Virus record (IMG/VR): IMGVR_UViG_3300031951_015240
Location: 1-53,883 of that record
Length of the DNA stretch: 53,883 bases
Origin: a virus
Reading direction: 5' to 3' (one strand)
Within the stretch, counting starts at the first letter, position 1. Every line of letters starts with the position of its first letter. Of the stretch, positions 1 to 53,883 are shown piece after piece. Position numbers and translations under genes: made by a program. The notes under the pieces are model-generated. The model was not told the DNA's origin and made no database searches. It saw only the letters and a list, made by a program, of their open reading frames with translations.

Positions 1-3000
1 GCATTAGCATAAAGTCCCGCACTTACGGCTTTACTATCTGCTGTATTAGCCACACCAAATGCACCGTTAGCATAACTGGAAGCTGAATTAGCTACCTCAA
101 ATGCAGCATTAGCATGTGGTCTAGCATAGTTGTCAACTGAACCACTTGAGATTGTATTAGCTAAAGCAAACGCAGCATTAGCATAAATGCCAGCTGTTAC
201 AGCTTTACCATCAGCAGTCGCAGCATTAGTTGTGGCAGTGTTTGCTTGGCCATAAGCTGAATTAGCATAACCAGAAGAACTATTAGCTGCCTCAAATGCT
301 GCGTTAGAATAACTACCAGCTGATACTGCTTTACTATCTGCTGTATTTGCTGCATTAAAAGCAGAATTAGTATAATTAATTGGATCATATCCACGAATTG
401 ATATTACATCCGTAACAATATTCGCAGTTAAATTGGCAACTCTAAAAGTAGAATTAGCAACATCAATTACATTATTCGGTGTTAGTGTATCGAAACTGGC
501 ATCTTCGTAATTGTAAAACAAATAATAACGACCATCGGTAGCATCACGGAATAAACCAGTATGTTTCTGAGTTACTCCAGCATCAGTACTATAATGTCCA
601 AAAAACCCGATATCAATTGCATCAGATTCATTATTAGCAGCTAACTGAATTAAAGAATCATCTATTTTTATACTAGAGACTGCAATTGAGGTTGCATTGC
701 CAAATACTGTTAAATTGCCAGTAATACTTAAATCGCCAGAGATTGTGCCGCCAGTATTTGATACGTTATTATTCGCAGTATTAAATGCTGAGTTGGCATA
801 ACTACCCGCTGTTACAGCTTTGCTGTCAGCAGTGGCCGCATTAGTAGTTGCAGTATTAGCTGCACCAAATGCTGAATTGGCATAACCAGAAGCACTGTTA
901 GCTACATCAAAGGCAGCATTAGCATGAGGTCTGGCATAAGCATCAACAGAACCACTCGAAACTGCATTAGCTAAAGCAAAGGCAGCATTAGCATAAAGTC
1001 CTGCTGAGTTGGCTGCACCAAATGAAGGATTAACATCAGAAGAAAATACTAATACATCAATATTATCACTTAACTTTGGCGCTTCAGAAAATATAACATT
1101 TGCAGCAGATAAACTATAAGAAGATTTTAATTGAGTGACACCTTCTATAGTAATTAAAGTATAATCTTCATTTGCAGGAGTTGTTGATAATTGAAAAGTT
1201 GTACAAGAACCCGTTCCAACAAAAGTGTCATTTTTAACACTCAATATAAAATTACCATTTGCCGCTACAGCTGAAGCTAAGTCATAAGCAGAATTTGCTT
1301 TTGTAAATGATGAGTTAGCATAACTGCCAGCTGTTACAGCTTTACTGTCAGATGTATTCGCTGCGCCAAATGCTGAATTAGCATAACTAGATGCACTATT
1401 GGCAGCATCTCTAACCCAAGTATCTACCGCATTATTGGCAGCTGCAAAAGCACTATTAGCATAACTGCCAGCTGTTACTGCTTTACCATCAGCAGTTGCA
1501 GCATTGGTGTTTGCGGTGTTTGCTTGACCATAGGCTGAGTTAGCGTAATTACCAGCTGTTACAGCTTTACCGTCAGCAGTATTAGCTGCACTGAAGGATG
1601 AGTTAGCATAGTCTCCTGCCGTTACTGCTTTACTGTCAGCAGTGGCCGCATTGGTAGTTGCTGTATTTGCTTGTCCATATGCTGAATTGGCATATGATCC
1701 TGATGTTATTGCTTTATCGTCAGCAGTATTAGCTGCACTGTACGCACCATTAGCATACAATCCAGCTGTTACTGCTTTACCGTCAGCAGTAGCAGCATTC
1801 GTAGTTGCTGTATTAGCCTGACCATAAGCTGAGTTAGCGTAATTACCAGATGTTACTGCTTTAGAGTCAGCAGTATTAGCTGCACCAAATGCAGAGTTAG
1901 CATAACTTGATCCACTATTAGCAGTATTGAATGCAGCATTAGCATGTGGTCTAGCATAATTATCAACCGAACCACTTGATACTGTATTAGCTAAAGCAAA
2001 GGCTGCATTAGCATAACTGCCAGCTGTTACAGCTTTAGTATCGGCCGTAGCAGCATTCGTAGTTGCTGTATTTGCTTGACCATAAGCAGAGTTAGCATAC
2101 GATCCAGCTGTTACAGCTTTACTGTCTGATGTATTAGCAGCACCAAATGCCGAGTTAGCATAGTTACCTACTGTAGTTATTTTACTATCAGCGGAGTTAG
2201 CAGTTGCAAATGCCGAGTTGGCATATTGTTCAGATATTTGAGAAGCTACATTTGAATATGATACACCATCATTACTGAACTGCCAATATTTTGCACTTTC
2301 ATTCCATCTTAATTGTACAGGTACTTCATCACCTCGGATAACCCTTATGCCACCATTTTCAGTAGGAGTACCGGTAACAAAATTACTGTTAAGATCAATT
2401 AAATTATCAGCTATAGTTACAATTTCTGTATCTACTATCGTTCTAGTTCCACTTACCGTTAAATTACCAGTAACGACAATATCTCCTGTAATAGTACCAC
2501 CAGAAGATGAGAATTTAGTATTAGAAGAACTAAATGCGGAGTTAGCATATGAACCAGCACTTGTTGCTTTATCATCAGCAGTTGCAGCATTAGTCGTAGC
2601 AGTGTTTGCTTGAGTATAAGCTGAATTAGCATATGAACCAGCACTTGTTGCTTTACCATCAGCAGTTGCAGCATTAGTCGTAGCAGTATTTGCTTGAGTA
2701 TAAGCCGAGTTAGCGTAATTACCAGCACTTACTGCTTTACTATCGGCCGTGTTAGCAGAAGCAAATGCACCGTTAGCATAACTGGAAGCTGAATTAGCTA
2801 CCTCAAATGCTGCGTTAGCATGTGGTCTAGCGTAGTTATCAACCGATCCACTTGATACTGTGTTAGCTAAAGCAAAGGCTGCATTAGCATAATTACCAGA
2901 TGTTACAGCTTTACTATCAGCAGTATTGGATGTTAAAAATGCTGAATTAGCATAACTCGAACCACTATTCGCAGTATTAAATGCACCATTAGCATAGTCA

Positions 3001-5090
3001 CTTGCTGATACAGCTTTAGAATCGGCAGTAGCAGCATTAGTGATTGCGGTGTTAGCTTGACCGTAAGCAGAGTTAGCATATTCTCCAGCACTTACTGCTT
3101 TACTGTCAGCAGTAGCAGCATTTGTTGTGGCGGTGTTAGAAGAACTAAATGCTGAATTAGCATAACTGCCAGCACTTATCGCTTTACTGTCAGCAGTAGC
3201 CGCATTGGTAGTTGCGGTATTAGCCTGACCGTAAGCCGAATTAGCATAAACAGAGGAACTATTAGCTACCTCAAATGCTGCATTAGCATGAGGTCTAGCA
3301 TAGTTGTCAACTGAACCACTTAAAACAGTATTCGCAGCAGCAAAAGCACTATTAGCATAACTGCCAGCTGTTACTGCTTTACCATCAGCTGTAGCAGCAT
3401 TTGCAGTAGCTGTATTAGCAGTACCAAAAGCGGAATTAGCATAACTGCCAGCTGTTACTGCTTTACTGTCTACTGTATTAGCAGTACCAAAGGCTGAGTT
3501 AGCATAACTTTCTACTGATTGTGAAGCTATGTTATTATAATTAGATCCATCAACAGTAAATTGCCATTGATCTACAGTTTCATTCCATCTCAATTGTACG
3601 GGCAACTCATCACCGCGTATAATTCTTATACCGGCATTTTCAGTAGGTGCTCCCGATGTAAAGTTACTATTGAGGTCAATTAGATTGTCAGCAAGATTTA
3701 ATGTCTCAGTATTAATAATAGTCTGAGTTCCACTTACTGTCAAATTACCAGTAACAACAACATCTCCTGTAATAGTACCACCAGAGGAAGAATATTTGTT
3801 ATTGGCAGCACTAAATGCTGAGTTAGCATAGCTACCAGATGTTACTGCTTTACTATCGGCCGTGTTAGCAGAAGCAAATGCATTGTTAGCATAACTGGAA
3901 GCTGAATTAGCTACCTCAAATGCAGCATTAGCATGAGGTCTAGCATAGTTATCAATTGCACCAGAAGATATAGTATTAGCTAAAGCATAGGCTGCATTAG
4001 CATATAATCCAGATGTTACAGCCTTAGCGTCTGCGGTGTTTGCAGAACCAAATGCTGAGTTAGCGTAATTACCAGCTGTTACAGCTTTACTATCAGCAGT
4101 ATTAGCTGCACCAAAAGATGAGTTAGCATATTCTCCAGCACTTACTGCTTTACTGTCAGCAGTGGCCGCATTAGTAGTAGCTGTATTAGCCTGAACATAT
4201 GCCGAATTAGCATACGATCCAGCTGTTACAGCTTTACCATCAGCAGTGTTAGCAACATCAAATGCTGCGTTAGCATAATTACCAGCACTAACAGCCTTAC
4301 TATCGGCCGTAGCCGCATTAGTTGTGGCTGTATTAGCCTGACCAAAGGCAGCATTAGCATATGATCCAGCGTTTACTGCTTTAGTATCCGCTGTATTGGC
4401 AGCACCAAATGCTGAGTTAGCGTATGATCCAGATGTTGATACTTTATCATCAACAGTATTAGCTGTTGCAAATGCTGAGTTAGCGTATGATCCAGATGTT
4501 ACAGCTTTACCGTCAGCAGTATTAGCTGCACTGAAGGATGAGTTAGCATAACTGCCAGCTGTTACTGCTTTACCATCAGCTGTAGCAGCATTTGTAGTTG
4601 CGGTATTTGCTTGAGTATAAGCAGAGTTAGCATAACTGCCAGCAGAAATAGAATTGACATTTGCTGTGTTGGCAATACCAAACGCTGAATTAGCGTAATT
4701 ACCAGCATCTACAGCTTTAGTATCGGCCGTAGCAGCATTAGTTGTGGCAGTGTTTGCTTGACCATAAGCAGAGTTAGCATAAGAACCAGCCGTAACAGCT
4801 TTACTGTCTGATGTATTGGCTGCTAAAAATGCAGAATTAGAATAAGAAGAACTACTGTTAGCTACCTCAAATGCAGCGTTAGCATGTGGTCTAGCATAAT
4901 TATCGATTGCACCAGAGGATACAGTATTAGCTAAAGCGTAGGCTGAATTAGCATATAATCCAGATGTTACAGCCTTACTGTCGGCTGTATTGGCAGCACT
5001 AAATGCTGAGTTAGCATAAGAACCTGAAGAATTTGCAGCACTAAATGCTGAGTTAGCTTCAGTTTTAACTTTATTAAGTTGATTGGAAGT
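1..5090 (-). repeat. In-frame coding repeats of the fibre gene (63 and 84 bp units)
   Basis: The coding DNA repeats dozens of times, with forward-strand words such as GTTACAGCTTTACTGTCAGC and GAGTTAGCATAA recurring with few changes. Units encode 21 residues (YANSAFxxANTxDSKAVTAGS) or 28 residues, the latter with an extra heptad TATTNAA. Copies are near-identical in places and diverged in others, as expected from repeated unequal recombination or slippage. The same family fills most of 5469-10739. Confidence 0.85.
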
Positions 5091-5120
5091 AGACTGATTG
5101 CCAATATAAGAATATGTCAT
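1..5120 (-). CDS. Giant repetitive tail-fibre protein (3' end beyond window)
   Basis: This open frame starts with ATG at 5120, one base after the stop of the upstream virion gene, and stays open to the left edge, giving at least 1706 residues. I checked the frame at the start, at two Trp-Asn-Glu motifs (near 3586 and 2305) and at the left end. The protein is mostly Ala/Asn/Ser repeats of the type YANSAFxxANTADSKAVTAG, in units of 21 or 28 residues, which are multiples of seven. Between them lie beta-rich domains beginning GGTxSGDV and ending in a W-N-E motif, one near 3800-3540 and one near 2520-2240. A third domain near 1280-1060 has the form common in marine myovirus fibres (DTFxGxGS...STTPANEDYTLxTIxGV). 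A fourth near 750-370 is almost the same as the C-terminus of the next fibre gene. It is probably a long trimeric fibre used in host recognition; the receptor is unknown. Confidence 0.85.
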   Translation of the reverse strand, partial: MTYSYIGNQSTSNQLNKVKTEANSAFSAANSSGSYANSAFSAANTADSKAVTSGLYANSAYALANTVSSGAIDNYARPHANAAFEVANSSSSYSNSAFLAANTSDSKAVTAGSYANSAYGQANTATTNAATADTKAVDAGNYANSAFGIANTANVNSISAGSYANSAYTQANTATTNAATADGKAVTAGSYANSSFSAANTADGKAVTSGSYANSAFATANTVDDKVSTSGSYANSAFGAANTADTKAVNAGSYANAAFGQANTATTNAATADSKAVSAGNYANAAFDVANTADGKAVTAGSYANSAYVQANTATTNAATADSKAVSAGEYANSSFGAANTADSKAVTAGNYANSAFGSANTADAKAVTSGLYANAAYALANTISSGAIDNYARPHANAAFEVANSASSYANNAFASANTADSKAVTSGSYANSAFSAANNKYSSSGGTITGDVVVTGNLTVSGTQTIINTETLNLADNLIDLNSNFTSGAPTENAGIRIIRGDELPVQLRWNETVDQWQFTVDGSNYNNIASQSVESYANSAFGTANTVDSKAVTAGSYANSAFGTANTATANAATADGKAVTAGSYANSAFAAANTVLSGSVDNYARPHANAAFEVANSSSVYANSAYGQANTATTNAATADSKAISAGSYANSAFSSSNTATTNAATADSKAVSAGEYANSAYGQANTAITNAATADSKAVSASDYANGAFNTANSGSSYANSAFLTSNTADSKAVTSGNYANAAFALANTVSSGSVDNYARPHANAAFEVANSASSYANGAFASANTADSKAVSAGNYANSAYTQANTATTNAATADGKATSAGSYANSAYTQANTATTNAATADDKATSAGSYANSAFSSSNTKFSSSGGTITGDIVVTGNLTVSGTRTIVDTEIVTIADNLIDLNSNFVTGTPTENGGIRVIRGDEVPVQLRWNESAKYWQFSNDGVSYSNVASQISEQYANSAFATANSADSKITTVGNYANSAFGAANTSDSKAVTAGSYANSAYGQANTATTNAATADTKAVTAGSYANAAFALANTVSSGSVDNYARPHANAAFNTANSGSSYANSAFGAANTADSKAVTSGNYANSAYGQANTATTNAATADGKAVTAGLYANGAYSAANTADDKAITSGSYANSAYGQANTATTNAATADSKAVTAGDYANSSFSAANTADGKAVTAGNYANSAYGQANTANTNAATADGKAVTAGSYANSAFAAANNAVDTWVRDAANSASSYANSAFGAANTSDSKAVTAGSYANSSFTKANSAYDLASAVAANGNFILSVKNDTFVGTGSCTTFQLSTTPANEDYTLITIEGVTQLKSSYSLSAANVIFSEAPKLSDNIDVLVFSSDVNPSFGAANSAGLYANAAFALANAVSSGSVDAYARPHANAAFDVANSASGYANSAFGAANTATTNAATADSKAVTAGSYANSAFNTANNNVSNTGGTISGDLSITGNLTVFGNATSIAVSSIKIDDSLIQLAANNESDAIDIGFFGHYSTDAGVTQKHTGLFRDATDGRYYLFYNYEDASFDTLTPNNVIDVANSTFRVANLTANIVTDVISIRGYDPINYTNSAFNAANTADSKAVSAGSYSNAAFEAANSSSGYANSAYGQANTATTNAATADGKAVTAGIYANAAFALANTISSGSVDNYARPHANAAFEVANSASSYANGAFGVANTADSKAVSAGLYAN
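371..753 (-). repeat. Fibre module duplicated at 5561-5946
   Basis: This stretch encodes a domain containing IDDSLIQLAANNES, GFFGHYS, HTGLFRD, GRYYLFYNYED and ISIRGYDPINYTN. It matches 5561-5946 in the neighbouring fibre gene, including a 40-base perfect match (371-410 with 5561-5600) and a one-codon length difference. In the neighbour it forms the C-terminal region; here it is internal and followed by more repeats. Confidence 0.85.
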
Positions 5121-5121
5121 G

Positions 5122-5445
5122 TTAGCTTATTTCTAATACGCTTAAGATTACATCTAAAGAAGAAGATGTATCTGATTGAACTTTAATTAAGTCACCAGAC
5201 TCTAAAACCAATTTTTGATCTCCTCCAATAGGAACTAATGCACTACCAGGTTCTATCAATGCACTTTTAACTAAGAAATAATCTGTTCCGGAAGAAGTAA
5301 CAAAAACATTTGCTTTTACATCTGCCTGAGTAACATTCGCAACACTCATACCTATAACGGTGGCTTGAACACCAGTAGCAGTATAAATTGTGTCTGAAGT
5401 TTGACCTACACTTTGTGAAAAACTATTTTTAAACGTATTTGCCAT
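5122..5445 (-). CDS. Small virion structural protein
   Basis: A 107-residue protein with no transmembrane segment or signal peptide. It is rich in Ser, Thr and Val with alternating hydrophobic residues, as in an all-beta virion protein (VIGMSVANVTQADVKANVFV, later LESGDLIKVQS). Proteins of this look lie beside tail-fibre genes in T4-like marine phages, so a fibre-attachment or decoration role is likely but unproven. The ATG at 5445 is preceded by a GAGGA ribosome binding site at 5452-5456 and a possible late promoter at 5466-5473. Its stop is one base from the start of the giant fibre gene, so the two are probably co-transcribed. Confidence 0.7.
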   Translation of the reverse strand: MANTFKNSFSQSVGQTSDTIYTATGVQATVIGMSVANVTQADVKANVFVTSSGTDYFLVKSALIEPGSALVPIGGDQKLVLESGDLIKVQSDTSSSLDVILSVLEIS

Positions 5446-5465
5446 TTATTTTCCTCAATAAACAA

Positions 5466-5473
5466 TATTTATC
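5466..5473 (-). promoter_or_regulatory. Possible T4-type late promoter box (GATAAATA)
   Basis: On the minus strand this reads GATAAATA, one base from the T4 late consensus TATAAATA. It lies 20 bases upstream of the ATG at 5445, and a start site about 6 bases downstream would leave the GAGGA ribosome binding site intact. It overlaps the stop codon of the upstream fibre gene, whose TAA supplies part of the match, so chance is possible. Confidence 0.35.
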
Positions 5474-8400
5474 CTAGTGCAATGGCAAAGGCTAAAGCGT
5501 CGGATATAGCAGTATTTGCTGCAGAGTAAGATGCATTTGCATGAGTATAAACAGTATTTGTATAATTAATTGGATCATATCCACGAATTGATATTACATC
5601 TGTAATGACGTTTGCAGTTAAATTAGCAACTCTAAAAGTAGAATTAGCAACATCAATTACATTATTCGGCGATAGAGTTTCGAAACTAGGATCTTCATAA
5701 TTGTAAAATAGATAATAACGACCATCATTAGCGTCACGGAATAAACCAGTATGTTTTTTAGACACGCCAGCATCTGGGCTATAATGACCAAAGAAACCTA
5801 TATCAATCGTATCGGACGATTCATTATTAGCAGCTAATTGAATTAAAGAATCATCTATTTTTATACTTGAAACAGCTATAGAAGTAGCATTACCTAATAC
5901 CGTCAAATTACCAGTAACACTTAAATCACCAGAGATTGTGCCTCCTGATGTGCTTAACTTAGTATTAGCAACACCAAATGCACTATTGGCATAGCTACCA
6001 GCTGTTACAGCTTTAGAGTCGGCAGTATTTGCAGCATCAAAAGATGAATTAGCATGTGTAAATGCTGCATTAACATGTGGTCTAGCGTAGTTATCAATTG
6101 CGCCAGAAGATATAGTATTAGCTAAAGCATAAGCTGAATTAGCGTAACTGCCTGCACTTATAGCATTACTGTTGGCCGTATTGGCAGAACTGAATGCTGC
6201 ATTAGCATAACTTTCTGCTGATTGTGAAGCAATATTACTATAATTTAATCCATCATTTGTAAACGACCAACTATCATTCGTTTCATTCCATAAAATTAAT
6301 GTTGGATTTAAATCTCCACGCATGGCTCTTAAACCAGCGTTTTCTACGGGATTATTTCCTATCTGTTCAACATTAACTTCAATTATGCCATCTTGAACAA
6401 TGAAATGTGGTACACTAAATTCGGCGGTATTTCCTTGAATTGTTACATTACCAGTAATGATTACATCACCACTTACGGTACCACCTGAAGATGAGAACTT
6501 GGTATTAGCCGCACCAAATGCTGAATTGGCGTATAGTCCAGCACTTGTCGCTTTACTGTCAGCAGTAGCCGCATTTGTAGTTGCGGTATTTGCTTGAGTA
6601 TAGGCTCCATTAGCATAAGATCCTGCACTTGATGCTTTACTGTCAGCAGTATTAGCAGCAGTGAACGCAGAATTGGCGTATAATCCAGCACTTATCGCTT
6701 TATCATCAGCTGTAGCTGCATTAGTAGTTGCGGTATTAGCTTGAGTATAAGCTCCATTAGCATAAGATCCTGCACTTACCGCTTTACTATCCGATGTATT
6801 AGCTTGACTGTAAGCAGAATTAGCATAATCGCCAGCTGTTACTGCTTTACTGTCAGCAGTAGAAGCATTTGTAGTTGCGGTGTTGGCCTGACCATAAGCA
6901 GAGTTAGCGTAATTACCAGATGTTACAGCTTTACCGTCAGCAGTATTAGCTGTATCAAAAGCAGAGTTAGCATAAGATCCGGATGTTACTGCTTTACCAT
7001 CAGCTGTAGCAGCATTAGTTGTAGCAGTGTTTGCTTGTCCGTATGCTGAATTGGCATAGTTACCTGCCGTTACAGCTTTGCTATCAGATGTATTTGCAGA
7101 TCCAAAGGCAGCATTAGCATAGTTACCGGCTGTTACTGCTTTTGAATCAGCAGTTGCAGCATTGGTATTTGAAGTATTAGCTTGTTCATACGCTGAGTTA
7201 GCATAAGAACCAGATGTTACAGCCTTAACATCAGCAGTATTAGCAACAGTAAATGCTGAATTTGCATAAACACCTGATGTTACAGCTTTAGTGTCTGCTG
7301 TATTAGCCTTATCATAAGCACCGTTAGCATAACTGCCAGCTGTTACAGCTTTAGAATCGGAAGTATTTGCAGCACTGTACGCACCATTAGCATAGTCACC
7401 TGCTGTTACAGCTTTACCATCAGCAGTGGCCGCATTAGTAGTTGCGGTATTTGCTTGAGTATAAGCTCCATTAGCATATGATCCTGATGTTACAGCTTTA
7501 GAATCCGAGGTATTTGCAGCACTAAATGCCGAGTTAGCATAATTACTACCACTTAAAGAAGTATCATTTGCGGTGTTAGCTAAATTAAATGATGCATTAG
7601 CATGAGTAAATGCTGCGTTAACATGTGGTCTTGCATAAGTATCAACTGCACTTATAGATAACGTATTGGCTAAAGCAAATGCTGCATTAGCATAAGCGCC
7701 AGATGTAGCACCAACTGAAAAAGCTATGTTCGAAGAATTAAACGCAGCATTAGCATAAGCACCAGAAGAATTTGCAGCAACAAAAGCAGAGTTAGCATAA
7801 CTACCAGACGTTACAGCTTTATCGTCAGCAGTATTAGCTGCACTAAAGGATGAGTTGGCGTAAATTGCAGTTGTGTTTTGTGCAGCAAATGCTGCATTAG
7901 CGTAAGATTCGGCCGATGCAGAAGAAAGGTTTGTATAGGTTGTTCCATCTACCGTATACTGCCAATTGTCTACAGTTTCATTCCAAATTAAAGCTACGTT
8001 TGATAATGATCCTCTATTAACCTCTATACCAGCATTAAAGATAGCAGGAGATAATAAATTGGTTGCTGCATTTAATGTAATTATATTATCTTTGATTAAT
8101 ACAGTTTGTGTATTAGCATAAACTGTCTCACCAACTATTGTTAAATTGCCAGTAACAACGATATCACCACTTACAGTACCACCAGAAGATGAGAATTTAG
8201 TATTAGCTAAAGAATAAGCGGAATTAGCATAAATGCCTGTTACATTCTGACTTTCATAAGCAGAATTTGCATGAGTGAAAGCTAAGTTAGCATAAATGCC
8301 TGTTGTATTCTGACTCTCATAAGATGAGTTGGACTTTAAGAAAGCTGAGTTAGCATATTCTTCAGCAGTTGACGAACCTACATTACTATAAGTAAATCCA

Positions 8401-10739
8401 TCATTAGTAAATGTCCATTTTAATAATGATTCGTTCCATCTAAACTGTACGGGTACCTCATCTCCACGAATTACTCTAATACCAGCAGGATTTGTAGGTG
8501 TACCAACTGTCTCCGATGAAATATCAATAATATTGTCTTGCACACTTAAAGTCGATACACTAAGTGATGCCTGAATTGCATCTATCGTTACATTACCGTT
8601 AATTATTACATTACCGGTAATTGTTCCACCAGAAGATGAGAATTTAGTATTTACGGCACTAAATGCGGAGTTTACATGTATAAACGATGCATTGGCATGT
8701 GTAAATGCCGCATTAACATGAGGTCTAGCAAAGAAGTCTACAGAGTCAGCAGCTAAAGTATTTGCATAAGCAAATGCTGCATTAGAATGTATAAAACTGG
8801 AATTAGCATAATTACCAGCACTATTCGAAGCATCGAAAGCTGCTTGACCTGTTGCCAAATCAATAATACTATTCGCCTTAGCATAAGCAGCAACAGCAAT
8901 AACAGTAGCAAGGTTTGCCTGTGTATAAGAAGAATCTGCTACAGCTAACGTATTATTGGCATTTGTATAAGCAGCATTAGAATGAGCTCTTGCATATAAG
9001 TCAGTTACAGAAAACGTAATTGAATTTGCAGCAGCAAATGCCGCATTCGCATGAGTGTATGCTGAATTAGAATAAGAACCTACTACGTTAGCAACAGAGT
9101 TTGAAGAATTAAAAGCTGCATTAGCTTTATCAAAAGAACTCTGGTTGAACTCTGGACTTAAAGAATTCGCAGCAGCAAACGCTGCATTGGCATAAAGTGA
9201 CGCGGAGTTTGCAACATGACTTGGTGTATTAGCCTGTATAAACGCTGCATTAGCCGTATTATAGGAGGCATTTGCTTGACTAAACGAAGAATTTGTTCTT
9301 GTAAATGCAGAGTTGGTTCTATCAAAAGCTGCACTAACACTAATACCAGCTTGAGTACCTAATGCAAATGATGAATTAGCTTGTGCAAAGGCGGCATTCG
9401 CATATGACTCGGCTGAGTCTGTTGCAAAATTACTATAGTTTGTACCATCGTTTGTAAATGTCCATCTATCTGCAACTTCATTCCATGTTATATGAACATT
9501 TGATGAGGAACCTCTTGCAACTTCTATGCCAGCATTTTGAGTGGGAGCTAAATTGTTAGGTAAATCAGCATTTAATGTGATGATATTGTCGCCAATAAGT
9601 AACTGATTTGTGCCAATATAATTGACATCACCCGATATACTTAAATTACCAACAATCGATACGTTACCATTAATTGTGCCGCCAGTTAAACTTAATTTAG
9701 TATTAGCAGCATTAAATGAAGCGTTGGCGTGTCTATAAGCTAATGTAGTAGAAGTATTTGTAGATACTGAAATATTTTCAGCATTTACTGCAACTCCCTG
9801 AAAACTCTGTATTAACTCACCAAGAGCAACAACAATATTAGCTGTATTTACTGAAGCATCATAAGCTGAATTTGCTGTATCAAACGAAGCATTTACGGAA
9901 GTTGAAACATAACTGACTAAACTGTAGGCTTCATTTGCAGTTTGTCCTGCGTTAGCTCCAGTATTCGCAACAGCAAAAGCCGCATTAGCATGTATATAAC
10001 TTAGTCCAGCCAAATCTAAAGCTATATTTGCAATTGAACTAGGAGTATTAGCAGCTAAAGAACTAGAATTTGCTAAATTAAAAGCCGCATTAGCACGATC
10101 AAATGCAGACTGATTAAAATTGGGACTTAAACTATTGGCTGCATTAAAAGCTGCTTGCGCTAATACATTTGCTGCATTAGCTTTATCAAAGGCAGCAGTT
10201 GCTTGTTCTTGTGATGCTACAGAAATCGCTAAATTGGAAACAGCTGTTACTCTACCCTTGGTGTCAACTGTAATTACAGGAATATTAGTAGAATTACCGT
10301 ATGTACCAGATACACCGGGAACTATAGTACTTAATTCAACTTGAAAATTAACTGTATTACCAAAGGTCGTAAATACATTCGATTGAACATCACCCGAAAG
10401 AACTATTTGAACTGAATTATGGAGTGCGTTTGCTCTATCCGCAATACCATCTAAATTTCCAATAAATCCAGGAGTATCATCTTGTGTTGATATAAAAACA
10501 CTAGTTCTAATATCACCATCTACATTCCGTAAAACTAAAGTTCCGGATGAAGTGTTACTACTTCTCTGATCTATTATGTTAGTGTAATAACTACCACCAA
10601 TAATTTCATACGATCCGGCTTCAGTTCCTATGAATAAATTACCAGAAGGAAATGAATAAGCTAATTCACCACCAAGAAGTGAGTTTGCAGTAGGTACAGT
10701 ATTCGCGGTAGAATACTTGGTTACAATTGCTGTTGACAC
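5469..10739 (-). CDS. Giant repetitive tail-fibre protein, 1756 residues
   Basis: A complete 1756-residue fibre gene starting with GTG at 10739, directly after the TAA of the upstream gene and with a GGAAG ribosome binding site. The N-terminal about 160 residues are non-repetitive and may be the virion-attachment part. The rest is heptad-like AAFxxAN repeats interrupted by five beta-rich domains that begin GGTxxGxV. The first four carry a W-N-E motif followed by W-x-(F/Y)-T; the last is the GFFGHYS domain shared with the left-edge fibre. The centre (about 6500-7560) is a dense array of YANSAYxQANTATTNAATADSKAVTAG units. No chaperone or endosialidase-type C-terminal domain is recognised. Likely role: long tail fibre or spacer fibre that binds the host surface. 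Confidence 0.88.
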   Translation of the reverse strand: MSTAIVTKYSTANTVPTANSLLGGELAYSFPSGNLFIGTEAGSYEIIGGSYYTNIIDQRSSNTSSGTLVLRNVDGDIRTSVFISTQDDTPGFIGNLDGIADRANALHNSVQIVLSGDVQSNVFTTFGNTVNFQVELSTIVPGVSGTYGNSTNIPVITVDTKGRVTAVSNLAISVASQEQATAAFDKANAANVLAQAAFNAANSLSPNFNQSAFDRANAAFNLANSSSLAANTPSSIANIALDLAGLSYIHANAAFAVANTGANAGQTANEAYSLVSYVSTSVNASFDTANSAYDASVNTANIVVALGELIQSFQGVAVNAENISVSTNTSTTLAYRHANASFNAANTKLSLTGGTINGNVSIVGNLSISGDVNYIGTNQLLIGDNIITLNADLPNNLAPTQNAGIEVARGSSSNVHITWNEVADRWTFTNDGTNYSNFATDSAESYANAAFAQANSSFALGTQAGISVSAAFDRTNSAFTRTNSSFSQANASYNTANAAFIQANTPSHVANSASLYANAAFAAANSLSPEFNQSSFDKANAAFNSSNSVANVVGSYSNSAYTHANAAFAAANSITFSVTDLYARAHSNAAYTNANNTLAVADSSYTQANLATVIAVAAYAKANSIIDLATGQAAFDASNSAGNYANSSFIHSNAAFAYANTLAADSVDFFARPHVNAAFTHANASFIHVNSAFSAVNTKFSSSGGTITGNVIINGNVTIDAIQASLSVSTLSVQDNIIDISSETVGTPTNPAGIRVIRGDEVPVQFRWNESLLKWTFTNDGFTYSNVGSSTAEEYANSAFLKSNSSYESQNTTGIYANLAFTHANSAYESQNVTGIYANSAYSLANTKFSSSGGTVSGDIVVTGNLTIVGETVYANTQTVLIKDNIITLNAATNLLSPAIFNAGIEVNRGSLSNVALIWNETVDNWQYTVDGTTYTNLSSASAESYANAAFAAQNTTAIYANSSFSAANTADDKAVTSGSYANSAFVAANSSGAYANAAFNSSNIAFSVGATSGAYANAAFALANTLSISAVDTYARPHVNAAFTHANASFNLANTANDTSLSGSNYANSAFSAANTSDSKAVTSGSYANGAYTQANTATTNAATADGKAVTAGDYANGAYSAANTSDSKAVTAGSYANGAYDKANTADTKAVTSGVYANSAFTVANTADVKAVTSGSYANSAYEQANTSNTNAATADSKAVTAGNYANAAFGSANTSDSKAVTAGNYANSAYGQANTATTNAATADGKAVTSGSYANSAFDTANTADGKAVTSGNYANSAYGQANTATTNASTADSKAVTAGDYANSAYSQANTSDSKAVSAGSYANGAYTQANTATTNAATADDKAISAGLYANSAFTAANTADSKASSAGSYANGAYTQANTATTNAATADSKATSAGLYANSAFGAANTKFSSSGGTVSGDVIITGNVTIQGNTAEFSVPHFIVQDGIIEVNVEQIGNNPVENAGLRAMRGDLNPTLILWNETNDSWSFTNDGLNYSNIASQSAESYANAAFSSANTANSNAISAGSYANSAYALANTISSGAIDNYARPHVNAAFTHANSSFDAANTADSKAVTAGSYANSAFGVANTKLSTSGGTISGDLSVTGNLTVLGNATSIAVSSIKIDDSLIQLAANNESSDTIDIGFFGHYSPDAGVSKKHTGLFRDANDGRYYLFYNYEDPSFETLSPNNVIDVANSTFRVANLTANVITDVISIRGYDPINYTNTVYTHANASYSAANTAISDALAFAIALG
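5561..5946 (-). repeat. Fibre module duplicated at 371-753
   Basis: Partner copy of the 371-753 module. It encodes the C-terminal GFFGHYS-containing domain of the 1756-residue fibre and differs from its partner by scattered substitutions and one codon. Confidence 0.85.
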
Positions 10740-10940
10740 TTAGAAGCTTCCGCCGTTAATTACAGGAATTTCTTTCATAACATACTTATTGGATCCAGAT
10801 TCATAAGTCAAAACGAATCCTTCTTCCACACCCTGAGTTTCAACATTATTCAATTGTGATAGAGCTAAATTTGCAGTTCTGGCCACGGTAACCGAAGATA
10901 TAGTTGTTTTTTGTGGTTTTACGTTTACATTTATTGGCAT
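10740..10940 (-). CDS. Small virion protein, 66 residues
   Basis: A 66-residue protein (MPINVNVKPQ..., ending INGGSF). It abuts the fibre gene downstream (TAA at 10740-10742, GTG at 10739) and starts three bases after the upstream stop. It has no transmembrane segment and ends in a short beta-like stretch with a Gly-Gly-Ser-Phe tail. Small proteins of this kind sit immediately before tail-fibre genes in marine T4-like phages. A structural or fibre-connector role is inferred from position only. Confidence 0.65.
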   Translation of the reverse strand: MPINVNVKPQKTTISSVTVARTANLALSQLNNVETQGVEEGFVLTYESGSNKYVMKEIPVINGGSF

Positions 10941-10943
10941 TTT

Positions 10944-11276
10944 TTATCTCGTAACGTTAGGAAGGACAGTAATTATACCTTCAAAAATTCTTGTGATTTC
11001 ACCTGCGCCATCATCTATTTCTACATCATAAACGTATCGTCCCGGAGTTAAATTTGCAGTATTTGCTGCTGACATGATCATAGTGATTTCTCCAATGTTA
11101 GGAGTGGTCACTTGAACATTAAAATCGTATTTTGTTGAGGAGTAGTAAGATTTTCTCATCTGGGACCTGGCAATATATCCATACAGGTTTTGGCCTGCGC
11201 CGGTACCATCATTTACAGTAATTACGGTGTTAAAAGTCGCACCCTGGTCTATGGTAAGTTCTACAAATTCAGCCAC
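10944..11276 (-). CDS. Small beta-rich tail protein, 110 residues
   Basis: A 110-residue protein starting at GTG (11276); an ATG two bases upstream is out of frame, and GGGAG lies at ribosome-binding distance. The sequence runs LTIDQGATF, IARSQMRKSYYS, then a C-terminal AANTANLTPGRYVYDVEI strand pattern. This looks like the Ig-like or baseplate-upper-protein-like small structural proteins found next to tail fibres in T4-like marine phages. It is likely a virion connector or decoration protein. The family match is from memory of the pattern, not from a search. Confidence 0.7.
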   Translation of the reverse strand: MAEFVELTIDQGATFNTVITVNDGTGAGQNLYGYIARSQMRKSYYSSTKYDFNVQVTTPNIGEITMIMSAANTANLTPGRYVYDVEIDDGAGEITRIFEGIITVLPNVTR

Positions 11277-11324
11277 ATTAAACTCCCTTTGTTAATGTGG
11301 TATTTAGTCAAACTGACATCTTTA

Positions 11325-11639
11325 CTATACCGAAAAGCTACTTCCACAGCCACAGGTCGTCTGTGCATTAGGGTTTTCTATAGTAAAAGTGTGTCCCATA
11401 ATATCTTCTTTGAAATTCAAAGTTGCGGTTTCCAAATATTGCATACTGAAAGAGTCTACAAGAATTGAAAAACCATCTAAAGGAATTTCAAAATCATCTT
11501 CGGAAACAGATTCTTCAAAATCAAAACCATATTTAAAACCAGAACATCCACCACCCTCAACATAGACCCTCAAGTATTTGTTTTCATCGTCTAAATATTG
11601 TTTGATTTCATTTACAGCAGATTCAGTTATATTAAGCAT
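11325..11639 (-). CDS. erpA: ErpA/IscA-type iron-sulfur carrier protein
   Basis: A-type Fe-S carrier of the HesB/IscA/ErpA family, 104 residues, which is the normal length. The three cluster-binding cysteines are present: C32 in GGGCSGF and C96 and C98 in the C-terminal TTCGCG. I chose ATG 11639 because AGGAG (11647-11651) precedes it; a longer in-frame start would add 12 residues without a better site. In cells these proteins receive Fe-S clusters from the scaffold and pass them to target enzymes. This phage encodes eight radical SAM enzymes and two cysteine-bearing U32-like proteins close by, so helping to mature them is a natural guess. A-type carriers also occur in other marine phages, so the link is not exclusive. 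Confidence 0.9.
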   Translation of the reverse strand: MLNITESAVNEIKQYLDDENKYLRVYVEGGGCSGFKYGFDFEESVSEDDFEIPLDGFSILVDSFSMQYLETATLNFKEDIMGHTFTIENPNAQTTCGCGSSFSV

Positions 11640-11655
11640 TAATTTTCTCCTACTA

Positions 11656-11663
11656 TATTTATT
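11656..11663 (-). promoter_or_regulatory. Weak late-promoter-like box (AATAAATA)
   Basis: Minus-strand AATAAATA is one base from the T4 late consensus and lies 16 bases upstream of the erpA ATG. A start site at the usual distance would fall inside the AGGAG ribosome binding site, which weakens the call. Confidence 0.25.
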
Positions 11664-11667
11664 TGAT

Positions 11668-12222
11668 ATGGACAAACCAGTTTTAATGATACATAAAATA
11701 GAAAAAAACTTAATAGTTCCAAAATTAAAAGATTTTGTTCTAACTTTTGATGATGGACTTTACAACCACTTCTATTATTACCCAAAAATTGAAAAAATAG
11801 AAACAGAAAAAATATTTTTTGTATCAACAAACATTATTTGTAAAGGAAAACAATCTAAAAAATTCATAAGTTCCGAAAATTGCCATAAAAAAGCATTCGA
11901 AGGAAATTATGAAGATTTTATGAATGTGGACCAGATAAGTTATTTATCTACTAGAAAAAACGTTATTATAGGAGGACATTCACATTTTCACAAAAATTTG
12001 AATTTTTTCAGCAGCCTGAAAGATAAAATAGACCATATAAAAATGGACACCGAATTAATGTTGGAATGGTTCAATAAAAACTTAAATATTTTTCCGGTTA
12101 AGTTTTGTTTCCCATATAATAACGATTTAAATGGATTATATCAAACCGTCTTAAAGTCTTACGGTATTAATGAATTTTATGGTAGAGAGAGGGTTTCTAT
12201 TGAAGGTTATATATCATCTTAA
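11668..12222 (+). CDS. Polysaccharide deacetylase-like protein (NodB fold)
   Basis: The only credible plus-strand gene in the window. From ATG 11668 it encodes 184 residues. The motif LTFDDG (residues 25-30) is the classic NodB-domain metal and catalytic motif, and GGHSHFHKN later supplies the metal-binding His pair. These enzymes remove acetyl groups from sugars such as GlcNAc in surface glycans. Length fits a minimal NodB domain without signal peptide or transmembrane segment, so it would act in the cytoplasm or on a precursor. An upstream in-frame start at 11578 would overlap erpA and is unlikely. No clear ribosome binding site is seen. The 3' end overlaps the PIG-L gene tail to tail by 26 bases. 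Confidence 0.8.
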   Translation: MDKPVLMIHKIEKNLIVPKLKDFVLTFDDGLYNHFYYYPKIEKIETEKIFFVSTNIICKGKQSKKFISSENCHKKAFEGNYEDFMNVDQISYLSTRKNVIIGGHSHFHKNLNFFSSLKDKIDHIKMDTELMLEWFNKNLNIFPVKFCFPYNNDLNGLYQTVLKSYGINEFYGRERVSIEGYISS

Positions 12223-12841
12223 ATGATTCTGCGTGATTATATCCAACTTGTTTACCTCTTTGTTCCGATAGAACTATCATACTTTTTTCTGATCTAGCAT
12301 CAGGATAAGAATACGTTTCCGTATCATATAGTGACAATACGAATTTCTTTTTATGCATATAATACTCAACATTCACAAAATAATTTGGTATAAAAATAGG
12401 CTCTATTTGACCCATAGACCATTCGGTTGAAGCTGGTATCTCGCACATATAGAGTTGTTTTACCGAAGAATTTGGTTTAGGTCTACAGGCAACCATAACA
12501 GATTCGGAAACTATTCTATGATCTCTATGTATGTCCGATATATTATTCGTAAAGACTATCTCTGGCTGTATTTCGTTGATAACCAATTCAACATCACTCA
12601 AACACTTTTCTAAAGTTAAAGTGCAATCGGAGTTATTAAAAACTATAGGTTTCGCACCAAAATAATCACAAACTTTATAAAAAGAATTCAATCTTTTGGA
12701 TTCAACATGTTCGTTACCTGGACGATTTCCTTTGCATAAAGATACAATTGTAACTTCATTATCTTCACACAATTTTGATATTGTTCCGGCTGGCCCAAAA
12801 GACTCATCGTCTAAATGTGCAAATATAAAAACTATTTTCAT
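12197..12841 (-). CDS. PIG-L/LmbE family deacetylase
   Basis: A 214-residue protein with the PIG-L zinc motif AHLDDE at residues 8-13 and a later HRDH motif, both expected for zinc binding in GlcNAc-PI de-N-acetylase-like enzymes (PIG-L, MshB, BshB). It probably deacetylates an N-acetyl sugar or conjugate in the cytosol. It is the last gene of the long minus-strand run and overlaps the epimerase before it by ATGA. Lying next to a second, unrelated deacetylase on the other strand, it strengthens the reading that this end of the cluster edits amino sugars. The substrate cannot be told from sequence. Confidence 0.85.
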   Translation of the reverse strand: MKIVFIFAHLDDESFGPAGTISKLCEDNEVTIVSLCKGNRPGNEHVESKRLNSFYKVCDYFGAKPIVFNNSDCTLTLEKCLSDVELVINEIQPEIVFTNNISDIHRDHRIVSESVMVACRPKPNSSVKQLYMCEIPASTEWSMGQIEPIFIPNYFVNVEYYMHKKKFVLSLYDTETYSYPDARSEKSMIVLSEQRGKQVGYNHAESFKMIYNLQ

Positions 12842-13761
12842 AACATATCTTTTATGATATCATCCAAATTTTTCTTTGGTCTGAAATTTGTTTTTTCTCT
12901 GAGTTTGGTTATATCGGGAATTCTTTTTTGTATATCACCGTGGTTTTTACTAAAAACTTTTTCATAAGGAATGTGAACAATTTTACTACTAGATCCACTT
13001 ATTTTAATAACTTTTTTGGCAAGTTTGTTTATGGTAATCGGTTCATCATTTCCAACATTAAAAAGTTCATTTTTAAAATTGGTACATTTTATTATAGCAT
13101 CTGTCGCATCATCAATATGAAAAAAACACCTTATCTGTTCACCAGTTCCATAAACAATTAAATCTTCATTTCGTTTTGCAGCTTCTATAAATTTAGGTAA
13201 AACCATACCGTAATCTGATAGTTGTCCAGGTCCAACTATATTGAAAAATCTTAAAATAGTATACGGCACACCACTAGCATTTAATAAAAATTCTGCCATC
13301 AATTTACTTGTTGCATATCCCCATCTTAACTTATTGCTAGGTCCTATGTTACTACAATCTTCTTCGTTGAAGGGTCCATTTCCGTAAATTTCACTGGTAC
13401 TGGAAAATATTACATGCCTCTTGGATTCTTTAAATAATGGTATTAATTTATTAGTTAAAGAATTGTTATTGAAAAGAGTGCCTGATGGATCCTTATCAAT
13501 ATGTTCGACACCAACACTGCCCGCAAAATGAAAAATTCTATTGTGATCTCTCATATGTTTGAGTAGTTCTTTATCTTCCATTTTGGAAATGTCACCTTCA
13601 ACAAATTTAAATAAATTTTTGTATTCAGAAAAGTTATCTAAATTTATTTTACTGGTAGATAAATTATCTATTATAGTAACTCTTTGTTGTCTAGTTTTTA
13701 AAAGTTTATGTGTTAAGTGCTGTCCTATAAAACCAGCTCCACCTAATATCAAATTATTCAT
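12838..13761 (-). CDS. NAD-dependent sugar epimerase/dehydratase (extended SDR)
   Basis: Extended short-chain dehydrogenase, about 307 residues from ATG 13761. This start overlaps the upstream stop as ATGA, better than a longer in-frame start at 13788. The N-terminal nucleotide-binding motif is GGAGFIG, followed by the acid IIDN at the end of strand 2. IFSSTSEIYG contains the catalytic Ser/Thr region, and GYATSK is the YxxxK motif. Length and motifs match nucleotide-sugar epimerases, dehydratases or decarboxylases (GalE, RmlB or UDP-glucuronate type). It would act on an NDP-sugar in the cytosol. The exact reaction is not determined. Confidence 0.85.
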   Translation of the reverse strand: MNNLILGGAGFIGQHLTHKLLKTRQQRVTIIDNLSTSKINLDNFSEYKNLFKFVEGDISKMEDKELLKHMRDHNRIFHFAGSVGVEHIDKDPSGTLFNNNSLTNKLIPLFKESKRHVIFSSTSEIYGNGPFNEEDCSNIGPSNKLRWGYATSKLMAEFLLNASGVPYTILRFFNIVGPGQLSDYGMVLPKFIEAAKRNEDLIVYGTGEQIRCFFHIDDATDAIIKCTNFKNELFNVGNDEPITINKLAKKVIKISGSSSKIVHIPYEKVFSKNHGDIQKRIPDITKLREKTNFRPKKNLDDIIKDML

Positions 13762-15023
13762 ATGTAATTTTCTTCGTTTAATATCCACTCATGAAAAGGT
13801 TTACCTTTATGTATTTCAATTAATTCTTTACTATCCATGGGTTCAGTAGGCCTAGGTACTTCGGAGAGAAAACCACTTTTTATTGTGTCCCATCCAGAAT
13901 TAGGAAATATATTAACTGTGCGTTTTTTGGTATTTACTTTTTTATAAAAGTTCCAATATTCATTGTCTCTTTTAGAATATTTGTAGTGTTCGACTATAAA
14001 ATCTGTAATAGTATCGAATTCTTCATTAATAAAAAAATTATATTCAGTTTCAGTAATTTTCTTATCTATATAATCACACAATTTTCTAAGAGCACTAGTT
14101 ACCAAATATAAACCTGTAGATTCCAACGGTTCAATAAAAGATGAGGCAAGACCCATAGCTACAATATTGTTTTTTAAATGTATTTTATTTCTACCAGTTA
14201 CCATCTTTAACGATTTTATACTCGAAGGTTCAACTTTTATATTAAACTTTTTTTCCAAATAATTAATATATTCTTCTTTAACATCAAATTTTCCGTCATG
14301 TACATAACCGCAAGCCAATTCATTCCTTAAAGGAATATTAAAACACCAACCATAATTCATTGCTTCTGCAACGGTATAAGGAACACATTGTTTTTCCCTA
14401 TCTGTGTAAGTATGTCTAAAAAGAAAAACTTGATTATTTGGTATTTTATCCGAAATGTTTTTAAAATTATTTGGAATATAACTAACAGTTCTTTCAAATC
14501 CAGTGCAATCTATTATTAAATCATAACAGTCTTTTATATCATTCAATGTCACCTTTTCTCTAATAACAGTTAAATTAGAATATTTCTTTTTATAGTTGTC
14601 TAGATATTCCAATAGTTCGGTAACCCTAAAATGCGTAGAAATGTTTTGGTAATCAAATATTCTTTTTGGTATTTTATTAGTTTTCATTATTCTATCTTGA
14701 CTGGACGAGTTGTGTCTAGGATTAGCAGATTCGAAACCAAAAGGAAAAGTAAAATCTTCTCCTGGTTTATTCCATCCTTTCAGATAGACTCCAAATTTTA
14801 GTGTTCCATTACAATGTTTTAATATATCCTGATGTTTAACTCCAAAATTTTGTAAAAATTTACTAACATCTGGTATAATAGCTTCTCCAACACCGATTGG
14901 TTGATTTTCTTTCGGATAAATCCAAGTAATTTTTTTATTAGGATAAGTTTCACACAAATGAAAAACGGTTAAATAACCTGTAGTGCCTGCACCAATAACT
15001 GTAATATTTTCTATATTATTCAT
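13758..15023 (-). CDS. Flavin-dependent halogenase homologue, variant motif
   Basis: A 421-residue member of the tryptophan-halogenase family. FAD-binding GxGxxG is GAGTTG at 11-16. K76 aligns with the catalytic lysine (PrnA K79) and E301 in EPLESTGL with the active-site Glu. The halogenase signature GWxWxIP is altered to GWCFNIP at 225-231, with the second Trp replaced by Phe. It is clearly a paralogue of the halogenase at 16045-17388. It may be a halogenase with relaxed chemistry or a related FAD monooxygenase. A flavin reductase would have to come from the host. Its start overlaps the preceding SDR gene by 8 bases. Confidence 0.85.
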   Translation of the reverse strand: MNNIENITVIGAGTTGYLTVFHLCETYPNKKITWIYPKENQPIGVGEAIIPDVSKFLQNFGVKHQDILKHCNGTLKFGVYLKGWNKPGEDFTFPFGFESANPRHNSSSQDRIMKTNKIPKRIFDYQNISTHFRVTELLEYLDNYKKKYSNLTVIREKVTLNDIKDCYDLIIDCTGFERTVSYIPNNFKNISDKIPNNQVFLFRHTYTDREKQCVPYTVAEAMNYGWCFNIPLRNELACGYVHDGKFDVKEEYINYLEKKFNIKVEPSSIKSLKMVTGRNKIHLKNNIVAMGLASSFIEPLESTGLYLVTSALRKLCDYIDKKITETEYNFFINEEFDTITDFIVEHYKYSKRDNEYWNFYKKVNTKKRTVNIFPNSGWDTIKSGFLSEVPRPTEPMDSKELIEIHKGKPFHEWILNEENYI

Positions 15024-15612
15024 GTTTTATCAAATTTCTTTTTCCCGAAGTAAATTGTTCGTATATTTCACCCAAAGTAATATATTCAATTTTAATTTCT
15101 GAAAGATTAATTAAAGCTTCAACGACATCATCAACATGAGATATCGGCCAAATCTGTGAGGAGTTTGTGGGTTTGTAAGCAGTACCTAAAACACACCTTT
15201 TAATAAAGGAATCGGTACTGGCGTCTTGACCATAAACGGAAGGTATTCTATAATTTATATAATTAATTTTAGAATGCGACAAATATATTTCCATACATCT
15301 TTTAGCAACATTATATCCACCTTGCTTACTTTCATTAATATCAGCAGCGCCAAAAGAACTAGCATTTACAAATAAAGCATCACTACATATATTCATTGCT
15401 TTGCGAGTTAAATCTAATATAGCATCCATAACACTAATAGTATTATTTGTAATGTGATATGTAGTTGCAGGACAAGCCAAATGATATATCCTATCACACT
15501 TAACTGGTGTAAAATTTTTGTCTATTAAAATTGGATTATAGCCTTGGCGTTTAAATTCTTCGACCAAATTTCTACCAATAAATCCCGTGTGTCCAGTTAC
15601 CGCAATTTCCAT
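15016..15612 (-). CDS. Short NAD-dependent epimerase/reductase (SDR)
   Basis: About 198 residues from ATG 15612; a longer start at 15627 would place five residues before MEIAVTGHTG and is less likely. The dinucleotide motif is TGHTGFIG and YNVAK provides YxxxK; NASSFGA carries the catalytic Ser. It is shorter than the usual 300-residue extended SDR, lacking much of the C-terminal substrate domain. RmlD-like reductases or trimmed epimerases are possible. It overlaps the transketolase fragment by 16 bases and the halogenase paralogue by 8, so it is translationally linked to both. Confidence 0.75.
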   Translation of the reverse strand: MEIAVTGHTGFIGRNLVEEFKRQGYNPILIDKNFTPVKCDRIYHLACPATTYHITNNTISVMDAILDLTRKAMNICSDALFVNASSFGAADINESKQGGYNVAKRCMEIYLSHSKINYINYRIPSVYGQDASTDSFIKRCVLGTAYKPTNSSQIWPISHVDDVVEALINLSEIKIEYITLGEIYEQFTSGKRNLIKHE

Positions 15613-16076
15613 GGTGCACCATCCCAACCCAATCGAATAAAACGAACTCCGTTCTGTTGTAGTCCTTCTTTTACTGTACGTATAAAACCACTACAATCGT
15701 CGGGAGTATATAACGGAATGTCTAAAGCATTCATCAATAAATGATCATCATATACGAGATGTCCTCTACCGCAGTATGAATAACACCCATTATAACCAGC
15801 ATTTACAAATATAATCGAACCAAAATTTTCTGCCCAATCTTTAATATTGAGTTTGATTTGAGAGTAAGCTCTATAAATTACAAATCCAGCAACACCATAT
15901 ACTATCACTTTTTTACCTTGACTGGCAAGACCAGCTGCAATATTAACCATATTTGGTTCTTGTATACCGCAATTAATTACATTGCCTTTTGTGGGGAAAC
16001 CCCACATATCTCCATGTAATAGATAAATGTCGGGATGTTTTAATTTACTTAGATATTGATGTAGAGTTTTTCTCAT
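15597..16076 (-). CDS. Transketolase-like pyrimidine (PYR) domain subunit
   Basis: A 159-residue protein matching the pyrimidine-binding domain of transketolase/DXS-type enzymes. It has CGIQEPNMVNIAAGLA with the Glu (E40) that activates thiamine diphosphate, then a GHLVYDDHLLM segment typical of the family, and ends before the usual C-terminal domain (half enzymes are usually about 310 residues). It should pair with the PP-domain subunit at 17319-18002. The halogenase gene lies between the two. Such split, short transketolases occur in sugar and secondary-metabolite clusters, where they transfer two-carbon units. The substrate is unknown. Confidence 0.75.
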   Translation of the reverse strand: MRKTLHQYLSKLKHPDIYLLHGDMWGFPTKGNVINCGIQEPNMVNIAAGLASQGKKVIVYGVAGFVIYRAYSQIKLNIKDWAENFGSIIFVNAGYNGCYSYCGRGHLVYDDHLLMNALDIPLYTPDDCSGFIRTVKEGLQQNGVRFIRLGWDGAPWKLR

Positions 16077-17388
16077 GAAATTCTTTTAACCATTCACTAT
16101 ATTTTACATTATTTTTTCTAATTTTTATTATACGTTCTGCTTTTATTTTGTATTTTTTTTCTTCTTGTCCCATTCCAGATAATATTAAATTCCAACTTCT
16201 GGCCGGAAAAATATTATTTTTCCTATGAGTTTCTATATTTAATTTTTTAAAATGATCCCAATATTCATTAGAGTTTTTTGAAAATTTATAATATGTAGTA
16301 ATAAAGTCTGTAACAGCATCAAATTCTCTGTTATAATCATTGTTATACTCATCCACGGTTATTTCATTTTTTAACAGACGATCTAATAATTTAATACCAT
16401 AAGTTGCAAGATATAATCCTGTAGCTTCTATAGGTTCAATAAAATAAGAACTTAAACCAATTGAATAAATCGACTTGTTTCCTTGTTTTCTAAAATGTTT
16501 TATATTCCTACCAGTAATCATTTTAACTTCAACAATTTTAGATTCGTCTATTTTGTAACCAAGTCTAGACTCCACAAAATTTATGTATTCTTGTTTAGTG
16601 TCGTAACGATCATCATGTACGTGACCAAATGTTATAACATCTTTCAATGGTATAGTCCATATCCAACCATGCGTCACCGCGGTAATTGTTGTATAAGGTT
16701 GTTGTTGATTCTCTTTATCGGAATATTCAGCTCGATAAACAAAAGCTTTATTATTAGGTATAATGTGTTTAATACTTTTGAAATTTTCTTTATCAGTTTT
16801 ATTGATTAATGTTTTGGAGAATCCTGTGGCATCTATGATGTGATCATCTTCAATTTCATCAACATCTGTTATAGTTTTACGTATTACTTTTAAATTTTTA
16901 AAATTTTCAAAAATTTTATCCAAGTACTTACACAATTCTCTTACATCAAAATTTGTTGCAAAATCTGGAAAATCATCATTCTCCAACATATATTCTAATG
17001 TTTCGGGATAAGCTTCTAAAATATTTGGTGGAATTTGATTATTTTTTAAGTACCACTCCAAATCCAAACAATTTTCATCTGTGGATCCAAATGGATGAAA
17101 AAAAGATTTTTGTGTTGGTGACCAATTTTCAAACATTGCTCCAATTTTTAAATTTGCATTACAATGTAATATCATATCTTGAACAGATACTCCCAACTCA
17201 GCTAAAAATCTTTGAACTTGTGGTACTGTTGCTTCACCAACACCTATGGGCTGGTTGACTTCTGGATAAATCCATGTCACCTGCATATCAGGATATTTTT
17301 TGCAAAAATATAAAACAGTTAAATAACCTGAAGTTCCTGCACCAACGACTGTAATTCTTCTTGTGATTGTATTTTCCTGTAATGCCAT
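16045..17388 (-). CDS. Flavin-dependent tryptophan-halogenase-like enzyme
   Basis: A 447-residue flavin-dependent halogenase homologue with all hallmark residues. The FAD motif is GAGTSG at 16-21, catalytic Lys is K81, the family signature GWxWxIP appears as GWIWTIP at 241-247, and E321 lies in EPIEATGL. Known members chlorinate or brominate tryptophan and other aromatic substrates using FADH2, O2 and halide. Homologues are known from marine T4-like phages, but their natural substrate there is unclear. It overlaps the transketolase PP gene by 70 bases and the PYR gene by 32, so the three form one translational group. Bromide and chloride are abundant in seawater, which fits. Confidence 0.9.
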   Translation of the reverse strand: MALQENTITRRITVVGAGTSGYLTVLYFCKKYPDMQVTWIYPEVNQPIGVGEATVPQVQRFLAELGVSVQDMILHCNANLKIGAMFENWSPTQKSFFHPFGSTDENCLDLEWYLKNNQIPPNILEAYPETLEYMLENDDFPDFATNFDVRELCKYLDKIFENFKNLKVIRKTITDVDEIEDDHIIDATGFSKTLINKTDKENFKSIKHIIPNNKAFVYRAEYSDKENQQQPYTTITAVTHGWIWTIPLKDVITFGHVHDDRYDTKQEYINFVESRLGYKIDESKIVEVKMITGRNIKHFRKQGNKSIYSIGLSSYFIEPIEATGLYLATYGIKLLDRLLKNEITVDEYNNDYNREFDAVTDFITTYYKFSKNSNEYWDHFKKLNIETHRKNNIFPARSWNLILSGMGQEEKKYKIKAERIIKIRKNNVKYSEWLKEFHEKNSTSISK

Positions 17389-18002
17389 TTTTTTATATCC
17401 TTTTCCATGCTTGGTATTCCATTACCTTTAATTGTTTTCATAATAAAAACTTTAGGCTTTTTACCAATACTAAAATTGTTCAAATCATGAAATACTTCCC
17501 AATTATATCCTCTAAACATGTCTACGATAGGATCAGTATTAATTATATCTTTTGTATACCCCGTTACTTGAGTTCCATTATAATCAACTGTTACTAAAAC
17601 ATTCTTTAAACAATTTTGTCCTATAAACTGTATTGCTTCAAGTGTTGGTCCCATTTGTAAAGTTGCATCAGATAGATTTACCCAAACTAATTTTTCTGTA
17701 GTTAGAGCTATGCCTGCTGCTATACCCAATGAATCTCCCATAGTTTCTTCAGAAAAATCTACAAAATCAACTTCACTCATTTTTAAAACAGGACTTAATT
17801 TATGTATATCATCCAAATATCCCATTTTTTTCCATATTATATAATAGGCTTGAGCTCCAAAAGGTTTTCCTATTATTATTTTATCGTCAGGTGTTACTAA
17901 TTTTTCACTAAACAACTCCTCAATATAGTCCGACATTGATAAAGCTGAAGGTATATGAGCAACATCTTTTTCAAAAGAATATTCTAAAATTTCTTTTTTC
18001 AT
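17319..18002 (-). CDS. Transketolase-like diphosphate-binding (PP) subunit, altered motifs
   Basis: A 227-residue protein matching the N-terminal thiamine-diphosphate domain of transketolase. ETMGDSLGIAAGIAL (86-100) equals the TGSLGxG helix region, and IKKWHYRKI near the end equals the WH region. The thiamine motif GDG...N is changed to SDA (111-113) with N142 kept 30 residues later, so the Mg-binding Asp and Asn remain. The usual SKGH segment with an active-site His is replaced by GKPFG (45-49). It likely pairs with 15597-16076. The changes suggest a divergent substrate or weakened activity. Confidence 0.75.
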   Translation of the reverse strand: MKKEILEYSFEKDVAHIPSALSMSDYIEELFSEKLVTPDDKIIIGKPFGAQAYYIIWKKMGYLDDIHKLSPVLKMSEVDFVDFSEETMGDSLGIAAGIALTTEKLVWVNLSDATLQMGPTLEAIQFIGQNCLKNVLVTVDYNGTQVTGYTKDIINTDPIVDMFRGYNWEVFHDLNNFSIGKKPKVFIMKTIKGNGIPSMEKDIKKWHYRKIQSQEELQSLVQELQVI

Positions 18003-18799
18003 GAATATAAATCTCTTATATTTTTATAATAATCTTTAATATTGGTTATTTTCAAATTTAAAATTTGTTCTATTAATAATTTATATTTTTTGTAAGTTTC
18101 TGGATATAAATCTTCCAAATCAATAAAACAACCATCATAATCCAAATCATCGTAGTGTATTATTTGTGTTTTTTCTGTTATAGGCTTTAAACAGTGGTTG
18201 GCTCCTATATTCTGTTCAATTAATTTTAATCCAGAATTGTCTATTCTTTTGGATATAAAACTATCAGCCATTTTACTTTCTAAAAAACTTATATCGGAAA
18301 AATCTATATCATATAGAAATTTGTTTTTATGGTTTAATATCTGTATCCAATTATAATACAAATTTCCCTCTGGAACATAAGTATTCTTCGACTCATGTTT
18401 TTTAACCCAATTGGGTATTGTTTCTACTAGTACAATATTATCTAAAGGATCAAAATCAAAGTTTAACGGTTTTAAAAATAAAGTGTCAACATCAACGTAA
18501 ACTAGATAATCATAAGAATTTAATAAAGTTTTGGAAAAAAAATATTTTGTATACAATCTTAAATAAAAAGAGTCATCACCATCTCTCTCGTTAAAAATAT
18601 CAATTTCTTGAATATTTACATTTAATTTTTTTAAATGTTTTTTTGTTTCGTCACTAATAGTATTACTTGTAAAACAACCACAGTACACATCAATATCAGG
18701 TAAATGTTCTCTGATGCTAGTTGAAAGTATTATAGACAATTTTTCGTAATTTAATTTTTTTTTATTTTCAACCGAAAACACTATCGCATAGTTATACAT
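17999..18799 (-). CDS. Glycosyltransferase, GT8-like (GT-A fold)
   Basis: A 266-residue cytosolic protein with YLVYVDVDTLFLKPL near residue 100. This is the DxD metal and nucleotide-sugar motif of GT-A transferases, in the form typical of GT8 and related families. The N-terminus lacks a signal peptide. A later His (QIIHYDD) could be the second metal ligand. It overlaps the transketolase gene by ATGA and the U32-like gene by 8 bases. It probably transfers a sugar to a glycan or protein acceptor made by this cluster; donor and acceptor are unknown. Confidence 0.75.
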   Translation of the reverse strand: MYNYAIVFSVENKKKLNYEKLSIILSTSIREHLPDIDVYCGCFTSNTISDETKKHLKKLNVNIQEIDIFNERDGDDSFYLRLYTKYFFSKTLLNSYDYLVYVDVDTLFLKPLNFDFDPLDNIVLVETIPNWVKKHESKNTYVPEGNLYYNWIQILNHKNKFLYDIDFSDISFLESKMADSFISKRIDNSGLKLIEQNIGANHCLKPITEKTQIIHYDDLDYDGCFIDLEDLYPETYKKYKLLIEQILNLKITNIKDYYKNIRDLYS

Positions 18800-19652
18800 G
18801 TATAGATTTTATTTCTCTTAAATGTTTTGGTAATTGATGTTCGAAATCAATATCTTCTAAATCTCTACCACTAATTTTAAAGTTTCTTACTCCAGCATCA
18901 TAAAATCTTTGTAAATTATTGACCAGAAGATCACCTTGAATACAATTCGGTTCTTTTTTAATTGGACCAGATTTTAGTTTAGGTTTTATTTCGACTTGAT
19001 AACTAAGTTCGTGTTGTTTTTCCCAAGGAAATTCTATAATAGAATTTAAATGTGATATTTGTGCAAAATGTTCGGAGTAAAATTGGCAAGTGACATTACA
19101 GTTGTCATTAACCAGTATTTCATATTTGGATGCGTCTAACTTATTTTCATACATTAGAGGTAATATATTATCTAAATGACTATATTTTGGTACAATTATA
19201 TCATATTTTTCTTCAAGTTCTTTATAATATCCCTCAAAATTTAATTGATCGGTAGTCGGATGACCAGTGATACTATAAGTTAATTTAAATTCTGGAAAAT
19301 TTTTACGTAAATATCTTCTTAATGTTTCACTTACTAAAATAACACCATGCAATTTATTTGGATTATTCGAATAAACCATTTCCAACAAATAATTTCCAAC
19401 TTCATCTCCAACATCAATTATGACTTGATTGGTAAAACCTAAATCTAATCCAAATTTTTGTTGATTGTAAGTATCTATTATATTTTGAGTTAATTCTATA
19501 TTTCTATTAATTCTGCCGCCATTCCAAATACAACTATTAGGCATATCATAATAAATCATTTGTAGACCATCAATTAAAGACCTATTTTTAACATTAAACA
19601 TCAATATGTTTTTATATTTTTGTACAGCTCCTCCGACCTTTACTGTAATCAT
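18792..19652 (-). CDS. U32-like protein with four conserved cysteines (paralogue 2)
   Basis: A 286-residue soluble protein that resembles the peptidase U32 / UbiU-UbiV / TrhP group: a DAGVRNFKISGRDLED segment near the end matches the family's AGxxxxKIEGR, and the layout suggests a TIM barrel. Cysteines C41 (in CIWNGGRINR), C185 and C189 (NDNCNVTC) and C237 match those of the paralogue at 21899-22732 and could hold a 4Fe-4S cluster, as in UbiU/V. UbiU/V-type proteins take part in O2-independent hydroxylation; a peptidase role is less supported. The family call is from motif memory. Both copies sit in the same operon as radical SAM and sugar genes. Confidence 0.6.
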   Translation of the reverse strand: MITVKVGGAVQKYKNILMFNVKNRSLIDGLQMIYYDMPNSCIWNGGRINRNIELTQNIIDTYNQQKFGLDLGFTNQVIIDVGDEVGNYLLEMVYSNNPNKLHGVILVSETLRRYLRKNFPEFKLTYSITGHPTTDQLNFEGYYKELEEKYDIIVPKYSHLDNILPLMYENKLDASKYEILVNDNCNVTCQFYSEHFAQISHLNSIIEFPWEKQHELSYQVEIKPKLKSGPIKKEPNCIQGDLLVNNLQRFYDAGVRNFKISGRDLEDIDFEHQLPKHLREIKSIHV

Positions 19653-19653
19653 T

Positions 19654-20235
19654 TTACTTTCCTAAAAGCATTAATTTTGGTAAAGTCATTTTTGTTAGTT
19701 TATAATGAACTATACCAATATTAAAGTTTAAAATATTATTAATTGTAGTATTTACAAATTCATCTACAAATAGATAATTATCTTCAAACTCTATGTTTGT
19801 AAAATCATTTTTGAGCATTCTCTGTTGTATTCTATCGAAACGCATTTTATCAATATCATACTTATTATCGGATATAATAGTGCCAATACGTAATATCATC
19901 CAATTTTCACATTTATTCATTATATAATTTTCAATGTAAAGTTTACACAAATTATAACAAGTTGTTCCCGAATGATTTAAATCAATATCATTCACACCAG
20001 TGGTACTAGCAAAAATAATAGGGTTTGAATAGGAGTCTATTTTATTAATTGTATTTTTTACATAATTGTGCATAACTTGAGAATCGTTTTTATCCAAAGT
20101 AGAACCCGTAAACGTAGGACTGCCCATAAGAAAAAGTATATCACTACCATTCACATCTTCTTGCCATTTTATTTCTGTTCTTTCTCTCAATTTTTTAGAA
20201 AGAAAACCGTTCCAACCTGTCAAAGACACTTTCAT
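19654..20235 (-). CDS. Short SDR-like NAD(P)-dependent epimerase/reductase
   Basis: A 193-residue protein with an N-terminal GWNGFLS (a variant GxxGxxG), IIFASTTGV (active-site Ser/Thr strand) and YNLCK (YxxxK). It is shorter than canonical extended SDRs and lacks most of the C-terminal lobe, like the protein at 15016-15612, with which it shares general form. Likely an NDP-sugar reductase or epimerase. It begins with an ATGA overlap with the 2OG oxygenase gene and ends one base before the U32-like gene starts. Confidence 0.7.
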   Translation of the reverse strand: MKVSLTGWNGFLSKKLRERTEIKWQEDVNGSDILFLMGSPTFTGSTLDKNDSQVMHNYVKNTINKIDSYSNPIIFASTTGVNDIDLNHSGTTCYNLCKLYIENYIMNKCENWMILRIGTIISDNKYDIDKMRFDRIQQRMLKNDFTNIEFEDNYLFVDEFVNTTINNILNFNIGIVHYKLTKMTLPKLMLLGK

Positions 20236-20834
20236 TTTTTCTTAGACAATTGTTTAATCATTTTAATACCTCTCAATTCAAAGTTTGCAGCTATAGAATA
20301 TCTAGGTATATCGGTTTTATTTTGCCTTATGCCGTGTTGTAACCAACTAGGGAAAAAAATTAAATCACCAGTTCTACCATCAAATTCAAAATATCTATTT
20401 TCATGGCGCCTCGATTCGGATAGTGGTTGTGTTTGCCAAATTAATTCAATGGGATTTCCAAAATATAAATTTCCCATTTGAGAACTTTCTTTTTGAACAT
20501 AAAAAACAGCTGATATAATTGCAGGTCCATCAACATCCAAATCATGTGGTCTATCATGATGTCTATCATGTCTATTAGCCCACATACTTGTCATTTCAAT
20601 TGGAAAATGATTGGAATAATTTAATAATTTCCAATAGTTGTTTACACTATCATTCATAAATTTTACTATTGGACTGAATACTTCTTGTTTGTGTAAATCT
20701 TCTCCTACTTCTCCAGTTTTACATTGTTTTTTTAAATAGTTCTCAATGTGTTCTATCACTTTATCTTTATTCCAATCGACATTTATTTTTTCAACTAAAA
20801 CATTAATTGGAAACAATGAAATTATTTCTGACAT
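20232..20834 (-). CDS. 2OG-Fe(II) oxygenase-like protein
   Basis: A 200-residue protein from ATG 20834, with AGGA upstream; an in-frame TTG three codons earlier is less likely. The core VFYVQ...NLYFGNP followed by GDLIFFPSWLQHGIRQN and PRYSIAANF closely follows phage and bacterial 2-oxoglutarate-dependent oxygenases of the kind common in marine T4-like phages. The His in WLQHGI and Arg in PRYS would be the distal iron ligand and 2OG-binding residue. The proximal pair lies in a His/Asp-rich stretch (HHDRPHDLDVDG) that does not align neatly with HxD or HxH. It probably hydroxylates a protein, sugar or small molecule. Confidence 0.75.
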   Translation of the reverse strand: MSEIISLFPINVLVEKINVDWNKDKVIEHIENYLKKQCKTGEVGEDLHKQEVFSPIVKFMNDSVNNYWKLLNYSNHFPIEMTSMWANRHDRHHDRPHDLDVDGPAIISAVFYVQKESSQMGNLYFGNPIELIWQTQPLSESRRHENRYFEFDGRTGDLIFFPSWLQHGIRQNKTDIPRYSIAANFELRGIKMIKQLSKKK

Positions 20835-20846
20835 AATTATCAATCC

Positions 20847-21920
20847 TCATTTGGGTTTTCTACTTAAGTAAAAATCGCCGCCACAATAATCCCAACGGCA
20901 TATTGTGCCAGTTTTATATAATAAAGTTAATTTTGTTACCCCAATTTCATCATGTACTAAATTTGTATATGCTTTTTCTGGAGAACTTTCTCGTATGTAG
21001 TTTGTCATATGAATACCACAATTAAAAACATTACCATCACCATTAATTGTTATACTTTCATTACCGGCTGCACAATGCCAACCTCTAGCATCTATACCGA
21101 ATTTAAATAAATCATTCGTGGTATACTCAACATCATCTATAAGATATTTCTGTTCTGTTTTATTATATTTTTTATAAAACTCCATATGTTTAGCTTCGAT
21201 TTCTGGAGGGTATTTGTAGTGACAAAATCCATATATCATTTCACTATTAACAATTTTATCATATTTCAGATAATCTACAATACTACTATAGAACTCATCT
21301 GGATATATTTCAATAATTTCTCCATTATAAAATAAATGAGTTCTCTCCACATTCTCCAACATGATATCTAAATTATGAATCTCCACATTCATTTCTTTTA
21401 AAAGATTCCAATTGTGATTAAAATTATTAAATTTTTTTAATCTTTTTAATTCCAAGTAATGAAAGCTTACATTAAAAAGGTCACAATATGGTAGTATTTC
21501 TTTTAACTTTGATTCTTTTAAAGTCAAATTGGTTTGCATCTCATTAGACGCAATAATATTTGTTTGTTTTCCCTTATCATGAATATACTTCAGAATATCA
21601 ACTATCTTAGGATGTGTTGTTGGTTCTCCACCATGATAGTAAAACAGAACAGACTTTAATTTATTTTTTTGTAAGAATTCAAATATCTTATCAATCGTTT
21701 TTATAATATCTTCGTATTTGTAATGTTTACCACTATGCCAGTGACAATAATTACATTTGAGGTCGCACGCTTCAGTAATTCTAAATGTAACGACATACTT
21801 AGACTCCATTATTGAACTGTTGTTTAATTGTAAAACCTTGTAAGAACATTTAGGCTTTATTTGCCCAACTTGCATGTCCTCTTTTTTTCTAACTACTTTT
21901 ATTTTTTCCCAGTTGGCCAT
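20847..21920 (-). CDS. Radical SAM enzyme with C-terminal cysteine domain
   Basis: A 357-residue radical SAM protein. The cluster motif CxxxCxxC is at C52, C56 and C59 (ACDLKCNYC), and YYHGGEPTTHP is the SAM-binding GGE motif. C-terminal cysteines in CAAGNESITINGDGNVFNC and CRWDYCGGD suggest an auxiliary SPASM or twitch-type Fe-S site, typical of enzymes acting on peptides. The N-terminal about 45 residues precede the barrel; internal starts at residue 16 (with GAGG upstream) or 38 are possible. Its start overlaps the U32-like gene by 22 bases. It is one of eight radical SAM genes here; substrate unknown. Confidence 0.88.
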   Translation of the reverse strand: MANWEKIKVVRKKEDMQVGQIKPKCSYKVLQLNNSSIMESKYVVTFRITEACDLKCNYCHWHSGKHYKYEDIIKTIDKIFEFLQKNKLKSVLFYYHGGEPTTHPKIVDILKYIHDKGKQTNIIASNEMQTNLTLKESKLKEILPYCDLFNVSFHYLELKRLKKFNNFNHNWNLLKEMNVEIHNLDIMLENVERTHLFYNGEIIEIYPDEFYSSIVDYLKYDKIVNSEMIYGFCHYKYPPEIEAKHMEFYKKYNKTEQKYLIDDVEYTTNDLFKFGIDARGWHCAAGNESITINGDGNVFNCGIHMTNYIRESSPEKAYTNLVHDEIGVTKLTLLYKTGTICRWDYCGGDFYLSRKPK

Positions 21921-22732
21921 TTTACAATATTAACAGATTTGCTATTTAAAACGAATCTCATTAATTCTCCATAGTATTCATCATCTTTCATTTCTCTACC
22001 AGTAATTTTAAAACTCCTAACTCCATCTTTTATTAATTTTTCCATCGCTAATGGTTTTATATCCATACATTCATATTTACTATCTTTGTTGAAATCAAAC
22101 TTAGGAAGCCAACATTCTTCCACTTCCTTACTATACGGTCTACCGGCGGTATTTTCATCTGCAATTGCCTTGAAGTGTGCATCCCAATGTTTACATCCAT
22201 AAACACAAGTATCATTCAGCATTACTTCCCACTTTGTTTTGTCCAGTTCGTTAGACCTAGGATCAAATATGTGTTCAAACCTAGGAACGATCCAATCATA
22301 ATTTTCTTCCAATTTTTTATAAAATTCTATATCTTTATCTTGTAAAGGTATGTTTAATAGTCCCATTCCAGTAATACTGTAAATTAAATCGTATAATGGA
22401 AATTTTTCTCTAACATATTTTCTCAAGTCATCATTCACAATAATTAAAGCATTTCCTTTTTTGTGAAATTTCTCCAGTAAATGATTTCCCAATTCGTCAG
22501 TCAAATCAATATTATGATTACTAAATGTTAAAGCAATCTTGATATTCTTACTATAATAATATTCTATCAAATTATCTTTATAATAAACATCCCTGTTTAT
22601 TCTACCTCCATTCCATTTACATTTATTAATGCCGTCATAAACCACCAACTCTTTAGAATCGACTATGTTTTGACTTAAAAATTTTATTAAGGGAACAAAC
22701 TTACTAAAAGCTCCGGCTAAAAGATATCTCAT
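21899..22732 (-). CDS. U32-like protein with four conserved cysteines (paralogue 1)
   Basis: A 277-residue paralogue of 18792-19652. Shared blocks are CxWNGGRINR (here C38), LRKYVREKFP...LIYSITG, a VPRFEH segment, LNDTCVYGC (C176, C180), C222 and DGVRSFKITGRE. This copy has an extra Cys at 207. The C-terminal block resembles the KIEGR region of U32/UbiU-type proteins, and four conserved cysteines suggest an Fe-S cluster. It lies between two radical SAM genes. It could be an Fe-S oxygen-transfer or hydroxylation component or a scaffold; peptidase activity is not supported by visible catalytic residues. Confidence 0.6.
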   Translation of the reverse strand: MRYLLAGAFSKFVPLIKFLSQNIVDSKELVVYDGINKCKWNGGRINRDVYYKDNLIEYYYSKNIKIALTFSNHNIDLTDELGNHLLEKFHKKGNALIIVNDDLRKYVREKFPLYDLIYSITGMGLLNIPLQDKDIEFYKKLEENYDWIVPRFEHIFDPRSNELDKTKWEVMLNDTCVYGCKHWDAHFKAIADENTAGRPYSKEVEECWLPKFDFNKDSKYECMDIKPLAMEKLIKDGVRSFKITGREMKDDEYYGELMRFVLNSKSVNIVKWPTGKK

Positions 22733-22733
22733 A

Positions 22734-23492
22734 TTACATTAGAAAACATTTTGTTTTCGGGCACAATTTGTTGACTTTGATTCTATAACAACAGTTATAC
22801 AAATCTAAGTTGGGTGAGTAGAGGAAGTATTTATCTTTATATAAACAAGGTTTTCCAAAAGTGTTAAAATTAGAATCTATCCAAAGATCACTTCGTTGTT
22901 TACCTAGTCTTTCAATATCTTCAAATTTAATTATTTTTCGATACATTAAATTGTTTTTTAAAGAAAGATATTGTGCGAGTAAAGTATCACTATGACCATC
23001 ACCAAAGTCTGTTACTGGAGTTAAAAATAAATTGTCGTGGTCTAAAGATTTTTTTACTGCAAAATAATAATCTATAGCTTCTTTACCGGTGTACATCACA
23101 TCTATAGTTTTAATATTAACTTTAGTATCTTTTAATCCCTGAACTATATCTTCTATAGACGTTTCTGTAGGATGAACACTTATATTAATTTTAAATGGAT
23201 CTTTTATTTTTTGAATTGTTTTTCTACTATAACTACTGAAGTTCGTCTGTATAACAAATGGAATATTATATTCATTAAATGTTTTTATTATAAAATTTAT
23301 TTTTGGATGAACAAATGGTTCCCCTCCAAAAATAAATATTTCTACACCGGGATATGTCTCACCTAATTTTTTTATAAAATCTTTTATTTTTTCTTCAGTC
23401 AATTCTGGTCGCATACTAGGATCCAAATTTGTACAATACTCACATTTATAATTACATTTAAGTGTAATTTCCCATTCAACAATCTTACTCAT
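22734..23492 (-). CDS. Radical SAM enzyme, short, with terminal cysteine cluster
   Basis: A 252-residue radical SAM protein with C13, C17 and C20 (KCNYKCEYC) and FIFGGEPFVHP as the GGE motif. The C-terminus has a compact cysteine set: KPCLY, YNCCYR, KLCPKTKC, which would fit a small SPASM or twitch-like auxiliary cluster. It is shorter than most SPASM enzymes. The next radical SAM gene upstream overlaps it by 8 bases and the U32-like gene follows after one base. Likely a peptide- or sugar-modifying enzyme; substrate unknown. Confidence 0.88.
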   Translation of the reverse strand: MSKIVEWEITLKCNYKCEYCTNLDPSMRPELTEEKIKDFIKKLGETYPGVEIFIFGGEPFVHPKINFIIKTFNEYNIPFVIQTNFSSYSRKTIQKIKDPFKINISVHPTETSIEDIVQGLKDTKVNIKTIDVMYTGKEAIDYYFAVKKSLDHDNLFLTPVTDFGDGHSDTLLAQYLSLKNNLMYRKIIKFEDIERLGKQRSDLWIDSNFNTFGKPCLYKDKYFLYSPNLDLYNCCYRIKVNKLCPKTKCFLM

Positions 23493-24387
23493 TTTTAATT
23501 TTTAATTGTTTTAAAAGACCATCACAATTGCAAGCTTTATGTGGACAAACCATAGGAACAGTTTTGGTTATATTTTTAAAAAAATCTCTATTGCTTATGA
23601 GATTAATATTATCAGTTTTTGGCATACAAAATTTAACAACGTTACCTCTAACGTCAATTTCATAATTATTGTTGTAACAATTCCATCCTTTAAAATTGGT
23701 TAATTTATCCCTAAATATAATATAATCATTAAAAAAATCATCATCATATTTTAATTCTTTTTCATACGACTCTAAAAAAGAAAAATATTCCCAAAAATCT
23801 TTTCTATAGTTAAACAATTTAGTGATACTATTACCATATAAAAAGTGTGGATGTATTTTTAAATTGGGTATTTTTTCCAAAGTTTCAAACATATTTTTTA
23901 TTTTTGGCCATAAACTTTTATCATGGTGAAGCATAACATTCACTTTACATTTATAACCTCTACCCAGCATATGATGTATATTATTGAGAAATCTATTTTC
24001 ATCCGTACAATCGGCCGGGTGGTAACTGAATAGGAAAGCCAGTTTATCATAATGTGGGTGAAGTGTCAAATCCTTTTCAGCATTTGTTACAACATAAACC
24101 CAATTAAATTTCTCCATTTTACTGATTGAGTCTAAAATATGGTAATAATAAGGACCTAAAGTTGGTTCGCCACCCAACAAACCCAAATTAAAATTCAAAC
24201 TACTTCGATTTAAAGCATCCAATACAGCATCAATTGTTTTTTTACTAGATAGTTTACCCCATTCTTTACCATACTCATTTCTAGCGTAACAATAAGAACA
24301 CTTGAGTTGACAAATAGTAAGACTATCCCAATGAATATTAATATGATCCGGATCTTGATCTTTATGATGTTGTATTTTGTATTTCAT
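23485..24387 (-). CDS. Radical SAM enzyme (paralogue of 30978-31826)
   Basis: A 300-residue radical SAM protein with C26, C30 and C33 (ICQLKCSYC) and LGLLGGEPTLGP. The C-terminal region, CYNNNYEIDVRGNVVKFC then CPHKACNCDG, has the same layout as in 30978-31826, which has CLP...NNVVKNVC and CPKEVCEGG, so these two are likely related copies within the operon. The final cysteines suggest a second Fe-S cluster. It overlaps the GT2 gene upstream by 26 bases. Confidence 0.88.
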   Translation of the reverse strand: MKYKIQHHKDQDPDHINIHWDSLTICQLKCSYCYARNEYGKEWGKLSSKKTIDAVLDALNRSSLNFNLGLLGGEPTLGPYYYHILDSISKMEKFNWVYVVTNAEKDLTLHPHYDKLAFLFSYHPADCTDENRFLNNIHHMLGRGYKCKVNVMLHHDKSLWPKIKNMFETLEKIPNLKIHPHFLYGNSITKLFNYRKDFWEYFSFLESYEKELKYDDDFFNDYIIFRDKLTNFKGWNCYNNNYEIDVRGNVVKFCMPKTDNINLISNRDFFKNITKTVPMVCPHKACNCDGLLKQLKIKNE

Positions 24388-25048
24388 AATTTTTTAAAAA
24401 GTCCAAAGATGCCGTTACGTTTATACTTTTTTTTGTTCCAGGAAAAGAAATATTATCATTACCATCTTTTGTTTGGTAGTAAAATACTTTATTGGTCATT
24501 CTAAATTTCTTCGACTTTTGTGAAGCGTGATAGACCAGTCTAATATCATTATGAATATTGTTATCTATTCCAAAATAAAAATCTTCAATTACACTTCTTT
24601 TAAATATAAATTGTCCTAATTGTAAATGTTCTAAGTTTAATTTATTTAAAAATTCACATTTATCGTGTATAACTTCATCTTTAAACAAATTTATTATTTC
24701 AAAAGTATTATCTGGCTTATAGGTAGGACAATAATTTCCAGCTATAATATCAGCATCAAAACTTTGTTCGAAAAATTGCTTCCTCAAATAGTCATCATCT
24801 TCCAAAAAATAAATATATTTTCCTTTAGACTTAAGAAATAAAAATTCATATACACTTGATATATTATTAAATTTTTCATAATAATAATTTACATTAGTAT
24901 TTTCAATTTCTTTTATATCAGAACTATCATTATTTACAATTACTTCTATTTTTGGAGTTAAATATGATAAAATTGAATTTAAACTTCTTTCAAAAAGTTT
25001 AGGCCTATTATGCGTAAGTATTAAAATAGATAAATCAATGTTTACCAT
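24362..25048 (-). CDS. Family 2 glycosyltransferase
   Basis: A 228-residue GT2 domain: LSILILTHNRPKLFERSLNS at the N-terminus is the nucleotide-binding start of GT2 enzymes, and YIYFLEDDDYLRK near residue 75-85 is the DxD metal site. There is no transmembrane segment, so it is a soluble transferase. It lies between radical SAM genes, overlapping one by 26 bases and the other by 7. It probably adds a sugar to a surface glycan or to a protein; the donor cannot be told. Confidence 0.85.
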   Translation of the reverse strand: MVNIDLSILILTHNRPKLFERSLNSILSYLTPKIEVIVNNDSSDIKEIENTNVNYYYEKFNNISSVYEFLFLKSKGKYIYFLEDDDYLRKQFFEQSFDADIIAGNYCPTYKPDNTFEIINLFKDEVIHDKCEFLNKLNLEHLQLGQFIFKRSVIEDFYFGIDNNIHNDIRLVYHASQKSKKFRMTNKVFYYQTKDGNDNISFPGTKKSINVTASLDFLKNYEIQNTTS

Positions 25049-26034
25049 ATTAATCTTATCTTTTCTCCAAAAACAGGATTTGGACTAACTTTATCTTTAA
25101 GTTCATTTTCTATACCATCACATATATAAAAATATTTACACTTTGTACATTCTTCGGTTTTAAAGTAACTATAAATTCTCATTCGTTCCGCTTCAGAGAA
25201 AGAATGTTCTACTTTTTCATTGTGCGTATAATTTTTTTTAGTGTCTAATGTTCCACTATAAACCGCTTTATTCCAATCTTTAAAGTCATATATATGATGA
25301 TAATGGTTTTTTATATATTTTTCTTTTGATGGCATAAAACAATAAGGAAAATATCTAGCATTAACTTCGGTTGAGTCCTTAAGGTCATCAATATAATTTG
25401 AAACATAGGAACAAATTGTTCCGTAATCAATAGGATAAAAATCTTTATTGTCTCTCCAATAATTGAGAGCAATAAAATTAACTTGGGTGGGGTTTAAAGA
25501 TTTTATAAAAGAAGTGTCTATTTTATTGTAGTTTTCATGATATACAGTTGTGTTCAATCTAACTTCAATATTTAAACGGTGGGAGTTCTCAATAGCTTTA
25601 ATTAAATTTTTAAAAGCTCCTTTTTTGCCTACAATTTTATCATGAACACTTTCATCCGTACAATGTAGACTAAAGAGTATCTCTCTTAAACCTAAGTCGA
25701 AACTTTTTTGAATAAATTCTTTATCACTAAATTTACCTCCGTGACTAAGGCAACTAATTCTATCAAATTTATTTTGGCAATAATTTAATATATTAAACCA
25801 ATTCGGTTCTACACTACTTTCACCACCACTAAGATCGATTTCTTTTATGCCATAGTCAAGTAAATAATCTATTCTTTTGTAGATTTTATCAAGTTCATCT
25901 CTCTCAGACAAACTATTTTTATAGTAACAAAATTCACATTTATAATTACAGAGTTTACCAGTATCTAATTTAGCTCTATTGTTAATAGGTCTATCATAAT
26001 CTATCAGTATTTTTTTAACACTTAATTTGTTCAT
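25042..26034 (-). CDS. Radical SAM enzyme with C-terminal Cys motif
   Basis: A 330-residue radical SAM protein from ATG 26034; a GTG eight codons earlier is also possible. The cluster cysteines are C29, C33 and C36 (LCNYKCEFC), and EIDLSGGESSVEP is the SAM-binding loop with the usual Pro replaced by Ser. The C-terminal CTKCKYFYICDGIENEL resembles the last part of SPASM domains (CxxCxxxxxC). It overlaps the upstream unknown gene by about 20 bases. The class resembles enzymes acting on peptides or on nucleotide-like substrates; no substrate can be named. Confidence 0.87.
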   Translation of the reverse strand: MNKLSVKKILIDYDRPINNRAKLDTGKLCNYKCEFCYYKNSLSERDELDKIYKRIDYLLDYGIKEIDLSGGESSVEPNWFNILNYCQNKFDRISCLSHGGKFSDKEFIQKSFDLGLREILFSLHCTDESVHDKIVGKKGAFKNLIKAIENSHRLNIEVRLNTTVYHENYNKIDTSFIKSLNPTQVNFIALNYWRDNKDFYPIDYGTICSYVSNYIDDLKDSTEVNARYFPYCFMPSKEKYIKNHYHHIYDFKDWNKAVYSGTLDTKKNYTHNEKVEHSFSEAERMRIYSYFKTEECTKCKYFYICDGIENELKDKVSPNPVFGEKIRLIW

Positions 26035-26893
26035 TGATATAATTGATAAAAAAATCACCTTGTTCTAAAGATGTATTTTTTATTCCATCCTTTTTTCTAA
26101 TTTCTAAAGCTTTATCATAATAATCTATATCATAAACAACTTCTTTATCATAGTGCATACACTCTAAAATAAATCTATTGGAACAATCTTTTTTGCCAGG
26201 TAATTTAGTATAAACATATGTAGAAAATTTATTCCACATGTCTGGGACTGGAACTTTATATGTTTTTATTTTTGTATAAAGTTCTGGTTTATTTGTAAAT
26301 ACTACTGTGTTGTTGAAAGAATATTTATTGGAAATTTCAGTTATTGTTTCTTCAGACATAAATCTACTAACATCTGTCAAATAAAACATTACAGAATTTT
26401 CTACATCATCATTTATTTTTTTAAATTTTGAATATAATAATTTTTTCTTATAATCAAAAACATTTATTTTTTTAGGAATATCATCATATATTTCAAAATC
26501 TTGAAATAAGTGACATTGCGCTTTATTGTTTATATAAAAGTCATAATTTTTTTCATGACATCTGAATAGAAAAAAATTATCTGTATATATTTCCGAATTA
26601 TCAAGTCTTGAAGATCCGTCAACTATCAATAAATTTTTTGACAATAATAGTTTTGGAAAAGGATGGTATATTAAATTTTCAACAACTAGATTATCATATT
26701 TCGTGTTTAAAGCTATATTAAATTCGTCTATTGTAGTACCATCGGACAATAGTATACAAGGATTTAGATTTGTCCAATTTTTTATAGCCCAATAATATTC
26801 AATCATTTCAAATAAATGACCACAAATTCCAAATTTGAAACCAAATGAAGTAGTTATAACTAAATCATAGTTTCTCAGATTTACTAAAGACAC
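26015..26893 (-). CDS. Unknown protein, possibly glycosyltransferase-like
   Basis: A 292-residue soluble protein. I do not recognise a family with confidence. Features are an N-terminal strand-glycine stretch (ITTSFGFKFGICGHLFEMIEYYW), LIVDGSSRL, FYLTDVSRFM, TVVFTNKPELY and a C-terminal YTKLPGKKDCSNRFILECMHYDKEVVYD. That last block resembles the C-terminal part of GT-B glycosyltransferases, where an Arg-x-Phe/Leu-x-Glu helix binds the sugar nucleotide and a strand follows. Genome position among glycosyltransferases supports that. It overlaps the following radical SAM gene. Confidence 0.5.
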   Translation of the reverse strand: MSLVNLRNYDLVITTSFGFKFGICGHLFEMIEYYWAIKNWTNLNPCILLSDGTTIDEFNIALNTKYDNLVVENLIYHPFPKLLLSKNLLIVDGSSRLDNSEIYTDNFFLFRCHEKNYDFYINNKAQCHLFQDFEIYDDIPKKINVFDYKKKLLYSKFKKINDDVENSVMFYLTDVSRFMSEETITEISNKYSFNNTVVFTNKPELYTKIKTYKVPVPDMWNKFSTYVYTKLPGKKDCSNRFILECMHYDKEVVYDIDYYDKALEIRKKDGIKNTSLEQGDFFINYINEQIKC

Positions 26894-26897
26894 AGAA

Positions 26898-27890
26898 TTA
26901 ACCGGTGATAATTTGTTCCACTGTTAATGGAGTATAACCTAAAAATTCAAAAAAGTTTTTTGGAATATTATTCGCAATTTCTAAATTTAAATTATTTTCT
27001 AATAACGTCATATATTTTTCAAAACCTTCATAATCTTTATAATTATTTGGTCTCATTCCAATTTTTAAATTTTTTATCAAGTCAAAATCCAAAAAGTTTT
27101 GATTTAACTGATCCATCAAATTTTCATTTATTAATTCTAATCTATAGTTTTCTTTTTCATAAAGACTAATAATACCATTATAATTTACAATTTTTTCCGG
27201 AAAATCTATCTGATTTTCATTTAGATGAAAATTTTTATTGGTTAAAAAATCTTCATATCTAATATTAAAGGTATTTGGTAAATTTTTAACCATTACCATA
27301 TTTAAAATAGAAATTAATCCATTTTTTAACTGACAATCAGGATCTAATTGATTGCCAAAAATGCAAGCACTAGGATTCCTGAAAAAGTTTATAACTCTTA
27401 CATTTTCTGTTCCTAACTTTTCCCTTAGGGTTTTTATACAAGAAGCAGAAAATCTTCCAGTCCATATGTTAGTTATACTATCATCCTTCAAGTCATCTAA
27501 AAGTTTTTGATACTCCATTTCATATTCTAAAGATTCATAATTTTCCAAAAAACATTCTTCACTGAATAAATTATCTATACTTGTTGTAGGCCAAGAATCT
27601 ATGAAATGATGTTCTACAATTTTTTCATTAATGTCGTGACTAAACTTATCTATTTCTTCCAATAGATAAGTTTTCTGACCTTCGGTCATTATTAAAAGAT
27701 CATTGTTTATATTACCCAATTCCGAGTTATTGCAATATATATTTGTTCCTTCTGAATCGAAAATTATGAATCCATCATTTTTATATTTTACAGTATAATC
27801 TTCAAAATTCCATATCTTTTCAGAATCTAAAATACTTCTAGCAATATATCTTAAATGTATACTTTTAGGTCCATTTATTAAGGTTATCAA
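26898..27890 (-). CDS. Sulfotransferase-like protein (tentative)
   Basis: A 330-residue soluble protein. The start ITLINGPKSIHLRYIARSIL could be a divergent PAPS-binding loop, VRVINFFRNPSACIFG near residue 170 resembles the 3'-phosphate-binding IxxxRNP motif, and NIRYEDFLTN near 210 is the RYEDL motif seen in many sulfotransferases. A conserved catalytic His is not clear. It follows the small 134-residue gene by two bases. If correct, it would sulfate a sugar or tyrosine; Tyr residues exist in the CTCNCNY tails, but no direct link is shown. Confidence 0.5.
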   Translation of the reverse strand: MITLINGPKSIHLRYIARSILDSEKIWNFEDYTVKYKNDGFIIFDSEGTNIYCNNSELGNINNDLLIMTEGQKTYLLEEIDKFSHDINEKIVEHHFIDSWPTTSIDNLFSEECFLENYESLEYEMEYQKLLDDLKDDSITNIWTGRFSASCIKTLREKLGTENVRVINFFRNPSACIFGNQLDPDCQLKNGLISILNMVMVKNLPNTFNIRYEDFLTNKNFHLNENQIDFPEKIVNYNGIISLYEKENYRLELINENLMDQLNQNFLDFDLIKNLKIGMRPNNYKDYEGFEKYMTLLENNLNLEIANNIPKNFFEFLGYTPLTVEQIITG

Positions 27891-27892
27891 AT

Positions 27893-28297
27893 TTATCTCC
27901 TTAGATAAGACTCTACAATTTCATTAACACTCGTTTCATCATTCAAGTTTGATAAATTATTTAATTTTTCAATAATATCGTAAAATTCATCTTTTTTTCT
28001 TTGTAATTCTTTTATAGAATCTCTAAGATTAATATATTTTTCCAAATCATTTATTAATTGTATATCACCAGTTTCTATAATTTTTATATAAATTTCTTCC
28101 CTATTATGTTCACTAATAAAATAACCTTTTGACGTAAATTCATTATTTAACATTAAAAAACTTACAAAATCCAAAAGTTTAAAAGTTAAAAGTTCATCTC
28201 CAAAAATTCCTCTTGCTTTTAACTTACATGCATTAATTGCTTTTCCAGCATAAGTATTCGCATCAATACCTTCAATTTCAACTCTATCATTTTTCAT
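27893..28297 (-). CDS. Unknown small protein with coiled coil, 134 residues
   Basis: A 134-residue protein with no recognised family. The first part is mixed; the last about 50 residues (ELQRKKDEFYDIIEKLNNLSNLNDE...) are charged and helical and likely form a coiled coil. There is one Cys (INACKLKA). It overlaps the membrane protein gene by 11 bases and lies just downstream of the Cys-repeat protein gene, so it may be a chaperone or adaptor for that product. This is inferred from position only. Confidence 0.6.
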   Translation of the reverse strand: MKNDRVEIEGIDANTYAGKAINACKLKARGIFGDELLTFKLLDFVSFLMLNNEFTSKGYFISEHNREEIYIKIIETGDIQLINDLEKYINLRDSIKELQRKKDEFYDIIEKLNNLSNLNDETSVNEIVESYLRR

Positions 28298-28712
28298 TTA
28301 ATTTCTCCATTATTTTATAATTAAAATATAATCTTATTACATTGGTGGCAGCATGATGCACAAATATTTGTGGTATAAAAGAATGTGTTATACTAGTAAT
28401 GGATGCAATTAACAGTCCATTAAATATTTTAACTTTATTGAAAGGATTTATCATTCCATCTTCGATCAATTTTACATACTGCTTTTTATATTTCTTTTCT
28501 TCTAAAACATCTTTTTCTGGTTTTCCACGATTAAATGTTTCATCTTCAAACCATCGCAACATTAATCCATGATACATTGTGTTTATTCGTGCTATCACAA
28601 AGTTTTCTAAAAATTTTAAAGAGAAAAGACAATAAATTAAAAAAATGATGGAACACAAAAATAACCAAGATCCCAATCTTATTCCATGATTAAAATGTCT
28701 TATGTAAGACAT
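28287..28712 (-). CDS. Small membrane protein, two predicted TM segments
   Basis: About 141 residues from ATG 28712; an alternative ATG at 28748 adds 12 residues but lacks a ribosome binding site, while GAAGAA precedes 28712. Hydrophobic stretches are LGSWLFLCSIIFLIYCLFSL near the N-terminus and GLLIASITSITHSFIPQIF near the C-terminus, with a charged middle (EKDVLEEKKYKKQ). The two-TM hairpin shape recalls small phage membrane proteins but no family is recognised. It sits between the Cys-repeat gene and the coiled-coil gene. Confidence 0.55.
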   Translation of the reverse strand: MSYIRHFNHGIRLGSWLFLCSIIFLIYCLFSLKFLENFVIARINTMYHGLMLRWFEDETFNRGKPEKDVLEEKKYKKQYVKLIEDGMINPFNKVKIFNGLLIASITSITHSFIPQIFVHHAATNVIRLYFNYKIMEKLNEK

Positions 28713-28759
28713 ATTGGTTTCTTCTAAATGATTTAGTTGAAAAAACATAATATTTTTAA

Positions 28760-29368
28760 TTAGGAGTAATTACAGTTGCAGGTACATGCGTAATTACAGT
28801 TACATGTACAATAATTGCAATTACAAGTACAATAATTACAATTACAGGTGCAAACTTGCCCAGCAGAATTCAAAGCATTAATGAGAGAATTCAGAATTGT
28901 AGCTCTAATTTGAGTTGCTGGATCTGTGGTAACTGCTGCTGGAACACCAGTTGGTGCAGCAGTAGTAGGAAAGGTTGTTATTGTGGGACTATTTACTGTC
29001 GGACCATTAGGCAAATTAGCATTTGCACCAGACCAATCATTATAAACTTGATTTGTCCTAGAATCGGCAACAGCAAAAAGTGCTCGGATATTATTAAAGT
29101 CGGCAGCTCTAATGTTTGTTGTTGATAACGAACCTTTAGTGGCGCTGCCTCCCCTTCTCGTATTTTCTTCTTTTGCTTTATCAAGCAGCGATTGAAAAAA
29201 CGATCTAGTTATTAAATCCTCTCCAGCTACAACATTCGCAAGATCATAATTCACTGCATTACTACCAACAGTTCCTTGTATAGTTATTGATAGCCTTTTA
29301 TGTTCACCAGCAGGAGTTGTGTTAGTACCTACTCCAAGAGTAGTGTCAAACATTTTACCTAAAGCCAT
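28760..29368 (-). CDS. Virion-like protein with CTCNCNY cysteine-repeat tail (candidate radical SAM substrate)
   Basis: A 202-residue protein. Residues 1-130 look like a folded domain (DTTLGVGTNTTPAGEH..., LANVVAGEDLITRSFFQSLL, RAADFNNIRALFAVAD), without a signal peptide. About 130-170 is a Thr/Pro/Ala-rich linker plus a short helix. The C-terminus from residue 173 is four copies of CTCNCNY (with one Ala before the last copy) and a final Ser: 12 cysteines in 30 residues. The ATG has a strong AAAGGAAA ribosome binding site at 29375-29382. Four radical SAM genes, two next to small helper-like genes, lie directly upstream in the same run. The tail could be a modified peptide core of a RiPP-like system, or a metal-binding or disulfide tail. 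Confidence 0.8.
   Translation of the reverse strand: MALGKMFDTTLGVGTNTTPAGEHKRLSITIQGTVGSNAVNYDLANVVAGEDLITRSFFQSLLDKAKEENTRRGGSATKGSLSTTNIRAADFNNIRALFAVADSRTNQVYNDWSGANANLPNGPTVNSPTITTFPTTAAPTGVPAAVTTDPATQIRATILNSLINALNSAGQVCTCNCNYCTCNCNYCTCNCNYACTCNCNYS
28766..28852 (-). repeat. CTCNCNY heptapeptide repeat, 4 units
   Basis: Four 21-base units encode CTCNCNY; a GCA codon (Ala) separates units 3 and 4. Every difference between the units' codons is synonymous (TGC/TGT, ACC/ACT/ACA, AAT/AAC, TAT/TAC), so the peptide is kept while the DNA has drifted. That pattern points to selection on each residue. Confidence 0.9.
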
Positions 29369-29369
29369 C

Positions 29370-29762
29370 TTATATTTCCTTTGATAAAAAATCTAAATTA
29401 TTTTTTGCTGAACTTTTTGCTAAAAACTTTTCATAGTCATCAAGATCGGATGTTATAAAGTCTAAAGTTTCCAAGTCCGGCTCTTTATTACTAGATTCTT
29501 GAGTATTGTTATTTTGAATAATTGATAAAACCATTTGTTCAATATCAACACCCAAAGCATCACAAATTTGTTGAATGTAAACAGAAATATCAATTTGTTC
29601 CTTTTTCTCATTATTTTCAGAAATAGATTGTGCTAAACTCATAGCTGTGTCAAAACCTATCCAAATTAAGTTGGCGAGGCCTTCATCATATTCCGATATC
29701 TCTTTAATATTTTGTGAAATACTCGTTAACTTTTCAATTACAATTTCTCTATCAGTGCTCAT
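29370..29762 (-). CDS. Unknown acidic helical protein, 130 residues
   Basis: A 130-residue acidic protein without a recognised domain. It is mostly helical (SISQNIKEISEYDEGLANLIWIGFDTAM...), has one Cys, and has a negatively charged C-terminus (DLETLDFITSDLDDYEKFLAK). It starts with an ATGA overlap with the radical SAM gene at 29759-30652 and ends one base before the Cys-repeat gene. The position and small size would suit a peptide-binding partner, chaperone or recognition element for that protein. No winged-helix RRE pattern can be shown by eye. Confidence 0.65.
   Translation of the reverse strand: MSTDREIVIEKLTSISQNIKEISEYDEGLANLIWIGFDTAMSLAQSISENNEKKEQIDISVYIQQICDALGVDIEQMVLSIIQNNNTQESSNKEPDLETLDFITSDLDDYEKFLAKSSAKNNLDFLSKEI
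29375..29382 (-). promoter_or_regulatory. Strong ribosome binding site of the Cys-repeat gene
   Basis: Minus-strand AAAGGAAA lies 6-13 bases before ATG 29368, with GGA at about 9 bases. It is one of the few clear sites within the operon, where most genes rely on ATGA coupling, and suggests higher translation of the Cys-repeat protein. Confidence 0.5.
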
Positions 29763-30652
29763 ATTATTACCTTTTCTTTAAAATCATGAAATTTCGGGGA
29801 GTTCTCATAATTACCATATGTGGTTACATTACCCTCGTCAGTAAAATAAGTTTTTACTTCCTTTCTCTCACCACATCCATCACACATGTCACAAAATAAC
29901 TCACAAACTGGAACATCAATTATCCTATTTATCCAATCTTTCCTGAGACTTTCTTTCATGTTTTGGAGCAAGTCAATTTGAATTTTATTGAGAGTTTCCC
30001 ACGCAACGGATGTTATAAGACGGGTTGGTTTAAAATATCTAATAATATTGGACATATCTTCATAGCAATTATGAACGTTTTTGTGATGTATGGTGTATCT
30101 TATCCTAAATTTCATTGCGTTTTTTCTCAAATTTCTGAAAACTTGGATCATTAAATTAGTTGAATCCTTGCCGCCGTGTGTGACTCTATCCGAATTTCCT
30201 ATACCGTCAAAACTAACGTCTATACTTAACAAGTTTTTTTTATAAAAAAAATTGTTTTTTGTTTCCTCTATAAAACTTTGTTTTAGGTATCTTATGCCAT
30301 TTGTGTTTAAATTAAAATGAACATTTTTCTTTTTTGTATAGGCATAATTCATGGCATAACAAACATTATCCCATTCCATAGTAGCTTCTCCACCAAAAAG
30401 AACAAATAATGTTTGACTATTGGGATCTTCTCTTTCTATAACTCTATCGATACTTTTTTTAATATCTTCTTTAGACAAAATTTGTGGAGGGCGACCAGGC
30501 AAATCTTCATAACAATATGTACAAGCTAAATTACATTTATTTGTGAAATATAATACATTTACTCCCGAATCTTTAGTTACAGTTTTATCCGTTTCATGTC
30601 CTACATAAAAATTTATTTGAGGATACTTTTTTTTGAAAGTTTCGGCGTTCAT
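29759..30652 (-). CDS. Radical SAM enzyme, lacks full SPASM domain
   Basis: A 297-residue radical SAM protein. C40, C44 and C47 (KCNLACTYC) bind the cluster, and LFGGEATMEW is the GGE motif (the usual Pro is Ala). An N-terminal extension of about 30 residues precedes the barrel. The C-terminal CELFCDMCDGCGERKE could hold another cluster but the region is shorter than a full SPASM. Barrel details (DVSFDGIGNSDRVT) match peptide-maturing members. It sits between two small unknown genes with ATGA overlaps and is two genes upstream of the Cys-repeat protein, which makes it a prime candidate for its modification. Confidence 0.88.
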   Translation of the reverse strand: MNAETFKKKYPQINFYVGHETDKTVTKDSGVNVLYFTNKCNLACTYCYEDLPGRPPQILSKEDIKKSIDRVIEREDPNSQTLFVLFGGEATMEWDNVCYAMNYAYTKKKNVHFNLNTNGIRYLKQSFIEETKNNFFYKKNLLSIDVSFDGIGNSDRVTHGGKDSTNLMIQVFRNLRKNAMKFRIRYTIHHKNVHNCYEDMSNIIRYFKPTRLITSVAWETLNKIQIDLLQNMKESLRKDWINRIIDVPVCELFCDMCDGCGERKEVKTYFTDEGNVTTYGNYENSPKFHDFKEKVII

Positions 30653-30978
30653 ATTTCTTTTTTTCGTCTAGCACTTTTAGTTTTATCCATTGTATAGACA
30701 TTATTAGGATTCATTTCTTTACGCTGTTTTGCCGTTTTGATTATGAATGACATATTGTCCAAAAATTTAACATAATCAAATTTATATTCGAATAAATGTC
30801 CTCTCTCAGTCAGTTCAAATCCTACATACTTACTATCGACTTTGGCTTTTCCCTTTTTAGCTTCTTCTATTTGTTTCGACAAATCATCAACAGTCAAAAC
30901 TTTATTGCTTTGATGTTCAACTGGTTGCATCTCAACTTTAATAGGTATAGATACAATACTTTTAAAATTTTTCTTCAT
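30649..30978 (-). CDS. Unknown basic protein, 109 residues, between radical SAM genes
   Basis: A 109-residue basic protein with no Cys and no recognised domain. It has an N-terminal beta-like stretch (IVSIPIKVEMQP), a helical middle (LSKQIEEAKKGKAKV), then ELTERGHLFEYKFDYVKFLDN and a Lys/Arg-rich end. It overlaps the radical SAM gene upstream by one base (TAATG) and the one downstream by ATGA, so all three are coupled. Size and position suit a small partner such as a peptide-recognition protein. This is positional inference. Confidence 0.65.
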   Translation of the reverse strand: MKKNFKSIVSIPIKVEMQPVEHQSNKVLTVDDLSKQIEEAKKGKAKVDSKYVGFELTERGHLFEYKFDYVKFLDNMSFIIKTAKQRKEMNPNNVYTMDKTKSARRKKEI

Positions 30979-31826
30979 TAAATTTCCTTAGGATACATCA
31001 TAAGTCCACCTTCACAAACTTCTTTTGGACAAATAACCTTTTTCGTAATATCTTTTAAAGATAATGGCATAATTTCGTTAGTGCAAACATTTTTAACTAC
31101 ATTATTTAATTCTATTTGAAAAGATTCCGGTAAACATTTATAGCCTTTGAAATTATTTTTTTTATCGTATAATAATCTTAAATTTGTAGTATTTTCTCGA
31201 AAGCCATTATCATATAAAACATCCATATCAATCATAGATTCAGCAGTAGAAGCTTCTACGAAAAAATCTTCTTCTAAATTACTTGAATAATATTTTGTGT
31301 CTCTTAAAAAATTTAATGTAAATTTTATATCCTCCAACTTACACTTATCAATAATTTTTAAAATGTAATTTTTATATTCAGGCATCATACTTATATGAAC
31401 CTCACAGTTTAGATTTTTACACTTATCTAAAAAATCTTCTTTGTGATATTCGGGGTGAAAGGATGCGTAATATGTAACTTTCGAAAAACTTTTTATATTT
31501 TTATAAAAATTTTCTGATCTAGTTAAGTTAGTAAAAAAATAAATTTTAGTTAAATTTTCAATTTCATTTAATCCACTTAATATATCTTCGATATTGGGAT
31601 GTAATGTTGGTTCCCCACCAGTCAAACAAATCTCAAAAGGTTTAGAAATAGTTTTTAATCTACTTATAATCAATTTATAATTATTTGAAATTTGAGTATT
31701 ATCATTATAATCATAACTCAAATGTTCCTTTACATTACAGTAGGAACATTTTAAATTACACCAATTTAATATATGCCAGTTAATTCTAAGAATTTTATCT
31801 TGACTGGTGCAAGAAACAATTTTCAT
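30978..31826 (-). CDS. Radical SAM enzyme (paralogue of 23485-24387)
   Basis: About 282 residues from ATG 31826, which follows the upstream TAA by one base and has TAGGAAC as ribosome binding site; an earlier in-frame start would add 14 residues inside the upstream gene. C23, C27 and C30 (WCNLKCSYC) bind the cluster, and ICLTGGEPTLHP is the GGE motif. The C-terminal CLP...ELNNVVKNVC and CPKEVCEGG match the layout of 23485-24387. The end is coupled to the 109-residue gene by TAATG. Confidence 0.88.
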   Translation of the reverse strand: MKIVSCTSQDKILRINWHILNWCNLKCSYCNVKEHLSYDYNDNTQISNNYKLIISRLKTISKPFEICLTGGEPTLHPNIEDILSGLNEIENLTKIYFFTNLTRSENFYKNIKSFSKVTYYASFHPEYHKEDFLDKCKNLNCEVHISMMPEYKNYILKIIDKCKLEDIKFTLNFLRDTKYYSSNLEEDFFVEASTAESMIDMDVLYDNGFRENTTNLRLLYDKKNNFKGYKCLPESFQIELNNVVKNVCTNEIMPLSLKDITKKVICPKEVCEGGLMMYPKEI

Positions 31827-31827
31827 G

Positions 31828-32952
31828 TTAGTTCCTACACTCCACACCTTCATTTTCAACACCAACATTTTCGATATAATTTAAAACCAAATCTTGGAAA
31901 ACTCTTTCGTCTTTACACTCATCTACCACTCGCATTGCTTGTTCATAATATATGTGGAACAATTCACAAATACTATCTAATGGTTTATTATCATTCATAA
32001 TTTGAGAATATGTACAACCGGCATTACACACCTGTTTCAAATCACACGGTTCACATTTATCATAATTTTTTGGATTAAAAATGTCTTGATAGTACCTAAA
32101 ATTATACTGTTCATCCATTTTCATAATTTTTTTGGATGCAAACCTAGCGCAAGGGTAGAATTCCCCAGAACTCATCAATACTCCACCATTAGTTCCAGCA
32201 AAACAACCAAAAGGTCTTTTACCTTTCACTAAACCATAGAGAATATCTAAAATAGCTAGTTTTAAAAATCCTACTGAACATGGTTTACCAGATTTTATCT
32301 TTTCTATCCAAAAATCTGCAAGTCTTTCACATTCATATCTAAACTGTATTATATCATCTTCTGTCCAAACATCATCACGAACAATACTAAAATCGGGATG
32401 ATCTATACCCCAATCTAAGAGAAATTCAAAATTCTCTTTCATGTCTTTTGTATTTCCTGGCCATATCATGACCTTACATCCGTTTGTCAAATTCTTTATG
32501 ATATCTTTCTTATATTCATACATCGAAAGTATACCATCAAACAATTCGCCTGTTTCTGGATTAGTATTTTCCAAAAGTGGAAGTAAAGGTCTACTCTCAT
32601 TAGAACTCATACCATCAAAAGACCAAGAAACGCCAACACCATTATTTCTCAAATAATTAGCTTTATCTTGATCAATCATCGTTAAATTTGTGATGATATT
32701 AATACCTTTACATTTATCATCCGATCTTAAATAAGGAACAGCGTGAGTTATTAGGTCCCAATTTAATAAAGGTTCACCACCAAAAAAACTTACATGATAA
32801 TCTTTATCACCGGACCTTTGCATTAATTTTGGCAGGTCTTTCATACCCTGATCAAAAACTTCTTTCGTCATCCAAGTTGGTCTGTTTGCCACATAACAAT
32901 ACGGACAACCTAGATTACACTTTTCAGTAACACTTACTTCTAATGTAAACAT
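31828..32952 (-). CDS. Radical SAM/SPASM peptide-maturase-like enzyme
   Basis: A 374-residue radical SAM enzyme with a full SPASM-like C-terminus. C12, C16 and C19 (KCNLGCPYC) bind the SAM cluster, with SFFGGEPLLNW as the GGE motif. The auxiliary cysteines are FGCFAGTNGGVLMSSGEFYPC, then CEPCDLKQVCNAGC, then SICELF. This order is the pattern of anSMEs and sactipeptide/ranthipeptide maturases, which act on peptides or proteins. It follows another SPASM enzyme after nine bases. It is one of the strongest candidates for modifying the CTCNCNY tail. Confidence 0.9.
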   Translation of the reverse strand: MFTLEVSVTEKCNLGCPYCYVANRPTWMTKEVFDQGMKDLPKLMQRSGDKDYHVSFFGGEPLLNWDLITHAVPYLRSDDKCKGINIITNLTMIDQDKANYLRNNGVGVSWSFDGMSSNESRPLLPLLENTNPETGELFDGILSMYEYKKDIIKNLTNGCKVMIWPGNTKDMKENFEFLLDWGIDHPDFSIVRDDVWTEDDIIQFRYECERLADFWIEKIKSGKPCSVGFLKLAILDILYGLVKGKRPFGCFAGTNGGVLMSSGEFYPCARFASKKIMKMDEQYNFRYYQDIFNPKNYDKCEPCDLKQVCNAGCTYSQIMNDNKPLDSICELFHIYYEQAMRVVDECKDERVFQDLVLNYIENVGVENEGVECRN

Positions 32953-32961
32953 TTATTATCC

Positions 32962-34068
32962 TTATACTGTACACTGTTCAGCCTGAATTTTAATTACAGG
33001 CTTTTTATAACTCTTTAGTGCAGTTCTTAATGCGTGATGTACTATCTCGTTTGTCTTAAATACTTTACAGACTTGCCAATTTGCTGTATGATCACTCCAT
33101 TTTTCTAGATATGTTTCTTTTTCTGATTTTTCATAAGTTGCCGCATTACATTTCATACAGAATTGACTGTCACAGTTCATACAATCTAAAGGTTGATTCT
33201 TCAACGCATCCTTATACATTTGAGATTTTTCTTCAATCAACTGATCCAAATCTGCAACTTTAAAAATATTTCCTAATTTATGTGAATGCGATTCTTTGTA
33301 CATGCATCCATGGCAAGGACTCAAATCGCCGTTTAAATCAACACTTACGTAATTTATACCTGCTGCACATAGAGCTCTAGATTGTTGGAACCATCCAAAC
33401 TTCTCAGGAGGTAATTTATTTTCGTAAATATGTTTAGCAATTTTCTTCAATCCATCCTTTAATACTTCCAATTTAGGCATAAATTCTTCTTCTGTCAATT
33501 GGCTGTATAAATCTGGTGTTGGAAAATAATTTTTATCCATTTCTATGACATCCAAAAAGGCTTCATAGATTAAGTGGAAATTTTCAGACGTTAGTACAGA
33601 TTTCAGTGAAACATTCAATCCAGCTTCTTTAGCTGCAATATAGTTTGCTTTGACCATTGCTGACGATGGAGTACCAGATTTAGTCACTCTGGCGATGTCG
33701 TTTACAGGCTTTCCATCATATGAAACCTGCAACTTTAATCTACCGGGAATCTCATTGTGAATTCTAACCAAATCTTTTAAATATCTCTTTAAATACGTTC
33801 CATTTGTATAAAAGAAAAAAGAAAAACCAGGATCATGTTTAAATTTTTCTATGACACCTTTACAAAAATCCCAATTAACAAATGGTTCACCACCCCAGAA
33901 ATAAACATCTTTTTTGGGATCAGAAATTTTAGCCATAAATTCTTCAACATTATCTAATGTCAAAGAAGTATTTTCTTCAAACTCGGTAGATAGTCCACAT
34001 TCAAAACCTTCGGAACAATATGTGCAAGCTAAATTGCAGATACTTGTTACGTTTATATCTACTACCAT
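32962..34068 (-). CDS. Radical SAM/SPASM enzyme, first gene of the long run
   Basis: A 368-residue radical SAM enzyme. C11, C15 and C18 (ICNLACTYC) bind the cluster, and VYFWGGEPFVNW is the GGE motif. The C-terminal set, LCAAGINYVSVDLNGDLSPCHGC, CMNCDSQFCMKC and a later Cys, fits SPASM with two auxiliary clusters, as in anaerobic sulfatase-maturing and peptide-modifying enzymes. The ATG 34068 has an AGGAG site (34074-34078), and a sigma70-like promoter lies just upstream. It is the first gene of a run of 27 tightly packed genes. Confidence 0.9.
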   Translation of the reverse strand: MVVDINVTSICNLACTYCSEGFECGLSTEFEENTSLTLDNVEEFMAKISDPKKDVYFWGGEPFVNWDFCKGVIEKFKHDPGFSFFFYTNGTYLKRYLKDLVRIHNEIPGRLKLQVSYDGKPVNDIARVTKSGTPSSAMVKANYIAAKEAGLNVSLKSVLTSENFHLIYEAFLDVIEMDKNYFPTPDLYSQLTEEEFMPKLEVLKDGLKKIAKHIYENKLPPEKFGWFQQSRALCAAGINYVSVDLNGDLSPCHGCMYKESHSHKLGNIFKVADLDQLIEEKSQMYKDALKNQPLDCMNCDSQFCMKCNAATYEKSEKETYLEKWSDHTANWQVCKVFKTNEIVHHALRTALKSYKKPVIKIQAEQCTV

Positions 34069-34102
34069 TTTTTCTCCTTTTTATTTAAACCAAAGACGTA
34101 CT

Positions 34103-34131
34103 AATATATAGTGTTTGACAAAACTGTTCAA
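34103..34131 (-). promoter_or_regulatory. Sigma70-like promoter before the radical SAM operon
   Basis: On the minus strand TTGAAC (34126-34131) and TATATT (34103-34108) are separated by exactly 17 bases. They match TTGACA and TATAAT at 4/6 and 5/6. A start near 34096 would give a leader of about 28 bases with AGGAG before ATG 34068. This 68-base gap is the largest on this side of the run, and the promoter differs from T4-type late boxes, so the operon may be expressed by unmodified host polymerase early or mid infection. Confidence 0.5.
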
Positions 34132-34136
34132 CAAAC

Positions 34137-34871
34137 TTATTCATTTCTAAACTTTTGATTTAATTCCAAAACTTTTTTAAGTATTTCAACATCATAATTT
34201 TTAACTAAACACTCTGTGTCTTTTGGTAAACAAGGCCCACCAAATCCTTTTTTACCATCAGGACCAGGTACTTTGAAATGATTGGATCCCATCCATGGAT
34301 GTTTAGAGAGAACAGTTATAGCTTCATTATAATCGACACCCATTTTTTTAGCAACCTCATACATAGAGTTCATAAAAGTTACCTTAGTTGCATAAAAGGA
34401 ATTCATGGTGTATTTTATAAATGATGCTGTATTAATATCTGTTACAAAAATATTTTCAGTATCTACGGTAGAATGTTTTTTATAAAGTTCCAAAGCCTGT
34501 TGAGATTTTTTACCAGAAAGTATTAATAAGTGTGGATTTACAAAATCTTCTTTCGAGGTTGATCTTGATAGAAATTCTGGGTTATACACAATATCATATT
34601 TTTCAAGATATTGCGGCAAAATTGTGGACTTTACTATAACTATTCCCTGATAGTTCATCTCGAAAATTTCATTCAATACTGAAGTAACCAATGAATAATT
34701 AGTATCGTCTGTTGGTGTGGGGACACAAACGAATATTGCCTCTGGATTTAATAAACAGAGGCCTTTGACCGTTACGTGATTATATTTCGGATCACAAACG
34801 AAAACTTGGGTTTTGGAAAAGCCGTATTCAACGGCTTGTCCAACCATTCCATAACCAATAATTCCAATCAT
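34137..34871 (-). CDS. UDP-sugar 6-dehydrogenase-like protein, C-terminally shortened
   Basis: A 244-residue protein of the UDP-glucose/GDP-mannose dehydrogenase family. GIIGYGMVG gives the NAD-binding GxGxxG (6-11), VCVPTPTDD and VKSTILP are family signatures, YNPEFL follows, and the nucleophile C214 lies in FGGPCLPKD. It stops 30 residues later, lacking the C-terminal UDP-binding domain of the usual 390-450-residue enzyme. It may work with a divergent partner, or have a different substrate. It follows the fibre gene by three bases and is separated from the radical SAM run by the promoter gap. Confidence 0.85.
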   Translation of the reverse strand: MIGIIGYGMVGQAVEYGFSKTQVFVCDPKYNHVTVKGLCLLNPEAIFVCVPTPTDDTNYSLVTSVLNEIFEMNYQGIVIVKSTILPQYLEKYDIVYNPEFLSRSTSKEDFVNPHLLILSGKKSQQALELYKKHSTVDTENIFVTDINTASFIKYTMNSFYATKVTFMNSMYEVAKKMGVDYNEAITVLSKHPWMGSNHFKVPGPDGKKGFGGPCLPKDTECLVKNYDVEILKKVLELNQKFRNE

Positions 34872-34874
34872 AAT

Positions 34875-37800
34875 TTACATAATAACTACTTCTATTAAAC
34901 CTTCTTCTTCAGTTTCTTTATTTTCTAAAGCAATAATTCTAAATGGTAAAATTACATTTTCTTTTATAGAAATACCTACACCAGACTTTTCAGATACAGT
35001 AATTAAATCACCCTTTTCACAAGTACCAATTATTCTAACAGGTAATCGACCTTTAAGTCCAACTATTAAACCATTTTTCAAGTCATTATTCATTACGTAT
35101 GCTGGTTTCTCCGATACGATTCCGATGATAGCGTGTTTTTTGGTGTCTTTTGCTGCAGTAACTTCTTTTTTGCCACCAACCATCATTATGGTACCTGTAG
35201 GATATTTTTTATCGGACAAATATTTTTCAGCCAAGTCAGCGTAAAGGGCTCGCACTGCGACACCTTGAAACTGAAGTGCCCAAACTTCATTAGAAACAGC
35301 AACATCACCAGTAACTTTTAAAGCAGCTAAATTACTTGGGTCAGTTCTAGACGTTGTTGTTCCACCACTTCTAAAAAATACGTTCGAATAGAAATTTGCA
35401 AAATCATCACATCTTATAGTGTTTGTGTGAACAGTTCCACCATCAATAACATTTGTAGCATTTGTAGCACTAGTTGCCGAACTAGCAGTAGTTGCAGTAC
35501 ATGCTGATGATGCTGTTCCATTGATGTTTATACTATAAGTACCGGTTAGTCTACCACTCGGCACAGTACCAGAAGTTAAATTGGTAGCATTTAAATTATT
35601 TAAATCAGCAGCAGGAACATCCGCCCAAGTAAACTCGGTTCCTGTCCACTTTAAGAAACGATTAGCAACAGCAGGAGCATCAATGAATTGTGTTGCACTA
35701 GTGTTTGTTTGATATGGAATTTTATTAGTTGCACCACCAGTAATATTATTTGCTTTATTGGCAAATTCTTCCAAATTATGTAAACCATTTACACCATCTT
35801 CAAATTGCCACTTATCTAATGTTTCATTCCATTGGAATGTAGCAGGAGAGGCATTAGTTCCTCGATAAACTTGTATAGCAGCATTTTCACCTGGAGATGT
35901 ATTTGGATTTAAATCCGAATTAAATACAAAATTGGAACCAAAATATCTAGCACTATCTCCGTCAAATTGAAGATTTGCAGTATTTAATCTACGGGTTATA
36001 GTAAGATCACCAGTAATCGTCTGTGTAGGAGCAACTTTCTGCACAGCATTATTAGCTGCTGCAAATGCAGAGTTAGCATATGCAGATCCAGAAGTAGCTT
36101 TATCTAAAGCTACAGCGTCTGAAGAATTATTAGCTTTAGCGAAAGCTCCATTAGCATATAATGATGCAGAACTTGAAGTATGTACAGCTGTAGCCGTAGA
36201 AATAGCAACGTCATTTAAATCAGTAGCAACTGTATTGGCTTTAGAGAAAGCCGCATTGGCATAAAGTGACGCGGAGTTTGCAACATGTGTTGGTGTATTT
36301 GCCCTTAAGAACGCACCATTTGCATAAAGTGCTGCAGAATTTGCTACATGCGATGGTGTGTTGGCTTGAATGAATGATGAATTTGCATGGGTGAAAGCTG
36401 AATTCGCATATGATGATCCACTATTAGCTGTATGATAAGCCGAATTGGCATAACTTCCAGCTATAACACCTCCCGCGGTAAATGCTAAATTTGCTTGAGC
36501 ATAAGCTGAGTTAGCATAACTACCTGTTGTATTCTGTGCGGCAAATGCTGAGTTAGCGTACATACCCGAAGTCTGTGCAACAAAATGGGCTGTATTCACA
36601 GCTAAAGAAGTTGCAACATTTGAAGTACTTGTGCTGTTTATTGATGAACTTAAGAAACTATCATCCAAAATTCCATAGAGGGAAGAATATGTATTTCCTC
36701 TCGAAATAGTCCATCTATCATCAGCTTCATTCCATCTAATTAACGCATCATCACCTATAGGTCTTTCATTTCTAAATGTCGCTTCAGCGTTTGTTGGTGT
36801 TCTCTTATTTAAAATTATTTCACCAACTTCATACTCAATATCACCTAGAGCTGTCCAAGTTCCTTCAACAGTTAAATTACTAGTAATTAATGCAGTTCTT
36901 AAAGTAGTTTTACCATCAACAGTCAAAGATTCGTGCTGATCATTCGGTGCAAAAATTCTTGTTAAAGAACCAGTACTCATCCATAAGTTTGATGTGACAT
37001 TTAAAATAGATGTATTAATTGTAGAAGAAACGATATTATTTGTTACAATACTATTTCCTGTAATTCTATTTGTGGAAGTTATATTCCATGTCGTTAAAGT
37101 ATTAATCGAAGCTAAATTGATACTAGCAACATTTATAGTAGAACTATTTGAAGTAAGTGTTACTACATTACCAACCAACACCGTAGATGTATTTACAGTG
37201 GAATTATTTAAAATAGAATTGTTTGAAACTAATGAAACTACATTACCAGTCAATATCGTAGAAGTATTTACGGTAGAAATGTTTATTGTAGAATTGTTTG
37301 AAACTAGAGATACTACATTACCATCAATTATTGTTGCTACGTTAATTACAGCAACATTCGATTCTAAATTTACAATGTTCGCTGTTACATTGGCTATTAA
37401 ATTTTTAGTTGTTAAAAAATTTGAAGTAGCGGCATTAGTTTTTAATATATGAGAATTTGTAGTAGTATTATCTAAAGTAATAATTCTAGCAAAAGACAAA
37501 TCATCTAAAACATCAACTTTAGCATATAAAGCATATAGGTTTGCAGTGCTTACATTTGTTGAATATACTTGATCGGAATATAGCGTTTTAGTAAAAGAAG
37601 AACCTGTATTAATATAGGATACATTTCCAGATCCATTCAATCGTAATTTTCCTGTTGTTACAGTTAAATTATTTGCTATGGTTATGTCAGTATTTACAAT
37701 AACATTACTGGTATAAACATTTTGAACAATTTGCAGGTCTCTACCCACGTAAACACTATTCGCCACGTTTAGAGATTGTCCTGGACCCCTAACTGATATT

Positions 37801-38087
37801 GTTCCACCAGCAATAATATTACCAGTTGCTGAAGATTGAATGCCTAAGAAAAGAGTATTACCAAGAGTCAAACTACTTTGAAATAAAACATTGTTAGCTA
37901 CTTGTAACGGTGTTCCTTCAGCTGTTATACTTAATAGGGAGGTACCCGAGAGTAGTAATGTGCCTTGAGCTTTATCGTAGGTGTAGAATCCAAGATCATT
38001 TAAATCTGTAGCAGATTTATTAGTTTGAATTCTCCACTCATCGATAGTGTTAGTTCTGGCAATAATTGGTATTAGTGAAGTAGGCAT
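34875..38087 (-). CDS. Tail-fibre protein, 1070 residues
   Basis: A 1070-residue fibre protein. The N-terminal segment (PIIARTNTIDEWRIQTNKSATDLNDLG) is of the type that attaches fibres in T4-like marine phages. A Val/Asn/Thr-rich region follows, with 25-residue repeats (37130-37335), then W-N-E domains, Ala/Asn repeats like the giant fibres, and a C-terminal domain starting LYADLAEKYLSD and running through a V-rich beta stretch to EEEGLIEVVIM. That C-terminal domain is common on phage fibres and is probably the tip. It is likely a tail fibre for host contact; which of several fibres binds the receptor is unknown. Confidence 0.85.
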   Translation of the reverse strand: MPTSLIPIIARTNTIDEWRIQTNKSATDLNDLGFYTYDKAQGTLLLSGTSLLSITAEGTPLQVANNVLFQSSLTLGNTLFLGIQSSATGNIIAGGTISVRGPGQSLNVANSVYVGRDLQIVQNVYTSNVIVNTDITIANNLTVTTGKLRLNGSGNVSYINTGSSFTKTLYSDQVYSTNVSTANLYALYAKVDVLDDLSFARIITLDNTTTNSHILKTNAATSNFLTTKNLIANVTANIVNLESNVAVINVATIIDGNVVSLVSNNSTINISTVNTSTILTGNVVSLVSNNSILNNSTVNTSTVLVGNVVTLTSNSSTINVASINLASINTLTTWNITSTNRITGNSIVTNNIVSSTINTSILNVTSNLWMSTGSLTRIFAPNDQHESLTVDGKTTLRTALITSNLTVEGTWTALGDIEYEVGEIILNKRTPTNAEATFRNERPIGDDALIRWNEADDRWTISRGNTYSSLYGILDDSFLSSSINSTSTSNVATSLAVNTAHFVAQTSGMYANSAFAAQNTTGSYANSAYAQANLAFTAGGVIAGSYANSAYHTANSGSSYANSAFTHANSSFIQANTPSHVANSAALYANGAFLRANTPTHVANSASLYANAAFSKANTVATDLNDVAISTATAVHTSSSASLYANGAFAKANNSSDAVALDKATSGSAYANSAFAAANNAVQKVAPTQTITGDLTITRRLNTANLQFDGDSARYFGSNFVFNSDLNPNTSPGENAAIQVYRGTNASPATFQWNETLDKWQFEDGVNGLHNLEEFANKANNITGGATNKIPYQTNTSATQFIDAPAVANRFLKWTGTEFTWADVPAADLNNLNATNLTSGTVPSGRLTGTYSININGTASSACTATTASSATSATNATNVIDGGTVHTNTIRCDDFANFYSNVFFRSGGTTTSRTDPSNLAALKVTGDVAVSNEVWALQFQGVAVRALYADLAEKYLSDKKYPTGTIMMVGGKKEVTAAKDTKKHAIIGIVSEKPAYVMNNDLKNGLIVGLKGRLPVRIIGTCEKGDLITVSEKSGVGISIKENVILPFRIIALENKETEEEGLIEVVIM
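36253..36287 (-). repeat. 35-base block identical to 9184-9218
   Basis: The forward words GCATTGGCATAAAG...GTTTGCAACATG are identical over 35 bases between this fibre gene and the 1756-residue fibre gene (9184-9218). Both encode the same HVANSASLYANAA-type stretch in the same frame, about 27 kb apart. Confidence 0.8.
37130..37335 (-). repeat. 75-base tandem repeats in the 1070-residue fibre
   Basis: The forward motif CATTACCA recurs at 37166, 37241 and 37316, exactly 75 bases apart. Each unit encodes 25 residues of the form VVSLVSNNSTINxSTVNTSTxLxGN, a likely beta-helix rung. The units differ by several substitutions, so they are not recent copies. Confidence 0.75.
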
Positions 38088-38096
38088 CTCTAATTA

Positions 38097-38336
38097 TTAA
38101 TCCTTCTTTTGAATCAAAGTTTTTAACAACGATTTGATTTCGGTCATATCGTTAGATAATTCTTCTATTTTAGATTTTAAGTTATTTATCTCAGTGTCAT
38201 TACTGCTCATTTTTTTACCCATTTTTTTTCTAGCTTCATTTTGTATGAGTATATTTTTATTTACAGCCAAAATGGCACCATTTTTCCTATCTTTTACGAA
38301 TAAATCGCCTTCTACTTTTAAAAGATTTTCTTTCAT
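38097..38336 (-). CDS. Small coiled-coil structural protein, 79 residues
   Basis: A 79-residue protein. The first half (LKVEGDLFVKDRKNGAILAVNKN) is beta-like; the second half (EINNLKSKIEELSNDMTEIKSLLKTLIQ) has a clear leucine/isoleucine heptad and is likely a trimeric coiled coil. It lies three bases after the DUF4815-type gene and nine before the fibre gene. A connector or fibre-assembly role is plausible from position. Confidence 0.65.
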   Translation of the reverse strand: MKENLLKVEGDLFVKDRKNGAILAVNKNILIQNEARKKMGKKMSSNDTEINNLKSKIEELSNDMTEIKSLLKTLIQKKD

Positions 38337-38339
38337 ATA

Positions 38340-41300
38340 TTATCCTGCTGGCAAAGCAATTATTCTTAAATCTTTAACCCTCGGTATTACCGAAGGATCA
38401 CGCGAAGTCATAACAATCTTTATTGCAAATGTTTTGAATGTGTCGTAAATAACTCCAGCATCAGAAGTGTAAGTCAATTCGTCACTTGTTAGAGAAGGTC
38501 GGTATTCATATTCTCTAAATTCAGTTTCATCTATTGCGCCACTAACACTAGGATTCAAACATTCAAATTTACCATAAGGTCTATCGGAAAAACTTATAAT
38601 ATCAGAACTAGATAAAATTTTATAGAAAACATGAATTTCTGTTCCAACAGGTTTATTGGCAGATAAGAATACCCTCAAATCACCAGCATCAAATCCGTCT
38701 GTCAAAATAATAGGTTTAGTAATATATCTCGCCAAACATGGTCCACCAGAACTATCAAATTCACTATTTAATACAATAGAGGCATTAGCTGTTACAGTTG
38801 AACTGTTTGATGTATGTGGATATGAAATATAAAAGTCATCAACATATCCTATACCAGATGAAGCGACATTCATTCGAACCACATTTCCATCTGTACTATT
38901 ATTTACAACTATTTCAACATTTGCGCCTTCTCCTGTGGAAGAAATAACAGTAAGCACATTAGCATTTGAGTACTTTGCACCAGCTACAATAATATTAAAA
39001 TCTTCAGGATTAATTTCACCATTATCAATAAAGTTTTCCCAAGTATTTACATATAAACTCTCTAAAGAAACTAAAGGAGTCACAGCATCGTTTGAAGTTG
39101 AAATTTCTAATCTTACTGTAAAATCATTTTTATCTAGTAACTCTTTTCTTCTATTACCTATAGAATAGAAGGTGTCATCTCCCATACTATAAATTGTAGA
39201 CGGTGTTATATTTCTATAAATTGTTTCTTTCGATGAATTTACTGGTTTAGTAATAACTGAGTAAGAAATTGATATTGGAGAACTAGATTGTGTTGTAATA
39301 GACTTCTCCAACAATCTAAATCTATCAATATAAATTTTTGAATCTTGTTTCTCACTCTGTAATAAAAATGTTGCAGAACTTGTATTGAAAACACAACGAT
39401 TCAATTCAAACATTAAATCTTCATTTAGATATGGAACATATTCCATAGCATTTTGTGATTTATACAAAGTGCCAACATAAGGGTTAACAGAAACAGTTTG
39501 ATTAGTTAATGTTGTTTGTCCCTTTTCTGCTGTCCAAACAACATAATCTGGAGAATCAGTTAATATAACAACAGCATATAATCCTGGTTTTAAAAATACT
39601 GGTGAACTAAAAGTAAAAACATTTTTGGTAGCACTATCATTAATACTAGGTGTGTTTGAGACAATTATTTCACTAGGATATTTTTCAACTACAGATTCAG
39701 GATACCAATAATCAAAAGAAGGTGTACCATTTACTGTAGGTCTAATTTGCACTCTGACTGGAAGGTTTTCATCATCCTTAGCACTAAAGAATAAATTTAC
39801 ACTCTCCAAATACAATCCATGTGGGTAAGTTTGTTCATCCACAAAAAATGTTTGTGCTAATGGATCGACTCTCCAAGTGCTTGTTATTGTACTTGTAACT
39901 GTTGTCGATTGTAACAATGGTGAAGTAACAGTTCCTACAATTTGATTACTTATTCCAATATTGTATACGGTATCAACTAAAGAAGTTTTTGTTGTTGTTA
40001 TACCTGATGATACAAAATTTTTATCGGCAAAAGAAATTGCATCTTTATCATAAGAGTTATTGAAAGACTCCGTTAATCTATAAACTCTTTCTCCACTTAA
40101 GAAAGTGGCTTGTGGTGGATAAAATATTCCACCAATTTGGCCAGCTTTATTTGAAACATTCGTTCCTATACTATAAGAAAATGTTTTTCCTACTTCGGAG
40201 GAAGGTATTGTTCCTGATACTGTAGCTACTTTAGTAGTAGTATTATAAGCAGTAATTGTGTAAGTGGAACCAATTCCAGTTGCAGGATTTACATCAGCGT
40301 CAGTAGTTTGAATTCTAACCAAACTTACTGTGTTGCCAGTAATGTCTACACTTGGAGCATCTGCAGCTAATGTAATTGTACTGGATGTTACCGATTTTGT
40401 ATTTCCACAACGATGATCTAATACTGAACTAATAATTTTAGTTTCTTTCGAATCTAGACCATATACATATTTTCCACTCAATGACAAACTACTTTCATTT
40501 ACTATAGAAACATTAGCTGATCCCACTTCAGAAACGGCACAAACACCTAAATGGTATATTCCAGTATCTAAAGCATAATTATCTATATGAGTTGATAATT
40601 CAGCATTTGTATTGGCAATTAAAACCATTTCTCCAGATTTAAATGGAGTATTCTGAGTTAAAGTAACTTTTGATGGAACGATAGTGTAGTTATCAACTAA
40701 TGTGCCATCAAAATACGAATAAAATCTCGTTTTAGGTCTTAAAGAAGATCCTATAAAAACTATACCTCTAGGTTTTAAGAAAGGATTTATTGCTGTGTCT
40801 GTAATATAAGATCCTAAATCCTGTTTTGATGTTGACACACCAATCTGATCTGCACTTAATGTTGCTCCTGTTTTAACATAAACTTGATCAGTAGTGGTTT
40901 GTAAATTACCATTTGTATTTCTATTAATTTGTACTGTCTTATTTTCAACTGTGGTTTTTGTTTCAAACCAAGAAGAATCTGGAACTTTTGCAAAAGGACT
41001 ATCTTTGTCACTTAGCCAAGTTGGATTCTGTTCAGCTACGTAATTTAATCTATCATCAACGAAATTAAAGGCATCTTCTAATCCTTGAACCGAGTTTAAA
41101 GTAACTTTAGCTGTAACACTAGTATCATGGTCACTCGTAAACTCTGGGAAAAGTTTTAACGTTCCATTAAAATTACCATAAAGAGCACTAGCAATAGGAA
41201 TAGTTTTAGTTGCATATGGTTGATCGGCAAATTTTGTGGAAGTATAATTCATAATCAAAGATTTTTGAGTATTTGTACCCACAACCTTATAACTACCAGA

Positions 41301-44300
41301 AGAAGTACTTTCCGACCATAGGAGTTTAGTCGTACTCATTAAAGAAGCTGGCTTTAATTCTCCATCTTCTACTTTATTTCTATTATCAAAACCTACATCA
41401 CCATAATTAGCTTGAACGCTAGTTGAAGTAAAATTGTCAACTAAAATTCCATATTTTGATCTTTCGAGTCCATTAGCATCTAATATTTTAGAATCATTAG
41501 CATTTTTTTCTAAAGAATTTAAAGAGACATAATATTCCAATCCTTTAATTCTATTTTCAAACGCACCAATGTCCCTCATGGTAAATCTACGATTATTTTG
41601 GAAATCTACACGAACATCTTTTACATTTTCTGTATACGGGGGTATATACAGGGTGTAAAGTAACATATCAGTTATATCATGTGGAGGAATCAAAGGTTTA
41701 ACAGCAGATTGTCCCTCAATAATAGCCATCTCTTTTGATGGTTTTACAACTACTTTATCAACCCTACTTAAATAATTTTCAAAAGAAACTTCTGCAATTT
41801 CATCAGGATCCGGACAAACCGCTCCAGACAAAGTATTTTGAGCAATACCTCTAGTTGGTCTAAAATCAAAAGAAGCTCTTCCAGATAAAATTTTTCCAGT
41901 AGATTTATCGACAAACTTACTTATAGTTGCATATGTAATATCCGAAGTTTCGTTCAAATAAGAATCTACAGTAAATAATCCATCATTTTGAGGAGATGGT
42001 GCTGATCCATGACTCAAATAATTATACATAACATAAATTGAACTGCCAACAGGAGAACTAAATCCTCTTTTTAATTTGATTGTTGCGTGATCATAATGAG
42101 TTTTTCTTTGTCCGTTATCAAATTCATATCTATTAGTTACGTCATAAAGTGGATCAGTCAACATTGCTGTTGTAATGTTACCAGTAATTGTTCTCGAATC
42201 TATAATTTTTACAATTTCTAATACGTCAGGTACTTGTAAACTAACAGGAACTCCTGGAGTTTTTAATTTCTTAACTGTACCGGCATCTCCCGCTCCCGTT
42301 TCATTATCAAAATAAGTTACACCCAACTCTGGAAAAACATATCCTCCAGAAAAAGCAGTAGTTGTTCCAGTATTAAGTGAAGTTAAACCCGTTGTAGTAT
42401 CAATCATATAAGCTACTTTTTCATGTTTACTTACAGATAATGGGTATAAAACTTTTGATCGTATAGCTCCAGTTGATCCATTTTCCGCATTATTCACTTT
42501 AGTTGTTACTATAAAATCTGCTCTAATACCACCAAAAAGTCCTGTGTTTGTAGGATCAAAATTGACTCTAATTTCAGTGCTACTTATAGCTGATACGGTA
42601 TATTCATTATTAGCTAAACTTAAAACAGTATTTGGTGCTATACTTGGAATTCCTCCAGAAGTATCAGGTCGAATAAAACAAATTATATTATCTAAAATAA
42701 CGCTGTCAGATAAAGTTCCTGGAGTACCAGCAAATGCAAAGGTGTCAGTGCCCTCCGGTGCTAAAGTAATAATTCCTGAACCACTTGATGTCTTATCGCT
42801 ATAGACTTTTCTTGCAAAAAAATCAAAATTTGTTATTGTATCTTCCTTAATAGCGTCAAAAGGAACATCAAAAATTAATCCTTGTCTGTTAGGTTCAGTA
42901 ATAAAAGCATACTTATTATCATCGTTAGTTTTAGAATCATCTGTTATATCAGCACCAAAAATTTTTGAACCACTTCTTTTTATTAATGATTCTGCAAATT
43001 TAAAATCCGAATCAATTGAAAATGCGTTTGAAGAAGGAACAAAAGGTAAAGCTGAAGATAACGTAATTGTTTTTGACGATCCACTCGATTCTTTAATTCT
43101 AACTGGTGCTAAATTTAATCCTGCTCCATCTTTAATACTAAAAAACATTCCCAAATAACTGTTTGCTGGAAGTTGTGCAAAAGATGAAGGTAAGACTATA
43201 ACGGTATTAGTAGATCCAGAAGAAGCTACACTTCCTGTTATTGAAGAAGTATTTGCATCAAAAAGATTAACTGTAAACTGATGGGTTGTGCCTAGATCGG
43301 GATTAGAAGATTTGTTATATTTTATCATATTGGCACGAACTGTACCAATTTTTGAAGAATTATATTCTGTCGTAGAAGCAACACTAACACTGGCATGATT
43401 TGCACAATGTATATCCAAAAGTTCAAAGTTGGATATAACTAAGGTTCCATATACGTTTGCTACATGGACATAACTCGAATAATTTGTGGGTAAATCATAG
43501 TCATTAATACTAGCTGTGGCTCTTCCTCTAGACACTTGTAATTTTGTTGGAGCTATTGTTTGTACCTCATAACCGCCGACATATGCTTTACCTGGATCCA
43601 ATGATGCTGTAAAATAATTAGGATCAACGTAATTATTATTTGATGTATCTACGTATTCTTCTTCTAGAGATATTACAAAAGGATCAACAGTATAATTACC
43701 AGATTCGTCAAATGTTCTTCTTGCTAAAGTCTTATCAATTTCATTGTAAATAGGATAATCAATTTCTTTTGTTTTTACCCCATCAACAATTCGGATAACT
43801 TCGAAAAAAGAAGATTCATCAGCAGAATCTAATGTTCTCTTACTCAATATGGTATTAATTTTAAACCTTGTTGCACCAGGTGCTTGATAATTGAACGAAC
43901 CTTGTGCTGGGTCTAATAAAGAAACATCATCAATTTCATCAATAACCAATTCATCAAATTCAATACCTATTCTATAAGAAGGTTGTTTGTTAATTGTTTC
44001 TGTGTTTAAACCTAATCTATAATATGTTTCTAATACTAAAAATTGAGGACTAACTTTTACAAATTGTCCTTTAAAGTAATAAACACCTTCCTGTATACTA
44101 GCTACATAAGAACGTCCTGTAGCATTTGCATCTTCCAATTCAGCAAAAATATTTTGTCCATAGACTTTTAATTCATCGCCTTCTGCAAAAAAATCTCCAC
44201 TTAAATATTTTACAATTAAAATAGGAAAAATTGTTGAATTATCTATAGCTATAACTTTGGCTCTAATTACTTTAGATGAATTATAAGAAACAATAGTTTT

Positions 44301-44579
44301 GTCCAAAAAGTTTTCCAAAACAATATCTTGACCACTATATTGACCCTTTAGAATTAGATAATAAGCTCTATCATCTAGGGAAATTTTACCTCCAGTTATT
44401 GGACTTCCATTTTTAAATATGTGATTACCAAACTTTTCAATTTGATTGGACAAGATTGTTTGTAATTGAGTAAGTTCTCTCGCCTGCAAGGAATATCCTG
44501 GGCGAAAAAGAACTCGCATAAAATTTTTATCTTCATCAAAATCGTCATTATATGGATCGTAATTAAAAAGCTTAGTCAT
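38340..44579 (-). CDS. Large baseplate/tail structural protein (DUF4815-type), 2079 residues
   Basis: A 2079-residue protein. The N-terminal 190 residues (FNYDPYNDDFDEDKNFMRVLF, ARELTQLQTILSNQIEKFG, FKNGSPITGG) match the DUF4815 head known from T4-like marine phage structural proteins. The remainder is Ser/Thr/Val-rich, all-beta, without heptad repeats. It lies immediately after gp8 (11 bases), in the place where T4 has gp9-gp12, so a peripheral baseplate or short fibre role is likely. No direct homology to T4 gp10 can be claimed. Confidence 0.75.
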   Translation of the reverse strand: MTKLFNYDPYNDDFDEDKNFMRVLFRPGYSLQARELTQLQTILSNQIEKFGNHIFKNGSPITGGKISLDDRAYYLILKGQYSGQDIVLENFLDKTIVSYNSSKVIRAKVIAIDNSTIFPILIVKYLSGDFFAEGDELKVYGQNIFAELEDANATGRSYVASIQEGVYYFKGQFVKVSPQFLVLETYYRLGLNTETINKQPSYRIGIEFDELVIDEIDDVSLLDPAQGSFNYQAPGATRFKINTILSKRTLDSADESSFFEVIRIVDGVKTKEIDYPIYNEIDKTLARRTFDESGNYTVDPFVISLEEEYVDTSNNNYVDPNYFTASLDPGKAYVGGYEVQTIAPTKLQVSRGRATASINDYDLPTNYSSYVHVANVYGTLVISNFELLDIHCANHASVSVASTTEYNSSKIGTVRANMIKYNKSSNPDLGTTHQFTVNLFDANTSSITGSVASSGSTNTVIVLPSSFAQLPANSYLGMFFSIKDGAGLNLAPVRIKESSGSSKTITLSSALPFVPSSNAFSIDSDFKFAESLIKRSGSKIFGADITDDSKTNDDNKYAFITEPNRQGLIFDVPFDAIKEDTITNFDFFARKVYSDKTSSGSGIITLAPEGTDTFAFAGTPGTLSDSVILDNIICFIRPDTSGGIPSIAPNTVLSLANNEYTVSAISSTEIRVNFDPTNTGLFGGIRADFIVTTKVNNAENGSTGAIRSKVLYPLSVSKHEKVAYMIDTTTGLTSLNTGTTTAFSGGYVFPELGVTYFDNETGAGDAGTVKKLKTPGVPVSLQVPDVLEIVKIIDSRTITGNITTAMLTDPLYDVTNRYEFDNGQRKTHYDHATIKLKRGFSSPVGSSIYVMYNYLSHGSAPSPQNDGLFTVDSYLNETSDITYATISKFVDKSTGKILSGRASFDFRPTRGIAQNTLSGAVCPDPDEIAEVSFENYLSRVDKVVVKPSKEMAIIEGQSAVKPLIPPHDITDMLLYTLYIPPYTENVKDVRVDFQNNRRFTMRDIGAFENRIKGLEYYVSLNSLEKNANDSKILDANGLERSKYGILVDNFTSTSVQANYGDVGFDNRNKVEDGELKPASLMSTTKLLWSESTSSGSYKVVGTNTQKSLIMNYTSTKFADQPYATKTIPIASALYGNFNGTLKLFPEFTSDHDTSVTAKVTLNSVQGLEDAFNFVDDRLNYVAEQNPTWLSDKDSPFAKVPDSSWFETKTTVENKTVQINRNTNGNLQTTTDQVYVKTGATLSADQIGVSTSKQDLGSYITDTAINPFLKPRGIVFIGSSLRPKTRFYSYFDGTLVDNYTIVPSKVTLTQNTPFKSGEMVLIANTNAELSTHIDNYALDTGIYHLGVCAVSEVGSANVSIVNESSLSLSGKYVYGLDSKETKIISSVLDHRCGNTKSVTSSTITLAADAPSVDITGNTVSLVRIQTTDADVNPATGIGSTYTITAYNTTTKVATVSGTIPSSEVGKTFSYSIGTNVSNKAGQIGGIFYPPQATFLSGERVYRLTESFNNSYDKDAISFADKNFVSSGITTTKTSLVDTVYNIGISNQIVGTVTSPLLQSTTVTSTITSTWRVDPLAQTFFVDEQTYPHGLYLESVNLFFSAKDDENLPVRVQIRPTVNGTPSFDYWYPESVVEKYPSEIIVSNTPSINDSATKNVFTFSSPVFLKPGLYAVVILTDSPDYVVWTAEKGQTTLTNQTVSVNPYVGTLYKSQNAMEYVPYLNEDLMFELNRCVFNTSSATFLLQSEKQDSKIYIDRFRLLEKSITTQSSSPISISYSVITKPVNSSKETIYRNITPSTIYSMGDDTFYSIGNRRKELLDKNDFTVRLEISTSNDAVTPLVSLESLYVNTWENFIDNGEINPEDFNIIVAGAKYSNANVLTVISSTGEGANVEIVVNNSTDGNVVRMNVASSGIGYVDDFYISYPHTSNSSTVTANASIVLNSEFDSSGGPCLARYITKPIILTDGFDAGDLRVFLSANKPVGTEIHVFYKILSSSDIISFSDRPYGKFECLNPSVSGAIDETEFREYEYRPSLTSDELTYTSDAGVIYDTFKTFAIKIVMTSRDPSVIPRVKDLRIIALPAG

Positions 44580-44590
44580 TTATTCCTCTT

Positions 44591-45931
44591 TTAGAAACTT
44601 AAAATAAATCTAATTCTATCTGTTTGGTCTGGATCTCTAGTTACAGGAACTTTATTTGAAACAAATAATATTTTTCCTGAATATAATTCTAAAGATGGGT
44701 TTGTTACATTAATTCCTATTCGTATTGAACCACTACTCAATCCTTTTACTGGTTGATTGGGTGTAAAAGTTCCTTTTAAATTATTAAGGTACATAACATT
44801 AGTACCCTCATCAAATGAAATGACTTCAGCACTAAATGTGGAATTTTCTAAAGTGTCACCTTGTATAATAACTTCATCGTTATTATAATCTCCAACACCA
44901 GGCGACACTAAAACTTTACTATAAAGTGTATATGTATCAGCTGAAGCCAATGTCTCAGTATTATTAATATAAGGATTGTATACTAAGGAAACTTCTCTAA
45001 ATTCATTTTCTGATGGAAAAATTCCACCAACACTACCATCAAAATCGACATTAAACATTACAGTATTTGCATAAAGTTCTTCAACCGGATCATAACCATG
45101 TCCATTTTGCGGAGATAAAACTACATTAGCTGAAGCACCAGTTCCTATGCCACCCGCAACATCAGTAAATATTAAGTTAGCTGTGGTATAATCTTTTCCT
45201 CTATTTTGAATAACGATATTTACTACATTTCCACCAACAACATTTGCTTTTAAAACGGCATCGGTTCCATCACCAACAATAGTAATTATACTTTGTGTTG
45301 GACCATCAACATAATTGTTTCCAGCATTTCCTATTCTAACGATATCAATACTTCTATTAATTGCAGTTGCTCTAACAAATCTATTATAAGCAACCGGCAT
45401 CCAATCTTGATTTAAAAATTTTTGTTTTTGATCAGAACTTATAGTGTACAAATACTTCCATTTATATCCGTCAGAAGTTATAAAAAATGGTTCTTCTAAA
45501 GAAGTCGCAGATAAAAATAATTCAGGTTCATCCGTAGATGCAATACTATTATTATTATCTAAACATTTGAAAACTTGATTTTTAGAATTTAAAACATAAA
45601 ATGGTGTTCCAATAGGACAAACTGTACAACCATATCTAGAATACACCGTTCCGGATTGCCAATTATACCTCGGAACCACGAAAGAAACATTGTCTAATTG
45701 AATTACCTTCGCTACAATACCCCTATTGTAATATTCAATCAAATCTCTGGTGGATTGTCCGGGAGAAACAGGAGGAGTGTCACCTTGATTCCAAGGCGTT
45801 TGTTTGCCAATAGTCGCAAAAAGATAAGACCTTCGATTTAAGGGCAAGTACGTATTCGCACCAACATCCAATAAATTTATGAATTGTTGTGCGAGTAAAG
45901 TAGAAAAGGTGTTCGTTATTATTGATGACAT
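44591..45931 (-). CDS. 8: Baseplate wedge protein gp8
   Basis: A 446-residue protein that corresponds to T4 gp8 (334 residues), longer as in other marine T4-like phages. Markers are SYLFATIGKQTPWNQGDTPP near the start and SDGYKWKYLYTISSDQKQKFL and DWMPV near residues 150-175. gp8 dimers bind gp6/gp7 in the baseplate wedge. It follows the gp7-position gene and precedes the DUF4815 gene, matching T4 order. The stop of the upstream gene lies eight bases away. Confidence 0.8.
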   Translation of the reverse strand: MSSIITNTFSTLLAQQFINLLDVGANTYLPLNRRSYLFATIGKQTPWNQGDTPPVSPGQSTRDLIEYYNRGIVAKVIQLDNVSFVVPRYNWQSGTVYSRYGCTVCPIGTPFYVLNSKNQVFKCLDNNNSIASTDEPELFLSATSLEEPFFITSDGYKWKYLYTISSDQKQKFLNQDWMPVAYNRFVRATAINRSIDIVRIGNAGNNYVDGPTQSIITIVGDGTDAVLKANVVGGNVVNIVIQNRGKDYTTANLIFTDVAGGIGTGASANVVLSPQNGHGYDPVEELYANTVMFNVDFDGSVGGIFPSENEFREVSLVYNPYINNTETLASADTYTLYSKVLVSPGVGDYNNDEVIIQGDTLENSTFSAEVISFDEGTNVMYLNNLKGTFTPNQPVKGLSSGSIRIGINVTNPSLELYSGKILFVSNKVPVTRDPDQTDRIRFILSF

Positions 45932-45939
45932 AGACTTAT

Positions 45940-48735
45940 TTATCTCACTTTTTGTACAATTATTGAAACAAAGTTGTTTGTTGTTATTGGATTAGTGTCA
46001 ACTAAAATGGTGTTGGCATTCACAAAAGAGACATTTTTCGTTTCATCAAACACCACCCTAATTGTCAAATCGGTGCTAGAAATGCCAAATTCTGTTTGAG
46101 CAAAAATAGTATTTGCATTAAATATACTTTTTACGACTACTGTATTTCCAGAGGAAAGATAGAGCGTTTGGCCATCAACCACATCATGAATAAAATTAGT
46201 TCCGTTACCAGTTATTACATTTGAGCTGGATGAAATATTTGCTGTACCATTTATGGTTTTTTCTAAATTTTTTAAAATAATTAAATTGCCAACAGAAACT
46301 TCAGATTGCACGTTTGGAGTTATTGACGTTGACACTATACTATTAGAAATATTACTTATATTAAATGTATTTGAATGATAATCTTGCGTTAAATAGATTA
46401 TTTGTACATTTTGATCAGAAGCATTTTTTGAATTCGTATCAATTTTAGTTACAAAAGTTTTTGTTCCTAATGGATGTACAGTTTCTTGCAATGTTTTCTT
46501 AAATTTATAATAATCATTTTCTGTATTAATTATATACGAGAAGTTATGATATTTTTTATCATCTTGAAATTTTTGATCCGAACTTGGTTGACCATCGGTA
46601 TTCAAGTAAATTCCAGGATATCGAATCAATCCATTTTCAAATTTGGCTGTTGCCTTAGCCTTACCATCGCCGTAGAACAACGAGGTCACAACATTTCCTG
46701 TGGTTAAATTATCATCAGATTTTATAGATAGACTAGAATCAAAAGTTCCTGTATAATTATAAACTCTTAATGAATTATTTGATGTTGAATATTTGTCCAC
46801 ATAAGCAGACCAACTATAATTTGTATTCGATGCTCCTTGATAAACAAATGTATTCGCTACATAAATTTGACCTTCGGTAACATCAGTTAATGATATGTCA
46901 GCATTTCTCAAAGAAATAATTGGAGCAGAAACATAATCATAACCGTAACTTATAACTCTTATACTTGATATTGCACCAATTCTAGTTGTAGAAATTTCTT
47001 TATTTAATCCTTCACCTAATATTTCGGATACTTTTAATACTGCATTTTGTCCTCCACCGGGAGAATTAACTGTTACGGTTGGAAGGTCAATCATAGTATA
47101 ACTTTCACCACCTCTAATATAATCGGATGTTTCATTGAAAGTTATTGTTTTAATTCCATTATTTCCGGCATGTACAGAACTAACATTCGCATTAGCTCCA
47201 TATCCTCTACCAGTACTACTAAAAACTAAAAAATCCCCAACAGAATAACCATTTCCACCATTGACTATTTGAATTCTACCTAAAGATCCAACTTCGGTTA
47301 ATTTCCTTCTATTTAATTTATATACTGAAAGATTGTTTATATTATTTTCAAATTCATCAAAAAAAGTTATTGTGTTTGAACTTACGTTGGCTACAATTTT
47401 TATTTCTTCATATCTATTTCTTAAAAATAATTTTACTGTTTCTCCAACTTCAAAAGAGTTGGTTAAATCTTGAGACTCATCTCTCAAAACTCTAGTGCCC
47501 TTTACGGCAGTAGTTGAATTTATAATTAATGTATCATCAAGTTCTTCCATATACAAACTATAAATGTCCAAATCGGGTTGAGTTTTATACCCTCCACCAG
47601 AAGATTCTACGGTAATAAAAGATATGGGAAAAACATTCAGTGTTTGTTTCGTAGTCAATTCATTTATCGTTTTATTGTCATTTACATTATCAATTCCGTC
47701 AATAGTTGAAGAATAGAAAGATTCTATTGTTATATTACTTACGTTTATTGTTCTATATACTTTTTCATCCAACAGTAATATTTTAGCCTTAGCTTCAGAA
47801 CCTAATAATATATCTTTAAATCCTCCAGTAAAATCAAGAATTGAGGAATTTTGATATAATGCGGGATCCCTAAATCCAAAACCTCCATTAGTAACAACAA
47901 CATCGTCAACTGAACCCTGTAATACATTTCCAACTGTAGCTATAGCACCAATAGGGTTACCAGAACTTGGATTCAATCCACCTATAATTGTAACTGGATC
48001 TCCTTCATATCTTAATTCTGTATCATATCCATTGTAATATAATCCTCTATTTTTAGGATCAATTTTAATTTCAGATAAAGAACCAATTAATTTTGCGGTA
48101 ACAAAATCTTCATTTCCATTGGTTCTTACTATAGTTGTGCTTACATTTTCTCCAGTTAAAAATAATTTATTAATATTGGAAATGTATAATTCTACATATT
48201 CTATTCCTAACTGTCGGTCAACCGATTTTATAACTTTTTCAACGATAGCTGTTGCTTTTGAATTTGTTCCGGTAATTTTACATTTTTCAATATCAAAAAT
48301 ATTGGTATCACCAGTCTCAACTCTTAACGATAAAGGTAATACCCATTTTCCGTCAGAAACTTTTAATATTTGTTCTTTTGGAAAATAAATTTCAATATCT
48401 TCATTATATAATATTCTAAATAAAAACTTTACTGATTCTGGTGTTCCTTTTGACCTATAAAATTCTCCTACATTTTTTATAAAAGTTCTTTTATCTAAAA
48501 GAATTTCTTTTGGAAAATATGGTAAAACTTCTTTTGCTATTTCATTTAAATAGTAATCATCGACCAAATCTAAATCTTTAGACTGTTCTAAAGTTTTGAC
48601 TTCGTATAATGCATTATTACTACTTTCTAACCATTTATAGTATTTTTCTAAAAAAATGACAAACTTGGGGTTATCAGACCTAATAAAATCAGGTAGTTGA
48701 CTTGAAACTAAATTGGAAACAATTAATTCTGACAT
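45940..48735 (-). CDS. Baseplate wedge structural protein, gp7 position
   Basis: A 931-residue protein between gp6 and gp8, exactly where T4 has gp7 (1032 residues). The N-terminus (DNPKFVIFLEKYYKWLESSNNALYEVKTLEQ... EFYRSKGTPESVKFLFRILYNEDIEIYFPKEQILK) is typical of wedge proteins in marine T4-like phages, and the remainder is beta-rich with Gly-Tyr turns (GGGYKTQPD, GGNGYSVGD). Family identity to gp7 is inferred from order and size rather than from clear sequence similarity. Confidence 0.6.
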   Translation of the reverse strand: MSELIVSNLVSSQLPDFIRSDNPKFVIFLEKYYKWLESSNNALYEVKTLEQSKDLDLVDDYYLNEIAKEVLPYFPKEILLDKRTFIKNVGEFYRSKGTPESVKFLFRILYNEDIEIYFPKEQILKVSDGKWVLPLSLRVETGDTNIFDIEKCKITGTNSKATAIVEKVIKSVDRQLGIEYVELYISNINKLFLTGENVSTTIVRTNGNEDFVTAKLIGSLSEIKIDPKNRGLYYNGYDTELRYEGDPVTIIGGLNPSSGNPIGAIATVGNVLQGSVDDVVVTNGGFGFRDPALYQNSSILDFTGGFKDILLGSEAKAKILLLDEKVYRTINVSNITIESFYSSTIDGIDNVNDNKTINELTTKQTLNVFPISFITVESSGGGYKTQPDLDIYSLYMEELDDTLIINSTTAVKGTRVLRDESQDLTNSFEVGETVKLFLRNRYEEIKIVANVSSNTITFFDEFENNINNLSVYKLNRRKLTEVGSLGRIQIVNGGNGYSVGDFLVFSSTGRGYGANANVSSVHAGNNGIKTITFNETSDYIRGGESYTMIDLPTVTVNSPGGGQNAVLKVSEILGEGLNKEISTTRIGAISSIRVISYGYDYVSAPIISLRNADISLTDVTEGQIYVANTFVYQGASNTNYSWSAYVDKYSTSNNSLRVYNYTGTFDSSLSIKSDDNLTTGNVVTSLFYGDGKAKATAKFENGLIRYPGIYLNTDGQPSSDQKFQDDKKYHNFSYIINTENDYYKFKKTLQETVHPLGTKTFVTKIDTNSKNASDQNVQIIYLTQDYHSNTFNISNISNSIVSTSITPNVQSEVSVGNLIILKNLEKTINGTANISSSSNVITGNGTNFIHDVVDGQTLYLSSGNTVVVKSIFNANTIFAQTEFGISSTDLTIRVVFDETKNVSFVNANTILVDTNPITTNNFVSIIVQKVR

Positions 48736-48739
48736 TTTT

Positions 48740-50815
48740 TTATTTTATGATTTTTAGTTCAACAACAACACTGGTTGGATCCGTTTGATCGAAAGCTAAC
48801 ATTTTATTTTTAATTGATTGTAAAACTGTAGATTTTGGTCTAACATTTATAGAAAGTTCATCAAAATCATTATCTACAGAAAGTGGAGCAAAATTTTCTA
48901 TTGTTATAGTGCCTAAAACGTAATCTATAACACCAGTAATACCTTCATTTTTTTCGGCATTTAAAATAACCTTTGTACTTCTACTTGTAAGCTCATCTGG
49001 TTTAAAATAGGCGATTCTAATTTTACCAAACCTATTTTCTAAAATAGACTCAGCAGTAGCATTTGTTCCTCCACCACCAATAATTCTTATTGCAGCTGTT
49101 GTATAACCAATACCAGGATTTATAACTTTTACTGAACTTAGTTTTCCGTTTACGATAATGGCGGCCGCTTTGGCTCCTCGACCATCTCCAATAATTTCTA
49201 TGGTTGGTGTTGACGTATATCCTGAACCTGGTGTTATAACTGATATCGATTCGACTCCTGTAAATGAAGATGGAACTTCTTCAATAAAGCAGGATCTTTC
49301 TATTAAATTTTCGTCAAGTATATTAAAATTTGGTGAAGAATAAAAATTATCGAGTGTTGTGCCTCTAGACAATTCAACACCAAAATCTAAAGTATAAGTA
49401 TTAGTTTGTGTTAAAACAGGTCTAAATCTCTTAGACAAAAATATTTCCAATTCGTTTGATTGTACAGAAATATCAGAATTATCAACATTAGTTCTTAATT
49501 TTGATGAACTAAAAATTGAATTAAATTTATTTAAATTTAAATTTGAAAATGAAGTTATCGCATTTGTAACTTTTGATTGTAGAGTTGATGTATTTAAATC
49601 AGTTTTCGTTGGGTCATAATAAACGGTAGAAATTAACTTAATGTAATTATAATCAACATCAACAAATTCTGGAGTAACTGTTAAAACACTTATGGGTTTA
49701 ACTATCTCATTTATAAAATAATTTTTTTCGGTATCAGAAACTTCAAATCCCAATTTAGGTTTAGCAGAAATAAAAATTTTACCATAAACGGGAGGAATAT
49801 TTTCTTCTCCACCCCAAACATTAACCGCATCAAACTGTGGATATTTTTGTTGAATTAGTTTAATATAATCATTTTTTGTTACAGCTCTATTTTGAGAGGT
49901 AAACTGTAATGGAGCTGCAAACTTAATTTGATCGACAGATTCCTTTGCTGCGCCGCCAGAAGAAGCGGCAACTGGGGTCACACTAAAAGTAGTAAAAGAT
50001 GAGACTGGTGTCGTGGCAACAAAAGTATTGGCTTTATTAGCAACAGATCCGTTCGTAGAAAGATAGGTTACATTTACTACACCAGCGTCAGGTATTTTTT
50101 TACCGATTACATCATCACCAAAATAAATCTGATATTGATTGTTTAGTCCCTCTTGTAAAAAATAAACAGTAGAGTTAGCAGTAAGATTTATTACATCTGT
50201 GGCTAAACTATAAACAACCGAATCTGTATTAGATGAAGATTGTTGTACAGTAACTTTTAATGTTGATGTATCAATATTCGAATCTGGTATAGAAAATATT
50301 TGCTTTGGATTTGAAGCTTCAGAATGGTTGAAAGAATATCTATTCAAAGATCCTTCGTATATTTTTAAATTATTGAATACGAAATTTGTCCCAGTTTTTG
50401 TTACGGTAGTATCTTCTAATGTAACAAAATTATATACTTTATTATCAATCAATGAAGATAAGAAAATATATCCTCTTGGTAAAGTTAAACTACCTGGTGT
50501 AGAGTTTAAACTATTGATAGTAAAGTTAATTGTAGCTCTTGCAGCTGTTGCTGATCTTGGAACATATCCAAATTTTTTGGCATGAGAAATAACCGAGTTT
50601 CTTAAAAGAGCCGTATCTAAGAAGGATTCATTTGCAATCATGTTTAGATAATAAGCGTTATAATGTGTATTATAAGCCAGTATATCTAAAAGTACACTTA
50701 ATCCAGAACCGTCAAAATCATAGTCGGTAAATTCATTTTGACTTTTTAAAAAACTTTTTAAATTTGTTTTGATTTGATCAAAATCAAGTTCTGTTACTCT
50801 TAAACGATCTGTCAT
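48740..50815 (-). CDS. 6: Baseplate wedge protein gp6
   Basis: A 691-residue protein matching T4 gp6 (660 residues). The N-terminal motif FDQIKTNLKSFLKSQNEFTDYDF, LLDILAYNTHYNAYYLNMIANESFLDTA and SHAKKFGYVPRSA are hallmarks of the gp6/gpJ-like family. gp6 dimers form the inner ring of the baseplate and change shape on contraction. It follows gp25 directly and precedes the gp7-position gene by four bases. Confidence 0.9.
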   Translation of the reverse strand: MTDRLRVTELDFDQIKTNLKSFLKSQNEFTDYDFDGSGLSVLLDILAYNTHYNAYYLNMIANESFLDTALLRNSVISHAKKFGYVPRSATAARATINFTINSLNSTPGSLTLPRGYIFLSSLIDNKVYNFVTLEDTTVTKTGTNFVFNNLKIYEGSLNRYSFNHSEASNPKQIFSIPDSNIDTSTLKVTVQQSSSNTDSVVYSLATDVINLTANSTVYFLQEGLNNQYQIYFGDDVIGKKIPDAGVVNVTYLSTNGSVANKANTFVATTPVSSFTTFSVTPVAASSGGAAKESVDQIKFAAPLQFTSQNRAVTKNDYIKLIQQKYPQFDAVNVWGGEENIPPVYGKIFISAKPKLGFEVSDTEKNYFINEIVKPISVLTVTPEFVDVDYNYIKLISTVYYDPTKTDLNTSTLQSKVTNAITSFSNLNLNKFNSIFSSSKLRTNVDNSDISVQSNELEIFLSKRFRPVLTQTNTYTLDFGVELSRGTTLDNFYSSPNFNILDENLIERSCFIEEVPSSFTGVESISVITPGSGYTSTPTIEIIGDGRGAKAAAIIVNGKLSSVKVINPGIGYTTAAIRIIGGGGTNATAESILENRFGKIRIAYFKPDELTSRSTKVILNAEKNEGITGVIDYVLGTITIENFAPLSVDNDFDELSINVRPKSTVLQSIKNKMLAFDQTDPTSVVVELKIIK

Positions 50816-51220
50816 TTATCTTACTCGATCTAGAAAAAATGTTATTGTTATTGGTTCAGTTCTGTTTATAATGGTAAATTCCATATCTATCGTAAAACCA
50901 TTGTTGTCATAATCTGGTAAAGCACGTATTCTATAAACAGAGGCTCTTGGTTCAAAATTTCGTATTGTCTGAGAAATTTCTCTTTCCAATGCTGCGGCAG
51001 TCACAAAATCTAGTTGTTCGAATAAAAGTTTTGAGACATTAGATCCTATTTCTGGTTGAAAAGGACGTTCATAATGATTTGTTAAAATCAAGTTTTTTAC
51101 AGAATTAATCACAGCCATTTCTGCTGTGTGTTTATTAACGTCTTTTTTTATTGGGTGAACATTGAAAAGGAGGTCTAAGTCCTTATAAGTTCTCGCAACA
51201 TTGGTAGTAATTGTGGCCAT
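50816..51220 (-). CDS. 25: Baseplate wedge protein gp25
   Basis: A 134-residue GPW/gp25 family protein, the usual length. SVKNLILTNHYERPFQPEIGSNVSKLLFEQLD is the family signature with the EPR-like core found in phage T4 gp25 and contractile tail systems. It joins gp6 and the sheath end at the hub and starts sheath assembly. Its stop touches the start of gp6 (50815/50816). Order gp25-gp6 matches marine T4-like phages. Confidence 0.93.
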   Translation of the reverse strand: MATITTNVARTYKDLDLLFNVHPIKKDVNKHTAEMAVINSVKNLILTNHYERPFQPEIGSNVSKLLFEQLDFVTAAALEREISQTIRNFEPRASVYRIRALPDYDNNGFTIDMEFTIINRTEPITITFFLDRVR

Positions 51221-51227
51221 CTATTAT

Positions 51228-52040
51228 TTATTCAACTCCTAAAGAGGTTTTGAGTTTTGCGGTTCCTATTTTATTGGTAATTAGATTTTTTTCAGTACTT
51301 CCCGAGTTTTGCATTCCGTTTAGTATCTGAAAATCTTTTAAAATTTGTTGGGAAGCGTAAAAATAATTCTCATCTTCGGTTCTTCTGGTGTAAAGTAATG
51401 TATTTGCGGTGTTTATTATTACATTCATTGCATTTACTTGAGATGTTGTCAGTGAAGAAGGCACGGTTTGTAGTGAGTTTTTAGTATTTCCTATACTCCA
51501 ATTATTAGCCGCCAATTCTTCTTCAATATACAAACTAGTAAACTGGTTTAAAATAGGAGTAGAATTTCTAACATTATCTGTTGTTCCCAATATAGTTAAT
51601 ATCATTCCTCCAGATCCGACACAATCTTGATAATTTGGTTTTATAACTCCTGTAGATGAATCAAAATAACTCTCTGAAACACCAGATATTCTATTTGTAT
51701 GTTGTAAAAATAAATTTAATTGAGTTACTAAATTATTTGATGAATTAGCTAAATTTTTTATCGCAGCATTAGAACTAGGATAGTTTGTATCTGGACTAGT
51801 AGTACATAATGTTATAATTGAATTTAAATTAGAAGATATACTAGAAACATAAGATGCAACAGGATTTTGAAAATAATCAGAACGTGTCACCGCACCATTG
51901 GCCAAATCACTAGCCGCCCATGAACTTATTTTTATAGGACTTGTGTTTAAAAAAGCTTTAGCTCTGTCACTCAAATTAATATCATCACCAAATTTAGATG
52001 AATCGAAAGTAGTTGTTAATCTATCTAAAACATTTGCCAT
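51228..52040 (-). CDS. Unknown structural protein between spike and gp25
   Basis: A 270-residue protein with no recognised domain. It is Asn/Ser/Thr-rich and mostly helical by appearance (SYVSSISSNLNSIITLC, NLVTQLNLFLQHT, YFYASQQILKDFQILNG). It overlaps the spike gene by one base and is seven bases before gp25. Similar-sized proteins of unknown function fill this place in marine T4-like phages. Baseplate hub component is the likely role. Confidence 0.65.
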   Translation of the reverse strand: MANVLDRLTTTFDSSKFGDDINLSDRAKAFLNTSPIKISSWAASDLANGAVTRSDYFQNPVASYVSSISSNLNSIITLCTTSPDTNYPSSNAAIKNLANSSNNLVTQLNLFLQHTNRISGVSESYFDSSTGVIKPNYQDCVGSGGMILTILGTTDNVRNSTPILNQFTSLYIEEELAANNWSIGNTKNSLQTVPSSLTTSQVNAMNVIINTANTLLYTRRTEDENYFYASQQILKDFQILNGMQNSGSTEKNLITNKIGTAKLKTSLGVE

Positions 52041-52852
52041 TATAAAGCTCCTATGCTAGGAATTCCAGTAACTCCTCCAGAATCTCCTGGATGAAAATGA
52101 TATGTATACGCATGTCTGAATATCTGTATTGGTCCAATAATATCATTCAATACTGGCGCCGTAACTGAGGATAATGATGAAATGGGACCAGCAGAATAAA
52201 TTCCTGGTGCAACAGCACCAGCATCTGGAAGGCCAACTAAAACTCCTGTGGGAGTTACCAATCCTAAAGCACCAAAAACTTTTTTACTCGCTATTATGTT
52301 TTCAGAACAAGCAATAGGTCCTGTGGAAGATATTCCTCCGTTTACAGTTAAATCACCTTCGACATGAACAGAAAAAGGAGCATTTAAATTAATTTGTCCT
52401 TCTATTCCTCCAGCAGTTATGTTTACATCGGTTTCTGAAGTTAAATTTACCTCACCGGTGACAACAGCGTCCATCTGACCTTCAATGTTTTGATAAACAT
52501 TACCTTCAATGTTTTGATAAACATCTCCCTTAACATTTAATTTAGAATCACCTTCTATAGTCACAGAGCAATAACCTTTTATCAAAACATGATTGTTCTT
52601 AACAACTATTTCATAATTATCACCAATAATTTTATGAATTTCTGTTCCATCGGATTGTATCTCAGTATAATTTCCTATTCTATGTTGTATTCTCATTCTT
52701 TCATATTGTGGTGTGTCATCCATTTCCACAAAATGACCAGAATCGGAATAAAATCCTTTTACATGAGGATAAACTGAATTATTTGCTTGAGAATCGGGTT
52801 CATACCAAGTACTATCACCTTCGGGTTTTTTAACTTCTGTATCTGCCATCAT
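52040..52852 (-). CDS. gp5-like baseplate spike protein (no lysozyme domain)
   Basis: A 270-residue protein that matches the C-terminal spike part of T4 gp5 and P2 gpV. The middle (IEGDSKLNVKGDVYQNIEGNVYQNIEGQMDAVVTG...) is an eight-residue V-x-G type repeat that builds the triangular beta-helix. The C-terminus has H252-x-H254 (YHFHPGD), the type of His pair that holds an iron ion at the tip of gpV-like spikes. No T4-lysozyme domain is present, so cell-wall digestion must be by another protein. It starts with an overlap with the upstream gene. Confidence 0.8.
   Translation of the reverse strand: MMADTEVKKPEGDSTWYEPDSQANNSVYPHVKGFYSDSGHFVEMDDTPQYERMRIQHRIGNYTEIQSDGTEIHKIIGDNYEIVVKNNHVLIKGYCSVTIEGDSKLNVKGDVYQNIEGNVYQNIEGQMDAVVTGEVNLTSETDVNITAGGIEGQINLNAPFSVHVEGDLTVNGGISSTGPIACSENIIASKKVFGALGLVTPTGVLVGLPDAGAVAPGIYSAGPISSLSSVTAPVLNDIIGPIQIFRHAYTYHFHPGDSGGVTGIPSIGAL
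52481..52524 (-). repeat. 24-base tandem repeat in the spike gene
   Basis: The forward 20-base word TTCAATGTTTTGATAAACAT occurs at 52481 and 52505, 24 bases apart, encoding VYQNIEGN twice. It corresponds to one full octapeptide rung of the beta-helix, so the repeat changes spike length by one rung. Confidence 0.85.
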
Positions 52853-53883
52853 TATACCTTTTCAAATGTTGCTTCTATCGCTTTAATTTCTGTATATACT
52901 ATTGTTGTAATTTCTACTGTTTCTTTTGCTGTTTGGAATGTTTTTTGTGTTTCAGATATTAATTCTGTTACTTCAGAAAAAGATACATTTTCACCACCGG
53001 CACCACTTAAAGATATTGATTCGGAAAAAGCATCAGTCAATGAATTAAAAAAATGAGTTAAACAGTCTTGCAACAGAACCAATAATCTTGCGGGTAAACT
53101 TAATATCCAGTTTATTAGTTGTCTTATCTGTGCGGTAATTTTTGCAATCTCTAGTACTATTTCATTTATTACTTTTAAAAATTTCTGAATACTTTTGAGT
53201 GTAGCCGTTAAAAGTTTAACCGTTTGTTTAATCCACTGAGCTGTGGCAGAATTTCCATCAATTGCAAAAAGAGCAAGTATCTTATCTCTCAACCATTTAA
53301 CTGCTGTTATAACTTCTTGTCTTTTTGTGAGAATTTTTAATCTAGTTTCATAGGAAATATCACAATTCCAAGTTTTATCATTATTTGATTTTTCTATAGC
53401 TACACTATCCGAAGGATCTATAATTGTACTCAGTTGACCAGATTTTGAACCATTAAGATTTGTTGATTGTAAATAAGATTCTTCACTTATTCTACCTTTC
53501 GAATCTATTGGTATTAATTTTTTTCTGTCTGGTATAGAAGGTCCAGGTTGTAATGCGTAACCGGGTAAATAAAAAGTATATCCTGTCCAGTTACCTATTA
53601 ATTCTTCTTGTGTATTATAAACTTTACCAGAAGTTTCATCATATCGGCCTACTCTTGCATCCAATGATCTTGCCTGTTCTATGGAAAGTAAAGCATTCGG
53701 CGCATTAGAAGCTTGAGAATTTAGTTCTGCAATTTGTTTATCTATTTCTTGTATTTTAAGACTTTGTTTGTTTATTTCTTCTTGAATTCCTTGTTTTTGC
53801 GTATTTACTCTATTTAAATTTGATGTAGAGTTCTTATAAAGATTTGCCAGGTTTGTCTCAGCATCTAATATATTTCTTTCTAG
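52852..53883 (-). CDS. Structural protein, 5' end beyond window
   Basis: The frame is open from the right edge (53883) without a stop, so the gene begins outside; at least 343 residues are seen. A TTG at 53664 in this frame is not the true start. Residues near the right edge are Gln/Lys/Asn-rich and helical (a coiled coil), followed by a domain with NWTGYTFYLPGYALQPGPSIPDRKKL, then a long amphipathic helical region (IQKFLKVINEIVLEIAKITAQIRQLINWIL) and an acidic end. No family is recognised. Its place before the spike suggests a baseplate hub or tail-associated protein. Confidence 0.7.
   Translation of the reverse strand, partial: LERNILDAETNLANLYKNSTSNLNRVNTQKQGIQEEINKQSLKIQEIDKQIAELNSQASNAPNALLSIEQARSLDARVGRYDETSGKVYNTQEELIGNWTGYTFYLPGYALQPGPSIPDRKKLIPIDSKGRISEESYLQSTNLNGSKSGQLSTIIDPSDSVAIEKSNNDKTWNCDISYETRLKILTKRQEVITAVKWLRDKILALFAIDGNSATAQWIKQTVKLLTATLKSIQKFLKVINEIVLEIAKITAQIRQLINWILSLPARLLVLLQDCLTHFFNSLTDAFSESISLSGAGGENVSFSEVTELISETQKTFQTAKETVEITTIVYTEIKAIEATFEKV

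Follow-up and report, generated by a model that had tools for sequence, protein, structure and literature searches.

A radical SAM enzyme set linked to a Cys-repeat protein: a candidate fibre-tip maturation system in T4-like phages

The window considered here, i.e. the whole 53,883-nucleotide stretch of viral record IMGVR_UViG_3300031951_015240, belongs to a T4-like phage and carries, in its baseplate/tail-fibre region, a module of radical SAM (rSAM) genes running into the gene of a Cys-rich protein, the candidate substrate SUB (Table 1). The gene positions proposed in an earlier sequence-only reading were confirmed, all genes lying on the minus strand, as was their coupling, with overlaps of 4 bases at 29759-29762 and 30649-30652 and of 1 base at 30978. 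Regarding rC, the length of 282 aa refers to 30978-31826, the longest ORF beginning at 31868. Small genes similar to those of the module occur in relatives at the place of the 130-aa gene or between rSAM genes; no RRE or PqqD-like domain was matched in the small module genes with Pfam and NCBIfam profiles, and the model of the 109-aa protein (pLDDT 57) is too poor to judge. Among the neighbours, the UDP-glucose/GDP-mannose dehydrogenase gene adjoins the rSAM genes in many relatives too, the relatives of the 134-aa protein come after SUB in most of 32 loci, and the DUF6356 protein is restricted among these loci to the window-like ones and L008. The adjoining 1070-aa protein scores 25.3 bits for Peptidase_G2 against a cut-off of 25.

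Table 1. Genes and features of the rSAM module and its surroundings in the window
Feature	Position	Strand	Remarks
134-aa protein	27893..28297	-	phrog_25260, E 2e-15, family without assigned function
DUF6356 protein, 153 aa	28287..28748	-	Pfam; downstream of SUB
SUB, candidate substrate, 202 aa	28760..29368	-	N-terminal domain variable, Cys array C-terminal
Cys array of SUB, residues 173-201	28766..28852	-	CTCNCNY CTCNCNY CTCNCNY A CTCNCNY, then Ser and stop
130-aa small protein	29370..29762	-	directly upstream of SUB
rD, radical SAM, 297 aa	29759..30652	-	core; PF04055 47.4 bits
109-aa small protein	30649..30978	-	conserved HLF-Y-D motif
rC, radical SAM, 282 aa	30978..31826	-	non-core; PF04055
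rB, radical SAM, 374 aa	31828..32952	-	core; PF04055 and seven SPASM-type Cys
rA, radical SAM with SPASM domain, 368 aa	32962..34068	-	core; PF04055, PF13186
UDP-glucose/GDP-mannose dehydrogenase family gene	34137..34871	-	PF00984, PF03721; upstream of module
Tail-fibre-type protein, 1070 aa	34875..38087	-	phrog_19602; adjoins module

All four enzymes belong to the radical SAM superfamily, as previously claimed, with PF04055 scores of 59 (rA), 47.2 (rB), 44 (rC) and 47.4 bits (rD) for a Pfam cut-off of 29.5. Full SPASM-type cysteines had been attributed to two of them, which proved to be rA and rB, on the basis of a seven-Cys motif that we take to be characteristic of this domain. In rB, C250, C268, C300, C303, C309, C313 and C329 are found unchanged throughout a 14-sequence alignment including rB itself, with the spacing C-X12-G-X4-C ... 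CX2CX5CX3C ... C, and the SPASM profile PF13186 is marginally passed by rA (21.6 vs. 21.5 bits) and has no match in rB, rC or rD. No rSAM enzyme of the module reaches any maturase family cut-off in NCBIfam, including the SCIFF maturases of TIGR03974 (rB 87.4, rD 55.1 and rA 49.7 bits; cut-off 425), and scores for viperin (NF038283; cut-off 180) are below membership, at 51.3 bits or less for rA to rD. The nearest solved structure to the rB profile, 5wgg (top PDB match, E 7e-33), is presumably that of CteB, a SCIFF maturase. The substrate of CteB is a short Cys peptide. The best NCBIfam match of rA, rB and rD is the PapB family NF047865 (78.5, 132.2 and 79.9 bits, respectively; rC 29.3), i.e. 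ranthipeptide maturases which, with PapA, act on repeated Cys motifs as the enzymes of the module would, PapB being flexible in the spacing at which it joins Cys to Asp/Glu (PMC9413430). The module differs from PapB in its scores, which at 78-132 bits fall short of the 340-bit cut-off, its three enzyme types and its fibre-type candidate substrate.

The C-terminus of SUB does consist of four CTCNCNY heptads, as first read, with an Ala ahead of the fourth and a Ser as last residue, which places 12 Cys within the final 30 residues. From one unit to another, codons vary at six of the seven positions and amino acids at none. Over 48 non-redundant relatives, units of the same gene show 3755 single-base codon differences, of which 2926 are synonymous (78%, for a baseline of 14% with random single changes, the unit pairs being non-independent), and 1645 of 2474 (66%) once the Cys positions, which the search pattern fixes, are excluded, a value to which the Cys-including baseline is not matched. 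Since codons differ between units that are identical in amino acids, the array is a selected protein sequence, and fresh DNA slippage is not favoured as its origin. Besides the cysteines, heptad positions 4, 6 and 7 are constrained as well. In the structural model of SUB (mean pLDDT 67, pTM 0.64), an N-terminal core with pLDDT of about 70-90 precedes a disordered array, and comparison of this model with known folds gave no match at E 0.001.

The rSAM genes and the Cys tail had been proposed to act together, and the linkage found across contigs upholds this in both directions. A scan with the tail motif only, which bears on the refuting condition set with the sequence-only reading and came out in favour of that reading, retrieved 44 viral contigs, 40 of which carry rSAM (PF04055) genes and 37 a strong rB relative, whereas the remaining four end at the gene or at most 1.6 kb past it. 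Conversely, of 57 loci where a close rB relative is present, 52 have the tail in the locus or genome, and full-length rB was found in none of nine array-less contigs chosen from related phages as a control. Such two-way linkage across strongly diverged contigs supports the view of rSAM genes and tail as a single system; it would also fit enzymes acting on another product of the same operon. The conserved core is made of rA, rB, rD and SUB, the three enzymes being all at the locus for 37 of the 48 non-redundant SUBs; of the four enzymes initially grouped together, rC lies outside this core, as a high-scoring rC adjoins the other genes only in window-like loci and L031/L032. Heptad composition tracks rB divergence (Mantel r 0.50, none of 2000 shuffles as high, n=34), a correlation that common descent by itself could produce. 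Some loci depart from the rule: rA/rB occur without a detected SUB at L117, L264 and L265, G035 has SUB and rD with a weak rB match only, and at L094 rB is 76% identical and the SUB gene has neither array nor frame, a loss that may be a true deletion or an assembly fault.

The density of Cys in the array, the Cys/His motifs at the N-terminus of many SUB relatives, and the sugar genes and additional rSAM genes sharing the cluster with the module (four further rSAM genes in the window, at 20847-21920, 22734-23492, 23485-24387 and 25042-26058, all pass the PF04055 cut-off) would suit a metal-binding, Fe-S or disulfide-bonded tip with metallothionein-like CxC motifs, which the rSAM enzymes would help to load, unless they serve another step such as the modification of surface sugars. 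This explanation is unlikely, considering that rA, rB and rD remain with SUB in diverged contigs, that the association is kept in Campylobacter phages despite the genes lying apart, and that positions 4, 6 and 7 are constrained beyond the need of metal binding.

As for the protein bearing the array, 30 of the 48 non-redundant relatives have it followed, immediately or at most 6 residues on, by SDxxLK, the beginning of the S74 intramolecular chaperone, which positions the array just ahead of the S74 Ser/Lys dyad; 11 others stop at the array, L231, which also ends there, being cut by the contig end and left uncounted. The S74 profile PF13884 (cut-off 22 bits) is passed by all eight long class-1 SUBs and by neither the window SUB nor the four other class-1 SUBs tested. 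With S74 starting at or just after the array in some relatives and the chain stopping there in others, a fibre or adhesin probably carries the array as its mature C-terminal tip. The C-terminal S74 and its Ser/Lys dyad are shared by SUB relatives with tail spikes and fibres such as endosialidase and T5 pb1; in contrast to these, SUB relatives have the Cys array just before the cut, and the window SUB and many relatives keep only the first S74 residues or none. A second substrate class follows the same plan, with related rSAM pairs and other Cys motifs in the same place; PF13884 is passed by four of the five class-2 SUBs tested (19.2 bits for the fifth), and a Cys-tail substrate is present at 25 of 29 rA-like loci. 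Eight of nine large neighbour genes belong to tail or virion families. The substrate had been suggested to be a particle or tail protein: the tail type is borne out by S74 in the relatives and by the fibre and baseplate neighbours, location in the virion being an inference.

RiPP cassettes combine SPASM enzymes with Cys-rich precursors, and the module looks like one of them. On this resemblance, the array could be a RiPP-like toxin, signal or cofactor that is cleaved from SUB, its mere carrier, and set free. Such a release, already envisaged in the sequence-only reading, found little in its favour and appears very unlikely: the predicted S74 cut falls after the array, which would stay on the large domain, the genes are located among those of fibre and baseplate, and an unsystematic look at the module genes noticed neither peptidase nor exporter.

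Campylobacter group II phages, namely CP220, CPt10, CP21 and their relatives, are members of the system, with the same heptads and with rA-like and rB-like genes. Unlike in the window, the array is internal to a 534-aa protein and the enzyme genes are scattered over the genome, eleven Campylobacter phages having an rB relative and the array gene far apart. For the array protein, the annotation reads hypothetical, or N-acetylneuraminate lyase in CP21. A 2010 paper (PMC2853527) terms the 11-12 radical SAM proteins found in CP220 and CPt10 highly unusual; it reports a 21-base repeat and, in a separate section, the abundance of rSAM genes, and CPT_0180, the SUB counterpart, is absent from the 11 gel bands that its section 7 gives for CP220. 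A tblastn search of named phages with the window SUB returned a single irrelevant match, probably because the low-complexity filter masks the array, and the CPt10 protein as query recovers the named-phage members. The absence of any described phage system with this layout, stated earlier, thus holds for the literature searched, but the layout itself exists in public data.

In pelagimyophages, rSAM gene cassettes are reported in the host-recognition cluster (PMC7029224); the passages compared here name no Cys-array protein, the comparison being by description only. In cellular genomes, five array matches came from scanning 84,980 species genomes for the exact pattern, one with its frame interrupted by stops (L227) and four on MAG contigs where SUB lies beside rA or rA and rB. 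One of these contigs, the only one examined further (L226), has a collagen-like fibre gene upstream. A cellular or defence system is unsupported, in view of these five matches and of PADLOC giving viperin matches alone, at 56 bits or less (pVip) and to the shared rSAM core.

Taken together, the matched enzyme set and the fibre-type Cys-repeat protein suggest that a family of T4-like phages chemically builds a special particle tip. The favoured reading, to which we give a probability of about 0.6, is a phage-encoded fibre-tip maturation system where rA, rB and rD act on the SUB heptads, most likely by crosslinking. SUB would be a virion fibre-tip or adhesin protein attached to the particle by its variable N-terminal domain, the Cys heptads forming the distal end. 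During infection, the three enzymes, probably assisted by the small proteins, would modify the heptads, most likely with several crosslinks in each, from Cys sulfur to nearby Asn/Asp, Thr or aromatic residues, so that a floppy tail rich in Cys would become a rigid, polycyclic tip contacting the host. In S74 relatives, the chaperone would trimerise the protein and then cleave itself off at the Ser following the last heptad, and in the window SUB the stop codon terminates the chain at the equivalent Ser; cut or stop at the same Ser would make the array the mature C-terminus in both designs.

The crosslinked tip of the sequence-only reading agrees with enzymes that score best with peptide maturases, the crosslinks themselves being conjectural. 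Three distinct rSAM types (rA, rB and rD) for a single repeat, and the conservation of its non-Cys positions, could also reflect modification without crosslinks, e.g. epimerisation, methylation or oxidation, yielding a helical or channel-like tip. This is quite improbable, as thioether-forming maturases score highest among the named relatives, yet far below their membership cut-off. Returning to crosslinking, a bolder version, doubtful on balance, would see a dedicated multi-enzyme rSAM machine of T4-like phages making a polycyclic crosslinked fibre tip from the heptad/hexad array, perhaps with one enzyme type per heptad Cys. Self-cleavage of S74, or a stop codon in the same place, would leave this tip exposed at the end of the chain, as a new class of genetically encoded biomaterial and receptor-binding surface.

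As isolated members exist, the system is directly testable, and the enzymes might become tools for placing dense crosslinked repeats on a chosen protein. If the favoured reading is true, it would point to a use for some of the numerous radical SAM proteins of CP220 and CPt10; viruses would harden or functionalise the host-contacting part of their particles by radical chemistry, and RiPP enzymology and phage adsorption would become joined.

The layout proposed in the sequence-only reading, namely radical SAM (rSAM) genes running into a gene for a candidate substrate (SUB) whose tail carries an array of CTCNCNY heptads, was confirmed in the window, where the genes have the stated order, positions and couplings, the enzymes are of rSAM type and the tail has four units. 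Within this viral record of 53,883 bases, the module lies in the tail-fibre region, and sugar and modification genes come after it. Large neighbours were also compared with protein families in nine other loci: eight gave matches to a tail or virion-structural family and one to a connector family, with scores possibly inflated by repeats.

Features of the window and of related loci (L, loci from protein or profile searches)
Sequence	Position	Feature
Window	28760-34068 (- strand)	rSAM/SUB module
Window	44.6-51.2 kb	T4-like baseplate wedge genes
Window	34.9-38.1 kb; 5.5-10.7 kb	Tail-fibre-type genes
Window	13758-15023	Oxidoreductase-type gene in phage sugar/modification cluster; Trp_halogenase family (PF04820, 1.3e-61)
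Window	16045-17388	Similar-looking gene, same cluster; judged by eye
Window	20232-20843	2OG-Fe(II) oxygenase gene, same cluster
Window	20847-26058	Four more rSAM genes, glycosyltransferase between them; several have relatives in identical order in many loci
L040	4351-5139	SUB with Cys-rich N-terminal domain as well
L125	13078-13113	Example of short SDxxLKxxIxYM end
L137	3670-5874	Remote rSAM gene, then directly a protein with many CxC-x-RTAVCDC-type repeats
CP21 (L236)	74991-76595	CP21_105, array protein annotated N-acetylneuraminate pyruvate lyase, a name found without support
L129-L131 (Campylobacter phages)	about 17834-19271	Proteins composed largely of CxxC-type repeats (NCKNCINCSNCKNC...), roughly 7 kb away from rB
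L292	11133-11636	SUB-like protein, (N/D)CHS repeats in place of heptads
L302/L303; L304; L305; L313	4372-6282; 496-894; 4004-4363; 9384-9941	Dense, differently spaced Cys-repeat proteins on phage contigs, near weak rA matches

A Cys-array ORF was present in all 32 loci retrieved from IMG/VR with the window SUB protein, and the array columns of 18 aligned relatives, 35-55% identical overall to the window protein, were mostly invariant or nearly so. Over 340 units from 48 non-redundant SUB proteins, in which Cys at positions 1, 3 and 5 is imposed by the search pattern, T occupies position 2 in 73%; position 4 carries N (55%) or D (34%), position 6 carries N (89%), and position 7 carries Y (81%), F (11%) or H (5%). 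Arrays hold 3 to 28 units, four being commonest, and two to four tandem SUB genes occur in each of L009, L013, L019 and L028.

Whether rSAM genes accompany the Cys tail, a check put forward with the original proposal, was answered largely in the affirmative: among 44 contigs, several near-identical, matching a DNA pattern for CTC[ND]CNYCTC, 40 encode PF04055, 37 a strong relative of the rSAM gene rB (E <= 1.4e-51) and 39 any rB match at E 1e-3. The seven contigs devoid of strong rB are G005, G014, G015, G017, G026, G035 and G037. Four of them show no rSAM match, the array reaching the contig end in G014 and G037, and just 0.9 and 1.6 kb of contig remaining beyond SUB in G015 and G017. In loci with similar SUBs, rA follows SUB by 3 to 10 bases (L107, L110-L112) or lies 3.2 kb past it (L226), behind a homologue of the gene next after SUB in G015/G017. 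In G005 and G026, the SUB start is at the contig end, and G035 is a partial exception, with rD 10 bases from SUB and a weak rB match. For the 48 non-redundant SUBs, the core set rA, rB and rD is complete within the locus in 37, with two members in 5, one in 3 and none in 3, the latter at or near contig ends.

In the reverse direction, the rB profile retrieved 67 loci, of which 57 (not dereplicated; L079-L135) are close (at least 33% identity, E <= 2e-30), and the array lies within the locus in 49 of these. In three Campylobacter phages it lies elsewhere in the genome, and five loci lack it: it was lost in L094, rB is near a contig end in L097, L106 and L135, and the 8.6-kb L117 holds rA and rB. 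In the other ten, the rSAM gene is remote and no heptad is present; in one, L137, a different Cys repeat adjoins the rSAM gene. As a control, nine contigs of 20-92 kb, hand-chosen from 77 loci matching the window baseplate gene and absent from the motif-scan list, contained neither an array (0/9, even with a looser pattern) nor a full-length rB (0/9, best match 34 bits).

The co-occurrence extends to isolates. The SUB of phage CPt10 matched 15 of 50,697 phage records, as did rB at 36% identity or more, and the same 11 Campylobacter phages, close relatives forming one lineage, appear in both lists; in IBB_35, SUB and rB are on different contig records. SUB comes two (CP21) or three (CPt10) genes after a putative single-stranded DNA binding protein gene, RNA-ligase/tail-fibre-attachment genes come just after it, a tail-fibre gene lies within about 5 kb and an rA-like gene at 2.3-3 kb. 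In both phages rB is away from SUB, near a gene annotated UDP-glucose dehydrogenase, and such a gene adjoins rA in the window. A 21-base repeat in CPT_0180/CPt10_1891 and 11-12 rSAM proteins were described by Timms et al. (2010; PMC2853527), with no connection drawn between them in the portions of that paper considered here.

A second substrate class emerged from the rA profile (80 loci kept of 535). Of 44 loci inspected for Cys tails, 15 partial or remote matches (L300-L308, L310-L315) were excluded, and a Cys-tail substrate is encoded in 25 of the remaining 29. Of the other four, L250 and L251 lie close to contig ends, and no such substrate was found in L264 and L265. Several loci (e.g. L277, L280, L309) share the order dehydrogenase-like gene (called by eye), rB-like gene, 75-90-aa protein, rA-like gene and SUB. 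These SUBs keep the N-terminal plan of the heptad class with a motif of about CxCNxDCxCNxVCxCxxxCxCNY (L277, L280, L285-L288, L290, L293, L309), continuing into SDxxLK in all but L285. A DNA pattern for DCGCNYSD matched six contigs in the whole collection, all already known with the rSAM pair, and thus yielded neither new contigs nor a counter-example.

In many SUBs, the array ends at or near the start of a sequence like that of the S74 intramolecular chaperone domain (PF13884). Among the 48 SUBs, the array leads into a long S74-type domain in 8 (Pfam-confirmed in 8/8), ends with a short SDxxLK segment, mostly of 12 residues, in 22, or stops within six residues in 11; one is truncated at the array by the contig end, and six show another arrangement, one of these also cut. 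PF13884 was also passed by four of five second-class SUBs tested, L286 scoring 19.2 vs 22 bits. In S74 proteins, a Ser is paired with a Lys five residues on, and the chain is cut just N-terminal to the Ser, as for Ser1264/Lys1269 of T5 pb1 (PMC4690869) and S578/K583 of MYRF (PMC3742443). The equivalent Ser in SUB relatives falls directly after the last heptad or at most six residues later, and the window SUB has a Ser at this position, then a stop codon. Most simply read, this placement would leave the array exposed at the C-terminal end of the mature protein in S74 and stop-codon designs alike. The short SDxxLKxxIxYM end, resembling the first S74 residues without the rest, may serve as a tag for docking or recognition.

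Regarding chemistry, thioether-forming maturases are the best-scoring named relatives of the enzymes, every score being under the membership cut-off, and PapB connects Cys to Asp/Glu while tolerating flexible spacing (PMC9413430). Since constrained Asn/Asp and aromatic positions flank the cysteines, crosslinks at the heptads would be a first guess; that the core rSAM types and the Cys of a heptad both number three is no more than suggestive. AlphaFold left the array disordered, as expected for a modified chain or a metal site alike.

The literature searched, which did not extend to most subscription journals and preprint servers, gave no account of a phage fibre being modified by rSAM enzymes. 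The cassette logic, i.e. SPASM enzymes with a Cys-repeat substrate, has precedents among RiPPs. Judged by that literature, the novel elements are the substrate class, the phage setting and the S74 boundary.
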